From positions 1 to 53,983 of the forward strand of contig CALVKB010000004.1 of assembly GCA_944332485.1 (NCBI GenBank): 53,983 bases of DNA. The letters are read 5' to 3'. The position numbers were made by a program, and so were the translations under genes. Shown here piece after piece: positions 1 through 53,983 of this stretch. Positions within the stretch are counted from its first letter, which is position 1, and each line of letters begins with the position of its first letter. Source of the DNA: an uncultured Bacilli bacterium (GTDB taxonomy: Bacteria; Bacillota_I; Bacilli_A; RFN20; CAG-288). Under the pieces are notes generated by a model. It was not told the origin of the DNA and did not search any database. It worked only from the letters and a program-made list of their open reading frames with translations.

Positions 1-43
1 TTGAAGTCAAAAAACAGCATTATCATTTTAAAAAATTTTTAAG

Positions 44-75
44 TGCTTAGTTTTGCATTAAATATGATAAATAAC
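44..75 (+). repeat. Copy of a 32-bp dispersed repeat
   Basis: These 32 bases recur at 27898-27929 with a single mismatch (A versus G). The distant copy is the right arm of a long hairpin. Here the left arm is different, but TTATCAT at about 21-27 can pair with ATGATAA inside the repeat, so a stem may still form. The element lies upstream of the suf operon. Its function is unknown; it may be a REP-like repeat or a mobile-element end. Confidence 0.5.
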
Positions 76-116
76 AGAATAGTTGTAAATTTATATTTTA
101 TTCATATTTAATAATA

Positions 117-143
117 TATAATTTATAAGATTTAACATAAGGA
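117..143 (+). promoter_or_regulatory. Probable -10 box and ribosome binding site of the suf operon
   Basis: TATAAT at 117-122 is followed by AAGGA at 139-143, seven bases before the sufC start. No convincing -35 hexamer is visible in the AT-rich sequence upstream, so the promoter call is tentative. Confidence 0.35.
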
Positions 144-150
144 TTTTTAT

Positions 151-963
151 ATGGATAAAATTAAAATAGTAGACTTATATTGCAAAGCGGAAAATTCCTC
201 CGAGATTCTCAAAGGAGTCAATCTTGAGATCAACAAAGGGGATATCATCGCTTTTTTAGGACCAAACGGTCATGGTAAATCAACTTTGTTAAATGTTTTG
301 ATGGGTGATCCAACCTACAAAATTACAAAAGGTAAAATATATTTTGATGATGTTGATATAACTTCATATACTCCAGATCAAAGAAGCAAATTAGGGATGT
401 TTTTAAGTTTTCAATCACCTATAAGTATCCCTGGCGTTGTTTCTATGGACTTTTTTAAGATGGCTTTGAACGCTCATAAAGATAAACCTATGAAGATGTT
501 TGAATATTATAGGATTCTTGAGAAAGCTTATAAGGATCTCAACATGGATTTTTCCTACGCACAGAGATTTTTGAACGATGGATTTTCCGGTGGTGAGAGA
601 AAGAAAAACGAAATACTTCAAATGAATATTTTGAAACCTGATTTTTGCATGTTGGATGAGATCGATTCCGGTTTGGATGTCGATGCTTTGAATATCATCG
701 CCGAAAATATCAACGCTTTGTACAAGGAGAAACAATCGACATTTTTGATAATATCACACTATTCAAAACTTTATTCTTTAGTCAAACCTAACAGAACAAT
801 CGTCATTATTGATGGTAAGATAGTTTTGAATGAAGATGGCGAACTTGCAATGTTAGTTTCGGAAAATGGTTATTCATATCTTTCTAAGAAGTACAACATA
901 AGAATAACTAAACAGCAGGAAAAACAAAGTGTTCTTGGAACATGTGGTAATAAGGTTATATGA
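151..963 (+). CDS. sufC: Fe-S cluster assembly ATPase SufC
   Basis: Cytosolic ABC-type ATPase of the SUF machinery. It binds SufB/SufD and powers Fe-S cluster building on the scaffold. The 270-aa protein has Walker A GPNGHGKST at residues 37-45, a Q-loop (FQSP, 87-90), the signature FSGGER at 145-150 and Walker B ending in the catalytic DE at 169-170; a His in IISHY fits the H-loop. The length is about normal for the family. Its TGA stop overlaps the sufD start (ATGA), which indicates translational coupling and shows that TGA is a stop codon here. It is the first gene of a sufCDSUB operon. Confidence 0.96.
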   Translation: MDKIKIVDLYCKAENSSEILKGVNLEINKGDIIAFLGPNGHGKSTLLNVLMGDPTYKITKGKIYFDDVDITSYTPDQRSKLGMFLSFQSPISIPGVVSMDFFKMALNAHKDKPMKMFEYYRILEKAYKDLNMDFSYAQRFLNDGFSGGERKKNEILQMNILKPDFCMLDEIDSGLDVDALNIIAENINALYKEKQSTFLIISHYSKLYSLVKPNRTIVIIDGKIVLNEDGELAMLVSENGYSYLSKKYNIRITKQQEKQSVLGTCGNKVI

Positions 964-1616
964 TGAAATTTTTCAACGACAAACAATTTGATAACAAGAC
1001 TTTAAGTATTGAAAATTGTTTTATATTTGATAAAACCAATTTAGTTTTTGATAATCAAATTGTTTTAAATAATGATGAATCCAAAACTATTTTCATCTTT
1101 GATTTTTCAAAACATTCACAATTTAATCTGCATGTTCTTCTTCATAAAAATAGCTCATTTAATTTTTATTATGCTGCTATCAAAGATTCGGATTTTGAAA
1201 AGAATATCAAGATCAAAATAGACCATTTGGAAGAACACTCAACTTCGCATGTTGAGATGTTCGGGCTGAACAATTCACAAAAAAATAGCATGCGATTTGA
1301 TATGATTGCCTCAATTTTTAATAAAGCAATCAAGTGTGCAACTAGAGTTGAAGGAAAAATTGTCAACTTAAAAGAAAAATGCTCTTCAACTGTTTTACCG
1401 ATTTTGAACATTGAGGAAAATGACGTTAAAGCAAGCCATGGTGCGGCTTTAGGTACCATCGATCAAAGGATGATTTACTATTTGACATCAAGAGGAGTAG
1501 AGCAAGAACAAGCCAAGAAACTTGTTACAGCTTCTTACTTTAGAAAAATAGTCGATCTACTTACTGATGAGAAGATTAAAAAAGATGTTTTAAAACATCT
1601 TATAAATATCAATTAG
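960..1616 (+). CDS. sufD: Short SufD-like Fe-S assembly protein
   Basis: A SufB/SufD-family component that partners SufB and SufC. At 218 aa it is about half the usual SufD length of roughly 400 aa. The N-terminal half is reduced, and what remains is the beta-helix core and the C-terminal helical tail (residues about 160-218, with the pattern YYLTSRGVEQEQAKKLV that SufB also carries as [17 protein letters not shown]). Identification rests on this tail and on its place between sufC and sufS. It overlaps sufC by 4 bases. Confidence 0.85.
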   Translation: MMKFFNDKQFDNKTLSIENCFIFDKTNLVFDNQIVLNNDESKTIFIFDFSKHSQFNLHVLLHKNSSFNFYYAAIKDSDFEKNIKIKIDHLEEHSTSHVEMFGLNNSQKNSMRFDMIASIFNKAIKCATRVEGKIVNLKEKCSSTVLPILNIEENDVKASHGAALGTIDQRMIYYLTSRGVEQEQAKKLVTASYFRKIVDLLTDEKIKKDVLKHLININ

Positions 1617-1625
1617 GAGGTTAGT

Positions 1626-2861
1626 ATGGAGATTTTGGATGCTAAAAAAATAAGAGAAGATTTTCCAATATACAAGAACACCAGCTTGATGGATGGTCAT
1701 CCTTTAGCTTATCTTGATAATGCTGCTACAACCTTCAAACCTTACAAAGTTATCGATGCAATAAGATATTATTATGAAAATGAAACAAGTAATGCACACA
1801 GAGGTGATTATCGTTTATCAGCGAATGTTGATTATAAATATGAATTAGCACGTAAAAAAGTTGCAAAATTTATCAATGCTAAGGATATTGAAGTGTGCTT
1901 TACTTCAGGTACAAGCATGTCTTTGAATATGATTGCTTATGGTTTAGCTGATTTATTGAATGAAGGTGATGAAATTTTAATAACTGAAGCCGAACATGCT
2001 TCAAATGTTCTTCCTTGGTTCAACATCGCAAAAAGACATAACTTTGTTATTAAATATGTCCCCTTGACTAAAGATGGTCGTTTGACTGTTGAGAATTTCA
2101 AAAAATCTATAACTAAAAAAACCAAAGTTGTCAGTTTAGCTCATGTTACCAATGTTTTAGGTTACACAGTTGATGTTAAAACATTGGCTAAAATAGCTCA
2201 TGAAAATGGAGCATATTTTGTCTGTGATGGTGCACAAAGTGTTCCACATATCAAAACTGATGTTAAGGATTTGGATATTGACTTTTTGGCTTTCTCAGGG
2301 CATAAAATGCTAGGTCCAACTGGTATTGGTGTTCTTTATGGAAAATATGAACTTTTGACAAAGATCAATCCACTTCTTTCCGGTGGTGGTATGACCTCAC
2401 GCTTTGATACTTGTGGTGATATAACCTACTCGATGGTTCCTTATAAATTTGAAGCAGGAACACAAAATATCGCGGGGGCGATCGGTTTAGGTGAAGCTTG
2501 TGAATATTTACAAGAAATCGGTCTTGATAAGATTTATCAGCATGAGATGAATTTAAGAAATTACGCCATATCAAAACTTGAAAAACTTGATAATGTTATT
2601 TTGTACAACAAAGATGCCGATCACGGTATCATAACTTTCAATATAAAGAATATCAATTCTCAGGACATCGCTACATATATGTCCAGCAAAGGTGTTTGTG
2701 TGAGATCCGGCCAACATTGTGCTAAGATACTTTTGGATTTTTTACAAACTGAATCCACTTTGCGTTGTTCATTTTATCTTTACAACACCTATGAAGATGT
2801 TGATCAACTTGTTGAATGTTGCATAAATGGAGGTGATTTTCTAGATGCCTTTTTCTTATGA
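1626..2861 (+). CDS. sufS: Cysteine desulfurase SufS
   Basis: PLP-dependent group II cysteine desulfurase that takes sulfur from cysteine and passes it to SufU. The 411-aa protein shows the N-terminal LDNAATT motif (30-36), a His at 124 in the EAEHASN region, the PLP-binding Lys227 in SGHKMLGP, and the persulfide-forming Cys365 in VRSGQHCAK. The length matches the family. A strong AGGAGG site lies just upstream of its ATG. The end of the gene overlaps sufU by 17 bases. Confidence 0.96.
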   Translation: MEILDAKKIREDFPIYKNTSLMDGHPLAYLDNAATTFKPYKVIDAIRYYYENETSNAHRGDYRLSANVDYKYELARKKVAKFINAKDIEVCFTSGTSMSLNMIAYGLADLLNEGDEILITEAEHASNVLPWFNIAKRHNFVIKYVPLTKDGRLTVENFKKSITKKTKVVSLAHVTNVLGYTVDVKTLAKIAHENGAYFVCDGAQSVPHIKTDVKDLDIDFLAFSGHKMLGPTGIGVLYGKYELLTKINPLLSGGGMTSRFDTCGDITYSMVPYKFEAGTQNIAGAIGLGEACEYLQEIGLDKIYQHEMNLRNYAISKLEKLDNVILYNKDADHGIITFNIKNINSQDIATYMSSKGVCVRSGQHCAKILLDFLQTESTLRCSFYLYNTYEDVDQLVECCINGGDFLDAFFL

Positions 2862-3309
2862 TGCGAATATTTTGAGAGAAATTATCCTCGATCATTATCA
2901 AAATCCGAGAAATTATAAACAGATTGATAGTGATGATTTTATAAAAATTCATATGGATCATTCTGATAACTGCACAGATGATATATATGTTTATTTGAAA
3001 GTTGAAAATAATGTGATCAAAGAATGTTATTGGTATGGTCACGCTTGTGCTATATCAACAGCTTCTAGTTCAATTATGACTGAACTTGTTGTCAATAAAA
3101 CAGTTGAAGAAGCAACTAAAATTATGGACGAGTTCAACAAGATGATGAAAAACGAAGAATTTGATGAATCAATCCTTGATGAAGCTGTTTGCTTTGTCAA
3201 CACCTATCGTCAACCATCACGAGTCGGATGTGCCACTATCTCTTGGCGAGGTTTGAAAGAAGCCTTTGAGCATTTGAAGCATGAAGGAGATTGCGACTGT
3301 GGAAAATAA
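2845..3309 (+). CDS. sufU: SufU sulfur-acceptor / IscU-like protein
   Basis: Zinc-containing sulfur-transfer partner of SufS in Firmicutes, belonging to the IscU family. The 154-aa protein keeps the expected metal ligands Cys43, Asp45 (CTDD), Cys68 (GHACAIS) and Cys129 (RVGCATISW). The start is set by GGAGGTGA seven bases before the ATG, inside the 3' end of sufS. It overlaps sufB at its end, so the operon is tightly coupled. Confidence 0.94.
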
Positions 3310-4660
3310 TTATATTGATGAACTTGTCATCTCCACTGGCAAAGGTTTGAATGAGGATGTCGTCAGACAGATATCCAAATTCAAAAATGAACCAGAATGG
3401 ATGTTACAAATAAGACTCGATGCTTTAAAAGAATTTTTAAAACATCCAAATCCAAAATTTGGACCTGATTTAAATTTCATAAATTTCCAAGATTACACTT
3501 ACTATAAGAAGGTTTCTAAGGATGTTGAAAAAAGTTGGGATAATGTTCCAACAAAAGTTAAGGACACCTTTGATAAGTTAGGTTTGCCAGAAGCTGAGCA
3601 AAAATATCTTGCAGGAATCACCACTCAATATGAATCAGAAGCTGTCTATCATAATATGCTTAAAGAGGTCAGTGAGAAAAATGTCATATTCTTAGATACT
3701 GATACTGCCTTAAAACAACACCCTGAGATTTTTAAAAAGTACTTTGGAAAAATAGTGCCTTACACCGATAATAAATACGCCGCATTGAACACAGCTGTTT
3801 GGTCCGGCGGGAGCTTTATTTATGTTCCAAAAGGTGTCATTTTAGATAAACCATTGCAATCATATTTCAGAATCAATTCACAAAGAAGTGGACAATTTGA
3901 AAGAACACTTATTATTGTTGAAGATGAGTCAAGTTTGCATTATGTTGAAGGTTGTACCGCTCCAACTTACTCCTTTGACAGTTTACATGCTGCTATTGTT
4001 GAAATATATGTTGGTAAAAGATCAAAAATGCGTTATTCAACAATTCAAAACTGGTCAACTAACATAATAAACTTAGTGACAAAAAGAGCATTGGTTGAGG
4101 AAGATGGTTTGATGGAATGGGTCGATGGTAATATCGGATCCGGTTTGAATATGAAATACCCATGCTGTGTTTTAAAAGGTGATAGAAGCAAAGGTAGCTG
4201 TATCTCAATTGCTGTTAGCAGCAAGAATCAATATCAAGATGCAGGTGCTAAAATGATACATCTTGGCAAAGAAACAACTTCAAAGATAATCTCAAAATCG
4301 ATTGTCAAAGAAGGTGGTGTTTCAAATTACAGAGGTATAGTTGATATTAAAAGTTCATCTAGCAATTCCAAAGCTCACGTAGAATGTGATACTTTGATTT
4401 TAGATGATATCAGTAAATCAGATACCATTGAAACTAACAACGTAAATAATAACACTTCATTTTTGGAACATGAGGCGAGTGTTAGTAAAATAAGCGAATC
4501 TGATCTTTATTATTTGATGAGTCGTGGATTATCAAAAAAAGAAGCTACTCATCTTATTGTTATGGGATTTATCGAACCATTCAGTTCAGAGTTACCTATG
4601 GAATATGCAGTTGAATTAAATCAATTGATAAAATTGGATATGGAAGGTTCAATTGGATAG
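3281..4660 (+). CDS. sufB: Fe-S cluster scaffold protein SufB
   Basis: Scaffold subunit of the SufBC2D complex on which clusters are assembled. At 459 aa it is near the usual 465. It carries the typical blocks [42 protein letters not shown] with a conserved Cys, and [10 protein letters not shown] near the end. The annotated ATG at 3281 has little ribosome binding site. An in-frame GTG at 3299 has AAGGAG nine bases upstream and may be the true start, which would remove six residues. It is the last suf gene. Confidence 0.96.
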
Positions 4661-6551
4661 TATGAAAGTTGATTTTGATGTAATCGTCGTCGGTGGTGGT
4701 CATGCTGGAAGCGAAGCAAGTCATGCTTGTGCTGTAATGGGTAAAAAGACTTTACTTTGTGTTTTAAATATAAATATGATCGCCAATATGCCGTGTAATC
4801 CCTCTATAGGTGGTTCTGCCAAAGGTATCGTAGTTCGTGAGATAGATGCTTTAGGTGGAATTATGGGAAAACTCGCCGATAAGCATTATATGCAGATGAA
4901 GATTTTAAATCTTTCAAAAGGGCCCGGAGTCCAGTCTTTACGTTCACAAGAGGATAAAAAAACTTATCCACTTTGTGTCCGTGACTATCTTTTGCAAACA
5001 GAAAATTTGACCATATGGCAAATTGAAGTTACAAAGATTGAAAGACTCACTACAAATGAAGATGAAGAATCTTATTTTCAAATAAGTTTTGCTGATAATA
5101 GAGAAAAAATTATCGTTCGAAGTGTTATTTTGTGCACAGGAACATTTCTTGAGTCAGTTATCTTGCGAGGTCATACTGTGACACCAGCCGGTCCGGATGG
5201 TGAAAATCCAAGCCATGGATTATCCAAGTCTTTGAGAGAACTTGGGTTAGATTTATTCAGACTTAAAACTGGTACTCCACCAAGAATTAAAAAAGATAGT
5301 ATCGATTTTTCAGTATTGGAACCTCAATATGGAACAGAAGGTAATATTGCCTTCAGTTTTGATACCACTGAATTTTTACCTTTGGACAAACAATGTGTTT
5401 GTTATTTAACATATACAAATGAAAAGACACATCAAATAATTAAAGAACATTTGTCAGATTCAGCTATGTACGGTGGAGTTGTCACAGGAGTTGGTCCAAG
5501 ATATTGCCCTTCCATTGAAGATAAAATTGTCCGTTTTAAAGATAAAGAGAGACATCTTTTATTTTTGGAACCGGAGAGTTTTTCAAATGATTCAATCTAT
5601 CTGCAGGGATTCTCGACTTCGATGCCTGTTGATGTTCAAGAGAAGATGGTGCATTCACTAAAAGGTTTGGAACATTGTGAAATATTGAAATATGCTTATG
5701 CGATTGAATACGATGCGATAAAACCTTTGGAATTCTCGCAAAGTTTGATGTCTTATAAAGTTAAAGGGTTGTTCGGAGCGGGTCAAGTTATAGGAACAAG
5801 TGGATATGAAGAAGCCGCAGCTTTAGGTTTGATGGCAGCGATCAATTGTGTCAGATATTTGAACAAGGAGAATTCATTTATTCTAAGACGTGATGAAGCT
5901 TATATTGGAATCATGATTGATGACCTTGTCACCAAAGGTACAGAAGAACCATATAGACTTTTATCTTCAAGAAATGAATTTAGAATGATTGCAAGAAGTG
6001 ATAATGCTGATAGTCGTTTGATGAAGTATGGCTATGAACTTGGGTTAAATTCCAAACAAAGATATCAAAGATTCTTAGATAAAAGAAAGAATATCGAAAA
6101 TGCAATCAAAGCTTTGAACAAAGTTCATGTTGGTAACAATAAAGAAGTTAAAGAATATATTAAAAATTTAGGATTTGAAGAACCTTCAAGCGATCAATCT
6201 TTTTACAATTTATTGAAACGACAATTTGTTGAATATAAAAAATTGCAAAAGTTTGCAACATTGCCATTTTTAAGTGATACAGAAATAAACTGTTTGGAAA
6301 TTGAAGCAAAGTATGAAGGATACATCAAAATGGCTTATGAACAAGCTTTCAAACTCAAACAGATGGAAGATTATAAAATACCAAGTGATATTGATTACAA
6401 ACAGATTACAGGTATAAGTTTGGAAGCAAGAGAGATGCTAAGTAAAATCAAACCTTCAACAATCGGGTTAGCCTCAAGGGTAATTTCTGTTCATCCAGCC
6501 GATATTGATACACTTTTGTTTTATATAAAACACAAACAAAAGAATAAATAA
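4653..6551 (+). CDS. mnmG: tRNA uridine 5-carboxymethylaminomethyl modification enzyme MnmG
   Basis: FAD-dependent enzyme (also called GidA) that with MnmE modifies the wobble uridine of certain tRNAs. The 632-aa protein has the FAD-binding [12 protein letters not shown] near residue 12, the conserved [13 protein letters not shown] and GTGTFL-type segments, [27 protein letters not shown], and the C-terminal helical domain with EARE(M)LSKIKP. A TTG at 4653 sits five bases after GGAAGG and is given as the start; an ATG at 4662 would be only three residues shorter. It overlaps sufB by 8 bases, so it is probably transcribed with the suf genes. Confidence 0.96.
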
Positions 6552-6561
6552 AGTGATATTT

Positions 6562-6595
6562 TTTGTTCATTTTTTAATGAACAAATATTGTTTTT
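6562..6595 (+). terminator. Probable terminator after mnmG
   Basis: TTTGTTCATT (6562-6571), a four-T loop, then AATGAACAAA (6576-6585), followed by TATTG and a T-run. The stem is AT-rich, so termination is likely but perhaps weak. Confidence 0.5.
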
Positions 6596-6662
6596 GAGTT
6601 TATGTTAGTTTCAATATAAAAATATCAAATTTTATATAATTTGAGATTAAGGAAGGTGATTT

Positions 6663-7169
6663 ATGGAAATAAACGAAAAATTTGAAAATTCACAAGAGAA
6701 TATCAACAAGTATATTCTTGGATTTGATCTTCATGAAAGAGAAGATAGTCAAGCTAGTTTCATCAATTTATTCCAAGCGATGATGAAACTTAAATTTGCA
6801 ATGCCTATTAGAGCAATTTCAGTTGATAAAGAAACTGGTGAACGTTTAATAATGCCTCGTATGATAGAAAATGCTAGTTTACCACAGCCTGACAATTTAT
6901 TTATACCATTCTTCATTTCAGAGCAAAACATGGTTGATTGTATGAGAAAAATCGGATTTATCAAAGAAGATGAAAAATGTGATTATATCGTTTATGATTT
7001 TATAGACCTTTTGAAGAAATACGATTTAAGTAAAGATGAAGTTGCTGCTGGACTTGTATTTGAACCTATGCATGAAAGTTTCAAATTCTTCGCTGGGCAT
7101 TTTGCTTATATAAATCATTTAATTAGAAACTTTGAAAGCTTAAAAGGCACAAATGTTGAAAAAAAGTAG
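6663..7169 (+). CDS. SseB-like domain protein
   Basis: A 168-aa soluble protein. The stretch from about residue 60 on (phrases such as NLFIPFFISEQNM, then YDFIDLLKKYD and GLVFEPMHESF) follows the pattern of the SseB N-terminal domain: a strand entering 'FTSEEE', a helix, then a strand leading into 'NP-gesF'. No catalytic motif is visible. It has a good AAGGAAGGTG binding site, and its last 17 bases overlap the start of the first ABC exporter gene, so it is probably co-transcribed with it. The role is unknown; the SseB assignment comes from pattern only. Confidence 0.6.
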   Translation: MEINEKFENSQENINKYILGFDLHEREDSQASFINLFQAMMKLKFAMPIRAISVDKETGERLIMPRMIENASLPQPDNLFIPFFISEQNMVDCMRKIGFIKEDEKCDYIVYDFIDLLKKYDLSKDEVAAGLVFEPMHESFKFFAGHFAYINHLIRNFESLKGTNVEKK

Positions 7170-8970
7170 ATTATTAAAATCGGATGATAAAGTTGAAAAT
7201 ATAAAAGTTAAAGATTCCATGAGAAAATACAAAAAGTATTTTATTATGGGTCCTATTTTTAAGACTTTTGAAGCAGTTTTCGATTTGATCATCCCTTTAA
7301 TAATGAAAAATATCCTCGATACAATCTCTTCGGGAGTATTATTAACCGATAGTGCAAATTTGAAATACACTTTGATAGGTGGATTGATAATTCTCTCTTT
7401 AGGTATCCTTGGTTTTGCTTCTACGATGGTTTGCCAATATATGGCGAGTGTGGCATCTTTGGGTGTCGGAACCGATTTGAGAAACAAAATTTTCAGGAAA
7501 GTTAGTAATTTCTCGTCTAAGGAGTTTGAAAAGTTTTCAACATCTTACTTACATAATGTATTGAATGCGGATAGTGTCAATGTACAAACTGGTGTTAGCA
7601 TGTTTATCCGTTTGGCTTTCCGTGCTCCACTTCTAATTATCGGTTCATTGATAATATCTTTCATATATTCATGGGAGATTGCTCTTTTATTTGTCGGAAT
7701 TATTCCGATCATTTTGTTGATAATCTTCGTTTTTATGAATAAAGTTGCTAAGAAGTATCAAGATATTCAAAAATCATTGGATGATATAAGTACTGTGACA
7801 ACAGATTCTTTGAATGGTTCAAGAGTTATCCGCGCATTCAATAGACAAAATTATGAAACAGTGAAATTTGAAAATTACAATAATAAATATCTTCAACAAG
7901 GAAGATTGATAAGCTTCATCACAGCTTTTATCAATCCACTCACTTTTGCTGTTGTAAATATTGTGATTATCGTTATTATTTATTTGACAAAACTTGATGT
8001 TTCACAAACAGTCAGTGTTTTTTCAACTGACTTGGAAGTTACGACAATAATAACCTTGGTTAATTATCTTGAGCAGATATTCCAAGCTTTGTTGGTTGTC
8101 AGTAATTTAACTAATATATTTAACAAAGCTATCAATTCTTCAAAACGTATCAACGAAGTATTCAAAGTTGATGTTTCAATAAAGAATAACGGAGAGAGAT
8201 TAGTCAAAAATATAAATCTTGGAGATGAGATTATAAAATTTGATCACGCATATTTATCCTATGAAGATGGTGATAACTATGCACTTAAAGATATAACATT
8301 CAGTTTGAATAAAGGTGAATCTCTTGGAATAATTGGTGGTACAGGATCAGGTAAGTCAAGTTTGATAAACTTGATGATGAGATATTCCGATTGTTCAAAA
8401 GGGTCAGTTTATTATAAAGGTGAAAATATTAAAGAATACGATTTACCATCTTTGAGAAATGATTACGGATTGGTTTTACAAAAAGCTATTTTATTCACAG
8501 GAACTATAAAATCAAATATGCAGATGGCTTATGATAGTATCAAAGATGAGGAGATAACCAAAGCTTTGAAAACAAGTTTAGCTTATGAATTTGTTTCAAA
8601 ATACGATGATTATATCGAACATCCAGTAGTTGAAAATGGTAAGAATTTCTCCGGTGGTCAAAAACAACGTTTGTCCATCGCTAGAAGCTTATGCAAGAAG
8701 AATGAACTTTTGATTTTAGATGATTCAACAAGCGCTTTGGATTATCTTTCTGATTTAAATGTTAGAAAAAATATAAATGAAAACTACAAAGAATTAACCA
8801 AAATTATAATCTCACAACGTGTTTCAACTGTTCAAAACTGCGACAAGATTATCGTTATGGAAAACGGATGTATCTCCGGATTGGGAACACATGAAGAGTT
8901 ACTGGAAACAAATATCATTTACAGAGAAACTTTCATGTCCCAACAGAATGGAGGTAAGATCGATGCTTAA
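7153..8970 (+). CDS. Heterodimeric ABC exporter, subunit with degenerate ATP site
   Basis: Fused membrane and nucleotide-binding half-transporter of 605 aa, with six predicted membrane segments in residues about 30-330 and the ATPase domain after 350. Walker A GGTGSGKSS is at about 395 and the signature FSGGQ at about 499. The Walker B end is LDDST, with Asp instead of catalytic Glu (about 524), and the H-loop reads SQR instead of AHR (Gln at about 555). These losses are typical of the non-catalytic partner of a heterodimeric exporter. It overlaps the next gene by 8 bases. The substrate (drug, lipid or peptide) cannot be told. Confidence 0.92.
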   Translation: MLKKSRLLKSDDKVENIKVKDSMRKYKKYFIMGPIFKTFEAVFDLIIPLIMKNILDTISSGVLLTDSANLKYTLIGGLIILSLGILGFASTMVCQYMASVASLGVGTDLRNKIFRKVSNFSSKEFEKFSTSYLHNVLNADSVNVQTGVSMFIRLAFRAPLLIIGSLIISFIYSWEIALLFVGIIPIILLIIFVFMNKVAKKYQDIQKSLDDISTVTTDSLNGSRVIRAFNRQNYETVKFENYNNKYLQQGRLISFITAFINPLTFAVVNIVIIVIIYLTKLDVSQTVSVFSTDLEVTTIITLVNYLEQIFQALLVVSNLTNIFNKAINSSKRINEVFKVDVSIKNNGERLVKNINLGDEIIKFDHAYLSYEDGDNYALKDITFSLNKGESLGIIGGTGSGKSSLINLMMRYSDCSKGSVYYKGENIKEYDLPSLRNDYGLVLQKAILFTGTIKSNMQMAYDSIKDEEITKALKTSLAYEFVSKYDDYIEHPVVENGKNFSGGQKQRLSIARSLCKKNELLILDDSTSALDYLSDLNVRKNINENYKELTKIIISQRVSTVQNCDKIIVMENGCISGLGTHEELLETNIIYRETFMSQQNGGKIDA

Positions 8971-10702
8971 GAAATTTTTAAAGTATTTCAAAGGTAATGT
9001 CTGGTTACTTGTTGTAAGTTTACTCTCCGCTTTGATATATGTTGGCTGTATGATAGCCATCCCTTATTTGGTTGGAAAATCCATCGATATGTTCACTTTG
9101 TATTCAGATACTGCAAATGAAGTTTATATGAATTATGTTTTCTACATTATTTTGATAATGACATTTTTGATTGTTTTCGGATTTGTTTTTGATTTTATCT
9201 TTGAAAATTCATTAGGGAGATTGTCTTATAAAATTGCTTATAAAGTTAGAAAAGAGGTTTATGATAAATATAACAGTGTCTCTATAAAAATTCTTGATAA
9301 TATGAAGATGGGTGACTTGTTGCAAAGAAACATTTTAGATGTGGAGTTACTTTTAAATGGTTTGATATCTTCGATAAGTAAATTTTTTGTCGGAGTTATC
9401 ACAATTTGTGCAACAATCGTTTTCATGTTTGTCATCAATTATTTGATGGCTTTGGTTGTTGTTGTCTTGACTCCATTATCATTTTTTGTCTCACGATTTG
9501 TATCTAAAAAATGCAATAAATATTTCAAACAACAATCTAAAGACTCCAGCGTAGTTAATTCTGATTCATTGGAGGTTTTCAGTAATTTGAAATTAGTTCA
9601 AAGTTTCAATTATCAAGATAAAGCCTATGAGAGTTTTGAAAAACACAACGCAACTTTGTATGAAAGTGGGCAGAAAGCTATGTTCAGTTCCTCTTGGGTT
9701 AATCCATCGACAAGATTGGTTAACAATATAATTTACTGCATAGTAGGTATTGTTGGTATTATATTGTTCATCTATCAACCGAATATCGGATTTGTTGTAA
9801 CTATCGGTGCTATCGCTTCATTTTTAAGTTATACAATGCAATATACAAAACCATTCAATGAGATAAGTTCAGTTGTAAGTGAAATAGGTTTAGCGAAAAG
9901 TTCCTTCAAAAGAATCACATCATTTTTATATGAGAAAGATGACATTGATGAAGGGACAATTGAAGATATCAAAGAAATTGAGACTATTGAATTTAAAAAT
10001 GTATGTTTCTCATATGTGCCTAATAAAAAATTGATTGAGAACTTCTCTGTCAAAGTTAATAAAGGTATGAAGGTGGCCATTGTCGGTCCAACAGGTTGTG
10101 GTAAAACAACTATGATAAATCTGTTGATGAGATTTTACGATCCAACAAGCGGTGAGATATTAATTAATGGTATTGATTCAAGAAAATTAACAAAAGAAAC
10201 TTTACGTAATCATTTCAAGATGGTTTTACAAGATAGTTGGATTTTCAATGGAACGATATTTGAAAATGTCAGATATTCAGTTATAGATGCTATTAAAGAG
10301 GATGTTGTTGATGCCTGTAAAAAAGCAAATTGCGATGGTTTTATAAATACTCTTCCTAAAGGTTACGATACGATGGTTGGTAAAAGTTTCTCATTAAGTG
10401 AAGGTGAAAAACAGCTTATCTGTATTTCAAGATGCATGCTCTCTTTAAGTGATGTAGTTATTTTGGATGAAGCGACAAGTTCAGTTGACTCACGTACCGA
10501 GATGAAAATTTCAAAAGCTTTTGATGAATTGATCAAAGGAAAAACTGCTTTTGTCATCGCTCATAGACTTTCAACAATTATCAACTCAGATTTGATTTTA
10601 GTTATGAAAGATGGCAATATAATAGAACAAGGAACACATAAGGAACTTCTTAAAAACGGAAGTTTCTATCCTGTTTTATACATGTCACAGTTTGAACATT
10701 GA
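8963..10702 (+). CDS. Heterodimeric ABC exporter, catalytic subunit
   Basis: Partner half-transporter of 579 aa beginning MLKKFLKYF. The start at 8963 is chosen because GGAGGT lies at 8950-8955 and it overlaps the preceding stop by 8 bases; longer in-frame starts lie inside the preceding gene. Walker A GPTGCGKTT is at about 375, Walker B LDEATS has the catalytic Glu, and the H-loop IAHRLS is intact. Its signature is LSEGEKQ rather than LSGGQ. This complements the first subunit: one composite ATP site is fully consensus and the other is degenerate on both sides. Confidence 0.93.
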   Translation: MLKKFLKYFKGNVWLLVVSLLSALIYVGCMIAIPYLVGKSIDMFTLYSDTANEVYMNYVFYIILIMTFLIVFGFVFDFIFENSLGRLSYKIAYKVRKEVYDKYNSVSIKILDNMKMGDLLQRNILDVELLLNGLISSISKFFVGVITICATIVFMFVINYLMALVVVVLTPLSFFVSRFVSKKCNKYFKQQSKDSSVVNSDSLEVFSNLKLVQSFNYQDKAYESFEKHNATLYESGQKAMFSSSWVNPSTRLVNNIIYCIVGIVGIILFIYQPNIGFVVTIGAIASFLSYTMQYTKPFNEISSVVSEIGLAKSSFKRITSFLYEKDDIDEGTIEDIKEIETIEFKNVCFSYVPNKKLIENFSVKVNKGMKVAIVGPTGCGKTTMINLLMRFYDPTSGEILINGIDSRKLTKETLRNHFKMVLQDSWIFNGTIFENVRYSVIDAIKEDVVDACKKANCDGFINTLPKGYDTMVGKSFSLSEGEKQLICISRCMLSLSDVVILDEATSSVDSRTEMKISKAFDELIKGKTAFVIAHRLSTIINSDLILVMKDGNIIEQGTHKELLKNGSFYPVLYMSQFEH

Positions 10703-10715
10703 TAAGGAGAGATTT

Positions 10716-12194
10716 ATGAAATACATTCTTGTTCTTGATCAAGGTACAACATCTTCAAGAGTTGTTATATATGATGAAAAATGCCGTGTTATATCCAAAG
10801 CTCAGGAGGAGTTCAAACAAATCTATCCAAAACCAGGCTATGTTGAACATGATCCGATGGATATTTTGTCAAGTTCAAGAAGTGTTATTTCAAGTGCTAT
10901 AACAAGGGCGAAAATAAAATACTCCGAGATTGCAACAATGGGTATCGCCAATCAAAGAGAGACGATAATAGCTTGGAATAAAACTACCGGTGAACCAATT
11001 TACAATGCGATTGTTTGGCAATGTCATCGTACCAGTGATTATTGTGAAAAACTGAAAAAAGACGGTTATGAGAACTTCATTCATGAGAGAACAGGTTTAA
11101 AAATAGACCCTTATTTTTCCGCTACAAAAATTAAATGGTTATTTGATAATGTCCCAGCAGTTAAAGCTTTAAGTGATGAGAATAATTTGTGTATCGGAAC
11201 TATCGATACTTTTTTGATGTTCAATCTTTCAAATGGAAAGATTTTTGCAACAGATTACACCAATGCTTCACGAACATTGTTATTCAATATTCACACTTTG
11301 AAATGGGATGAAGATTTATGTAAATTATTCAATATTCCGATGAATTGTCTTCCAGTAGTCAAACCATCAGGTTCATTTTTTGGATATACAAGCAGCGATA
11401 TTCTAGGTGCAAGTATTCCAATATGTGGCGTGGCTGGTGATCAACAAAGTAGTTTATTTGGGCAATTGTGTTTAAATCAATCTGAGATGAAAGTCACATA
11501 TGGAACAGGATGTTTTTTATTGGTGAATACATCTGATAAAGCGATTGATTCAAAACATGGATTACTTACAACATTGTGCTGTTCTCTTAATGATAAACCT
11601 AATTATGCATTGGAAGGTTCTGTTTTTATCGGTGGAGCTCTTATACAATGGTTAAGAGATGAGTTGAAGATAATAGAAAGCTCCGATGAAACTGAAAAAA
11701 TAGCGATGGAAGTTCCAAATACCAACGGTGTTGTAATTGTTCCATCATTTGTTGGATTGGGGGCACCTTATTGGGAATTTTCATGCACAGGATTGATAAC
11801 CGGTTTAACAAGAGGAGTTAATAAAAATCACCTTGTAAGAGCAAGTTTAGAGTCAATAGCTTATCAAGTACATGATGTTATAAAAGCTATGGAAAAAGAT
11901 ACAAAACTTAAAATTAAACAAGTGAAAGTTGATGGTGGAGCTTCAGTTAATAACTTTTTGTTACAATTCCAATCGGATATTTTGAATGTTGATATTCTTC
12001 GTCCCTACAATATCGAAGTCACCTCTTTAGGTGCTTGCTTTTTGGCTGGTTTGACTGCGAATATTTGGAATGATATCGATATGATTAAACAGTTTAATAC
12101 AACTGAGAAAGTATTTAAATCAAGCATTGATAAAGAGCAAAGAAAGAAGTTGTTATCCTCTTGGCATGATGCTATTAAAAAAGCTTTAGCATAA
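10716..12194 (+). CDS. glpK: Glycerol kinase
   Basis: FGGY-family kinase making glycerol 3-phosphate from glycerol and ATP, feeding lipid synthesis or glycolysis. The 492-aa protein starts MKYILVLDQGTTSSR (phosphate-binding DQGTTSSR near residue 8). It has NQRETIIAWN, IVWQCHRTSDYC, VAGDQQSSLFGQ, YGTGCF and the C-terminal VDGGASVNNFLLQFQSD. The start is set by AAGGAGA at 10704-10710. It lies 13 bases after the ABC exporter genes. No glycerol facilitator or glycerol-phosphate oxidase is in the window. Confidence 0.95.
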   Translation: MKYILVLDQGTTSSRVVIYDEKCRVISKAQEEFKQIYPKPGYVEHDPMDILSSSRSVISSAITRAKIKYSEIATMGIANQRETIIAWNKTTGEPIYNAIVWQCHRTSDYCEKLKKDGYENFIHERTGLKIDPYFSATKIKWLFDNVPAVKALSDENNLCIGTIDTFLMFNLSNGKIFATDYTNASRTLLFNIHTLKWDEDLCKLFNIPMNCLPVVKPSGSFFGYTSSDILGASIPICGVAGDQQSSLFGQLCLNQSEMKVTYGTGCFLLVNTSDKAIDSKHGLLTTLCCSLNDKPNYALEGSVFIGGALIQWLRDELKIIESSDETEKIAMEVPNTNGVVIVPSFVGLGAPYWEFSCTGLITGLTRGVNKNHLVRASLESIAYQVHDVIKAMEKDTKLKIKQVKVDGGASVNNFLLQFQSDILNVDILRPYNIEVTSLGACFLAGLTANIWNDIDMIKQFNTTEKVFKSSIDKEQRKKLLSSWHDAIKKALA

Positions 12195-12421
12195 AAATTT
12201 TTACTTGTAATAAAAAGTTGCTAATATTAAATTTATCCCATATTTAAGACATTTTTAAATTATAATTTGAAGTTTTCTTATTCATGTTTTGATAATTCAT
12301 ATGTATTGATTTTTTAAACTAGTTTAGAGGTGAATTTATTGAATAAATATAGATTAAATGATTATATTAATATCTAATTTATATATATTAATGCCATGTT
12401 TAAAAACTGATAGTTTTCTTT

Positions 12422-12446
12422 TATAATAAATAGAGTAAGCAAAGGA
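12422..12446 (+). promoter_or_regulatory. Probable -10 and ribosome binding site before the SPFH gene
   Basis: TATAAT at 12422-12427 is followed by AAAGGAG at 12440-12446, eight bases before the ATG. The -35 region (TTTAAA near 12399) is weak. The rest of the 260-base gap from 12195 is plain AT-rich sequence with no other visible feature. Confidence 0.4.
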
Positions 12447-12454
12447 GAAAAAAT

Positions 12455-13498
12455 ATGCCTATATATGATGTAGTCAAGTTCGAACGTGATCTTGATGATT
12501 GGTTATTGTACAAATATCCTGAAACAGAATTCAATACTAAATCTAAACTTATCGTTAGTACTAGTCAAGTTGCAATTTTGGTTCACAATGGCAAAATTGA
12601 AAAAATTTGTGAGGAAGGGAAATACAATTTAGACACCGAGCTTCTTCCTTTTGTCAAAGAATTTGTGAAGATGATGCATGGTGGAAAAAATTCTTATCCA
12701 CTTGAAATTTACTTTTTAAATAAACGTATTAAATTAGATTTTTTGTGGGGTACGACAGATCCGATTGTCATACTTGATCCTATTTACAATATTCAATTGA
12801 AAATTAGAGCAAGAGGTCAGTTGGGAATTAAATTAAATAATTATCAATTTTTCATAGAAGGTTTAGTTGGTTCATTGATGACTAATTCATATGTTTCATA
12901 TAAACAAGTTTCGGTATTTTTCAGAGGCTTATTAAATCAGAAAATTAAGAAAGTTTTATCAAGCTATATGTTGCAAAATAAAATTTCTTACTTTGAGATA
13001 AATACTCATTTAGACGAAATCGAAAAAGCATTTTTCGATGAAATTAAAGATGAGATAGTCAAATTAGGTTTTTCACTTATCAATATGAGTGTTGAATCAA
13101 TCAATGTTCCTGATGATAATTTGAACGAGTTGAATAAAATTCTTCATAAGAAAGTTGAATACGAACAATTGGGTGATAATTTGTATAGGACATCAAGAGG
13201 TTATGATGTTTTAGAAGCTGGAGCTAAGAACAATTCATCAGTTGGTTCAATAATTGGTTTAGGATTAGGCGGTGATATTGTAAATGGTTCACGTACAAAC
13301 TCAATTATTCCCAATTCACCGCAACAAGAAGCAAATGATGAAATTGTCTGTCCAAAATGTAATACAAAAGTTCCTTCTGGTAGTAAATTCTGTCCTAACT
13401 GTGGTGAAAAATTGGAAACATATTGTCCACATTGTGGTGCTAAACTTACAAGTGTTGGTAAATTCTGCAGTTCATGCGGAAAGAAACTTTCTGATTAA
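12455..13498 (+). CDS. SPFH/Band-7 protein with C-terminal double zinc ribbon
   Basis: A 347-aa protein. Residues about 20-240 follow the SPFH family sometimes annotated as virion-core or YdjI-like (no membrane segment; segments such as VSTSQVAILVHNGKIE, FLNKRIKLDFLWGTTDP and INMSVESINVPDD). Two zinc ribbons follow at about 300-347: CPKCNTKVPSGSKFCPNCG and CPHCGAKLTSVGKFCSSCG. Such proteins are thought to act as membrane-associated scaffolds, and relatives are found near stress modules. The genes after it encode small membrane proteins, which suggests a membrane-linked complex. Confidence 0.8.
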   Translation: MPIYDVVKFERDLDDWLLYKYPETEFNTKSKLIVSTSQVAILVHNGKIEKICEEGKYNLDTELLPFVKEFVKMMHGGKNSYPLEIYFLNKRIKLDFLWGTTDPIVILDPIYNIQLKIRARGQLGIKLNNYQFFIEGLVGSLMTNSYVSYKQVSVFFRGLLNQKIKKVLSSYMLQNKISYFEINTHLDEIEKAFFDEIKDEIVKLGFSLINMSVESINVPDDNLNELNKILHKKVEYEQLGDNLYRTSRGYDVLEAGAKNNSSVGSIIGLGLGGDIVNGSRTNSIIPNSPQQEANDEIVCPKCNTKVPSGSKFCPNCGEKLETYCPHCGAKLTSVGKFCSSCGKKLSD

Positions 13499-13510
13499 GG
13501 AGAATAAATT

Positions 13511-13999
13511 ATGAAAAGAAGTTCGATATTTTTCATTGTAACAGATGTAATATTCTTAATATTATTGATTTTATTACCTATTTTGCTACCTAACGATGCA
13601 ATAGTCAGAAGCAATTCATTATTAAGTTTATACATCGTTACTAAAGTAATTTGTGCTTTGTACTTGGTTGGTTCAATTTTCTTTATTATATTCAGCAAAA
13701 TCGCCTTTGGTATGGGAGTTGTTTTTGCTGGTACTGCTTATTTCACACAGTTGATTCCATTATTTATAAGATTGATCATCACATACGTGAATGATGAAAG
13801 ATCTGCAATAATAGGTGGTGTGACGTTATTCTTATTGTATGTCATGGTTTTATGTGTCTTTATCGGTGCAAGTTTCTATATGAACAAAAAGATGGTTAAA
13901 TCTGATGAAAAATCAGAAGGTAAGCAAACAACTGAAATCGAGAATAGTCTTGATAAATTTATGAAAGAAAATATCGATGACCAACAAGATATATTGTAA
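13511..13999 (+). CDS. Small four-helix membrane protein
   Basis: A 162-aa protein with about four hydrophobic segments (near residues 7-28, 38-60, 64-86 and 97-121) and a charged cytoplasmic tail. It has no recognised family. An AAGGAGA site lies before the ATG, 12 bases after the SPFH/zinc-ribbon gene, so the two are probably co-transcribed. It may be the membrane partner of that protein. Confidence 0.7.
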   Translation: MKRSSIFFIVTDVIFLILLILLPILLPNDAIVRSNSLLSLYIVTKVICALYLVGSIFFIIFSKIAFGMGVVFAGTAYFTQLIPLFIRLIITYVNDERSAIIGGVTLFLLYVMVLCVFIGASFYMNKKMVKSDEKSEGKQTTEIENSLDKFMKENIDDQQDIL

Positions 14000-14018
14000 T
14001 AGAAGGTTTTGAATATTT

Positions 14019-14276
14019 ATGGAACAGATAAAAAAAGAATGTTCAGGTTGTGGATACACTTTAAATGAGGATATTGAGTTTTGTCCATATTGTGGAAAAG
14101 CTAATCCTTATTATGTGAAGAAATCTGAAAGTTTAACTGTAACTCAACAACAAAAAAACACATCCGAAAATATTAGTACTGAGAAAAAATCAAAATTTAA
14201 TGCATTTATTTTCATCCTTTTACTTTTGATTTGTTGGCCTATTTCCATTGTTTATTTGATTCTTACAATTAAATAA
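14019..14276 (+). CDS. Zinc-ribbon protein with one membrane segment
   Basis: An 85-aa protein: an N-terminal zinc ribbon (CSGCGYTL ... CPYCGKAN, residues about 5-27), a polar linker, then a C-terminal hydrophobic segment (about 63-83). The ribbon resembles those at the end of the 347-aa SPFH protein two genes upstream. The function is unknown. The ribosome binding site (AGAAGG) is modest. Confidence 0.7.
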   Translation: MEQIKKECSGCGYTLNEDIEFCPYCGKANPYYVKKSESLTVTQQQKNTSENISTEKKSKFNAFIFILLLLICWPISIVYLILTIK

Positions 14277-14287
14277 AATCAAAGAAT

Positions 14288-14641
14288 ATGAAAACTGTTG
14301 CAAGTATATTTTTATTAATTTCTGCCATCGTTGCTGGTATTGCTACATGGGTGTTAACTTTTATAATTTTTGTTTGGTTCTTCGCTATGCAATCTTCTTC
14401 CATAGAAGGTACAATATCGTTCTTCATACTTTTTATTCCAGCTCTAATTTTACTTACAAGTTTAATTTTTTCATCATTTGCATATAGAAAAATTAATAAA
14501 GCAAAAAGTGCAAAGGAACTTTTTGGGTGGGGTATTATTGCTATTTTTCTAAGTGGAATTTTACCTGGAATCTTTATTTTATTGATCCAGGATAGTGAGT
14601 TACAACCATCAGAACCGAAGAATGTTGATTCTATTGATTAA
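14288..14641 (+). CDS. Small membrane protein
   Basis: A 117-aa protein with three hydrophobic segments (about 5-33, 39-63 and 82-102) and a short acidic tail. No family is recognised. It lies 11 bases after the zinc-ribbon membrane gene with little ribosome binding site, so it probably depends on read-through translation of the same transcript. A bidirectional terminator follows. Confidence 0.6.
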   Translation: MKTVASIFLLISAIVAGIATWVLTFIIFVWFFAMQSSSIEGTISFFILFIPALILLTSLIFSSFAYRKINKAKSAKELFGWGIIAIFLSGILPGIFILLIQDSELQPSEPKNVDSID

Positions 14642-14648
14642 TAAAATT

Positions 14649-14679
14649 ATGGCTGTTAAGAACAAATCTTAATAGCCAT
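14649..14679. terminator. Bidirectional intrinsic terminator between convergent genes
   Basis: A 13-bp stem with one G-T pair: ATGGCTGTTAAGA at 14649-14661, loop ACAAA, TCTTAATAGCCAT at 14667-14679, followed by ATTTTATTT on the plus strand and AATTTTATT on the minus strand. It separates the SPFH cluster from the convergent TerD-like gene. Confidence 0.75.
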
Positions 14680-14686
14680 ATTTTAT

Positions 14687-16771
14687 TTATTTCAATAATT
14701 CTATAAGTGATGTTTTATCAATATTGTTGATAGTTAGATCAATGTAGTCTGTTATCAAATCATCAGGATTTGTCTCACTATTTTGTTGTGACATCATCTT
14801 TTTTTGATATTTAACAACATCATCTGTTTTGATGGTTTTTATATTTGCTAATTCTAAAACAGTGTTTAAAGTTAATTTGCTTTGTGCCATTTTTTCCAAC
14901 CCTTTGATAAAAAAGTCGGTATTTATATCGGATTTAGGAACCCTTTCGAAATTAGAAAAAGAAGTATTATCAAAGGTGTATATTAATTTTTTGTCAGGGG
15001 TTAGTTTAGCAATACCAAATATTATTTCTTGTCTATTATCAGTAATCTCAAGATTAAATTTCATCACAATATTATTTGGATTTACTAAACCATTGAAAGT
15101 TTTCAAATTTAATTCATCTTTATTTATTTTATTAAAATTGCACTTTTCAGAAACAGCAAAAAATAAGTTAAATGGAATTTTGAGAACATCGTTTGAAAAC
15201 AAAATATCATTGTACAAATTTAATGCCACTAAAAATGTCTCCTCTTTTTTGCCAGGAGCTAAAGCCATAATTTCAGTTGCACCATTTTTTGCATCTGTCA
15301 TATCGCCACTGAAAGCGACTTTCATATCAGTGTCGTTGATTCTTCTGTAGGAATTTTCTAAATTACACCAGCCGAAATACTGTGAAGCATTGAATAAAGA
15401 AAGGTCTAAATCTACTCTGATTTCTTCAGTTTCTTTTTTACGCTTGATATTGTACCAGCTAACACCTATTTTGAAAGAGTCTGTATTGATGTCAGAGTTG
15501 ACATTTTCAATTTCAAAAGTTGAACCACATGGGATGTTATCTAAAAATTGTTTCTCTGAAGTTGGTAAAGCATATGTCAAATTAGTTGGAATAAAAACTG
15601 TTTTATTTCCAACGTTTTCCTTAACACGTTCAACTATCTCATTTAAAATTTTTTGTTTTATGTTTGTTGCCATATCTTTATTTTTGATTTTGTTGAAATT
15701 CTCGCAGACAAAGCTTTTGTTGTTTCTGATTCTGTAAATTATTGGATCATTCTCATTGTTCAAACGATAATTGAACATGTTGTAAATTTTAATCAATTTA
15801 AAAGTTGTCGCCACTTTAATGTCTGCGTTAATTTTCAACATTGTTTTTTCATCAAAATTTTCTAAAGAGGATAATCTTTCTAATATTGGTGTCTTAAATG
15901 CAGTTTTATTCTTGTCAGCTTTCTTTCTAAGACGATTTATAATTCTGTTTGTTTCTGAGAAAGAATTAGCTTCAGTTTTCAATGCTAAAAATAAAGGTTT
16001 AAATCTTAAAAATATAGAACTAAGTTTATCTTCACCGAATAATCGGATGTAGGTTGAAAGTAAATCTTGAGTTTCATCATAATTGCTTCTTGCTTCTTTT
16101 TTTAAACTTGTGATGGAATCTTTACTTTTTATAAGTAAACTTTTACCTGTCAATCTATAAATTAAGTAGCGTAAAAATTCTTCAGGATTTTCAGGAACCA
16201 ATTTGTATATTATATAAAGACTAGTTTTCACTTCTCTATTTTCGATAGTTTCAATGTAGTTTCTCAAATCAAAAACACAAGCTAAATTTTCGATGTGTGT
16301 AATTGTAGACTGTGAAAGGGCGATGCCGGAATTTAACAATTCCAACATTGCATTGATAATTTGTTTTTGGTCCATTGGTTTTATTATTGTCAAATTTGAA
16401 TTTTCATAATCAAATTTTTGCATTTTACAATTTTCGTTTGGAATAACTGAATTAGCTGTCAAGCCAAAAGCTTCCAACCCATAGGTTGAAAAGTAATGAA
16501 TAAGTTGTTCTTCAACAAGTTGTTCATCAGTTGCATTTAAAATTTTATCCCATGTTTTATGGAAAGTATTACTCAAAAGTGCATTATCAATTCCATACAA
16601 TTTTATGGCGGCTTTAACTACTGATTTTGGTGCATCATTAAAAATAACCACACCTTTTTTTAATGCAGTTTTATCAATTTTATTGTAATCAATTGCATTT
16701 AAGTCTTCACAATAGTAAGCCTTAAAAACCATTAACAAAGCTTGTTTGACAAGATTTCCAATTTTATTCAT
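14687..16771 (-). CDS. Large protein with a TerD-like region
   Basis: A 694-aa cytosolic protein. Residues about 425-535 resemble a TerD (tellurium/stress) domain: a strand with GVSWYNI, then 'VDLDLSLFNAS', an acidic turn with SGDMTDAKNG, and LVALNLYN, which matches the calcium-binding TerD pattern 'DLDasaf ... GDnrtG'. The N-terminal 400 residues are helical and unrecognised. The start follows AAAGGAG. Upstream is a structured leader with an intrinsic terminator, suggesting attenuation. TerD proteins are linked to membrane-associated stress responses; its closeness to an SPFH/zinc-ribbon cluster fits that theme, but the role is unproven. Confidence 0.75.
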   Translation of the reverse strand: MNKIGNLVKQALLMVFKAYYCEDLNAIDYNKIDKTALKKGVVIFNDAPKSVVKAAIKLYGIDNALLSNTFHKTWDKILNATDEQLVEEQLIHYFSTYGLEAFGLTANSVIPNENCKMQKFDYENSNLTIIKPMDQKQIINAMLELLNSGIALSQSTITHIENLACVFDLRNYIETIENREVKTSLYIIYKLVPENPEEFLRYLIYRLTGKSLLIKSKDSITSLKKEARSNYDETQDLLSTYIRLFGEDKLSSIFLRFKPLFLALKTEANSFSETNRIINRLRKKADKNKTAFKTPILERLSSLENFDEKTMLKINADIKVATTFKLIKIYNMFNYRLNNENDPIIYRIRNNKSFVCENFNKIKNKDMATNIKQKILNEIVERVKENVGNKTVFIPTNLTYALPTSEKQFLDNIPCGSTFEIENVNSDINTDSFKIGVSWYNIKRKKETEEIRVDLDLSLFNASQYFGWCNLENSYRRINDTDMKVAFSGDMTDAKNGATEIMALAPGKKEETFLVALNLYNDILFSNDVLKIPFNLFFAVSEKCNFNKINKDELNLKTFNGLVNPNNIVMKFNLEITDNRQEIIFGIAKLTPDKKLIYTFDNTSFSNFERVPKSDINTDFFIKGLEKMAQSKLTLNTVLELANIKTIKTDDVVKYQKKMMSQQNSETNPDDLITDYIDLTINNIDKTSLIELLK

Positions 16772-16813
16772 ATTACTCTCCTTTATAAAAATTTGCGTTG
16801 GAAAGTTATTATT

Positions 16814-16887
16814 AAAAAAGACGGTCGAGAAGTAATTTTACTTCTAACTGGTAGAATCTTTGACATGAGGAACTTCATTTGACCGCC
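16814..16887 (-). promoter_or_regulatory. Structured leader with intrinsic terminator before the TerD-like gene
   Basis: On the minus strand the arms GGCGGTC (16887-16881) and GACCGTC (16826-16820) enclose a perfect 18-base palindrome, AGAAGTAATTTTACTTCT (16828-16845). The outer stem is followed at once by six T (16819-16814), 43 bases before the gene start. A terminator between promoter and gene suggests attenuation or a riboswitch-like control. It matches no riboswitch consensus that I could recall. Confidence 0.55.
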
Positions 16888-16904
16888 AAATTAAATTGCA
16901 ATGC

Positions 16905-16960
16905 TTAACAGAATATACAAATATCAGCAGTTTTGATGTTTGGTATATTCCAACTGTTAA
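16905..16960 (-). promoter_or_regulatory. Long imperfect hairpin in the leader region
   Basis: TTAACAG (16905-16911) pairs with CTGTTAA (16954-16960), and the next segment GAATATAC pairs with GTATATTC, extending toward a short loop near 16930. It lies directly upstream of the terminator-bearing leader, so it may be part of the same RNA or a protein-binding palindrome over the promoter. Confidence 0.45.
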
Positions 16961-17241
16961 TAATTTTAAACACAAAAAAATTTAAATGCAAGTAAAAATT
17001 TTATTTTTTTCAAAAAAATTGTTATTAAACGTAAAGTCCCAAAATTAAGCATTTAATAGGATTTATTATTTATATTTTATATATATGTTAGAGATTTACA
17101 TAGAAAAAAATTAGAGAATAAATTTAAAATTTTTTTAAATTCTTGTTTGTATTTCAAAAATTTTTTAATATTCAGCCTTATTTAACCATGAAAAACACAA
17201 ATTTAAATCAATTTAATAACATATTGAAAAAGTATTTAGAC
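16961..17241. other. AT-rich gene-free sequence
   Basis: No open reading frame with a ribosome binding site and no clear motif was found in this stretch. It is A/T-run-rich and lies between the leader of the TerD-like gene and the terminator of the accessory operon, so it probably holds the promoter of the TerD-like gene. Confidence 0.4.
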
Positions 17242-17265
17242 AAAAAAGCTCTATTATCAGAGCTT
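17242..17265 (-). terminator. Intrinsic terminator of the minus-strand accessory operon
   Basis: On the minus strand AAGCTCT, loop GATAAT, AGAGCTT is followed by TTTT. It lies about 240 bases past the last gene of the island operon and would stop its transcription before the TerD-like gene. Confidence 0.65.
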
Positions 17266-17321
17266 GATGTTTTTCAAGTTAAATTTAATTTGCATTAAAT
17301 GCTTTGATATATCATGTATCA

Positions 17322-17391
17322 GTGCTACTAATTGAACACCCATTTGCTTGTTTGCTACTGAGTGAATACATTACCTGCGACTGAGTGAACA
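17322..17391 (-). mobile_element. IS21-like end repeats (remnant)
   Basis: Three related 16-base units lie in direct orientation: TGCTACTAATTGAACA (17322-17337), TGCTACTGAGTGAATA (17353-17368) and TGCGACTGAGTGAACA (17376-17391). Several such repeats at an end are characteristic of the IS21 family, but no istA or istB gene is present here. I read this as a solo end or remnant at the left edge of the accessory island. Alternative: operator repeats. Confidence 0.4.
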
Positions 17392-17460
17392 TACACTTTT
17401 TTACAGGTTTTTTACAAATAGTAGCATTATTATTACAGAAATATACCAATATTTACAGAT

Positions 17461-17489
17461 TTTGTTGAAAAATGACAGATTTCAACAAA
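17461..17489. promoter_or_regulatory. Perfect 10-bp hairpin after the 80-aa repeat-protein gene
   Basis: TTTGTTGAAA (17461-17470) and TTTCAACAAA (17480-17489) form a perfect stem with a nine-base loop. There is no T-run, so it is not a classical terminator. It may be an mRNA 3' protecting stem or part of the neighbouring mobile-element end. Confidence 0.4.
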
Positions 17490-17505
17490 GATGGTGTTTT
17501 TTTAA

Positions 17506-17748
17506 TTAGTCTAAATAAGCTTCAAAATCACCAAATGAGCTGACTTTTTGAAGTTTAACATCTGGGAAAGAAGTAACAATTTGAATCTTAATTGTTTCTT
17601 TAGAAAAAGATCTACTGTTGACGATTTTTACTTTGTAATCTCCAAATGAGTCAACGAATTGAACTTTTAAATCAGGGAAAGAAGTAACAACTTTAAACGT
17701 GACTTTTTTCCCTTTGAACTGAGATAAATAACCTTTACTGTAACCCAT
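17506..17748 (-). CDS. Repeat protein resembling the 7(1) septoil-knot family
   Basis: An 80-aa protein made almost entirely of short beta-type repeats of about 11 residues: VTSFPDLKVQ (21-30), VDSFGDYKVK (32-41), VNSRSF (43-48), VTSFPDVKLQ (58-67), VSSFGDFEAY (69-78). At a larger scale residues 20-41 repeat at 57-78. This rhythm of 'V-x-S-x-x-D-x-K-V' matches what I recall of the small DUF6150 / 7(1) septoil-knot domains, whose chain is deeply knotted. A strong AAAGGAG site precedes the ATG. It is the last gene of the accessory operon. The assignment is from pattern memory only. Confidence 0.55.
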   Translation of the reverse strand: MGYSKGYLSQFKGKKVTFKVVTSFPDLKVQFVDSFGDYKVKIVNSRSFSKETIKIQIVTSFPDVKLQKVSSFGDFEAYLD

Positions 17749-17809
17749 AAATTTCTCCTTTTTAATAAATATATAAAATTAAGTGCACTATTTTATGTAC
17801 ATTAGTGTT

Positions 17810-18337
17810 TTATTTAAAAATCTCATCACCTTTTGTTTGAATTATGTATATCGCTTTCTCAATAAAATAGCTTACTTGTTTTTTAATTTCATCATAGTTT
17901 TGAATATCGACTTTAGGCTCAACTTTTTCGTTCCATGTATCAAAATATTGATAAACCCAGTTTCCTGAATAAGAACATGGATTTTTACTCATTGTGGTAG
18001 GATGTCCAAAGATCTCTCTTTTACTTTTTTTATCAAACGTTTTATCAAACCACTTTTCTTCAAGACCTATTTTAAAGATGTTTTCAACAGGTCCTTTGGT
18101 TAAGCCAAGGAAAAGTCTAAATTGATTGTCTTCGATTTGGACACCGATTTGTCCTTTATAATTGTCTCCACTTCCTTTTTGTAATTCAAAAGAGATTGTT
18201 GATTTGCCGTTGTGGAATGACCTAGAAATATAAAAGGTCCATCCAGGAAGGTCTTTGATCTCGTGTTCCGCTAATAATCTTAATTCTTCACATGTTTGAA
18301 CAAAATCATCAGCTTTGTTTTTTCTAAAAACATCCAT
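17810..18337 (-). CDS. Unknown protein next to PD-(D/E)XK nuclease
   Basis: A 175-aa soluble protein without a recognised motif. The central part (about 33-80) looks like a beta-sheet (GWTFYISRSF, ISFELQKG, GQIGVQIEDNQFRLFLGL), and the rest contains Trp/Tyr-rich segments and a C-terminal helix. It follows the nuclease gene by 10 bases. Longer single-chain nucleases of the same family often have a sheet-rich C-terminal half, so this could be the detached second half or a dedicated partner. Confidence 0.65.
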   Translation of the reverse strand: MDVFRKNKADDFVQTCEELRLLAEHEIKDLPGWTFYISRSFHNGKSTISFELQKGSGDNYKGQIGVQIEDNQFRLFLGLTKGPVENIFKIGLEEKWFDKTFDKKSKREIFGHPTTMSKNPCSYSGNWVYQYFDTWNEKVEPKVDIQNYDEIKKQVSYFIEKAIYIIQTKGDEIFK

Positions 18338-18347
18338 TAACCTGACT

Positions 18348-18908
18348 TTACATAATCCTTATTATATTTTCTGACCAATAAGAAAGGCGACCAGCCGTCT
18401 CTTTTAGAGAAAGGTCCATTAAAATATTGATTGAATCCAAAACTTCGCAGTAATCATGAACAATTGATTTCAAATATTCATTATGAATATCAAGCGTTCT
18501 CAAAAAAGAGGAAATTTCATGATAAGAAATAAAAGACCATTTATCCGGTAATTCAAATGGCGGTTCTTTAATACCCGTAATTACACCTTTTTCTAAATTG
18601 GTTTTTTTACTGTATCTTTCTAGCTGTGAGCGATTAGGGTAAGACTTAATTTTATTCTCAATTACATATTCCTTGCCTTTTGAATATATAACAAGGTCTC
18701 TATTTTTATCTTCTCTCTCAATCTCAGCTTCAGAGTAAACATCGATTTCTTTAAAGAAAAAGGAGATAAGTCCTTTGCATTCTTCCTGTTTCATTAAGTA
18801 AGCCCAAAAATTTGAATGAAACAGCTCTTTTGAACCTAAAGACATAGAAAACACAGGCGATTTTCTAAGCTTCTCAATATTTTCTATAAATAATTGATTA
18901 TTTTCCAT
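18348..18908 (-). CDS. PD-(D/E)XK nuclease-like protein
   Basis: A 186-aa protein with the restriction-endonuclease-like core. Numbered from its ATG, it shows an N-terminal 'ELFHSNFWAYL' helix (about 28-38), Asp71 in NRDLVI, then Glu84-Asn-Lys86 in VIENKI and Gln95 in SQLERY, matching the PDDEXK_4 (PF14281) pattern. The catalytic residues look intact, so DNA or RNA cleavage is plausible. The ATG at 18908 overlaps the WYL gene by 11 bases; an in-frame TTG at 18917 is closer to AAAGGA and could be used instead. Confidence 0.8.
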   Translation of the reverse strand: MENNQLFIENIEKLRKSPVFSMSLGSKELFHSNFWAYLMKQEECKGLISFFFKEIDVYSEAEIEREDKNRDLVIYSKGKEYVIENKIKSYPNRSQLERYSKKTNLEKGVITGIKEPPFELPDKWSFISYHEISSFLRTLDIHNEYLKSIVHDYCEVLDSINILMDLSLKETAGRLSYWSENIIRIM

Positions 18909-19896
18909 ACTTAGCAATTATCCTTTCTGCTTCTGTTTTTGCTCTTTCAATCAGAGATTGAGGTGATAAAATGGTTACGCACTCGCTGTACTGCATATAC
19001 CAGTAGAACAAAGCACTTTCATTACACTTAATATCAGCATACAACTTACCATCCTTGCTATATGTTCTGGCATTTTTACCAAACCAATCAATAACGAATT
19101 GAACGTAACTTGATTGTTCCAACAAGAATGTAGCTTTAATTACTTTTCCATCTAATAGATAGATATTGTCATTTAAATATTTAGCGATATCAAAATCTTT
19201 TACACCTTCTAATGACTCAATTGGCTTAAGCGGCCATTCATCTTCAATTTTTGGATTAAGCATGTAGTCAATTCTGAACCACGTGATTGCACGATATTTT
19301 TCGCGATAATTGCAAATCAAGAAATAACGCCCATTACTATTAGCTGAATAATACGGAGAAACAATGTAACGATAACCGTCCATTTTGGTGTAAGGTTTTC
19401 CGTTTTCATCAAACGTTAAATATTGGAATGAGAGTCTTTTTCCTCTACGTTTGGCTTCTTCAATCAGTTCTAATGTATAGAATAATTCCTTGTTCTCTGA
19501 ACGATTGATTTCGTTACCTTTATAAATAAAGTTGTAGTCTTCTCTTTGATATCTGCTCAGACACGAGTTGAGTTTTTTAGAGAGTTCGGCTGCTTGCTTA
19601 CCACTAATTGACTTACTAGAAAACAAAGAATCAACAATATATCGAATCTCGCTATTATTAAAACTACGTGATAATAATGCATAGCCACCTCTAGGGGACT
19701 TGTTGATATCGTAGTCCAGTTCCTGTAATAGCGATATAGAAAAAGCTACCGATTTGCGTTCTAATTCGATTCCATACAATTCATCAACTTTATTAATGAT
19801 GTCTTGCTGTGTTAGAAAATGATCCTCATCAGAGTATTCTTCCAACACTTTTAAAATCAATAAAATTGAAGCTTTCTTATTTTCAATCATCAACAT
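18898..19896 (-). CDS. WYL-domain transcriptional regulator
   Basis: A 332-aa protein with an N-terminal winged-helix region (about 1-75) and a central WYL domain (about 130-230, including RYIVSPYY, RYFLICNYREKYRAITWFRIDYML), followed by the C-terminal WCX-type region. WYL proteins bind nucleic acid or nucleotide-like ligands and often control defence islands. ATG 19896 has AAGG ten bases upstream; an in-frame GTG at 19926 is less likely. Its place inside the operon makes it the best candidate for the local regulator. Confidence 0.88.
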   Translation of the reverse strand: MLMIENKKASILLILKVLEEYSDEDHFLTQQDIINKVDELYGIELERKSVAFSISLLQELDYDINKSPRGGYALLSRSFNNSEIRYIVDSLFSSKSISGKQAAELSKKLNSCLSRYQREDYNFIYKGNEINRSENKELFYTLELIEEAKRRGKRLSFQYLTFDENGKPYTKMDGYRYIVSPYYSANSNGRYFLICNYREKYRAITWFRIDYMLNPKIEDEWPLKPIESLEGVKDFDIAKYLNDNIYLLDGKVIKATFLLEQSSYVQFVIDWFGKNARTYSKDGKLYADIKCNESALFYWYMQYSECVTILSPQSLIERAKTEAERIIAKYGK

Positions 19897-19929
19897 AATT
19901 ATAGACCTTAATGCTCGGCATTGCACTGA

Positions 19930-20334
19930 CTACTTATTAACATGGTTCAGCAACAAGCATTTTCCTTTTACTTCTAGCAATTCTATTGATCCATCACTAT
20001 ATTCCACTTCTGTGCAATAATCCTCGTGATCAATCCCCGTTAATTCCTTAATAATTGGAACAGGATCAACATCTTCGCCTTCAAAAAGTGCAATAAATGT
20101 TTCTGGATTATAGTACTCACCATCAACTCTACAGTCATTTAAATCAATATCAACTTGTACTAAATGTTTCTTTTCGTTTTTTTCATACTCTCCTTCAAAT
20201 AAAGAAGAAACGCTACAGTTAGAAAGCCTCGCACAGTGAGCAGCGATCTTAATAAAAGGAATATCAGCATAATCGTTTAATGAATAAGTGGCAAAATCCA
20301 CATATAACCAATTGACATCTCTTGCGGTTCTCAT
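19930..20334 (-). CDS. Unknown 134-aa acidic protein
   Basis: An acidic soluble protein with no recognised family. It has alternating strand-like segments (KKHLVQVDIDLNDC, CTEVEYSDGSIELLEVKG) and a stretch FIALFEGEDVDPVPIIKEL. A clear AAGGAG binding site precedes the ATG, 10 bases after the AAA-protease gene, so it is translated as part of the operon. It may be an adaptor or substrate of the protease; this is only positional inference. Confidence 0.65.
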   Translation of the reverse strand: MRTARDVNWLYVDFATYSLNDYADIPFIKIAAHCARLSNCSVSSLFEGEYEKNEKKHLVQVDIDLNDCRVDGEYYNPETFIALFEGEDVDPVPIIKELTGIDHEDYCTEVEYSDGSIELLEVKGKCLLLNHVNK

Positions 20335-20344
20335 ATTTTTCTCC

Positions 20345-21646
20345 TTAAGCTAATCCTATAATGTTCAGAACCTCAAACGATTTGAGATTTTTCTTTTTAA
20401 ACAATTTGTCGGCCAATTTGATGAGCAACTTTTTGTTTTTCTTGAGATAGTGTTTTGTTTCTTTTTCGCATCTTTTCAGGAGCTTTTCTATTTCGATTTC
20501 ATTATGACGTCTTCTTTCTTCTGTTTCGTTTCTAATATATGGTTTGACTTCTGGAAGAGTATTAGCGCAAGATAAGAAGCCAACTCTGTTTATGGCTCTT
20601 GCTGCGATTTTATATGCTCTTTGCATATCTGAATCACACCCATCGGATCCTTTTTTAAAAATCAACTTTTCAGCAATTAAGCCTGCACAACTAATTTTTA
20701 TATCGGCGATTAATTTATCATGTGGATTGAACTCTCTATTGTTTTCAACAACAGACAAATATCCACCGTTATTGTTGATTGTTAATCTTCCAATCTTAAA
20801 GAATTCTGAGCAAGCTTTTGTCATTAAGGCGTGGCCAGCTTCATGAACTGCGTGCTGATAGATATCACTGTTACTACTATTTTTTACCTGATTAGTTAAA
20901 TTAAAAATTGAGTCATAGATCATTTCTGAAGTTATATTTTCAAAACCATTTGTAAGAAAAACTTCATTAACAATTGATTTAATCGTTGCACAAGGCACAT
21001 CATCTAAAGCTAATTCAAACTCTTCATTAACAAAATCAGATGGAAGAGTAACTCCAAGATCTTTAAAAAGCTTTTTAAGCAATAAAACTGCTTCTTTTCC
21101 TGTAGGAGATGGAATTCTTAAAACTTTTTCAAGGCGTCCACTTCTCATTAAAGGCTCAGGAATTTCATAAATATGATTGGTAGCACATAAAACCAAAATG
21201 TCAGATTCAGAACTAACACCATCGAGGTTATCTTGTAGGACTCTTTCAGCTCTACTGTCCTTGCCAATAAGAAGATCTAATTCATCAATCACAATAACAA
21301 CATGTCCTGTTTCTTTAGCTTTTTTGAACATTTCTTCTAATCCTTCAGAAACATTGTCCATGTCACCTCTAAAGACAAATGTCGGTGCCTCAGCATATTT
21401 AATTGTTTCTTTTATTAATAAAGACTTGCCATTGCCTGGATCACCATACATAAGAATGCCTCGAGGAATATCAACTCCTCTTTTTTTGTATTCCTTTGAT
21501 TCTTTAAACCATTTCAAAACCGAGATTAAGACTTCTTTTTGCTTTTGATGGCCAATTACCTTTCCTAAGGGTTCTTCAGAATCATTAACCTTTTGAGCAG
21601 GAATCAAATCATATGGTAATGTCTTTTTAATATCAATTTCTTCCAT
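20345..21646 (-). CDS. Soluble AAA+ ATPase with M41-type zinc protease domain
   Basis: A 433-aa protein combining an AAA+ module and an FtsH-like (M41) peptidase. Walker A is GDPGNGKS (68-75), Walker B VIVIDELD (118-125), and arginine-finger candidates are in MRSGR (167-171). The protease shows HEAGH (268-272) with zinc ligands H268 and H272, catalytic E269, and a likely third ligand near D340 in DSDMQRA. FtsH proper has two N-terminal membrane helices and about 600 residues or more; both helices are missing here, so this should be cytosolic. It sits in a tight operon with WYL and nuclease genes. Confidence 0.88.
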   Translation of the reverse strand: MEEIDIKKTLPYDLIPAQKVNDSEEPLGKVIGHQKQKEVLISVLKWFKESKEYKKRGVDIPRGILMYGDPGNGKSLLIKETIKYAEAPTFVFRGDMDNVSEGLEEMFKKAKETGHVVIVIDELDLLIGKDSRAERVLQDNLDGVSSESDILVLCATNHIYEIPEPLMRSGRLEKVLRIPSPTGKEAVLLLKKLFKDLGVTLPSDFVNEEFELALDDVPCATIKSIVNEVFLTNGFENITSEMIYDSIFNLTNQVKNSSNSDIYQHAVHEAGHALMTKACSEFFKIGRLTINNNGGYLSVVENNREFNPHDKLIADIKISCAGLIAEKLIFKKGSDGCDSDMQRAYKIAARAINRVGFLSCANTLPEVKPYIRNETEERRRHNEIEIEKLLKRCEKETKHYLKKNKKLLIKLADKLFKKKNLKSFEVLNIIGLA

Positions 21647-21654
21647 AAAACTAA

Positions 21655-22299
21655 TTACTCCTCTTCTTCGTTGGTAACCTTTTTATTTGGTTTCTTTTTA
21701 TTAATTCCTTTGTCGTATTGTTTGCAATCTTGGATGATTTTATCCTTTTCTTGAGGAGAATAATCCATAAACATGAATGTTTCTGGGTTAGTACTTTCTA
21801 AGTAATTGAATGTCCTTGCAAAAAGTATTGAAATCATTCTTCGTACATTAGGTGATTTATTGTTTGAGGTTCCTTCCACTATTGATTTGAGAAAAACATG
21901 ATCTTCATCTTCTTTTTCGTGGAACTCAAAATAGCCATTCTCCCTATCATAAGCTCTGTTTAAACCATGTTTTCTGGTATTAAGACAAAATCTTTTTCCC
22001 TCAAATTCTTTATAGATGCCATTGTAATAAGACAATAAGTTGTTGTAATTATCATTTACATGAAACTCATTTTTATCTGGACTAATAAAGACATCAATTG
22101 TTCCTATTTGGTTGTGAAGACCATACATTAAATGTGTTGCATCATTGAATTCACGAATTAATTTGTTTTGGAACAACTCTTCGTATTTACTCTGTATAAC
22201 TTCTGGATCTTCCGAATAATTATTCTTTTTTTCAACATTCCATATACCATTTCTTACATTAGCAATCCATGTCATTATTGTTTCAAATTTGAATTTCAT
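21655..22299 (-). CDS. Unknown 214-aa protein, first gene of the protease-nuclease operon
   Basis: A soluble, charged protein with no recognised family. The C-terminus is rich in Lys and Glu (KKKPNKKVTNEEEE). There are mixed alpha/beta segments, for example GTIDVFISPDKNEFHVND at 66-83. GAGGTAAG precedes the ATG, and the stop lies 8 bases before the AAA-protease gene. It is divergent from the small plus-strand gene at 22388. It may be a partner of the protease. Confidence 0.65.
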   Translation of the reverse strand: MKFKFETIMTWIANVRNGIWNVEKKNNYSEDPEVIQSKYEELFQNKLIREFNDATHLMYGLHNQIGTIDVFISPDKNEFHVNDNYNNLLSYYNGIYKEFEGKRFCLNTRKHGLNRAYDRENGYFEFHEKEDEDHVFLKSIVEGTSNNKSPNVRRMISILFARTFNYLESTNPETFMFMDYSPQEKDKIIQDCKQYDKGINKKKPNKKVTNEEEE

Positions 22300-22366
22300 T
22301 TTTCTTACCTCGCACCATTATGATACAAAGACCAATGTCCGTTTTTCCGTGCATAGCAAAAAGTAC

Positions 22367-22372
22367 TATAAT
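22367..22372 (+). promoter_or_regulatory. TATAAT box in the divergent region
   Basis: The sequence AGTACTATAATT contains TATAAT on the plus strand and TATAGTAC on the minus strand. The same minus-strand word TTATAGTAC occurs at the start of the distal island operon (near 27536-27544). It may be a -10 element for the 214-aa operon (minus), but it is too near the plus-strand gene's ribosome binding site to serve that gene with a normal leader. Confidence 0.3.
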
Positions 22373-22387
22373 TGCGAGGAAACAAAG

Positions 22388-22625
22388 ATGAAAAACATTA
22401 AAAACTATGTTATATCAGCCAATATTGATGAAAAAATGAATAAAATTGTTTTAGAAATTAAAAAAAATACGTACAGGTATGTACGAAATTAAGGATTGGG
22501 ATTCATGTGTCGAAACTGCTTTTTTGATTCTAGATAAGATTCTAGAAAACGGCTTAACACCATTAATGTTGGATACATTTATCGAATCATTTTCAAGAAA
22601 CGAAAAAACTAGTTTTGATGCCTAA
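22388..22625 (+). pseudogene. Small gene split by a frameshift at an A8 run
   Basis: A 34-aa frame begins at ATG 22388 (AGGA eight bases upstream) and ends at 22492. A second frame, 22479-22625 (48 aa, beginning MYEIKDWDSC), continues it in the +1 frame. Removing one A from the run at 22460-22467 would give one protein of about 78 residues: MKNIKNYVISANIDEK ... KKIRTGMYEIKDWD ... FSRNEKTSFDA. The compact acidic/hydrophobic pattern suggests a real small protein. The family is unknown. It overlaps the convergent sigma-like gene by 17 bases. Confidence 0.5.
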
Positions 22626-23001
22626 AAATATATGATTTGTATTTTTCTTTTATTGTTGAGTATGCTTTTTTGACCGCAGTAGCGGATTTATTAGTTGCTC
22701 TCCCTATTCCTCTAAGAGAAATGTAAGGATTTTTCAGTCTAAACGACAAATAGAACAACTGCTTTTCTGATAGTGTTTTTAAAAAAGCCTCTGCACTCCT
22801 ATCTTCTTCTTGCCAATTTAGAGCATCGTCCACTTTTTCTGAAGAAGCAAGTATGAGCCCTTCAAAATTAAAAGCATCCATTGAAAGACAGTGATATCGA
22901 TTTCTTCTTAACATAGTCAATTCTTGCTTAACGTCATTCGACAAACATAAGAAACCATTCGGCTTTCGTATCTTCAGGATAGTATCTGGTTCTTTTTCCA
23001 T
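22609..23001 (-). CDS. Sigma-70 region-4-like regulator (C-terminal part of a split gene)
   Basis: A 130-aa reading frame. Residues about 75-122 (LSEKQLFYLSFRL ... ISLRGIGRATNKSATAVKKAY) form a sigma-70 region-4 type helix-turn-helix, typical of small regulators in mobile elements. The ATG at 23001 has no proper ribosome binding site, and the frame overlaps by 68 bases the 49-aa frame that has one (22934-23083). The two probably form one frameshifted protein. It could also be an independent gene with coupled translation. Confidence 0.65.
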   Translation of the reverse strand: MEKEPDTILKIRKPNGFLCLSNDVKQELTMLRRNRYHCLSMDAFNFEGLILASSEKVDDALNWQEEDRSAEAFLKTLSEKQLFYLSFRLKNPYISLRGIGRATNKSATAVKKAYSTIKEKYKSYIFRHQN

Positions 23002-23083
23002 TCTCTAAACGCCATTCAATTCCAATAGGTTCTTTTGTTGTTTTGTTTCTTAGTATTTTTACCCCAGCATAATAATCAATCAT
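22934..23083 (-). pseudogene. N-terminal part of the split sigma-like gene (49 aa)
   Basis: This 49-aa frame starts MIDYYAGVKILRNKTTKE and has an excellent AAAGGAGG seven bases upstream. It ends in a frame one base off from the sigma-like frame. Joining near codons for YYPEDTK / KPNGFLCLSNDVKQEL would give a coherent protein of about 170 aa. One extra base in this copy (or a programmed shift) would explain it. Confidence 0.5.
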
Positions 23084-23158
23084 TTCACATCCTCCTTTAA
23101 TTGAATATTACAATGAAAAAGCCCACTACTCAGTTTTTCAACTTTTCATGGGCAATAA

Positions 23159-24604
23159 TTATGCTTTGCTTTCTTCTTTGGTTAAGCGTTCCATTATTTT
23201 CTGGAAAGCTCCTTCGTAGATTCTCTTAATGCCGTTATATTCAACAGTAAGTTGTTCAAGAGTCATGCTGGTGTAGTCTTTTTTCAAATGAGCAGAGCTT
23301 TCCTTAATAAAGTCGTTTAATTGTTTATAGACTAAATCCTTTGTTTTGAGGCTCTTCATCTTTTCTCTTACACCAGAATTCATGATTTCACCAACCATCA
23401 TATTCATCTGATTGATCATGTTCTCACGCTCAGTAATGTAAGTTCTGACTTTAATTGCATCAGCTTCCGACAAAGCGTTCTTGTCAACTTGTAGAAGTTC
23501 GTCAATCGAATAGTTAAGACTATTGTCTATCTTATAAAGATAGTTGATATGGATTGGAGTTGCAAACTTCTTCATTGAAAGCAGCGCTTCCTTAGACCAG
23601 CCTTTCTCAAAGCCGTTCTTAATTAACGAAAGCCCAACTTCAGCAAGTTCCTTAGAATCTTTTCTGTTGAGAACATATTCCACTACTTTTTTAGCGGTCT
23701 CATCTGATACAGCTAATAAGATTCTCACCAAAGATCTTGTTTTGTATTCATTAATCCAGCCTTTAGATAGCAATTGTTCGATAGCTTCTTCGCATCTGGC
23801 TGAGTTAGATTTAACAAAGTCATATTTGCTTTCTTTGAAGAAATAGATTCCAAACACATTAATAACGCTTGTGACTTTAATATATTCATTAAAAATCGAA
23901 CCTAAGTTGTTATCTTTATCTTTGAAGATGAATCTCTCTTTTAGCATTGCATTAAGAACGGTTTGAGATAAAGCATTCCATTGGCCACCAGTTATTTCGC
24001 TAGTAATTTCGCAAGGATAAGCTGAAATATTCATGCTTTGGCCTTTGTAGACTTTATCAAACTCTTCTTTGTCGATTGGAAGGAACTTATTGTCATCTAA
24101 ATTAACAACTATTCTTTCTTCAGAGAAGATAGCATCATATACATCTCTCTTGGTTGTACCTGGTTCGCTTTCAAAGCTGATGTCCAAGAAGGTGGAATTC
24201 TCATCTTTTGGCATCATGAATTGCTTAAGCAATTCTTGATTATCAAAGAGGTTTCCTTCAAAGACCTTGTTTCTAAATCTAGAAGCATTAAACATCTCGT
24301 AATACTTGAAGTGATCAGAAACCATCATAGTTACTGGATATAAGGAATTTTCGATAATTCCATCAATTTGACTTTCTGTGAATTCAGAAATTTCCTTATA
24401 TAGTCTCTTGAAGTGTGAATTAAGAGAACCTTGGCCACAGATTTCTTCAATATAATCGAATGCTTCTTTTTTGGTTTTAGCATTCTTGATTAATGAAGCC
24501 ACTAAATATGAATCGTATGTCGCTTTTTGATAAGTATCATAACGAAGCATTACTTTGTAAAAGGTATTAGGCAAGCTTAGAGCCACTCTTGCTTTGATTT
24601 CCAT
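23159..24604 (-). CDS. Unknown 481-aa protein paired with the SF1 helicase
   Basis: A largely helical soluble protein with no motif I recognise. The C-terminal 90 residues (from ERENMINQMN onward) look like a coiled coil. It starts with AAGGAG before the ATG and overlaps the end of the helicase gene by 38 bases, so the two are translationally coupled and probably work together. No signal peptide or membrane segment. Codon use is like its neighbours. Confidence 0.8.
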   Translation of the reverse strand: MEIKARVALSLPNTFYKVMLRYDTYQKATYDSYLVASLIKNAKTKKEAFDYIEEICGQGSLNSHFKRLYKEISEFTESQIDGIIENSLYPVTMMVSDHFKYYEMFNASRFRNKVFEGNLFDNQELLKQFMMPKDENSTFLDISFESEPGTTKRDVYDAIFSEERIVVNLDDNKFLPIDKEEFDKVYKGQSMNISAYPCEITSEITGGQWNALSQTVLNAMLKERFIFKDKDNNLGSIFNEYIKVTSVINVFGIYFFKESKYDFVKSNSARCEEAIEQLLSKGWINEYKTRSLVRILLAVSDETAKKVVEYVLNRKDSKELAEVGLSLIKNGFEKGWSKEALLSMKKFATPIHINYLYKIDNSLNYSIDELLQVDKNALSEADAIKVRTYITERENMINQMNMMVGEIMNSGVREKMKSLKTKDLVYKQLNDFIKESSAHLKKDYTSMTLEQLTVEYNGIKRIYEGAFQKIMERLTKEESKA

Positions 24605-27071
24605 AATCGATTTCTCCTTCTTTATATCTAATCATCTTTCCTGCTGAGGAAATGTATTCAATGATGTCTTTGAAATAGTGCCTATCCATTCCACCACTGA
24701 TTTTCATGTTGATTTTGCTTAAAGTGATCTTATTTCCGAAAACAATGAGTTTGTCTCTTGAACGAGACATGGAAACATTGATTCTTCTAAAATCGTTTAA
24801 GAAGTTTCTTTGAGTTGCATCAGTAACAACTGTATTGACAAGAACAACATCACATTCTTTCCCCTGAAAAGCATCCACGGTATCAATATCAAATGATTTG
24901 AATAACTTTTTAGCTTCATTGATTAGAGCTATGTTGTTCTTTTGGAAGTGATTAATTTGAGCAGCATATGGGAAGATAGCAGCAACAGACATCTTCTCTG
25001 GATTAATCGCTGTTTTCATTAAATCTTTCAATATAGCAACAGTTGCGTTGATTTCTTGGACATTGAATCTAGAAGTTCCGTCTTTTGTTTCTTGACCACC
25101 TAACACTTCAACAAAAACTGCATCTTTGTCTTCAAATGCTGGGTTAGTGAAATGAACTTTTTCAGGCCTAACTTCTTCTCTTCTTCCAATAAGCTCACCG
25201 TTATAGAACATGTTATAACATGTAAGGACTTGCTTAACTGATCGATAATTCTCATTTAAGAGCACTAATCTATTACTTTCTTTAGCTTTGGATAAAACCT
25301 TGGCGAAGACTGATTGTTCATACATGGCTTGCATTTTTTCAAACATATCTTCGTCATAGCTTGGGAGCTCTTTGACATCATCTTTTGTAAATTCAAGGAG
25401 AGGAGCTAATTGGAAGTCATCACCAACCATGATGATTCTGCTTACATATGGAAGATATCTGAGAACTTCTGTAATTGGGCATTTACTGACTTCATCAATA
25501 ATAAGCCAGTCATAGCCCTTAAGAGTTTCAAGGCCTTTCTTACCAGCGATAGCACTTGTTGTGGTTGTAGCTCCGATAACTGAGAATTCGCTATCAACTT
25601 CCTCAGAATATCTGAATCTAAACTCACCATTAAAGTTAGCCATAGAAAGAGCCATCTTCTCTTTTAACTTTTTATTGGTCGATCTTTCATTATGAGCAAG
25701 GAACTTTCTGCCCCATGTTTTATATAAGGTTTCATCGATGTATTCTTTTGAATACTTGTTACGTCTATTGGTAATTCTATTAGGAATAATAAGGTCATTA
25801 TTCTCCATCAACTTATCCAAAACATTGTCAATAGCGATGTGGGTTTGAGAAGAGATAATAACTTTTTCGCCTAATTCCTTTGTAATGTATTGAGTAATCG
25901 CATTAATGACATGCGTTTTACCTGTTCCTGGTGGCCCTTTAATAAGACTGACAGGAGAGCCATCTATTGCCATCAAGAAGGCTTTTCTCTGTGATTCATT
26001 TAAGCCTTCCATGTACTTCTCTTTAGTCCTTGAAGTTCTAGAGACATGGTTAGGCATTTTTGTGTCGCCAATTAAGTATTCCAATAACTCTGAAGCTGCA
26101 CCTGTGGCACCTTGATTGATTAATCTTAAAGAGTTATCGATGGACTCAATTTTGATTTTTTGGCCCATATCATAAAGGTTTAGATATGAATAGTCTTCTT
26201 CGTAATCAGCAGAGGACTTCATTTCTCCAGAAAGGATAACTTCGTCTTTGACGATTCTGATGTTAACTAATAAGAATTGTTTAAGGTTTTTAGCGGCAGC
26301 TTCAGTAACAAAGTTATAGTTACTTAAGTAAATGTTGTCATCACCACATCTTTTAATTCTTGCGAGAACTTCCATACCACCTTCAATGTGTACGTCTATG
26401 AGTTCTCTGACCTTATCTTTAATGTCGTTGCTTAAGGTGTCGTATTGAGTAACGTCAAATTTGTAGCCTTTAATGACTCCGTTTTGGTCCTTTACTTCTT
26501 GCTTGAAGTCAGAATCAAACTCTTTAACATCAGCAGGAACAAAGAAGTAAGACTCCGTTTTACTGACTACAGGATATGTAATATTGTTGTTGAGTTCGTC
26601 AGATAACTTCTTATAGAAGTTGAATATTTCCATGAACTCATCAAATTGACCGATATTATATTCAAATTCGTTTGAGTTAGCTAAGATATTTAATGCTTCT
26701 CTAGTTTGGTCTATTTTCATTGGAGGATAACCAGCATAAACGAATTTAGTTCTAGTTAATACACCTTTAAGTGTTTTGAAATCTGTTTCTTCTTCAAACA
26801 CCTTTTTAACGAAGAACATTCCGCCAAACGGAGGTCTGAAATCGCATTGAAGGTTTCCAACAAATCCAACTATTCCGCCACCTTTTCTTTCGTAACATAA
26901 TTTCACGTTGTCGATAGATTTTATGAATCTAGCATCTTTCGCATCGAATTTGATGGTCTTTTTGTTGGTGTTGATTTTGACATCATGATAAGTGTCATCT
27001 CTTAATTGTCTAATCCACTCTTGATCGAAATCCGGGAATGAATCTAATTTAAGTTCAAGTGCTAATGCCAT
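24567..27071 (-). CDS. UPF1-like superfamily 1 helicase
   Basis: An 834-aa SF1 helicase/ATPase. The N-terminal 350 residues are unassigned. Walker A (motif I) GPPGTGKTH is at about 379-387, the DEVS form of motif II (LIIDEVSK) at about 523, GDDFQLAP is motif III, ENYRS is motif IV, and motifs V (VDAFQGKECDVV) and VI (RRINVSMSRSRDKL) lie near 730-790. This AAA_11/AAA_12 arrangement is that of UPF1/DNA2-type helicases, which recur in defence systems. AGGAGGAGG precedes the ATG. It is followed, with overlap, by the 481-aa gene. Confidence 0.92.
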   Translation of the reverse strand: MALALELKLDSFPDFDQEWIRQLRDDTYHDVKINTNKKTIKFDAKDARFIKSIDNVKLCYERKGGGIVGFVGNLQCDFRPPFGGMFFVKKVFEEETDFKTLKGVLTRTKFVYAGYPPMKIDQTREALNILANSNEFEYNIGQFDEFMEIFNFYKKLSDELNNNITYPVVSKTESYFFVPADVKEFDSDFKQEVKDQNGVIKGYKFDVTQYDTLSNDIKDKVRELIDVHIEGGMEVLARIKRCGDDNIYLSNYNFVTEAAAKNLKQFLLVNIRIVKDEVILSGEMKSSADYEEDYSYLNLYDMGQKIKIESIDNSLRLINQGATGAASELLEYLIGDTKMPNHVSRTSRTKEKYMEGLNESQRKAFLMAIDGSPVSLIKGPPGTGKTHVINAITQYITKELGEKVIISSQTHIAIDNVLDKLMENNDLIIPNRITNRRNKYSKEYIDETLYKTWGRKFLAHNERSTNKKLKEKMALSMANFNGEFRFRYSEEVDSEFSVIGATTTTSAIAGKKGLETLKGYDWLIIDEVSKCPITEVLRYLPYVSRIIMVGDDFQLAPLLEFTKDDVKELPSYDEDMFEKMQAMYEQSVFAKVLSKAKESNRLVLLNENYRSVKQVLTCYNMFYNGELIGRREEVRPEKVHFTNPAFEDKDAVFVEVLGGQETKDGTSRFNVQEINATVAILKDLMKTAINPEKMSVAAIFPYAAQINHFQKNNIALINEAKKLFKSFDIDTVDAFQGKECDVVLVNTVVTDATQRNFLNDFRRINVSMSRSRDKLIVFGNKITLSKINMKISGGMDRHYFKDIIEYISSAGKMIRYKEGEIDYGNQSKSGSKLA

Positions 27072-27085
27072 GTTTCTACCTCCTC

Positions 27086-27504
27086 CTAGTAAGCTAATGC
27101 AGCTTCGTAATTTCTCATTGAATATAAAGCTTCTGTATAGATAATTTTGTTCTTTTTCATTTTGTATTTAACTGTGTAATCTCTGTCTTTTTTACTAACT
27201 TTGCGAGGTTCTTCATAGCAGACAATCGATTCATCTATGTATATACATAGTTTTTCTTGCTCCTGCTTAGAACCAACCTTGAAGTAAGGATCATTCTTAT
27301 TGATTTCCTTCAGTTCAAGATGCTCTTCCTCAGAGATATTTCTAACATCAATATTTGCATCCTTCCTATGATGTTTGACTCGTGGCATCCATCTAACCTT
27401 TTCAGTGTTTCTCTTCCGTTCTCTGCATAAACTGGGATGGTCTTAGGAATGTATTTTCCGCTACCAACGTGTCCAAATTGAGCTGTAACTGCATAATGTT
27501 CCAT
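27086..27504 (-). pseudogene. Small conserved-looking gene broken by a frameshift
   Basis: The first frame (27504-27310) starts MEHYAVTAQFGHVGSGKYI with AAAGGAG upstream. The second (27388-27086, 100 aa) starts MPRVKHHRKDANIDVR without a ribosome binding site. The DNA between reads AENGR-E in one frame and TEKVRWMPRVKHH in the other. One extra base, for example one more A in GAAACAC near 27401, would join them into a protein of about 140 aa. The parts together resemble a small family seen in Firmicutes (YAVTAK-GHVG ... PRVKH--KDA). It is the first gene of the helicase operon. Confidence 0.6.
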
Positions 27505-27534
27505 GTACGTGAATCTCCTTTAACGAAAGCAGAA

Positions 27535-27609
27535 GACGTACTATAACCAAAATATAAAATTTTAAATCAGTTAATCTTACAGTCAGAAATAGTACGTCCC
27601 GACGTACTA
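27535..27609. promoter_or_regulatory. Operator-like repeats TAGTACGTC / GACGTACTA
   Basis: GACGTACTA occurs at 27535-27543. A perfect inverted pair, TAGTACGTC (27590-27598), two-base spacer, GACGTACTA (27601-27609), lies 47 bases further out. On the minus strand the first copy overlaps TATAGT, a likely -10 for the operon starting at 27504. The layout suggests binding sites of a local repressor, perhaps the WYL or sigma-like protein. Confidence 0.5.
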
Positions 27610-27698
27610 CAGGTAATTATCAATCCTACTCAGATCTTTTCAGACCTTTTTGGTTGGAACCATAACGTGGTTTCCTTCGTTCGCAATTTCATTAAATC
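27610..27698. other. Palindrome-rich leader or spacer
   Basis: This part of the gene-free region holds a small hairpin (GGAACCA near 27656 with TGGTTTCC near 27669) and the left copy of an inverted repeat, TCCTTCGTTCGCAA (27673-27686), whose mate is at 27787-27800. No gene is visible. Confidence 0.4.
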
Positions 27699-27830
27699 AA
27701 AAAAAAAAGTAACTGTCAAACGTTTTTGTGAAGCGAGTTCAGTTACATGAAGTAATTTTTTTGAGGTGGGGCACATACCTGTAGTGTTGCGAACGAAGGA
27801 TCTGCACCCCGAAGTATTCACGTTCGCAGT
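27699..27830 (-). ncRNA. Candidate small RNA with intrinsic terminator
   Basis: On the minus strand TTATCA, 16 bases, TATAAT (about 27860-27833) resembles a promoter. About 125 bases later GTAACTG ... CAGTTAC forms a stem followed by ten T (about 27751-27699), a classical terminator. Between them TGCGAAC and GTTCGCA pair as a 5' hairpin. No protein with a ribosome binding site fits. The region may instead be the attenuated leader of the helicase operon. Confidence 0.45.
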
Positions 27831-27879
27831 TATTATTATAAATAATTTATTGCGCCTGATAAAGAAAAAATCTCTGTTT

Positions 27880-27929
27880 GTTATTTACCATATTCAATGC
27901 TTAGTTTTGCATTAAATATGGTAAATAAC
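27880..27929. repeat. Long hairpin containing the dispersed 32-bp repeat
   Basis: A 21-bp stem with one mismatch: the left arm 27880-27900, an eight-base loop TTAGTTTT, and the right arm 27909-27929. The loop plus right arm repeats at 44-75 with one mismatch. It lies just before the IS3 transposase fragment at the right edge of the island. Confidence 0.6.
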
Positions 27930-27939
27930 TTGAAACAAT

Positions 27940-28161
27940 ATGGTTAAAAAAAGATCTATGTCTAAAAAGGGATGTTCCCCAGACAATTCAATTTGTGAAG
28001 GATTCTTTGGAACAATTAAAAATGAGTTCATTTATCCAAATAATTGGAAATATACAACATGCGATGATTTTATTACTGAATTAGAAAAATATCTAAATTG
28101 GTTTAAAAATAAACGAATTAAGAAAAGATTAGGATATTTATCGCCAACACAATTTATGTAA
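27940..28161 (+). pseudogene. IS3-family transposase OrfB, C-terminal fragment
   Basis: A 73-aa remnant of the DDE integrase domain. It keeps SMSKKGCSPDNSICEGFFGTIKNE, with the third catalytic residue (the Glu after DNS), and the typical ending YLNWFKNKRIKKRLGYLSPTQF. The first two catalytic Asp residues and OrfA are missing, so it is inactive. The sequence ATTAGTCCAAAAAAATATCC just after it (about 28175-28194) may be the element's right end. Confidence 0.85.
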
Positions 28162-28401
28162 AATTATAATCAATATTAGTCCAAAAAAATATCCGCATCC
28201 CCAAAACTACCATTTGAGATTGACATTTACAAAAAATGTCCAATTTCTCAAACAAATATTATTTTTTGATACAGAGTATCAAAATATAAACTTCATTGTG
28301 TGCAATTTAATAAAAATATGCAAAGTACAATTTATAACATATACATTAAAGGGTTAGCGAAAACTTAATAGTCAACTAACCCTATTTTGTAAAGCGAGCA
28401 T
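28162..28401. other. Gene-free sequence with palindromes after the IS3 remnant
   Basis: It contains an imperfect long hairpin (TTTGAGATTGACATTT with AAATGTCCAATTTCTCAAA, about 28213-28249) and a perfect 9-bp palindrome TTTTGATAC-AGA-GTATCAAAA (28264-28284). GGGTTAG (28351-28357) and CTAACCC (28376-28382) could end the minus-strand gene that follows. No gene is visible. Confidence 0.5.
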
Positions 28402-28722
28402 TTAAAAATCAACGTTGATTTTGTTATCAAGTACATAGCTACCGTCATTTACAGCATTTAATTTATGTATTAAATCACTGATTAACTCATTCAAAGAATT
28501 TTTGTTTTCAGCTGCTCTTTGATAATTAAATGAGCATGCACTCGTTCCGTCAAAATCATAAAACGAACTATAAAGCGATGAGATTCTATCATTTAATTTA
28601 TTTATTGCTTCATTTTCGTCGACTTGAGGAACGCCTGTAACAAGAGTTCCTTTACTAATACTGAAAACATCTTTAACAATTGGTCCAATCATAAAGTCTA
28701 ATTCAAGTTTAATAGTTTTCAT
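28402..28722 (-). CDS. Unknown 106-aa protein
   Basis: A small soluble protein with GAGGAG well placed before the ATG. It starts MKTIKLELDFMIGPIVKDVF; the middle is helical (NEAINKLNDRISSLYSSFYDFDG), and a second helix follows. No family or catalytic motif is recognised. It stands alone between mobile-element remnants and tRNA genes, so it may belong to the accessory region. Confidence 0.65.
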   Translation of the reverse strand: MKTIKLELDFMIGPIVKDVFSISKGTLVTGVPQVDENEAINKLNDRISSLYSSFYDFDGTSACSFNYQRAAENKNSLNELISDLIHKLNAVNDGSYVLDNKINVDF

Positions 28723-28794
28723 TTTCTTTTCTCCTCACACTTATATTTTAATTTTTTGAAGTGTGTGGTATAAAAAAGTGTTACCTAATCACTT

Positions 28795-28909
28795 CATTGA
28801 ATATTTTTTTGCATTTGCACCTTTTTATTCAATGAACTTATATCATTTATTATATATATCGCCAATACCCATTGAATATTTTGTTGTATCTGTATGTTTT
28901 TATTCAGCG
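28795..28909. repeat. Two related 40-base repeats
   Basis: Positions 28795-28834 and 28870-28909 match at 32 of 40 bases and lie exactly 75 bases apart. The first has perfect 8-base inverted ends (CATTGAAT ... ATTCAATG). The rest of the gene-free stretch 28723-29129 shows nothing else I can name. Confidence 0.45.
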
Positions 28910-29129
28910 ATATTTTCTAGTTTTTCAAATATTTCGGCTGTATTAAGGCAATAGATAAATGCATGAGCAATCGTTGTTTTATAGGGTCAATCGTTGGAGT
29001 ATCGATTATAAATCACCAAATTTTAGAGTGTTCAATGGTTCGAATGTCATCGAACGAAACAAAAACTTTAATTTTATGTACTAAATATAAAAAATGATAT
29101 TTTTACGTATCACTCTTATTGTTTACTAA

Positions 29130-29212
29130 TGGTACCGACGAGGAGACTTGAACTCCCACGGTTATACCAGTGGATTCTAAGTCCACCGCGTCTACCATTC
29201 CGCCACGTCGGT
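29130..29212 (-). tRNA. tRNA-Leu (anticodon UAG)
   Basis: The acceptor stem pairs ACCGACG with CGTCGGT, followed by A and an encoded CCA (83 bases in all). The anticodon loop CTTAGAA gives UAG. The long variable arm (TGGTATAACCGT) and the T-arm GTTCAAGTC-type sequence fit a leucine tRNA. Confidence 0.93.
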
Positions 29213-29286
29213 ATACCTTTAAAAATATATCAAATTTAAAAGAGAATTCAAACGTGAATAAACGATTAAAATAGTTTGAAAAGATA

Positions 29287-29292
29287 TATAAT
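29287..29292 (+). promoter_or_regulatory. -10 box nine bases before a start codon
   Basis: TATAAT ends nine bases before the ATG of the following membrane-protein gene, and no ribosome binding site is present. This spacing implies a leaderless or nearly leaderless transcript. Confidence 0.4.
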
Positions 29293-29301
29293 TAACAATA
29301 T

Positions 29302-29643
29302 ATGAAGAAAGATTTGAATAAAGTAAAGAAATTCACAATCAAGGTTCACAAGATGAAACCAAGAGATAGTGCCTTGTTCATTGCTAGTATGAGCATCTCT
29401 TTTTTGTTGGGAATTTGTCTAATCTTAACTGGTGTATTTTTTAACAATAATACACAAAATGCTTTTACTAATGCTTATTCCATCTCTGGAATCGTAATTT
29501 TATGTTTGACATTATTGACTGTAACTTTACTTACATTAATCAGCAATTACGGTGGTAAATTATCAAGATTACTAACTATTGAGGATGAAAATAAAAAATC
29601 TGAAGATAATAAAGAAAATATAGAACAAAATAATGCTAAATAA
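29302..29643 (+). CDS. Small membrane protein with two helices
   Basis: A 113-aa protein with a basic N-terminus (residues 1-20 rich in Lys), two hydrophobic segments (about 27-47 and 57-82) and an acidic/Lys-rich tail. No family is recognised. There is no ribosome binding site, and a TATAAT box lies right upstream, so it may be read from a leaderless mRNA. It lies between two tRNA genes on the opposite strand. Confidence 0.6.
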   Translation: MKKDLNKVKKFTIKVHKMKPRDSALFIASMSISFLLGICLILTGVFFNNNTQNAFTNAYSISGIVILCLTLLTVTLLTLISNYGGKLSRLLTIEDENKKSEDNKENIEQNNAK

Positions 29644-29647
29644 AAAA

Positions 29648-29721
29648 CGTCGGATTCCAGATTTGAACTGGAGGCCTTGTGCTTAGGAGGCACACGCTCT
29701 ATCCAACTGAGCTAATCCGAC
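29648..29721 (-). tRNA. tRNA-Arg (anticodon CCU)
   Basis: The acceptor stem pairs GTCGGAT with ATCCGAC. The D-arm TAGCTCAGTTGGATAGAGC is canonical, the anticodon stem TGTGC/GCACA encloses CTCCTAA (CCU), and the T-loop TTCAAAT is present. CCA is not encoded. Confidence 0.95.
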
Positions 29722-29814
29722 AACTATCTATGAATTTTACATTTTTAAAATTGTAAATTGCAATTTTTTAATTTGCTTTTCTTTTTGCCTTATATATTGC
29801 AAAGGGGGAAACAG

Positions 29815-31635
29815 ATGAAAAAAATCAATAAAATTTTGCTAGGTTCTTTAATGTTAGGAATGGGACTATCAACTAATAATATTACTAATGAGAGTGTTGT
29901 AGCAAAGCAACAAATCAGAAAGGCTAATTCAGTTGGAAATTTAAATATAGTAGAGAACGAACCAGTTTTTGATGTGTTTTATAAAAACCGATTATCTGAA
30001 TCATTGATAGATTATTCTACACCTGGTGTAGTCAAAGTAAAAAGCGTAAAAATCAATCGTGATGAAAGTATATTTGATTCTACATTATGTTTTCAAATTG
30101 GAATAAAAGGAGATGTTAGACTTGATTATGGTGAACTTGATTATAATCTTGAATTTAATTTAGATAATTACAATCATTCACCAAGGTTACGATATTCATA
30201 TGGAAATGTTCATCAACAATTCAGTACTTTTGCAAGCAATATCAATACTAAAGGTTCATACAGTGGTACGAATGCCAATAGTTTCACATTACAATCAACC
30301 ACATATTATGATGTGAAACAAGACTTGACTATTTGGGTTATCACATTTCCAGCTCAAACCGACACTATTGTTGCAAATCTTACATTTAACTATGGTAAAG
30401 GTGGATCTAAATTTAAAATTCAATATGTTTCACTTTTAAAATCAAATACAAATGTTTATAACTCATCGACTATGGCTTATTCCTTTTATAACAAAGGAAA
30501 CATCGAACCAAGTTTCATAGGAAAAGAGGGAGATGATTTTTATGTGAAAGTATCTCAAGGTGAAGCTAAACAACTGGCTTTTTATAAGCAACAATTATTT
30601 TTGGTGTATCTTGAGAATAATAAATGGATGAACATAACATATAAAGATGATGGAAATTACTCAGCAAATTGTTCAAGTGGTTTATATGTACCTTCATTTT
30701 ATGTTGTAGATCCGACAACTAATGAAAAGACTGAAATCAAATTAAAAATATATGTGTCAGATACAGAACCACCTGTTATTAGTTTTAAAAATATCTCACC
30801 ATCATATGCATATTATGAGGAAAACATTTTAGAAAAAGTCAAAGAAAATGTTTTAATAGAAGATTTTTCAGGAATTAAAAGTGTTGAGTATGATATTAGT
30901 GAAGAAGAACTTCACACACTAGGTAAACATGAAGTAAATATAAAAGCTACCGATATATATGACAACACTTCAGAAAACATATTGGTTGTAGAAATATATG
31001 ATGATAAATCGCCAATAATTACAGGATACGATTTATTGAGAACTACAACCGACAAAGTTTTGACTATAGATGAGATTTTAAAGATGTATAAATCGTTGGA
31101 TGAAATTGATAAAGAATGTCCAATAACTGTCATCAAAAATGAATATCATAAAGAGTCTAATTCTTCAACTCCTGGTATGTATTCAATTTTGTTAGGTTCT
31201 GTTGATAAATCAAATAATTCTGTTACTAAAAATATACAGATTGAAGTAGTTGAACCAACAAAAGAACCGATTTACTATTTGACAGATGGGAAGCTCACAG
31301 TTGTTAAGGGAACTAAACTTGAATATATGGAGATAGTTTCCAAACTGCAAGAACTCGGTTACATCGCCAAGGATACTACATATGTCAATTGCTTTAGATT
31401 GGAAGGATATGAAATAGATGGGACTAATGAACTTGGTTCTTTCAATTTAACTTTACAAGCGGAAAAAGAAAATGGTGACTTTGATGTAATTGAATTGGAA
31501 GTTACAGTTATAGAAGAACAAAAAACAGAATCAAATGGATCATCTTCTAATTATTCGACAAACAGCTTTATAAGATTCTTTCAAAAATTATTTGAATCTA
31601 TCAAGAAATTTTTCATGAATCTTTTCAGACGATGA
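29815..31635 (+). CDS. Secreted or surface protein with Ig-like domains
   Basis: A 606-aa protein. The start at 29815 is chosen for AAGGGGG just upstream and a signal peptide right after it (MKKINKILLGSLMLGMGLS, cleavage probably near VVA-KQ). The body is beta-rich. From about residue 310 bacterial Ig-like units appear (DTEPPVISFKNI, DDKSPIITGYD, VTVIEEQK). There is no LPXTG motif or lipobox. The end (FIRFFQKLF ... FMNLFRR) forms a basic amphipathic helix that could bind the membrane or cell surface. The ligand is unknown. Confidence 0.75.
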   Translation: MKKINKILLGSLMLGMGLSTNNITNESVVAKQQIRKANSVGNLNIVENEPVFDVFYKNRLSESLIDYSTPGVVKVKSVKINRDESIFDSTLCFQIGIKGDVRLDYGELDYNLEFNLDNYNHSPRLRYSYGNVHQQFSTFASNINTKGSYSGTNANSFTLQSTTYYDVKQDLTIWVITFPAQTDTIVANLTFNYGKGGSKFKIQYVSLLKSNTNVYNSSTMAYSFYNKGNIEPSFIGKEGDDFYVKVSQGEAKQLAFYKQQLFLVYLENNKWMNITYKDDGNYSANCSSGLYVPSFYVVDPTTNEKTEIKLKIYVSDTEPPVISFKNISPSYAYYEENILEKVKENVLIEDFSGIKSVEYDISEEELHTLGKHEVNIKATDIYDNTSENILVVEIYDDKSPIITGYDLLRTTTDKVLTIDEILKMYKSLDEIDKECPITVIKNEYHKESNSSTPGMYSILLGSVDKSNNSVTKNIQIEVVEPTKEPIYYLTDGKLTVVKGTKLEYMEIVSKLQELGYIAKDTTYVNCFRLEGYEIDGTNELGSFNLTLQAEKENGDFDVIELEVTVIEEQKTESNGSSSNYSTNSFIRFFQKLFESIKKFFMNLFRR

Positions 31636-31675
31636 TATTTTAAAAATTAAGAAAGGGGGTGGTATATGAAAAATA

Positions 31676-31700
31676 GCAATTTACGTAGCAGGTAAATTGC
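31676..31700 (+). promoter_or_regulatory. Perfect 9-bp hairpin after the surface-protein gene
   Basis: GCAATTTAC (31676-31684), loop GTAGCAG, GTAAATTGC (31692-31700). It lies inside a 9-codon reading frame (31666-31695, MKNSNLRSR) that has a strong AAAGGGGG site upstream. GTAAATTGCAA also occurs at 29753-29763 on the other side of the surface-protein gene. Function unknown. Confidence 0.35.
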
Positions 31701-31773
31701 AAACATGATCCAATTCCACAAATTTATATATTATTTGTTTCAAAATATTACTTTCTATAAAATATATGAAGGT

Positions 31774-31855
31774 GGGACCATGGTGGAATTGGTAGACACG
31801 CCAAGCTCAGAACTTGGTGTTGAAAAACGTGAGAGTTCAAATCTCTTTGGTCCCA
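31774..31855 (+). tRNA. tRNA-Leu (anticodon CAG)
   Basis: GGGACCA pairs with TGGTCCC. The anticodon stem CCAAG/CTTGG encloses CTCAGAA, giving CAG. The long variable arm and the T-loop TTCAAAT fit a leucine tRNA. CCA is not encoded. Confidence 0.94.
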
Positions 31856-31872
31856 TATTCCTATGGTTAATC

Positions 31873-31912
31873 AAGGCTTTCAAGAGTAAATATATCTTGT
31901 AAGCCTTTTTTA
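31873..31912 (+). terminator. Terminator after tRNA-Leu(CAG)
   Basis: AAGGCTT-T-CAAGA (31873-31885) and TCTTG-T-AAGCCTT (31895-31907), followed by TTTT. A clear intrinsic terminator. Confidence 0.8.
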
Positions 31913-31953
31913 ATTTAATTATTTATAATTTATATTGTCAAGAGGATGAAATT

Positions 31954-32391
31954 ATGAGAAAAAAATATTTGATATTCGCAATAGTATATGCAAGTTTAGC
32001 ACTTGTTTTCGGTGTGTTTTATCGCGAGTTCACAAAGGCTTATGAGTACACTGCACAAACAACGTTATCTATTTTACATGTTCATTATTTAACACTTGGT
32101 ATGTTGTTCTATCTTATATTGTTTTTATTTGATAAAAGCATTAATTTATCGCAAAGCAAGTTATTTAATATTTCTGAAGTTGTTTATAATATTGGCTTAA
32201 ATTTGATGATTCTCTTCATGTTGATTAAGGGAATTCTTCAAGTTTGCAATGTTGAAATTAGTACATCAGTTAGCGGAATTTTAAGTGGCTTTACTGGTAT
32301 TGCACACGCTATGCTTGGAACAGTCCTTATCTTAATTTTGGTGTCGTTTTTCTTGATAGTAAAAAAGCAAGATAAGAAAAAGGAAAATTAA
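31954..32391 (+). CDS. DUF2871-like membrane protein
   Basis: A 145-aa protein with four hydrophobic segments (about 5-23, 41-61, 76-96 and 112-136). The phrases GVFYREFTKA, HVHYLTLGMLFYLILFLFDK and IAHAMLGTVLIL fit the DUF2871 family of four-helix membrane proteins with conserved His residues. The role is unknown. It is followed after one base by the hydrolase gene, so both are probably co-transcribed. Confidence 0.75.
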   Translation: MRKKYLIFAIVYASLALVFGVFYREFTKAYEYTAQTTLSILHVHYLTLGMLFYLILFLFDKSINLSQSKLFNISEVVYNIGLNLMILFMLIKGILQVCNVEISTSVSGILSGFTGIAHAMLGTVLILILVSFFLIVKKQDKKKEN

Positions 32392-32392
32392 T

Positions 32393-33604
32393 ATGGGAAC
32401 TATATTATCCTTTTTAAAAAAATATGGTAAGGAAAAATTAACTAAGGAAAATTTCTGTGAAGTTGATGCTTTGATTTTAAGTCAACTTTCTTATTTGAAT
32501 TTTGAGGTATATTCTCCACGGCTTGACAACGAGAATAAAAAGCCGAGATATTTTTCCTCATTCACTACAAATAAAAAAGATATTATTCAATTGACAAGTA
32601 TAGTTATATATCCAACAAAAAACCAAAAGTTGATAAGACTTATTAGGGAGTGTGATAGATATCGCGGTTTGAAGATTAATTATTTTAAAGATAATTTTGA
32701 CGAGATTAATCATTCACAATTTGCAGCAATAACTTTCTTTGTAAATGATGTTACTTTTGTCGCATATAGAGGAACAGATACTTCTATAAATGGTTGGCAT
32801 GAAAATTTGACAATGTGTCTTTATGAAAAAATATCCTCTCAGATTGAAGCAGTTAATTACCTTAATACTGTTGCTAAATTATTCGATGGTCCCTTTTATG
32901 TTGGAGGACACTCAAAAGGTGGAAATCTTGCACAATATGCATCTGTTTTTTGTGAAAAAGAAATTCAAGATAGAATCATTCAATGTTATAACAATGACGG
33001 CCCTGGCTTTTATAAAAACCAAACTGATTTGGAAGAATTCAAACGCATAAAACATCGAATTATAAAATTTATTCCATGCGAATCTGTTGTTGGAAATTTG
33101 TTGAATGATGATACGACATTTTTTGTGATAAAAGCTAATAACAGATTGTTTTTTCAACATGATCCTTTCGCTTGGAGAGTCAAACATGATTATTTTGTTA
33201 GAACTAAAAAGCAAGCCAGCTACTCTATAGCTATTGCACAGTCTTTTGTTGGAATATTAAACAATATGGATCTAGATAAGAAAAATAAAACAATCGATGA
33301 TTTGTTCTACTTTTTTGATTTCAACGATATAAAAACAATTAATTATTTTAAGAAGAATGTAATTTTAAAAATAAGGCTGCTAAGAAAAACCTTTGATAAA
33401 ATGGCGGAAGAAAGCCAGGAAAATCTTAAGAATTTTTACAAATCCTTATTTAAGATGTTCCGAACAAATATGAAAAAAATATCTGAAAATCGAAAACAGT
33501 ATTTAAAGCAAGCAAAAAGTAGTTTTATGACCAATGAACAAATAGAAAAACTTAAATTCTTGGCGAATGAAGGTGAAAAAGTCGATTGGAGCATAGAATT
33601 CTAA
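32393..33604 (+). CDS. DUF2974 / Mbeg1-like alpha/beta-hydrolase
   Basis: A 403-aa protein of the lipase-like DUF2974 family. The nucleophile elbow is GGHSKGGNLAQYA at about residue 173 (catalytic Ser in G-H-S-K-G), preceded by VTFVAYRGTD, the usual oxyanion-strand region, and INGWHENL. A likely acid/His pair follows in the second half (for example HDPFAWRV and the later His). The Lys after the Ser is characteristic of this family. The C-terminal 100 residues are basic and helical. Substrate unknown; a membrane lipid is possible. Confidence 0.85.
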   Translation: MGTILSFLKKYGKEKLTKENFCEVDALILSQLSYLNFEVYSPRLDNENKKPRYFSSFTTNKKDIIQLTSIVIYPTKNQKLIRLIRECDRYRGLKINYFKDNFDEINHSQFAAITFFVNDVTFVAYRGTDTSINGWHENLTMCLYEKISSQIEAVNYLNTVAKLFDGPFYVGGHSKGGNLAQYASVFCEKEIQDRIIQCYNNDGPGFYKNQTDLEEFKRIKHRIIKFIPCESVVGNLLNDDTTFFVIKANNRLFFQHDPFAWRVKHDYFVRTKKQASYSIAIAQSFVGILNNMDLDKKNKTIDDLFYFFDFNDIKTINYFKKNVILKIRLLRKTFDKMAEESQENLKNFYKSLFKMFRTNMKKISENRKQYLKQAKSSFMTNEQIEKLKFLANEGEKVDWSIEF

Positions 33605-33611
33605 TAACAAG

Positions 33612-33625
33612 TGTAAGCGTTTTCT
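33612..33625 (+). promoter_or_regulatory. Catabolite-responsive-element-like site
   Basis: TGTAAGCGTTTTCT agrees with the Firmicutes cre consensus at every fixed position but the last. It lies 35 bases before the yccF-like gene. No ccpA gene is visible in the window, so this is a sequence match only. Confidence 0.3.
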
Positions 33626-33659
33626 TTTTTTGTTAAAATAATTGCTAGGAGGGTTGCGT

Positions 33660-34034
33660 ATGAAAGTATTACGTTTAATCGGCAACATTATTTGGTTTAT
33701 TTTTTGTGGTATCGCCACAGCACTTGTCTTCTGTTTCTTCGGATTGATATTGTGCATCACAGTTATAGGTATTCCTCTTGCGATTACCTTATTCAAATTG
33801 CTCCCTTTGGTTTGCTTCCCATTTGGAAAGAAAGCTGAGGTGAATTGGGCAAGTCATCCAATTGTTAACACAATTTGGGCCATTTTCTTCGGTTGGGAAC
33901 TTTTCCTTTACTACATTTTTGTTGCAGTAGGTTTATGTATTATTATCATCGGTATTCCTTTTGCAATTCAAATGTTCAAGTTCAGCATAGTTGCTTTATT
34001 ACCATTTGGTTGTAAAGTTACCGAACTCAAATAA
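33660..34034 (+). CDS. YccF-domain membrane protein
   Basis: A 124-aa integral membrane protein with two copies of the YccF domain. Each has a Trp-containing hydrophobic helix (IGNIIWFIFCG and VNTIWAIFFGWE) followed by the hallmark ITVIGIPLAITLFKL / IIIIGIPFAIQMFKF and a polar end (PFGKKA, PFGCKV). The start at ATG 33660 follows GGAGGG. Function is unknown in the family. Confidence 0.88.
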   Translation: MKVLRLIGNIIWFIFCGIATALVFCFFGLILCITVIGIPLAITLFKLLPLVCFPFGKKAEVNWASHPIVNTIWAIFFGWELFLYYIFVAVGLCIIIIGIPFAIQMFKFSIVALLPFGCKVTELK

Positions 34035-34061
34035 GTCTTAACAGTTTTTTAGTTTTAATAT

Positions 34062-34148
34062 AAAGAGCATAAAGGAGTAAAAACTTTGAGAGGTACCCCA
34101 AATCCTAGACATTAGGAAAGGGGTACCTCTCACTTTGTGCTCTTTTTA
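34062..34148 (+). ncRNA. Structured hairpin RNA or extended terminator
   Basis: Nested stems: AAAGAGCA (34062-34069) with TGCTCTTT (34138-34145), a perfect 12-bp GAGAGGTACCCC (34088-34099) with GGGGTACCTCTC (34120-34131), and an apical TCCTA (34103-34107) with TAGGA (34113-34117). TTTTT follows. It could end yccF transcription or be an independent small RNA. The 12-bp GC-rich stem stands out from the AT-rich background. Confidence 0.55.
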
Positions 34149-34196
34149 TATTGCATTCTGTTTAATTAAATTAATTAATAATAAAACTAAAATTGA

Positions 34197-34202
34197 TATA
34201 CT
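34197..34202 (+). promoter_or_regulatory. -10-like box just before the 1113-aa gene
   Basis: TATACT ends six bases before the ATG, and there is no ribosome binding site. Another possible leaderless start, like the one at 29302. Confidence 0.3.
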
Positions 34203-34208
34203 CAAAAT

Positions 34209-37200
34209 ATGATTTGTTTTAAGATTTCAAATAATTATACAAGTGAAAAAAGCGTCTTAAATAATGCTATAAAAGCTTTTGATACATTTGATTTTAAATC
34301 TTGTATTAATTTGCTAAAAAACGAAAATGATACAGTTTCAAATGAATTAAGAGTGCTCTCTGATTTTTATATTCAAAATAAATACGTTTCTAATTTGATT
34401 GAACAAATGAGAGAGTTAGCAAGTAAGAAAGAACATGTTTTTGCTAAAGTTTTTCTTTGTGAGATGCTTTTACAAAAATCAAAAAGTTACAAGGAAATAT
34501 ACAACGCTTTTCAAGATATTAATTTAAATTTTGACAAGGACAATTTGATTGATATAAAGTTTTTAATTTACTGTAAATTGACATCTACAATTGTCGGTGC
34601 AGATATAAAAAGAGCGTTAGAATTGATTGACAAATTTCATTTAGAAAATGATTTTGAAGTTAATAGATGGTTGATTGACGCCTATGGCGAATGCAGAGAC
34701 GAAAATTATGATCCGTACTATTTATTAAGAGCATTGATGAATAATGCAGTTAAAAAAGATGCGGATGCTTTGAAAAAACTAGGCATTACATCAAATATAA
34801 AATTCAAAACTAAAAAAGAATTAGCTTCTTATTTGATGGGAAATCTTGACAAGAATCCAGAAACATATTCATACAAATATATCTTAAAAAACAACCCAAA
34901 TTTATATTTGGATAATGGTGAAACAAACACAAATGTTACTAAACCTGTAAATATACCATCGAAAGCATTTATTTATTGTCTGGTTCCATATTACTTTCAA
35001 TTGAAGAAAAAGAATTTAAGTGGTGAACAATTAATCTCCAGAATCAATAAAGATGTTTTTGATAAAGATGTCATCTATGATATCAACTTGGTTGATAAAT
35101 ATTTCTTTTATCTTCTAACGTATGAATATTTTGAACTCTCAAAGTTCAAAGAAGGTTTTAAGTTTGCAACAAATTTGAAAAATGACCCTCGATTAGGCTC
35201 TCTTTTTGGTCGTTACATACTTAAAGATAGATTCAGAAATCAATTGTCCAAGTCAATTTTCAGATATGATTTATCGAATATTAGAAAAGCATCTTATCTT
35301 GATTATGATAACTTGGAACACTGCGAAATAACTGAAAAACAGATATTATTATTGAGAGAAGATAAATATAATATCAAGCGAAATATGCCGGTCCGTTTAC
35401 CTTCTATCTTTGAGTTATTAAATAAATATATGACAAATAGTGAAGTTGAAAAATCTATCATGGAATTATTGATAGCTAAGGATTTTGTCGCTGTTGTCAG
35501 AACACTTGATGAGGTTATAAAAACAGAAAAAGAACCTTCCTTATGGATACTTATTCGTGCTATTTTATTGTCAAACAGAAGATTAAAAAGAAAGTTTAAA
35601 GTCAAGATCAAGGACTTGATAACTACGATTGAAGAACGTGTTGATGCCGATAAATACATTGAAGCTTACTATATTAAAGCTTATCTTTGGAGCTTGAGTA
35701 GAAAACATGATTCAAATTACAAAACAATAACCAATTTATACACAGGTTATGTTTTGAATGAGAAGAATGCTAAGGCTCAACTTTTTGCAATATTGTTTTT
35801 CAATTATGAAGTTGTTAATCCATATTATGCTGAAGATTTAGTTCTTTCAAATGACTTTTACAAATTTTATAACATGGATGATAGAATTTTCTACTTTTAT
35901 TTCTCATCTTATATCCGTTTTAAAATTGAATCTTTCTATCAATTAGTTTTCGACTATGCTAGTAATCAAGAAGCTTTGGGTGATTTTGAAAATAGATGTT
36001 TGTTGATGAACATTTATTTGCTCAAAGGAAGTAAGCATTACAACATTTACAAAGCTATTGAATTGTACGAAAAAGATGTGGAAATAAGCAAACACCCTGA
36101 GTTCCCATATGTTGATATTTTGTACGCTTATGAGGATATCTACTATTCTATGTCTTTTGATGATATGACTGAAGAGTTATTGTTGCAACTTGAGAACAAT
36201 CTTAAAATGCGCGGTGAACTTCTGTTTGAACATCTAAAGGAACCTCAACTTAGTAGTATCAGAAGAAATTACACATATAATATGCTGAATGTTCTCTCTT
36301 TGAAAAACGATTTGACTGAACAATCTTGGTTCAACGCACTTGAACCTTTGATCAACAATCTTATTTTTACACCATCCATAGAGGATATATCTTTCTCAAA
36401 CTATCTTTTGAATAGCGGTCTGTTTCCGATTATAGAGAAGATGGCTTACGAGTCAGATTTTTTTCATGAACAAGCTTTGATTAGCTTTTTTGAAACAAAC
36501 ACTGAATTCAACGATGTGGATGAACAAGTTTTGGTCGACGTTATAGAGTTCTTCTTATCTGATTATTGTTATACACCAGTTCTTTTGGACGAGTTAGTTA
36601 ATTTTATAGATAGTAATGCTGAGCGTTTTCAATTCTGCTTAGTTAAAGCCTTCTTGAAATCTTATTATTCATATCAAAAGAATCAAAGTAATCATTCCGA
36701 GTTTTACGCTTTGATAATTTCTTTTTTTACCATGTATTTTGGTCAAAGAATTTCAAAGTATTTCAAACCTATCGAATACATTATGATGACAAGGTTGTTC
36801 TTTTCATTAGGTAAACAATATGAAGAAGCGCTAAGAAGACTTGATGATGGCTTGTATTTATTTAGAAATTCCTGTTTTTATCAAGATTTACAAGTTTATC
36901 GTGAAGTAGTTTTTTTTATATCGTTGTTTGATTTTGACTCACCTTATTATATTGGAACTAAGAAGATGAATGACTATAAAGAAAAAACCTTGATTTGCAT
37001 CACCAATATTCAATATGCCTTGGACAATTATACAAAGCAAAATAACTACAACTTTGATATATTCGCTTTACAAGTTGTTTTCCAATGCCTCGGTTGGACT
37101 AATAAAAGACTTTCCTTCATCGAGATTGAAAAATTGATGAAATTGAATGATAAGTTCGCAAATAAACAGAATGTTTTTTCAATTTTCTTGGGTGGATGTA

Positions 37201-37550
37201 ACAAATCTAAAAAAGATTATTCCTTGGATACTATCTTAAACGCTTATGAGAATCTTAATACTTTCATCCATGCAGTTTTTAAAATTTATTATTTTGTTGA
37301 TATAAATCGTAACGAATTTTTGACTGATTTTCAAATTGAAGAATTCAAAGCAAACATATCAATTGTACGTCAATATTTGCGAAATCAGACTGTCGATCCA
37401 AAATTCAAAAATAGAATAAGTGAATTTTTCCCTGTAAATATACACATATCGAATTTCTTTGATAAAGTCGAAAAACTTTCCTCAAATATGAATAAAAAGA
37501 TGAGAGTTTTGGACAATTATATCAACGATGATTGCTTCAACATCTTCTAA
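34209..37550 (+). CDS. Large helical-repeat protein of unknown function
   Basis: A 1113-aa soluble protein, almost wholly helical, with loosely spaced TPR-like helix pairs (for example around 15-30, 440-480, 630-660 and 880-900, with patterns such as YEEALRRLDDGLYLFRNS). It has no catalytic motif, signal peptide or membrane segment. No ribosome binding site is visible before the ATG, and a -10-like box lies right upstream. It stands alone upstream of the ribosomal operon. It may be a scaffold, but no family is recognised. Confidence 0.75.
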   Translation: MICFKISNNYTSEKSVLNNAIKAFDTFDFKSCINLLKNENDTVSNELRVLSDFYIQNKYVSNLIEQMRELASKKEHVFAKVFLCEMLLQKSKSYKEIYNAFQDINLNFDKDNLIDIKFLIYCKLTSTIVGADIKRALELIDKFHLENDFEVNRWLIDAYGECRDENYDPYYLLRALMNNAVKKDADALKKLGITSNIKFKTKKELASYLMGNLDKNPETYSYKYILKNNPNLYLDNGETNTNVTKPVNIPSKAFIYCLVPYYFQLKKKNLSGEQLISRINKDVFDKDVIYDINLVDKYFFYLLTYEYFELSKFKEGFKFATNLKNDPRLGSLFGRYILKDRFRNQLSKSIFRYDLSNIRKASYLDYDNLEHCEITEKQILLLREDKYNIKRNMPVRLPSIFELLNKYMTNSEVEKSIMELLIAKDFVAVVRTLDEVIKTEKEPSLWILIRAILLSNRRLKRKFKVKIKDLITTIEERVDADKYIEAYYIKAYLWSLSRKHDSNYKTITNLYTGYVLNEKNAKAQLFAILFFNYEVVNPYYAEDLVLSNDFYKFYNMDDRIFYFYFSSYIRFKIESFYQLVFDYASNQEALGDFENRCLLMNIYLLKGSKHYNIYKAIELYEKDVEISKHPEFPYVDILYAYEDIYYSMSFDDMTEELLLQLENNLKMRGELLFEHLKEPQLSSIRRNYTYNMLNVLSLKNDLTEQSWFNALEPLINNLIFTPSIEDISFSNYLLNSGLFPIIEKMAYESDFFHEQALISFFETNTEFNDVDEQVLVDVIEFFLSDYCYTPVLLDELVNFIDSNAERFQFCLVKAFLKSYYSYQKNQSNHSEFYALIISFFTMYFGQRISKYFKPIEYIMMTRLFFSLGKQYEEALRRLDDGLYLFRNSCFYQDLQVYREVVFFISLFDFDSPYYIGTKKMNDYKEKTLICITNIQYALDNYTKQNNYNFDIFALQVVFQCLGWTNKRLSFIEIEKLMKLNDKFANKQNVFSIFLGGCNKSKKDYSLDTILNAYENLNTFIHAVFKIYYFVDINRNEFLTDFQIEEFKANISIVRQYLRNQTVDPKFKNRISEFFPVNIHISNFFDKVEKLSSNMNKKMRVLDNYINDDCFNIF

Positions 37551-37638
37551 AAACTGACCACAATTAATAAAGATTTTATATAAAATATTAAATTCTAATA
37601 ATTAAATATAAAAATAATAACTTTTTTTGAAAAAAGTG

Positions 37639-37667
37639 TTGCAAAACATTTTTGCTTTTGTTACACT
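37639..37667 (+). promoter_or_regulatory. Promoter of the ribosomal superoperon
   Basis: TTGCAA (37639-37644), a 17-base spacer, TACACT (37662-37667). The expected transcript start is near 37674, leaving a leader of about 127 bases before rpsJ. Confidence 0.65.
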
Positions 37668-37698
37668 TTTAAGGCTGTTTTGCTCAGCAAGCTATGAC

Positions 37699-37756
37699 GT
37701 GTAAAGTTGCTAGAACGCCCTCAAGGGTTGTCATTAGTGTTCTAGGTAATTTACAC
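37699..37756 (+). promoter_or_regulatory. S10-operon leader hairpin
   Basis: GTGTAAA (37699-37705) pairs with TTTACAC (37750-37756), CTAGAAC (37710-37716) with GTTCTAG (37739-37745), and CCC TCAA GGG forms an inner hairpin (37718-37727). The site and shape fit the ribosomal-protein-binding leaders that control S10 operons, usually through L4. Which protein binds here is inferred. Confidence 0.55.
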
Positions 37757-37800
37757 CGAGCTAGGTCTATACATTGATCTTAGACAGAAAGGAAAATACT

Positions 37801-38115
37801 ATGGCAAAAGAAGAAAAAATCAGAGTCCGTCTTAAAGCTTATGATCACAAGGTTCTCGATGTTTGTGTCGCAAAGATCCTTGAAGCAGCTATTAAGAGCG
37901 GAGCTAAGGTAGTTGGTCCAATCCCATTACCAACCGAACGTCAGGTCTTCACAATCTTACGTTCCCCACACGTTGATAAAGATTCACGTGAACAATTCGA
38001 AATAAGAACTCACAAAAGACTTATCGATGTTATCAAACCAACCAAGGAGACAATTACAAAATTGACAACCTTAGATCTCCCAAGTGGTGTTGATGTCGAT
38101 GTCATTACAAAGTAA
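37801..38115 (+). CDS. rpsJ: 30S ribosomal protein S10
   Basis: First gene of the superoperon, 104 aa, normal length. It begins [20 protein letters not shown] and has the long-loop segment [22 protein letters not shown] near the middle, typical of S10, which also serves as antitermination factor NusE. ATG 37801 follows AAAGGAAA; an earlier in-frame ATG at 37774 lies in the leader and is not preferred. Confidence 0.97.
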
Positions 38116-38133
38116 TAAGGAGGCAAGGTTAAT

Positions 38134-38811
38134 ATGAAATCAATTATTGGTCGCAAAATTGGTATGACTTCAGTCTTCACAGTTGAAGGCGAAATGATCC
38201 CTGTTTCTGTAATTGAAGTCCTCCCAAATGTCGTTGTTCAGAAAAAGACAATTGAGAAAGATGGATATGAAGCTTTACAAGTCGGTTATGAAGATAAGAA
38301 GGAATCACGTTGTACAAAAGCTCTCCTTGGTATCTGCAAGAAGACAAACACAACTCCAAAGTACGTTTACACAGAGTTGAAAGGTGATGAGATTTATTCC
38401 AAGAACGTCGGTGAAACAATCGATTGCACCATCTTCAGTGCTGGCGAAGCTATCGATGTCACAGGTGTTACAAAAGGTCTTGGTTACGCTGGTGCTATCA
38501 AACGTCACCACTACCACATCGGTCCTAAAGGTCACGGTTCAGGTTATCACAGACAGATCGGTTCATTAGCAACCAACGGTCGTTGCAACAACCGTGTTCA
38601 CCCAGGTAAGAAGATGTCCGGTCACCATGGTCACACTCAAACAACAATCTTGAATTTACAGATTGTCAGCGTGAACCCAGAGAAGAATTGTATTCTCATC
38701 AAAGGTGCTGTTCCAGGTCCAAATAAATCAATTATCAAGATTCGTAGTGCAGTAAAAAACGTTAAACTTAATGAAGTTAAACCATTGGTTAACTACACTG
38801 AAACTAAGTAA
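38134..38811 (+). CDS. rplC: 50S ribosomal protein L3
   Basis: A 225-aa assembly-initiating 23S rRNA-binding protein. It starts MKSIIGRKIGMTSVF. The central extension that reaches the peptidyl-transferase region is His-rich here (VTKGLGYAGAIKRHHYHIGP ... HPGKKMSGHHGHTQTT), a form I associate with Mollicutes-like lineages. AAGGAGG precedes the start. Confidence 0.97.
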   Translation: MKSIIGRKIGMTSVFTVEGEMIPVSVIEVLPNVVVQKKTIEKDGYEALQVGYEDKKESRCTKALLGICKKTNTTPKYVYTELKGDEIYSKNVGETIDCTIFSAGEAIDVTGVTKGLGYAGAIKRHHYHIGPKGHGSGYHRQIGSLATNGRCNNRVHPGKKMSGHHGHTQTTILNLQIVSVNPEKNCILIKGAVPGPNKSIIKIRSAVKNVKLNEVKPLVNYTETK

Positions 38812-38831
38812 GAATCGGAAAGGAATAACTT

Positions 38832-39497
38832 ATGGCAGAAACAAAGATTAAAAATGTTCCATACGATGTAGTTAACTACAAAGGCGAGAAAGTTGGAACA
38901 ATTGAACTTAGCGAAGAGCTTGTTAACATCGAAGAACATCCAGCTTCAGTTCAATTGGCAGTCCGTTGTCAATTGGCAAACCAAAGACAGGCAACCGCAA
39001 AGACAAAAACTCGTGCTGAAGTCCGTGGTGGTGGTAAAAAACCATGGAGACAAAAAGGAACAGGCCGTGCAAGAGCCGGTTCATCCAGATCCCCTATTTG
39101 GGTTGGTGGTGGTACTGTTTTCGGTCCTACCGGAATCCAAAATTTCAAACTCAAAGTTAATAAGAACGTTCACAGCTTAGCATTGACAAGTGTTATCGCT
39201 GAGAAGTTACGTAATAAAAACGTCATCTTCGTTGATAACAGTGAAGTCTTCCCAACATGCAAAACAAAAGATGTTCGTGAATTCTTAAATAAAGTCAACG
39301 CAGCCAAAAAGACATTGATCGTCATCGACGTCTTCGCTGATAAGACCAACGAAAACCTTTACACAGGTGCAAGAAACCTTGAAAATGTCACAGTAGTCGG
39401 CAGTGATAACATCTCTGTTTACGATATTGTCAACAATCAAACTGTCATCTTCGAAAGAAGTTTAGCACCTATGTTCCAATTAGAGGAGGCTAACTAA
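38832..39497 (+). CDS. rplD: 50S ribosomal protein L4
   Basis: A 221-aa 23S-binding protein and, in many bacteria, the autoregulator of this operon. The rRNA-binding loop RGGGKKPWRQKGTGRARAGS that lines the exit tunnel is intact (about residues 64-83), followed by SPIWVGGGTVFGP. Slightly longer than the usual 207 residues, with about 10 extra N-terminal residues. Confidence 0.97.
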   Translation: MAETKIKNVPYDVVNYKGEKVGTIELSEELVNIEEHPASVQLAVRCQLANQRQATAKTKTRAEVRGGGKKPWRQKGTGRARAGSSRSPIWVGGGTVFGPTGIQNFKLKVNKNVHSLALTSVIAEKLRNKNVIFVDNSEVFPTCKTKDVREFLNKVNAAKKTLIVIDVFADKTNENLYTGARNLENVTVVGSDNISVYDIVNNQTVIFERSLAPMFQLEEAN

Positions 39498-39499
39498 AA

Positions 39500-39904
39500 A
39501 TGGCTAGAAAAAAACAAGAGCAAGAAGTTGTAGAAGAAAAAGTTACCAAAGCTGAAGTTGTTGAACAACCTAAAGCTGAACAAGAGGAAACCGTCAAGAT
39601 TTCCTTACGTGATTGCGAAGTTTTGAAACACATGGTTCTCACAGAGAAAACACAAAAGTTGACCAAAGAGGAGAATGTTCTCACTCTCAACGTCAAAAAA
39701 GGTGTCAAAAAATCTGAAGTTAAACATGCTGTTGAAAATTACTTCAACGTCAAAGTTGATGATGTAAGAATCCTCAACTGCCGCGGTAAGTCAAGAACAG
39801 TTGGCCGTTTCAAAGGTACAACCAGTGCAACAAGAAAAGCTTACTGCAAAGTCAACAAACAATTCGATTTGGTTAAGATGGCTGAAGAAGCTCAATCCAA
39901 ATAA
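39500..39904 (+). CDS. rplW: 50S ribosomal protein L23 with charged N-terminal extension
   Basis: A 134-aa exit-tunnel protein and docking site for trigger factor and SRP. The usual L23 of about 95 aa corresponds to residues about 38-130 (VLKHMVLTEKTQKLTKEENVLTLNV ... RGKSRTVGRFKGTTSATRKAY). The first 35 residues are an extra Glu/Lys/Val-rich tail that is probably disordered. The start directly follows rplD by two bases. Confidence 0.96.
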   Translation: MARKKQEQEVVEEKVTKAEVVEQPKAEQEETVKISLRDCEVLKHMVLTEKTQKLTKEENVLTLNVKKGVKKSEVKHAVENYFNVKVDDVRILNCRGKSRTVGRFKGTTSATRKAYCKVNKQFDLVKMAEEAQSK

Positions 39905-39933
39905 ACAATTAGCTAGATATAGGAGAAGGAAAA

Positions 39934-40767
39934 ATGGCAATTAAAACATATAAACCAGTCACTCCAGGTTCCAGACACAAACAATTGCTGACCAGTGACT
40001 TAATTACAAAAGATACTCCTGAAAAAGCATTACTTGCCAAGAAGACTAAAAAAGGTGGTAGAAATAACCAAGGTTATATAACAACCCGTCATCATGGTGG
40101 TGGTCACAAGCAGAAGTATCGTATCATCGATTTCAAACGTTCAATTGAGAATGTCCCTGGAATCGTCAAAGCAATTGAATACGATCCAAACCGCAACGCT
40201 TTGATCGCTTTGGTTGTTTATGAAAACGGTGTTAAAACATACATCATCGCCCCTAAAGGTTTGGAAGTAGGTCAAAGAATCTACAGCGGTGCTAATGTCG
40301 AATTCAATGTCGGTAACTGCTTACCACTTGAGAAGATCCCAGAAGGTTTCTTCGTTCACAACGTTGAACTTCAACCAGGTAAAGGTGGTCAATTATGCAG
40401 AGCTGCCGGTACCTCCGCACAAGTCTTGGGTAAGGAAGGTAAATATGCCTCACTCAGATTAGCTTCCGGTGAAGTTAGAAAAATATTGTTAAGTTGCAAA
40501 GCCACAATCGGTGTTGTTGGTAATGAAGAACAAAACTTGGTTCACTTAGGTAAAGCCGGTAGAACAAGATGGTTAGGAATTCGCCCAACAGTTCGTGGTT
40601 CTGCTATGAACCCAAACGATCACCCACACGGTGGTGGTGAAGGTAAGTGTCCTGTCGGTAGAGATGCTCCAAGAACTCCATGGGGTAAGAGAGCTCTCGG
40701 TGTCAAGACAAGAAATGTCAAGAAAGCCAGTACTAATTTGATTATTAGACGTAGAAATGGCAAATAA
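39934..40767 (+). CDS. rplB: 50S ribosomal protein L2
   Basis: A 277-aa core protein for peptidyl transfer and subunit joining. It carries [21 protein letters not shown], the OB/SH3-like middle, and the conserved [20 protein letters not shown] with the functionally important His near residue 229. Normal length. AGGAGAAGG upstream. Confidence 0.98.
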
Positions 40768-40783
40768 GGAAAGGGGTAGATAA

Positions 40784-41062
40784 ATGTCTCGTAGTTTGAA
40801 AAAGAGCCCATATGTTGAACAAAGATTGATGTCAAGAATCGTCGAACTTAACAAACAGGGAAAAAAACAAGTATTGAAAACATGGTCACGTCGTTCTACC
40901 ATTTTCCCAGAGATGGTTGAGCACACAATCAGTGTTTACAACGGTAAGACTCACGTCCCAGTTTATATCACAGAAGATATGGTTGGTCATAAGTTAGGTG
41001 AGTTCGTTCCAACAAGAAACTTCCATGGTCACAAATCAGGTGACGACAATGGTTCTAAATAA
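40784..41062 (+). CDS. rpsS: 30S ribosomal protein S19
   Basis: A 92-aa protein of the 30S head. It begins [16 protein letters not shown] and has the diagnostic [22 protein letters not shown] and [14 protein letters not shown]. Normal length, with AAAGGGG before the ATG. Confidence 0.98.
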
Positions 41063-41075
41063 GGAGGATTAATAA

Positions 41076-41606
41076 ATGCCAGCAAAAAAAGTAACAACTG
41101 AAAAAGTTGAAGAACAAGAAGTTAAAACTCCTGCTAAGAAAACAACAACAGCTAAGAAAGCTACCACAGCAGCTAAAAAACCTGCTGCTAAAAAGCCAGC
41201 TGAAACCAAAGCTGTTGAGAAAAAAGCACCAGCTAAAGTTGAAAAACAAGAAAAACCAACTGCTACAAGCGCTGTTGCAATTTCCAAAGGTATCTCAGTC
41301 ACTCCCAGAAAGGCACGTTTAGTCGTCGATTTGGTCAGAGGTAAATCAGTTGAAGAAGCTTACAACATCCTCAATAACCTCAACAAAGCAGCTTCTACTT
41401 CTGTTTATAAAACAATCAAGTCCGCAGCAAGCAACGCTGTTCACAATTATCACATGAACCAAGCATTGTTGTATGTTGACACAATCTATGCCAACGATGG
41501 TCCAAGATTGAAAAGATATTTACCAAGAGCAAAAGGTAGTGCTTCTGGTTTAGTTAAAAGATGGTGTAGTATCACTGTTATTGTAAAGGAGAGAGAGGTT
41601 AAGTAA
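41076..41606 (+). CDS. rplV: 50S ribosomal protein L22 with Lys/Ala-rich N-terminal tail
   Basis: A 176-aa exit-tunnel protein. The normal L22 of about 110 aa is residues about 68-176 (ISVTPRKARLVVDLVRGKSVEEA ... RAKGSASGLVKRWCSITVIV). The first 66 residues are a low-complexity tail of Ala, Lys, Pro and Thr (repeats like AAKKPAAKK), resembling a histone-H1 tail. The ATG follows AAGGAGG, so the tail is very likely translated. Confidence 0.97.
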   Translation: MPAKKVTTEKVEEQEVKTPAKKTTTAKKATTAAKKPAAKKPAETKAVEKKAPAKVEKQEKPTATSAVAISKGISVTPRKARLVVDLVRGKSVEEAYNILNNLNKAASTSVYKTIKSAASNAVHNYHMNQALLYVDTIYANDGPRLKRYLPRAKGSASGLVKRWCSITVIVKEREVK

Positions 41607-41607
41607 T

Positions 41608-42390
41608 ATGGGTCAAAAGGTTAATCCTAACGGTCTTCGTGTTGGTATCTCACGCGGTTGGTCTTCTCGTTGGTACTCACCAAAGGAAGATATCAAAGCC
41701 AATTTGAAACAAGATATCGATATAAGAAGATATTTAGATAAAAGACTTGCTGATGGTGTTGTTTCACATATTGATATTGAAAGAACAAAAGATACAGTCA
41801 CAGTCAATTGCTATGTTCAATTCGTCGGTAAGTTACTTTCCAAGGATGAAGGTAAATTCTTAGAAACAACAAAAGCCGGTCTCAGTGAAGTTATCAATGG
41901 TCATTTCACCAAGAAACAACTTCAAAATATGAAACAAGGGATGCTTTTGAAAGTTGAACTTAACTTATATCCAGTTGAACATGTCAACTTAGATGCAACA
42001 CTTGTTGCTAAAGACGTTGCAAGACAACTTGAAGGTCGTTCAACAGCAAGAGTTGTTCAAAAGAAAGCTATTATGAAAGTCATCAACGCCGGTGCCAAGG
42101 GTATCAAAACCATGGTCAAAGGCCGTGTCGGTGGTGCAGAAATTGCTCGTAGTGAGCAATATAAAGAAGGTGTCTTATCACTTCACACATTGAGTAGTGA
42201 TATTGATTACGCCTTAGCAGAGGCTCACACAACCTATGGAATTCTCGGTTGTAAAGTTTGGATCTCCCGTCCTGAAAACTACAAGGAATTGGAAAAAGCT
42301 CCAAGAAGAGATCCACGTAAGAATAACTTTAAGAATTCTTCAAAACCAAGAGCTCCAAGAAAAGAGCCACAAGAGAAGAAAGGGGAGTAA
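41608..42390 (+). CDS. rpsC: 30S ribosomal protein S3
   Basis: A 260-aa mRNA-entry protein with helicase function. It starts MGQKVNPNGLRVGISRGWSSRWY. The KH domain lies at about 40-110, and the C-terminal domain carries KGIKTMVKGRVGGAEIARSE. The last 35 residues are a basic/Pro-rich extension (SKPRAPRKEPQEKKGE) beyond the usual length of about 220. One base after rplV. Confidence 0.97.
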   Translation: MGQKVNPNGLRVGISRGWSSRWYSPKEDIKANLKQDIDIRRYLDKRLADGVVSHIDIERTKDTVTVNCYVQFVGKLLSKDEGKFLETTKAGLSEVINGHFTKKQLQNMKQGMLLKVELNLYPVEHVNLDATLVAKDVARQLEGRSTARVVQKKAIMKVINAGAKGIKTMVKGRVGGAEIARSEQYKEGVLSLHTLSSDIDYALAEAHTTYGILGCKVWISRPENYKELEKAPRRDPRKNNFKNSSKPRAPRKEPQEKKGE

Positions 42391-42396
42391 AACAAT

Positions 42397-42816
42397 ATGT
42401 TACAACCTAAAAGAGTTAAATATCGTAGACCTCACGGTCAATCATATGAAGGTTTGTCCAAAGCAGGTAACAAAGTCGATTTCGGCGATTTCGGATTGCA
42501 AGCTTTAAGTGGTAACTACATCACCAACAGACAGATCGAAGCCGCTCGTATTGTTTTAACTCGTTATACAAAACGTGCCGGTAAAGTTTGGATCAGAATT
42601 TATCCACACTTAAAAAAAAAAAAAAAACCAGCCCAAGTTCGTATGGGTTCTGGTAAAGGTAGTGTCGACAGCTGGGTTGCAGTTGTCAAGAAAAACAGAG
42701 TCATGTTTGAAATCGGTGGTGTTGACCCACAATTAGCACAAGAAGCTCTTCGCTTAGCCGGTTACAAACTTCCTATCAAGACTCGTGTTATCGCCAGAGA
42801 GAAGGAAGGAGAGTAA
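42397..42816 (+). CDS. rplP: 50S ribosomal protein L16 with penta-lysine insert
   Basis: A 139-aa protein at the A-site side of the peptidyl-transferase region. It starts [14 protein letters not shown] and keeps [18 protein letters not shown]. Where most L16 proteins have a PDKPVTKKPAE-like stretch, this one has [10 protein letters not shown] (about residues 72-81), encoded by a run of 16 A (42612-42627). The reading frame is intact. Confidence 0.97.
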
Positions 42817-42818
42817 AT

Positions 42819-43016
42819 ATGAAGATTCAAGATCTTAGAAATAAAACTGATGAAGAATTAGTTCAAAACTTAGCCGAATTGAAGTTTACACTTACTCAAC
42901 TTAGATTCCAAAACAAATCTGGTAACCTTCAAGATGGTAATAAAATAACACATACTCGTAAGGACATCGCTAAAGTTCTTACCGTTATCAACGAAAGAAG
43001 AGGAGGAAATAACTAA
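42819..43016 (+). CDS. rpmC: 50S ribosomal protein L29
   Basis: A 65-aa two-helix protein near the tunnel exit. It starts [20 protein letters not shown] and has [29 protein letters not shown], typical of L29. Two bases separate it from rplP and one base from rpsQ. Confidence 0.96.
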
Positions 43017-43017
43017 T

Positions 43018-43278
43018 ATGGGTAATACTGCATTAACAAGAAGAGTACTTCAAGGTATCGTTGTTTCTTCCAAGATGGATAAAACAGTTGTTGTTGAAGT
43101 TAAAACATACAAAACACATCCTATTTATAAAAAGAGAGTTCAATACAGAAAGAAATTCAAAGCTCATGATGAACACGAAATTGCTAAAGAAGGTGATACA
43201 GTTGTCATCGCTGAAACAAGACCTTTAGCTAAGACTGTTTACTTCAGAGTTGTTGAAGTTGTCAAGAAAGGAGAGTAA
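43018..43278 (+). CDS. rpsQ: 30S ribosomal protein S17
   Basis: An 86-aa OB-fold 16S rRNA-binding protein. It contains [39 protein letters not shown] and the ending [17 protein letters not shown]. Normal length. AGGAGG upstream. Confidence 0.97.
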
Positions 43279-43283
43279 AAACT

Positions 43284-43658
43284 ATGGTACAGAATGAGAC
43301 AAATTTAGTTGTTGCTGATAATTCTGGTGCTAAATCCGTTAGAGTTTTCCGTCAATACGGCGGTTCTATCAAGAGAAGTTCCTCTGTCGGTGACATTGTG
43401 AAATGTGCTGTTAAGTCTGCTCTTCCAAATGGCAGAGTTAAAAAAGGTGATGTCGTCAAAGGTGTCATCGTTCGCGTTAAGAAAGCATATCAAAGAAAAG
43501 ATGGTTCAACCATAAGTTTTGATGACAATGCTGTTGTCATCATCAACGAGGATGGATCACCAAAAGGAACCCGTGTTTTCGGTCCTATCGCCCGTGAGTT
43601 GCGTGAAAAAGGTGAAGGTTTTATGAAGATAATTTCCTTAGCACCTGAAGTTATTTAA
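43284..43658 (+). CDS. rplN: 50S ribosomal protein L14
   Basis: A 124-aa protein at the subunit interface. It has the signature [34 protein letters not shown] and the C-terminal [20 protein letters not shown]-type ending with IISLAPEVI. About two residues longer than usual. Confidence 0.97.
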
Positions 43659-43675
43659 GGAGGTAATGGTAATTT

Positions 43676-43984
43676 ATGAAAATTCGTCAAAACGATAACG
43701 TTATTGTTATCTCTGGTGCATACAAGGGCACACACGGTAAAGTTGCAAAAGCTTTACCAAAAAAGAATATGGTAATTGTTGAAGGCGTTAACAAGAGAAC
43801 CAAACACGTCAAACCAAATCAACAAAACCAAGAAGGTTCAATCAAGACAATCTACGCTCCAATTCACGTTTCCAACGTTGCAATTGAAGATCCAAAAACC
43901 AAGACTCCTACAAGAATCGGTTACAAGATTGTCGATAATAAGAAAGTTCGTGTTACTAAGAAGAGTAACAGCGTTCTCGACTAA
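43676..43984 (+). CDS. rplX: 50S ribosomal protein L24
   Basis: A 102-aa assembly initiator with an N-terminal KOW motif (NDNVIVISGAYKGTHGKV, about 5-22), then VIVEGVNKRTKHVKPNQQNQEGSIKTIYAPIHVSNV. Normal length. A strong AAGGAGG precedes the start. Confidence 0.97.
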   Translation: MKIRQNDNVIVISGAYKGTHGKVAKALPKKNMVIVEGVNKRTKHVKPNQQNQEGSIKTIYAPIHVSNVAIEDPKTKTPTRIGYKIVDNKKVRVTKKSNSVLD

Positions 43985-44000
43985 GAAAGGGTGGTAATTT

Positions 44001-44579
44001 ATGGCAGAAAAGAAAAACACAAATAAAGTAGCACAAGTTACTACTCGTTTACAAACATTGTACAAACAGGAAGTTTTGCCTGAATTGATGAAGGAATTCA
44101 ATTATTCTTCAGTCATGCAAGCTCCTAAGCTTGTCAAGATCGTCATCAACATGGGTATCGGTGAAGCTACCGGTAACTCCAAAGCTATTGAAGAATCCGT
44201 CAAGGATTTAACTCAACTCTCCGGTCAACATCCAGTTGTCACCAAAGCTAAAAAATCTGTCGCTAACTTCAAGCTTCGTGAGAATCAAGCAGTTGGTGCT
44301 AAAGTTACACTTCGTGGTGTCAGAATGTACGACTTTTTGGACAAGTTGATGAACATCGCTCTTCCAAGAGTTAGAGATTTCCGTGGTGTTAGCAAAAACT
44401 CATTCGATGGTAGAGGTAACTACGCTCTCGGTATCAAAGAGCAATTGATTTTCCCTGAGATCGATTACGATAAGATCACCAGAACACAAGGTATGGATAT
44501 CATCATCGTCACCACAGCACAATCAGATAAAGAGGCATACAGCTTATTAGCAAGATTAGGTATGCCATTTAGAAAGTAA
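44001..44579 (+). CDS. rplE: 50S ribosomal protein L5
   Basis: A 192-aa 5S rRNA- and P-site-tRNA-contacting protein. It contains [48 protein letters not shown] and [23 protein letters not shown]. About 13 extra N-terminal residues ([13 protein letters not shown]) compared with the usual 179 aa. Confidence 0.97.
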
Positions 44580-44590
44580 GGAGGAAGAAT

Positions 44591-44776
44591 ATGGCAAGAA
44601 AAGCTTTGATTATCAAACAATCACGTCCTCAAAAATTCAAAGTGAGAGAATATACACGTTGCACACGTTGTGGCCGTCCTCACGCTGTTTCAAGAAAATT
44701 CGGTTTATGCCGTCTTTGCTTGAGAGAGATGGCATACAAAGGTGAAATTCCTGGTATGCACAAAGCCAGTTGGTAG
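44591..44776 (+). CDS. rpsN: 30S ribosomal protein S14, zinc type
   Basis: A 61-aa type Z S14. The zinc-binding cysteines are intact: CTRC at about 24-27 and CRLC at about 40-43. The end [11 protein letters not shown] is classical. The zinc form is usual in Firmicutes. AAGGAGG precedes the ATG. Confidence 0.97.
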
Positions 44777-44790
44777 AAAGGAGAAACGAG

Positions 44791-45207
44791 ATGTTCACAG
44801 ATCCTATTGCAGATATGTTGACAAGAATCAGAAATGCCAACAAGATGAGAAACAAGGAAGTTTTGATTCCAAGTTCCGAAATTAAAGTTAGCATCGCTAA
44901 GATCTTGTTAGAGGAGAATTACATTCAAAAATATGAAGTCGTTCCTCATTTCGATGATAAGAACAACAAAACAAATTTCAGTGATATAAAGATCACATTG
45001 AAATACGATAATAACAACAAGCCAGCCATCACTGATTTAAGAAGAATCAGCAAACCTGGTTTGAGAGTTTACACCGACATTGAAAATATGCCAAGAGTCT
45101 TAAACGGCTTAGGTATCGCTATCGTTTCTACTTCCAAAGGTGTCATGACCGATAAGAAAGCAAGAAAAGAGAAAGTCGGTGGTGAAGTTCTCGCCTTCGT
45201 TTATTAA
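44791..45207 (+). CDS. rpsH: 30S ribosomal protein S8
   Basis: A 138-aa central-domain 16S-binding protein. The start at 44791 ([18 protein letters not shown]) follows AAAGGAG and gives the usual S8 N-terminus; an upstream in-frame codon at 44770 would add seven unlikely residues. The C-terminal [32 protein letters not shown] is conserved. Confidence 0.97.
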
Positions 45208-45227
45208 TATTAAGGAGTAAATAGAAA

Positions 45228-45779
45228 ATGTCAAGAATCGGTAAAAAACCAATCAGCATCCCACAAGGTGTTGAAGTTACTGTTAACAAAAATCAAGTGA
45301 CAGTTAAAGGTCCTAAAGGTACTTTAACACAGAGTTTCAATGCGCACATGAGCTATGACATCACCCCAACAGAAGTCACAGTCAAGCGTCCCGATGATAC
45401 AAAAGTTATGAAGATGATGCATGGTACAACCCGTGCTTTACTTCACAACATGATCAAGGGTGTATCTGAAGGCTTTGAAAAAGTCCTTGAAATTCAAGGT
45501 ATCGGATATAAGGCCGAGATGAAGGGTAAAGATATCGTCCTTCACTTAGGTCACTCACACCCCGATATCGTTTCTCCTGTTGAAGGTGTCACAATCAGTT
45601 GTGCATCTCCAACCGAAATTCACGTCAGCGGTATCGATGCTCAAAAAGTCGGACAAATAGCCGCTGTTATCCGTGCAATCAGAAAACCAGAACCATACCA
45701 TGGTAAAGGTGTCCGTTACAGAAACGAAAGAGTTGTCCTTCGTGTTCCTTCTTCAAAGAAGAAAGACTCTAAGAAGTAA
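45228..45779 (+). CDS. rplF: 50S ribosomal protein L6
   Basis: A 183-aa protein near the factor-binding site with two L6 folds. It starts MSRIGKKPISIPQGV, has TRALLHNMIKGVSEGFEKVLEI in the middle and RKPEPYHGKGVRYRNERVV near the end. Normal length plus a short Lys-rich tail. Confidence 0.97.
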   Translation: MSRIGKKPISIPQGVEVTVNKNQVTVKGPKGTLTQSFNAHMSYDITPTEVTVKRPDDTKVMKMMHGTTRALLHNMIKGVSEGFEKVLEIQGIGYKAEMKGKDIVLHLGHSHPDIVSPVEGVTISCASPTEIHVSGIDAQKVGQIAAVIRAIRKPEPYHGKGVRYRNERVVLRVPSSKKKDSKK

Positions 45780-45796
45780 AATAGGAGGTAATAGAT

Positions 45797-46150
45797 ATGA
45801 TTAAACAAGCATCTAAAAAAGAATTAAGAGCAAAAAGACATATGCGTACTAAAGATATCAAGGGTACAAGTGAATGTCCAAGAATATCTGTTTTTCGCTC
45901 CAACAAGTACTTGTATGTTCAATTGGTTGATGATGTCAACCACAAGACATTGGTGAGCCTTTCCACTGCTAAGTTCGATTTACCAGAAGGTAAAAACGTC
46001 GCTGCAGCTACAAAATTAGGTGAGGAAGTTGCAAAACTTTGCAAAGAGAACAAGATTGAAAAGGCAGTTTTCGATCGTTCCGGCTACATCTATCACGGTA
46101 GAATCAAAGCATTGGCTGAAGCTATGCGTGAGAACGGTGTCAAATTCTAA
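45797..46150 (+). CDS. rplR: 50S ribosomal protein L18
   Basis: A 117-aa 5S rRNA-binding protein. It shows RLSVFRS-type [19 protein letters not shown], and the C-terminal [27 protein letters not shown]. Normal length. ATAGGAGG upstream. Confidence 0.97.
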
Positions 46151-46161
46151 GGAGAAAATAT

Positions 46162-46728
46162 ATGGAAAATAAACAAAAAGTTCAGTTGGAGAAAACTGAA
46201 GGTAACGCTGAAGCTAGAAAAACTAGCGAAGGTAAACGCCATACATTGAAAGAAAAAAGAGTTGCTCCACAAAGAAGAAAAGAGGAATCTCCATACGAAG
46301 ATAGAGTTGTTAAAGTAAAGAGAATTTCCAAAACCGTCAAAGGTGGTAGAAGAATGCGTTTCTCAGCATTGATCGTCACCGGTGACAAGAAAGGTGTCTT
46401 CGGCTTCGGTACTGGTAAGTCAACTGAAGTTCCAGAAGCTATCAAGAAAGCAAGTGAAAAAGCAAAGACCAATTTATTCAGGCTTCAAAGAGTTGGTGGT
46501 GACACCATCGCTCATACAGTCGTCGGTAAGTTCGGTGCAACACAAGTTTTCTTAAAACCAGCTAAAGAAGGTACTGGAATCATCGCTGGTGGTGCTGTCC
46601 GTGTTGTTTTGGAGTTAGCCGGTATCCGTAACATCTACTCCAAGGTTTACGGTTCTAGAACACCTATCAACATCATCCGTGCTACAGTCGATGGTTTAAA
46701 TCAACTTAAGAAAGTTAAAAAGGACTAA
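46162..46728 (+). CDS. rpsE: 30S ribosomal protein S5
   Basis: A 188-aa decoding-fidelity protein. The double-stranded-RNA-binding N-domain starts near residue 45 ([20 protein letters not shown]). [21 protein letters not shown] and the C-terminal [19 protein letters not shown] follow. About 25 residues of charged N-terminal extension. In most Firmicutes rpmD (L30) would come next, but it does not here. Confidence 0.97.
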
Positions 46729-46741
46729 AGGAGGTTAAACT

Positions 46742-47251
46742 ATGGAATTACACAATCTTAAAACTGTTGAAGGCTCAACCCACAGTTCAAAAAGAGTCGG
46801 TCGTGGTTTAGGCTCCGGTATGGGTAAAACCTCCACCAGAGGTCAAAAGGGTGCTGGTGCCCGTTCAGGTGGTGCTATCCGCCCAGGTTTTGAAGGTGGT
46901 CAATTACCTTTATACAGACGTTTTCCAAAACGTGGTTTCAGATCATTGAAAAAACATGATTACATAACAGTTGATATCGCTGATTTAGCTAGTTTGGCTA
47001 AAGTCATGAAAGACACCAAGCTCACTGAGACAGATATCATCAACAAAGGTTATGTCAAAGTTAGAAAATCCAGTTTGAAAGTTGATCGTGAATCCGAATT
47101 CTTGGATTTATACAGCAAAAAAGGTGTCAAGGTCATCGGTAACGCTGACATTGATGTCAAATTGGATTTGGAAGTCAGTGCTATTTCCGCTGGAGCAAAA
47201 GCTAGCGTTGAAAAAGCAAATGGTACAGTAACAATCGTTAAGAAGGATTAA
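46742..47251 (+). CDS. rplO: 50S ribosomal protein L15
   Basis: A 169-aa 23S-binding protein. The N-terminal part MELHNLKTVEGSTHSSKRVGRG with GSGMGKTSTRGQKGAGARSGG and the C-terminal beta domain are present. About 20 residues longer than usual at the C-terminus. Only 13 bases separate it from rpsE, so there is no room for rpmD. AAAGGAGG upstream. Confidence 0.97.
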   Translation: MELHNLKTVEGSTHSSKRVGRGLGSGMGKTSTRGQKGAGARSGGAIRPGFEGGQLPLYRRFPKRGFRSLKKHDYITVDIADLASLAKVMKDTKLTETDIINKGYVKVRKSSLKVDRESEFLDLYSKKGVKVIGNADIDVKLDLEVSAISAGAKASVEKANGTVTIVKKD

Positions 47252-47258
47252 TCTTTAT

Positions 47259-48620
47259 ATGCAAAAGTTAGCCTCCATGTTCAAGAATAAGGATGTAATG
47301 AATCGCATCCTGTTCACATTCGTAATATTCTTTATATTCAGAATTGGTTCGGCTATCACTCTTCCAGGTGTTAAACTCTCCGATCAGGCGGATTTATTCA
47401 ACACAAACAACGTTTTAGCACTTGTTAACTTGATGGGTGGTGGTGCCTTGCAATCATTCTCAATATTTGCCTTGGGAGTTTCGCCATTCATCACTGCTCA
47501 AATTATCGTACAACTTCTAAGCATGAACGTTTTGCCATCGCTCACTGAGTTGTCAAAACAAGGTGAAACTGGAAGAAAAAAGATTAATACTGTTACTAAA
47601 ATATTAGCTTTGGTTCTCGGTTGTGTCCAAGCATATGGAATCATCGTGACCATGCAAAACACCTCGGGATTGGAAGTTTTGGATACTTCCGCTTGGGGAT
47701 ATATAAAACTTGTTCTTTACTTGGTAGCTGGAAGCTTATTGCTCATCTGGTTAGGTGATCAAATAACAGATAAGGGTATCGGAAACGGTATCTCCATGAT
47801 CATCTTCTGCGGTATTGTCAGTGCCATCCCTCAACAGATTGTCGGTGCATTCGAACAATACTTGCAATCCAACTTAACAACCGGCGATTCAATTATGATC
47901 TTGAAGGGAGTTCTTTCCTTATTGACATACTTCTTAGCCTTCTTCGCTATCATCGTCTTCGTTGTATTTGTTGAAAAATCTGAAAGAAGACTTCCGGTCA
48001 GTCATTCAAACACATCGGAAAGTCAAACCAAAGAGTTGAATCAGAAAGCGAGTTTCCTACCGATAAAGATCAATTCATCGGGAGTTATTCCTGTCATCTT
48101 CGCGTCAAGTGTCATGATTGCTCCTTCTATCATCATCTCCTTATTTATAGGAAGTGATAATCAACCTTACTGGGTTACAGTCTTAAATGAGGTCTTCTCA
48201 TACAACACGCTTGTTGAGATGCCAGGGATAAACGGTACTAAATGGTACATGCCCTGGGGATTGATAATTTACCTCGTGCTGATCATATTGTTCAGTTATT
48301 TCTACGCTAATTTGCAAATTAACCCGGAGAGAATAGCTGAGAATTTCCAAGAGAGTGGAACTTACATCACCGGACTTCGTCCAGGTGTTGAAACAGAACG
48401 TTACATAAAAACTGTTTTGAATAGAGTCACCTTCATGGGAAGTATCGCATTAGCACTTATTGCGGCTTTACCTGTCGTTCTCACTTTAACAGGAGTTGTT
48501 CCTTCATCATTGGCCTTAGGTGGTACTGGTATGATCATCGTTGTCGGTGTTTGTTTGGAACTTAGAAATCAAGTTGAAGGTATGATAGCGACAAAAAGTT
48601 TTGAAAAAATGTCATTGTAA
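47259..48620 (+). CDS. secY: Preprotein translocase subunit SecY
   Basis: A 453-aa channel of the Sec translocase with ten membrane segments. It contains the plug region GALQSFSIFALGVSPFITAQIIVQLL, KINTVTKILALVLG, WLGDQITDKGIGNGISMIIF and the cytoplasmic loop VFVEKSERRLPV. The length is close to the family. The ATG has little ribosome binding site (ATCTTTAT) and lies 7 bases after rplO, so translation may be coupled. Confidence 0.97.
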   Translation: MQKLASMFKNKDVMNRILFTFVIFFIFRIGSAITLPGVKLSDQADLFNTNNVLALVNLMGGGALQSFSIFALGVSPFITAQIIVQLLSMNVLPSLTELSKQGETGRKKINTVTKILALVLGCVQAYGIIVTMQNTSGLEVLDTSAWGYIKLVLYLVAGSLLLIWLGDQITDKGIGNGISMIIFCGIVSAIPQQIVGAFEQYLQSNLTTGDSIMILKGVLSLLTYFLAFFAIIVFVVFVEKSERRLPVSHSNTSESQTKELNQKASFLPIKINSSGVIPVIFASSVMIAPSIIISLFIGSDNQPYWVTVLNEVFSYNTLVEMPGINGTKWYMPWGLIIYLVLIILFSYFYANLQINPERIAENFQESGTYITGLRPGVETERYIKTVLNRVTFMGSIALALIAALPVVLTLTGVVPSSLALGGTGMIIVVGVCLELRNQVEGMIATKSFEKMSL

Positions 48621-48631
48621 GGAGATAGTTG

Positions 48632-49279
48632 ATGTTAAATATTATTCTTATGGGTCCACCAGGAGTTGGTAAAGGTACTCAAAGTGAACTTATAGTAAAA
48701 GAATTCAAGATTCCCCATATCTCCACTGGAGATATGTTTCGTGAGGCAATCGCCAAGAACACACCTCTTGGTTTGAAAGCTAAGGAATATATGGACAAGG
48801 GCTTACTTGTTCCAGACGAAGTTACAATCGGTATTGTCAACGAACGTTTGGCGATGGACGATTGTAAAGATGGTTACCTTTTGGATGGTTTCCCAAGAAC
48901 CATCGCTCAAGCTGATAGCTTGAAAAATCTAACCATGAAATTGAAAAGACCATTGACACACGTTATCAATTTAGAATGTGATAAGGAAAAGTTGATAACA
49001 AGAATCGCTTCGCGTCGTGTTTGTCCTAAGTGTGGGGCAAGTTATAATCTTATTTCCAAGCGCCCAAGTGTTGATGGCATCTGCGATTGTTGCAATGGTG
49101 AGTTGATTCAACGTAGTGACGATAACGAGGAGAGCTTCAAAGTTCGTTTGCAATCCTACGAGGAGAAAACACTCCCATTGATAAACTACTATCTGCATGA
49201 GAGACTCCTTATTTCAGTTGATGGATTAGGTGAGATTGATGAAGTTTTTTCAAGAATTAAGAAGGTTTTGAAAAGATAA
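48632..49279 (+). CDS. adk: Adenylate kinase
   Basis: A 215-aa long-form adenylate kinase converting AMP and ATP to ADP. The P-loop GPPGVGKGTQ is at 8-17, STGDMFREAI at 31-40, and LLDGFPRT at 83-90. The LID carries a zinc site, CPKC (131-134) and C151/C154, as in Gram-positive enzymes. ATG 48632 is preferred over the TTG just before it because AAGGAG lies eight bases upstream. Confidence 0.97.
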   Translation: MLNIILMGPPGVGKGTQSELIVKEFKIPHISTGDMFREAIAKNTPLGLKAKEYMDKGLLVPDEVTIGIVNERLAMDDCKDGYLLDGFPRTIAQADSLKNLTMKLKRPLTHVINLECDKEKLITRIASRRVCPKCGASYNLISKRPSVDGICDCCNGELIQRSDDNEESFKVRLQSYEEKTLPLINYYLHERLLISVDGLGEIDEVFSRIKKVLKR

Positions 49280-50076
49280 TGGCAATCAAAATTAAAACTG
49301 ATGCTGAAATCTTGATGTTGAAGAAGGTCGGACTTAAATTAGGTAGGGTCTTCGATAAACTGAAAGGTCACATTGTTCCAGGTGTATCGACCAAATATCT
49401 CGACTGTTTAGCAAAAAAATACATCTTGGAAGAAAATTGCAAACCTTCATTCCTCGGTTATGAAGGTTTTCCAGGATCGATCTGTGCTTCAGTTAATGAC
49501 ACATTGATCCATGGTATTCCCTCTGAAGATATAATCCTTGCTGATGGAGATATCATCTCCATCGACATGGGAAATATCGACAATGAAACAGGATTTCAAG
49601 GGGATGCTTGTAGAACATTTACCGTCGGTAATGTCTCAAGTGAAGCAAAAAGACTCATTGAATGCACCGAAAGATGCTTTTATGAGGCTATGAAAATTAT
49701 CAAACCGGGAATTCATGTCACCGATATCTCAGAAGTATTCACCAAGATTGCTAAAGAGTACAACTACTCCTTGGTTGAGGAATTTGGTGGACACGGCATC
49801 GGGCGTGAGATGCATGAGGATCCTATGATACCTAATTGTGGCAAGGGTAATCATGGGCCGATTCTCAGAAAGAACATGGCAATAGCTGTTGAACCGATGG
49901 TTTTACAAGGTAAAAGATATATAACATGTTCTGATGATGGATGGACAATTAAAAGTTGTGATCACAAATTAACTTGCCACTATGAAAACACTCTTGTTAT
50001 CACAGAGAACGGTTGTGAGATAACCACTGTTGATTCAAGCGTTATCTCTTATTTAGGAGGTAATAAATATGAGTAA
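49279..50076 (+). CDS. map: Methionine aminopeptidase type I
   Basis: A 265-aa enzyme removing N-terminal Met from new proteins. The metal ligands are present: Asp in SIDMGN, Asp in GDACRTF, His in [13 protein letters not shown], Glu in EDP and Glu in AVEPMVL; the substrate His is in LIHGIPS. Its ATG overlaps the adk stop by one base (TAATG). Slightly longer than the usual 250 aa. Confidence 0.96.
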
Positions 50077-50296
50077 GGAAGACAATTTTATCGTTGTAGA
50101 AGGTGTAGTAACTGAGATTATTTCTGGAAATAATTATTCGGTTTTGCTCGACGATAATAACATGGTAATCCGGGCCACGGTGTCTGGAAAAATGCGTATG
50201 AATAAGATTCGTATTTTACCAGGAGATAGGGTTACTGTTGCTCTTTCCAAATACGATTTAACACTTGGCCGTATTACATACAGGTACAAAAACTAA
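50069..50296 (+). CDS. infA: Translation initiation factor IF-1
   Basis: A 75-aa OB-fold factor. It has [41 protein letters not shown] and [21 protein letters not shown]. It overlaps map by 8 bases and has AGGAGG upstream. Normal gene neighbourhood (adk-map-infA-rpmJ). Confidence 0.97.
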
Positions 50297-50306
50297 GGAG
50301 GTTATT

Positions 50307-50420
50307 ATGAAAGTTAGACCATCTGTAAAGAAGATTTGTTCAAAATGTAAAGTAATTAAACGTAAAGGTCGTGTTATGGTTATTTGTGAAAATCCAAAAC
50401 ACAAACAAAGACAAGGATAA
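50307..50420 (+). CDS. rpmJ: 50S ribosomal protein L36
   Basis: A 37-aa protein read from the sequence: it starts [20 protein letters not shown] and ends in [11 protein letters not shown]. The zinc ligands (C11, C14, C27, H32) are intact, so this is the zinc-binding C+ form. AAGGAGG precedes the ATG, and rpsM follows after 12 bases. Confidence 0.97.
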
Positions 50421-50432
50421 GGAGATCAGAAA

Positions 50433-50807
50433 ATGGCACGTATTGTTGGTGTTGACATCCCAAATGACAAGGTTGTCACATATTCATTAACTTATATCTA
50501 CGGTATTGGTTTATCTACTGCAAAGAAGATTGTTGCAGATGCTAAGGTCGATCCAACTAAGAGAGTTAAAGATTTGACCGATGAAGAACTCACAAGTATC
50601 CGTAGTGAAGTTTCCAAATATAAAGTTGAAGGTGACCTTCGTAGAGAGGTGAACTTAAATATCAAACGTTTGCAAGAGATCGGTTGCTATAGAGGTTTAC
50701 GTCATAAAAGAGGCTTACCAGTTCGTGGTCAACGTACAAAGACAAATGCTCGTACACGTAAAGGACCAAAGAAGACTGTTGCTAACAAGAAGAAAGCTTC
50801 AATGTAA
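50433..50807 (+). CDS. rpsM: 30S ribosomal protein S13
   Basis: A 124-aa 30S head protein contacting P-site tRNA. It starts [13 protein letters not shown], with [15 protein letters not shown], and ends [20 protein letters not shown] plus a Lys-rich tail. Normal length. Confidence 0.98.
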
Positions 50808-50823
50808 TTAGGAGGTAATTAAA

Positions 50824-51213
50824 ATGGCAGAGAAAAAGACAAATAGAAAGAAAAAAGCTAAACTCAGTTTCACCAAGGGTATAGCACACATTCACTGTTC
50901 CTTCAATAATACAATAGTTTCAATTTCTGATGAACAAGGCAAGGTCATTGCTTGGGCCAGTTCCGGAAGTGTCGGATACAAACACACAAGAAAATCCACA
51001 CCATTCGCCGCTCAAGTCGCTGCTGAAACTTGCGCTAAAGCTTGTTATGATAGAGGTTTGAGATCTGTCAGCGTCAGAATCAAAGGTCCAGGTCCAGGTC
51101 GTGAAACAGCACTTCGTGCACTTGACAAGGCTGGTTTAAAGGTTGACAGTATTGTTGATGTTACTCCAGTTCCTCACAATGGATGCCGTCCACAGAAGCG
51201 TCCACGTAACTAA
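50824..51213 (+). CDS. rpsK: 30S ribosomal protein S11
   Basis: A 129-aa platform protein. It contains [40 protein letters not shown]-type [14 protein letters not shown], and the ending [17 protein letters not shown]. Normal length. TTAGGAGG upstream. Confidence 0.98.
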
Positions 51214-51237
51214 TTTTAAAAATATGGAGGAAACTAT

Positions 51238-52191
51238 ATGAAAGAATTTGAAATGCCTAAATTCGTAGTTAACAAAAACTATGAGTCAACCAATCATGGC
51301 GAATTTAAGATTGAACCACTTGAGAGAGGTTTGGGTAATACTATCGGTAACGCTTTGAGAAGAGTTTTGCTCTCCTTATTGCCAGGTAGTGCTATCTTCT
51401 CCGTCAAAGTTGAAGGTGCAATGCAAGAATTCACCGCATTGAAAGGGGTTGTCGAGGACGTTCCTCAGATTATTCTTAATTTGAAAGAGTTAGTTTTGAA
51501 AATCGATTCTTCCGAAGAAGATACCCATCGTATTTTGAAACTTGACGTTGTCGGTCCTAAAACAGTCACCGCAAATGATATTGATTATCCAGGTGATGTT
51601 GAGATCATCAACAAGGATTTATTCATCGCAAACGTCTCAGAAGGTGGTCATTTAGTTATCACTATGCAAGTTTGCAAAGGTCGTGGTTTCGTTTTAGCTG
51701 AAACAAACAAGATCGAACACGAGATGCCAGTTGGTACAATCCCAGTTGATAGCAACTTCTCACCAATTAAGAATGTTAGCATGGAAGTCAATTCTACTCG
51801 TGTTGGTAATTCTTCCAATTATGACAGCTTGAGTTTGAATGTTGATACAAATGGTGCCATCACTCCAAGTGATGCCATCAGCATCGCATGTAAGATTTTG
51901 TCCGCTCATTTCCAAATTATCGAAACTATCTCTGATACTGCTGAGAATGTTTCCATGAGTTCATCTTCATCATCTAATGAGCAACAAGCTAAGGCTGTCG
52001 ACTTACCTATCGAAGAGCTCGATTTATCCGTCCGTAGTTACAACTGCTTGAAAAGAGAGGCTATCACCACTGTTACAGAGTTGTGCAACTACAGGGAAGA
52101 GGATATGATGAAACTTAAGAATTTAGGTAAGAAATCATTCAAAGAAATCAAAGATAAACTTGAATCCATCGGATACAAGTTTAAAGAGTAA
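51238..52191 (+). CDS. rpoA: RNA polymerase alpha subunit
   Basis: A 317-aa assembly platform of RNA polymerase. The N-terminal domain (1-230) has PLERGLGNTIGNALRRVLLSLLPG and EFTALKGVVEDV. The C-terminal domain (about 250-317) has IEELDLSVRSYNCLKREAI and KLKNLGKKSFKEIKDKL, which contacts UP elements and activators. Normal length, with a short Ser-rich linker at about 240. Confidence 0.98.
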   Translation: MKEFEMPKFVVNKNYESTNHGEFKIEPLERGLGNTIGNALRRVLLSLLPGSAIFSVKVEGAMQEFTALKGVVEDVPQIILNLKELVLKIDSSEEDTHRILKLDVVGPKTVTANDIDYPGDVEIINKDLFIANVSEGGHLVITMQVCKGRGFVLAETNKIEHEMPVGTIPVDSNFSPIKNVSMEVNSTRVGNSSNYDSLSLNVDTNGAITPSDAISIACKILSAHFQIIETISDTAENVSMSSSSSSNEQQAKAVDLPIEELDLSVRSYNCLKREAITTVTELCNYREEDMMKLKNLGKKSFKEIKDKLESIGYKFKE

Positions 52192-52208
52192 TAAGGAGAT
52201 AGATAGAC

Positions 52209-52613
52209 ATGGCTACAATTGGTCGTAAGAACGTTCATGGTAAAGGTGGTGTTCGTTTCAAAACTGGATACACCGCTAGCAAAGATAAAAGCATGCTCAG
52301 AAATGTCGTCACACAATTGATCATTTCTGAACAGGTTGTTGTCACTTTGAAAGTTGCTAAGCAAGTTTCTCAATTAGCTGATAGATTAGTAACCTATGCT
52401 AAACACGGTGATTTGCACAACAGAAGATTAGCTGAAAGCATCGTTAGAGATGTTTACACTGATAAGAGTGAGAAAGAAACCGCATTGCAAAAATTATTCA
52501 CAACATTAGCAAAACGTTATCAATCAAGAAAAGGTGGTTACACCAGAGTTTTGAAGCTTGATAACCGCCGTGGTGATAATTCACCTATGGCAGTTTGTGC
52601 TTTCGTTAAGTAA
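52209..52613 (+). CDS. rplQ: 50S ribosomal protein L17
   Basis: A 134-aa tunnel-exit protein, last gene of the superoperon. It has MLRNVVTQLIISEQVVVTLKVAK and KRYQSRKGGYTRVLKLDNRRGDNSPMAVCAFV. About 12 extra N-terminal residues relative to the usual 120. AAGGAGA upstream, terminator 26 bases downstream. Confidence 0.97.
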   Translation: MATIGRKNVHGKGGVRFKTGYTASKDKSMLRNVVTQLIISEQVVVTLKVAKQVSQLADRLVTYAKHGDLHNRRLAESIVRDVYTDKSEKETALQKLFTTLAKRYQSRKGGYTRVLKLDNRRGDNSPMAVCAFVK

Positions 52614-52639
52614 AAATAATAAATTTATATATAGATAAT

Positions 52640-52665
52640 AATGCAGAGAGAATCTGCATTTTTTT
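52640..52665 (+). terminator. Terminator of the ribosomal superoperon
   Basis: AATGCAGA (52640-52647), loop GAGAA, TCTGCATT (52653-52660), then five further T. A strong intrinsic terminator. Confidence 0.9.
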
Positions 52666-52677
52666 GTTGTTTTATTC

Positions 52678-52706
52678 TTGCACATTTAAAAATTATTTTG
52701 TATATT
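52678..52706 (+). promoter_or_regulatory. Promoter of the perR-peroxiredoxin operon
   Basis: TTGCAC (52678-52683), a 17-base spacer, TATATT (52701-52706). The expected transcript start is near 52713, inside the palindrome that follows. Confidence 0.65.
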
Positions 52707-52711
52707 ATTAG

Positions 52712-52737
52712 TAATCATTATTAATAAGTAATGATTA
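52712..52737. promoter_or_regulatory. PerR/Fur-type operator
   Basis: A perfect inverted repeat TAATCATTA (52712-52720) and TAATGATTA (52729-52737) with an 8-base centre covers the start of transcription. Fur-family repressors bind such AT-rich palindromes. It suggests autoregulation and control of the downstream peroxiredoxin gene. Confidence 0.65.
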
Positions 52738-52750
52738 TTGGAAAGGACTT

Positions 52751-53146
52751 ATGAATAATACCAGGGAAACATTGCAAAAAAAGATCATATTTGATTGTCT
52801 GAAGAACAATAAAGTTCATCCTACTGCAGAGGATGTATACAATATTGTTCACAAAGATTATCCAAATATATCGAAAGCGACAGTTTATCGAGTTTTGAGT
52901 AAACTATCGGAAAATGGACAAATTAGAAAGTTGGATTTTGATACAAGTTCAAGATTCGATGATGAGATAGCTCCTCATTATCATTTTGTTTGCAAAAGAT
53001 GCAACAAGATTATCGATGTCTTTTTAAACGAAGAGAGATTGACTCAACTTGATGAATTTAAACAAACATTCAATGACTTTTCAATAGACGATACTGAGAT
53101 AGTCTTCAAAGGATTATGTAAAGATTGTCAGAAAAAGGAGAATTAA
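52751..53146 (+). CDS. perR: PerR-like peroxide-sensing repressor (Fur family)
   Basis: A 131-aa winged-helix repressor. The regulatory metal ligands match PerR: D70 (SRFD, Asp rather than the Glu of Fur), H76 and H78 (HYH), D89 and H23. Two CX2C pairs (C81/C84, C123/C126) bind structural zinc. In PerR proteins oxidation of the metal-binding His residues releases DNA under peroxide stress. AAAGGA precedes the ATG; the peroxiredoxin gene follows after three bases. Confidence 0.85.
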   Translation: MNNTRETLQKKIIFDCLKNNKVHPTAEDVYNIVHKDYPNISKATVYRVLSKLSENGQIRKLDFDTSSRFDDEIAPHYHFVCKRCNKIIDVFLNEERLTQLDEFKQTFNDFSIDDTEIVFKGLCKDCQKKEN

Positions 53147-53149
53147 AAA

Positions 53150-53839
53150 ATGGAAGAAACAAAAATTGTTGAACAGGAGCAAGGATTATTAAGAATCGGT
53201 GATGATGCTCCACACTTTGAAGCAGTTACAACTCAAGGAAATATCAATTTCCCAGAGGATTATGAAGGTAAGTGGGTTATTTTATTCTCACATCCAGCTG
53301 ATTTCACCCCTGTTTGTACAACTGAATTCATCACTTTTGCTTCAATGCAAGAGGAATTTAAGAAGTTGAATACAGAATTGATCGGTTTATCAATCGATAG
53401 TATTTACGCCCATATCGCTTGGTTGAGAACCATCAAAGAGAAGATCAAATGGAAAAAATACAAGAATGTCGAAGTTACCTTCCCAGTTATTGAAGATATC
53501 AAGATGGAAGTTGCTAAGAAGTTCGGTATGATCGCTCCAAAAGCTAGTACTACCCAAGCTGTTCGTGCTGTATTTTTCATCGATCCACAAGCTAAGATAA
53601 GAACTATTTTGTATTATCCAGCAAGCTTAGGCCGAAATTTTGAGGAAATTAAGAGAATTTTGGTCGGATTACAAAAAGCTGATGCAGATAGTGTTGCTTT
53701 ACCAGCAAACTGGCAACCAGGCGATGATGTTATCATACCTCCACCAGGCTCATGCGGTTTAGCCAAACAGAGAGTTGCTGAAAAAAGTGATAAAACATAT
53801 TGCCTTGATTGGTTCTTATGTTTCAAAAAAGAAAAATAA
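53150..53839 (+). CDS. Peroxiredoxin (AhpC/Prx6-type)
   Basis: A 229-aa thiol peroxidase that reduces hydrogen peroxide or organic peroxides. The peroxidatic Cys56 lies in HPADFTPVCTTEF. The Arg of the active site is expected in VRAVFFIDP. The long C-terminal domain (from about 165: ADSVALPANWQPGDDVIIPP) is that of 1-Cys/Prx6-like enzymes. Additional Cys residues in PPPGSCGL and near the end (YCLDWFLCF) could act as resolving thiols. Co-transcribed with perR; AAAGGAG upstream. Confidence 0.92.
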   Translation: MEETKIVEQEQGLLRIGDDAPHFEAVTTQGNINFPEDYEGKWVILFSHPADFTPVCTTEFITFASMQEEFKKLNTELIGLSIDSIYAHIAWLRTIKEKIKWKKYKNVEVTFPVIEDIKMEVAKKFGMIAPKASTTQAVRAVFFIDPQAKIRTILYYPASLGRNFEEIKRILVGLQKADADSVALPANWQPGDDVIIPPPGSCGLAKQRVAEKSDKTYCLDWFLCFKKEK

Positions 53840-53863
53840 TTGAAATTTGAATATTTATATTAT

Positions 53864-53885
53864 AAACGTGCATCGGCACGTTTTT
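53864..53885 (+). terminator. Terminator after the peroxiredoxin gene
   Basis: AAACGTGC (53864-53871), loop ATCG, GCACGTTT (53876-53883), then TT A TTT. The last 98 bases of the window after it are AT-rich without a visible gene. Confidence 0.85.
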
Positions 53886-53983
53886 ATTTGTTTAATATAT
53901 ATTTTTAAAATAAAATTTGATAACACTAGTCAAGTATAAAATTAAGTAAAATTGTTTGATTTTTTTCCATAACAAAAGATTAT

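Follow-up and report, generated by a model that had tools for sequence, protein, structure and literature searches.

Genes and features of the window

The stretch analysed here (the window, 53,983 nucleotides) is an entire contig, C4, of a 1.13-Mb assembly of an uncultured Bacilli bacterium. Where relatives of its WYL gene carry names, these are mostly rumen and gut MAGs under the labels Bacilli or Erysipelotrichaceae. On the left flank lie housekeeping genes (aminotransferase, SufBD, MnmG, ABC transporters). An earlier note, made from the DNA letters, had placed a single island here between two mobile-element remnants. The right-hand remnant was borne out as an integrase fragment and is the sole confirmed one; on the left, the neighbouring 694-aa protein (14687-16771) gave no transposase match in Pfam, PADLOC and further searches. 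A GlutR_dimer match of this neighbour was set aside, as it fell below the cut-off.

The features of the stretch are listed in Table 1. By comparison with other genomes we read it as two independent, separately conserved modules and not as a single unit: module A (17506-22354) and module B (23159-27071), both on the minus strand and within 10 kb. Inside each module gene linkage was far above chance. Module A is an operon consisting of p214, an AAA+/M41 protease, p134, a WYL regulator, a PD-(D/E)XK nuclease and p80.

Table 1. Features of the window, with position, strand and supporting matches.
Feature	Position	Strand	Matches and remarks
p80, small beta-repeat-like protein, last gene of module A	17506..17748	-	
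PD-(D/E)XK nuclease gene, frameshifted near 18340	17810..18917	-	Fragments 18348-18917 and 17810-18337; PDDEXK_4 E 5e-7, PDC-S26
WYL-domain transcriptional regulator, 330 aa	18898..19890	-	PF13280 over cut-off
p134, accessory protein	19930..20334	-	Homologues at the matching position in L067 (73%) and L068 (42%); no family match
Soluble AAA+/M41 metalloprotease, pore-1 loop missing	20345..21646	-	PF00004, PF01434
p214, accessory protein, first gene of module A	21655..22299	-	72% homologue at the matching position in L067
Candidate WYL operator ATGCACGGAAAAACGGACAT	22335..22354	-	Lies 36 bp ahead of the p214 start codon
Divergent small gene, frameshifted, limits approximate	22388..22604	+	Region upstream of the L120 WYL operon
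HTH/sigma-like protein, 130 aa, placed in neither module	22609..23001	-	HTH_WhiA E 0.007, below cut-off
481-aa helicase partner	23159..24604	-	Paired with the helicase in the window, L041, L046 and L168
UPF1-like SF1 helicase with its own N-terminal part	24567..27071	-	AAA_11/AAA_12
p100 + p64	27086-27504		One frameshifted gene
Integrase fragment	27940-28161		rve_2, E 6e-12

Two small genes call for correction. p100 and p64 are one frameshifted gene, and of the sigma-like regulator only a weak HTH match below the cut-off is left; no homologue of this 130-aa protein was present in the fetched loci. The region of the divergent broken gene shows 70% DNA identity over 274 bp to the L120 region, which holds a small intact ORF. 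Profile searches gave no family match for p214, and an 11-base sequence resembling a tRNA 3' end had no match in the window. The WYL gene probably starts at 19890 (Met13) and not at the GTG at 19926, since its homologues (88-52% identity) begin there.

Conservation, linkage and spread of module A

The full gene order of module A is kept, with an intact nuclease, at locus L067 (about 6043-11472) of genome G234, which belongs to another family. Compared with the window, p214 is 72%, the AAA/M41 protein 69%, p134 73% and the WYL protein 88% identical, p80 is present, and the operon shows 72% DNA identity over 4.86 kb. At L068 (G248), AAA, p134 and WYL genes are kept together with another PDDEXK_4 protein. 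Hence the order p214, AAA/M41, p134, WYL, nuclease, which the earlier note had put forward as a possible constant, was found complete in G234 and in part in G248.

The analysis of linkage covered 279 genomes of the order and compared 37 short AAA/M41 genes with 56 WYL342-type matches. Fourteen of the 37 lay near a WYL342-type gene, against 0.06 expected, and 12 of these pairs were on the same strand. Pairs within 5 kb were counted (largest gap seen, 2.4 kb) from direct search hits; single-linkage clustering drew a few remote WYL-like proteins and a RarA-like ATPase into the WYL/AAA clusters. No WYL342-type gene was found near the remaining 23 AAA/M41 relatives, some of which adjoin ADP-ribosylglycohydrolase and HAD genes. 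Two further occurrences of the AAA/M41-WYL pair are in G553, which belongs to a different family within the class, and, with a weak AAA match, at L157 of a Clostridia MAG.

A profile search of the same 279 genomes yielded seven strong matches to p80, all of them in AAA/M41 operons. A WYL gene was on the same contig in six, while the contig of the seventh operon is short and stops before that point. The neighbours of p80 vary (PD-(D/E)XK, GmrSD, the 264-aa protein described below), and since it stands beside several effector types, p80 belongs with the protease/WYL part and not with one nuclease.

In G086, G238 and G235 the WYL genes are 85-90% identical and the protease is absent; another small gene precedes them and other proteins follow, where the contig continues. 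These loci are what one would expect if the WYL protein were a generic regulator of defence loci that hitchhikes with many genes, the protease and the nuclease being unrelated passengers under the same operator. We think this unlikely, because protease and WYL genes are linked at 14 independent-looking places, 12 of them on the same strand, and p80 is found only in AAA/M41 operons.

The WYL proteins are 76-88% identical between genomes whose RecA proteins are 60-66% identical, the latter figure being that of G000 RecA compared with those of G234, G086, G238 and G248. As WYL identity exceeds RecA identity, the WYL gene has moved horizontally, and we regard module A and its WYL gene as horizontally spread.

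A soluble AAA+/M41 protease lacking the pore-1 loop

The soluble AAA+/M41 protease described in the earlier note proved to be just that. In Pfam the window protein matched AAA (E 6e-20) and Peptidase_M41 (E 2e-17). It has 433 aa, starts about 30 residues ahead of the AAA domain, contains no hydrophobic stretch or membrane segment and is collinear with the cytosolic parts of solved FtsH structures. When aligned with eight FtsH proteins from the same order, its family was seen to keep Walker A, Walker B, the SRH arginine, HExxH and the third zinc ligand (Asp). With the FtsH and i-AAA M41 proteases it thus has in common the AAA plus M41 architecture and the Walker, SRH and zinc motifs, but both the membrane anchor and the pore-1 F-V-G loop of those enzymes are missing. 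The loop is taken out by a deletion of 5-6 residues in nearly all family members. Because it is deleted, substrate threading is probably absent from this family, which raises the question of how an AAA ring works without threading. In a few distant members, other short inserts were seen at the pore-1 position.

Proteases of this type are found in mobile operons, and a normal FtsH gene is also present in the same genome. On plasmids and phages, relatives of the 433-aa protein were limited to distant FtsH-like matches of about 25-28%. IetAS likewise combines an AAA ATPase with a protease at a candidate defence locus, and module A shows a weak AAA match to IetA (E 3e-12). However, the IetAS protease is subtilisin-like, whereas that of module A is a fused M41 metalloprotease accompanied by WYL and nuclease genes; no IetS-type subtilase was detected by Pfam or PADLOC among the operon's proteins.

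A nuclease position with interchangeable genes

A PD-(D/E)XK nuclease and a 175-aa protein without known family had been listed as two proteins. The domain was confirmed, as the PDDEXK_4 core matched the N-terminal nuclease fragment above the Pfam cut-off; the separation was not. The 189-aa nuclease aligns to residues 1-191 of the intact 364-aa homologue of L067 (58%) and the 175-aa protein to residues 191-356 of the same homologue (55%), and both are parts of a single gene split by a frameshift. Unless an assembly error has produced this frameshift, the copy of module A in the window may be non-functional.

The effector position after the WYL gene is occupied by PDDEXK_4 proteins in L067, L068 and L117, by GmrSD in L082 and L086, by a 447-455-aa family with an ENK motif in L033, L035, L121 and L123, by a 264-aa protein with no assigned family in L083, L120 and L134, and by a PDC-S41 protein in L135. 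The ENK-motif family is a putative nuclease, assigned by eye only. From these loci, the nuclease position of AAA/M41-WYL operons is read as a slot for interchangeable genes (PD-(D/E)XK, GmrSD and others). Nucleases of the PDC-S26 and GmrSD/HEC-06 types, which fill this slot in module A and its relatives, are single-gene candidates in PADLOC, whereas here they are located inside a WYL/protease operon.

Protein quality control is a role of FtsH-type proteases, and on that ground module A could be an operon for the response to cellular stress or DNA damage, serving protein quality control and DNA repair, and not an anti-phage one. The patchy distribution of the operon, its transfer between families, the swapping of nucleases, including the restriction enzyme family GmrSD, and the decayed copy in the window genome all argue against such a role. 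In favour of the stress role, the WYL protein DriD is reported to act in a DNA damage response (PMC12340889). On balance, we judge a stress operon to be quite improbable.

The WYL regulator and its candidate operator

The WYL regulator was correctly recognised, with PF13280 just above the cut-off and a PADLOC WYL match of E 3e-20; its HTH part is assigned by homology and sequence. In the BrxR study, 48% of the WYL regulators of that family were located together with defence systems (PMC9122601). The regulator of module A resembles the BrxR type in having HTH, WYL and C-terminal domains and in adjoining nuclease or type IV restriction genes; a conserved palindrome found upstream at many loci may be the counterpart of the inverted-repeat operator of the BrxR type. 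Unlike the BrxR type, it gave no relative in a sequence search of the PDB. The coupling to an M41 protease is a feature of module A, of which the BrxR paper (PMC9122601) makes no mention.

Upstream of p214 lies a short element common to the upstream regions of related operons, which upon alignment proved to be a 20-bp palindrome, ATGTNCNNAAAANNGNACAT. The candidate site of the window has one mismatch to it and is the sole site in the window, against 0.09 expected from dinucleotide shuffles. In 1.08 Mb of loci the palindrome core was found at 25 sites versus 0.4 expected from block shuffles, mostly no more than about 230 bp upstream of a WYL gene, an AAA gene or whichever gene opens the operon. 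The background was for the most part obtained by permuting bases in 300-bp blocks, which keeps base but not dinucleotide composition; the reversed pattern, WYL-negative genomes and dinucleotide shuffles served as independent controls. Among 30 whole genomes, the 16 WYL-positive ones had 22 sites, of which 15 fell at WYL/AAA loci, versus five sites in the 14 WYL-negative ones; the reversed pattern gave eight sites across all 30. Under a loose WYL definition, operator and linkage showed a modest association (12/25 versus 3/20, p = 0.02). The motif is not universal among WYL genes, because 17 of 38 strong WYL genes had no site in the span searched. The upstream region gave no sign of RNA structure (z -1.05), and Rfam returned tRNA only. 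A terminator-like hairpin at 22470-22485, considered as a divider of the modules, was dropped since it sits inside the broken divergent gene.

A putative self-controlled promoter, together with a nuclease and small co-encoded proteins, would also suit an addiction-type (toxin-antitoxin-like) element in which a nuclease toxin is controlled by the protease and the small proteins and any effect on phages is secondary. Mobility and the decayed copy point the same way. Nevertheless, four to six genes with a full-length WYL regulator exceed typical addiction modules and p80 is not tied to one nuclease type, and we hold out little expectation that module A is an addiction element.

Module B, a helicase and its partner

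The earlier note's UPF1-like SF1 helicase and coupled 481-aa gene both withstood scrutiny: the helicase matched AAA_12 (E 1e-32) with UPF1 as the best PDB match, and the genes overlap by 38 bp in the window and overlap in relatives too. When the order was searched, three of 279 genomes contained the helicase. In all four genomes with the helicase (the window genome, G078, G263 and G529) it is accompanied by the 481-aa partner, relatives being 52-62% (helicase) and 28-34% (partner) identical to the window proteins. No relatives of the pair were confirmed in IMG/VR, and a search of plasmids gave a single weak match to the helicase. The partner yielded a confident predicted model with a pLDDT of 87, for which no PDB or BFVD match was found at E<=0.001.

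With Mokosh MkoA the helicase has the UPF1-like SF1 core in common. The match (E 3e-76) covers helicase residues 277-809 only, corresponding to profile positions 543-1099 of 1112, and leaves the N-terminal part unmatched. Mokosh has a PLD nuclease partner or a fused PLD domain, whereas no PLD nuclease was found in the 481-aa partner by Pfam, PADLOC or fold comparison of the model. Membership of module B in Mokosh was rejected.

That all genes are on one strand within 10 kb might suggest one large multi-gene defence system made up of helicase, 481-aa partner, protease, WYL regulator and nuclease. However, no WYL/AAA genes were found near the helicase pair in G078, G263 and G529, the operon occurs without the pair in G234 and G248, order-wide searches put the modules in different genomes, and in the window the upstream palindrome and the divergent broken gene lie between them. 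This reading, and with it the single island of the earlier note, is largely refuted, and we give it hardly any credence. Module B is an unnamed helicase-partner system merely adjacent to module A.

Proposed function of module A

We propose, with about even confidence, that module A is a conflict operon, mobile and probably anti-phage, which carries a nuclease, is under WYL control and has as its hallmark the soluble AAA+/M41 protease without pore loop. An anti-phage function is suggested by the context of the genes. The link to defence drawn in the earlier note gains indirect support from the swapped nucleases (GmrSD among them), the WYL regulator, the horizontal spread and one helicase pair (G263) that is followed by AbiEii and AbiEi genes.

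In the mechanism that we envisage, a WYL dimer would bind the palindrome and hold expression of the operon low until a ligand arising from infection or DNA damage binds the WYL domain and relieves repression. The protease, having no threading loop, would then act on a partner that is dedicated to it and only loosely folded, which could be p80, p134 or a nuclease inhibitor, and its action would free or stabilise the nuclease, leading to the destruction of phage or host DNA. More tentatively, module A could represent an anti-phage system of a new class in uncultured gut Bacilli: acting via the 20-bp palindrome, the WYL regulator would control a soluble metalloprotease with a non-threading AAA ring, this protease would license nucleases that are interchangeable, and p80 would serve it as a dedicated substrate, adaptor or sensor; we regard this as a possibility short of an expectation.

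As the earlier note had supposed, no named system accounts for these genes: PADLOC (2023 copy) named neither module and gave component matches only (PDC-S26, generic WYL, weak IetA and the helicase part of MkoA). Full-text searches, mainly of papers free of subscription, returned no paper that joins an M41 peptidase to phage defence. Novelty of the modules is therefore provisional. Among known systems we place module A as a variant within the WYL-controlled nuclease loci and module B outside Mokosh. In the literature searched, no report combines control by a WYL regulator with swappable nucleases and an M41 protease devoid of the substrate-pulling loop. In the Bacilli of rumen and gut, a group with few well-characterised systems, DNA-cutting defences may be gated by regulated proteolysis, and module A yields testable predictions on its operator, the substrate of its protease and its modular nuclease.

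Relatives of the AAA/M41 protease outside the WYL operon

At four loci fetched for comparison (L070, L071, L072 and L073), close relatives of the AAA/M41 protease were found without the WYL operon around them. In all of these, the relative adjoins a HAD_SAK_2 protein of the RNA-repair type and, in three of the four, also an ADP-ribosylglycohydrolase, neighbourhoods that possibly represent a second operon type of the protease family. Further zinc-protease-like proteins, with HExxH-type motifs recognised by eye, adjoin the nuclease or the AAA/M41 gene in related loci.

Coordinates of features in the window and in the fetched loci
Feature	Sequence	Position	Remark
Site with AAA/M41 relative but no WYL operon	L070	7934-9222	
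Site with AAA/M41 relative but no WYL operon	L071	8502-8954	
Site with AAA/M41 relative but no WYL operon	L072	7769-9405	
Site with AAA/M41 relative but no WYL operon	L073	6114-9292	
Zinc-protease-like protein	L070	11155-12108	HExxH-type motif by eye
Zinc-protease-like protein	L117	12307-12756	HExxH-type motif by eye
131-148-aa family member	Window	27086-27504	Frameshifted
131-148-aa family member	L040	3044-3439	
131-148-aa family member	L046	7002-7448	

Other features of the window

In Pfam, PADLOC and PHROGs, the 694-aa protein (14687-16771, minus strand) matched no family, and the fetched loci contained no relative of it; for the 1113-aa protein (34209-37550, plus strand), no Pfam match was obtained at E<=1e-4. 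Within an ABC transporter gene (7153-8970), ARAGORN called a tRNA-Ile (8328-8414, plus strand), which is probably a false positive.

Directly upstream of the helicase lies the frameshifted member of a family of 131-148-aa proteins without a Pfam match. Another is close to the helicase pair in L046 as well, and that of genome G078 sits on a different contig (L040).
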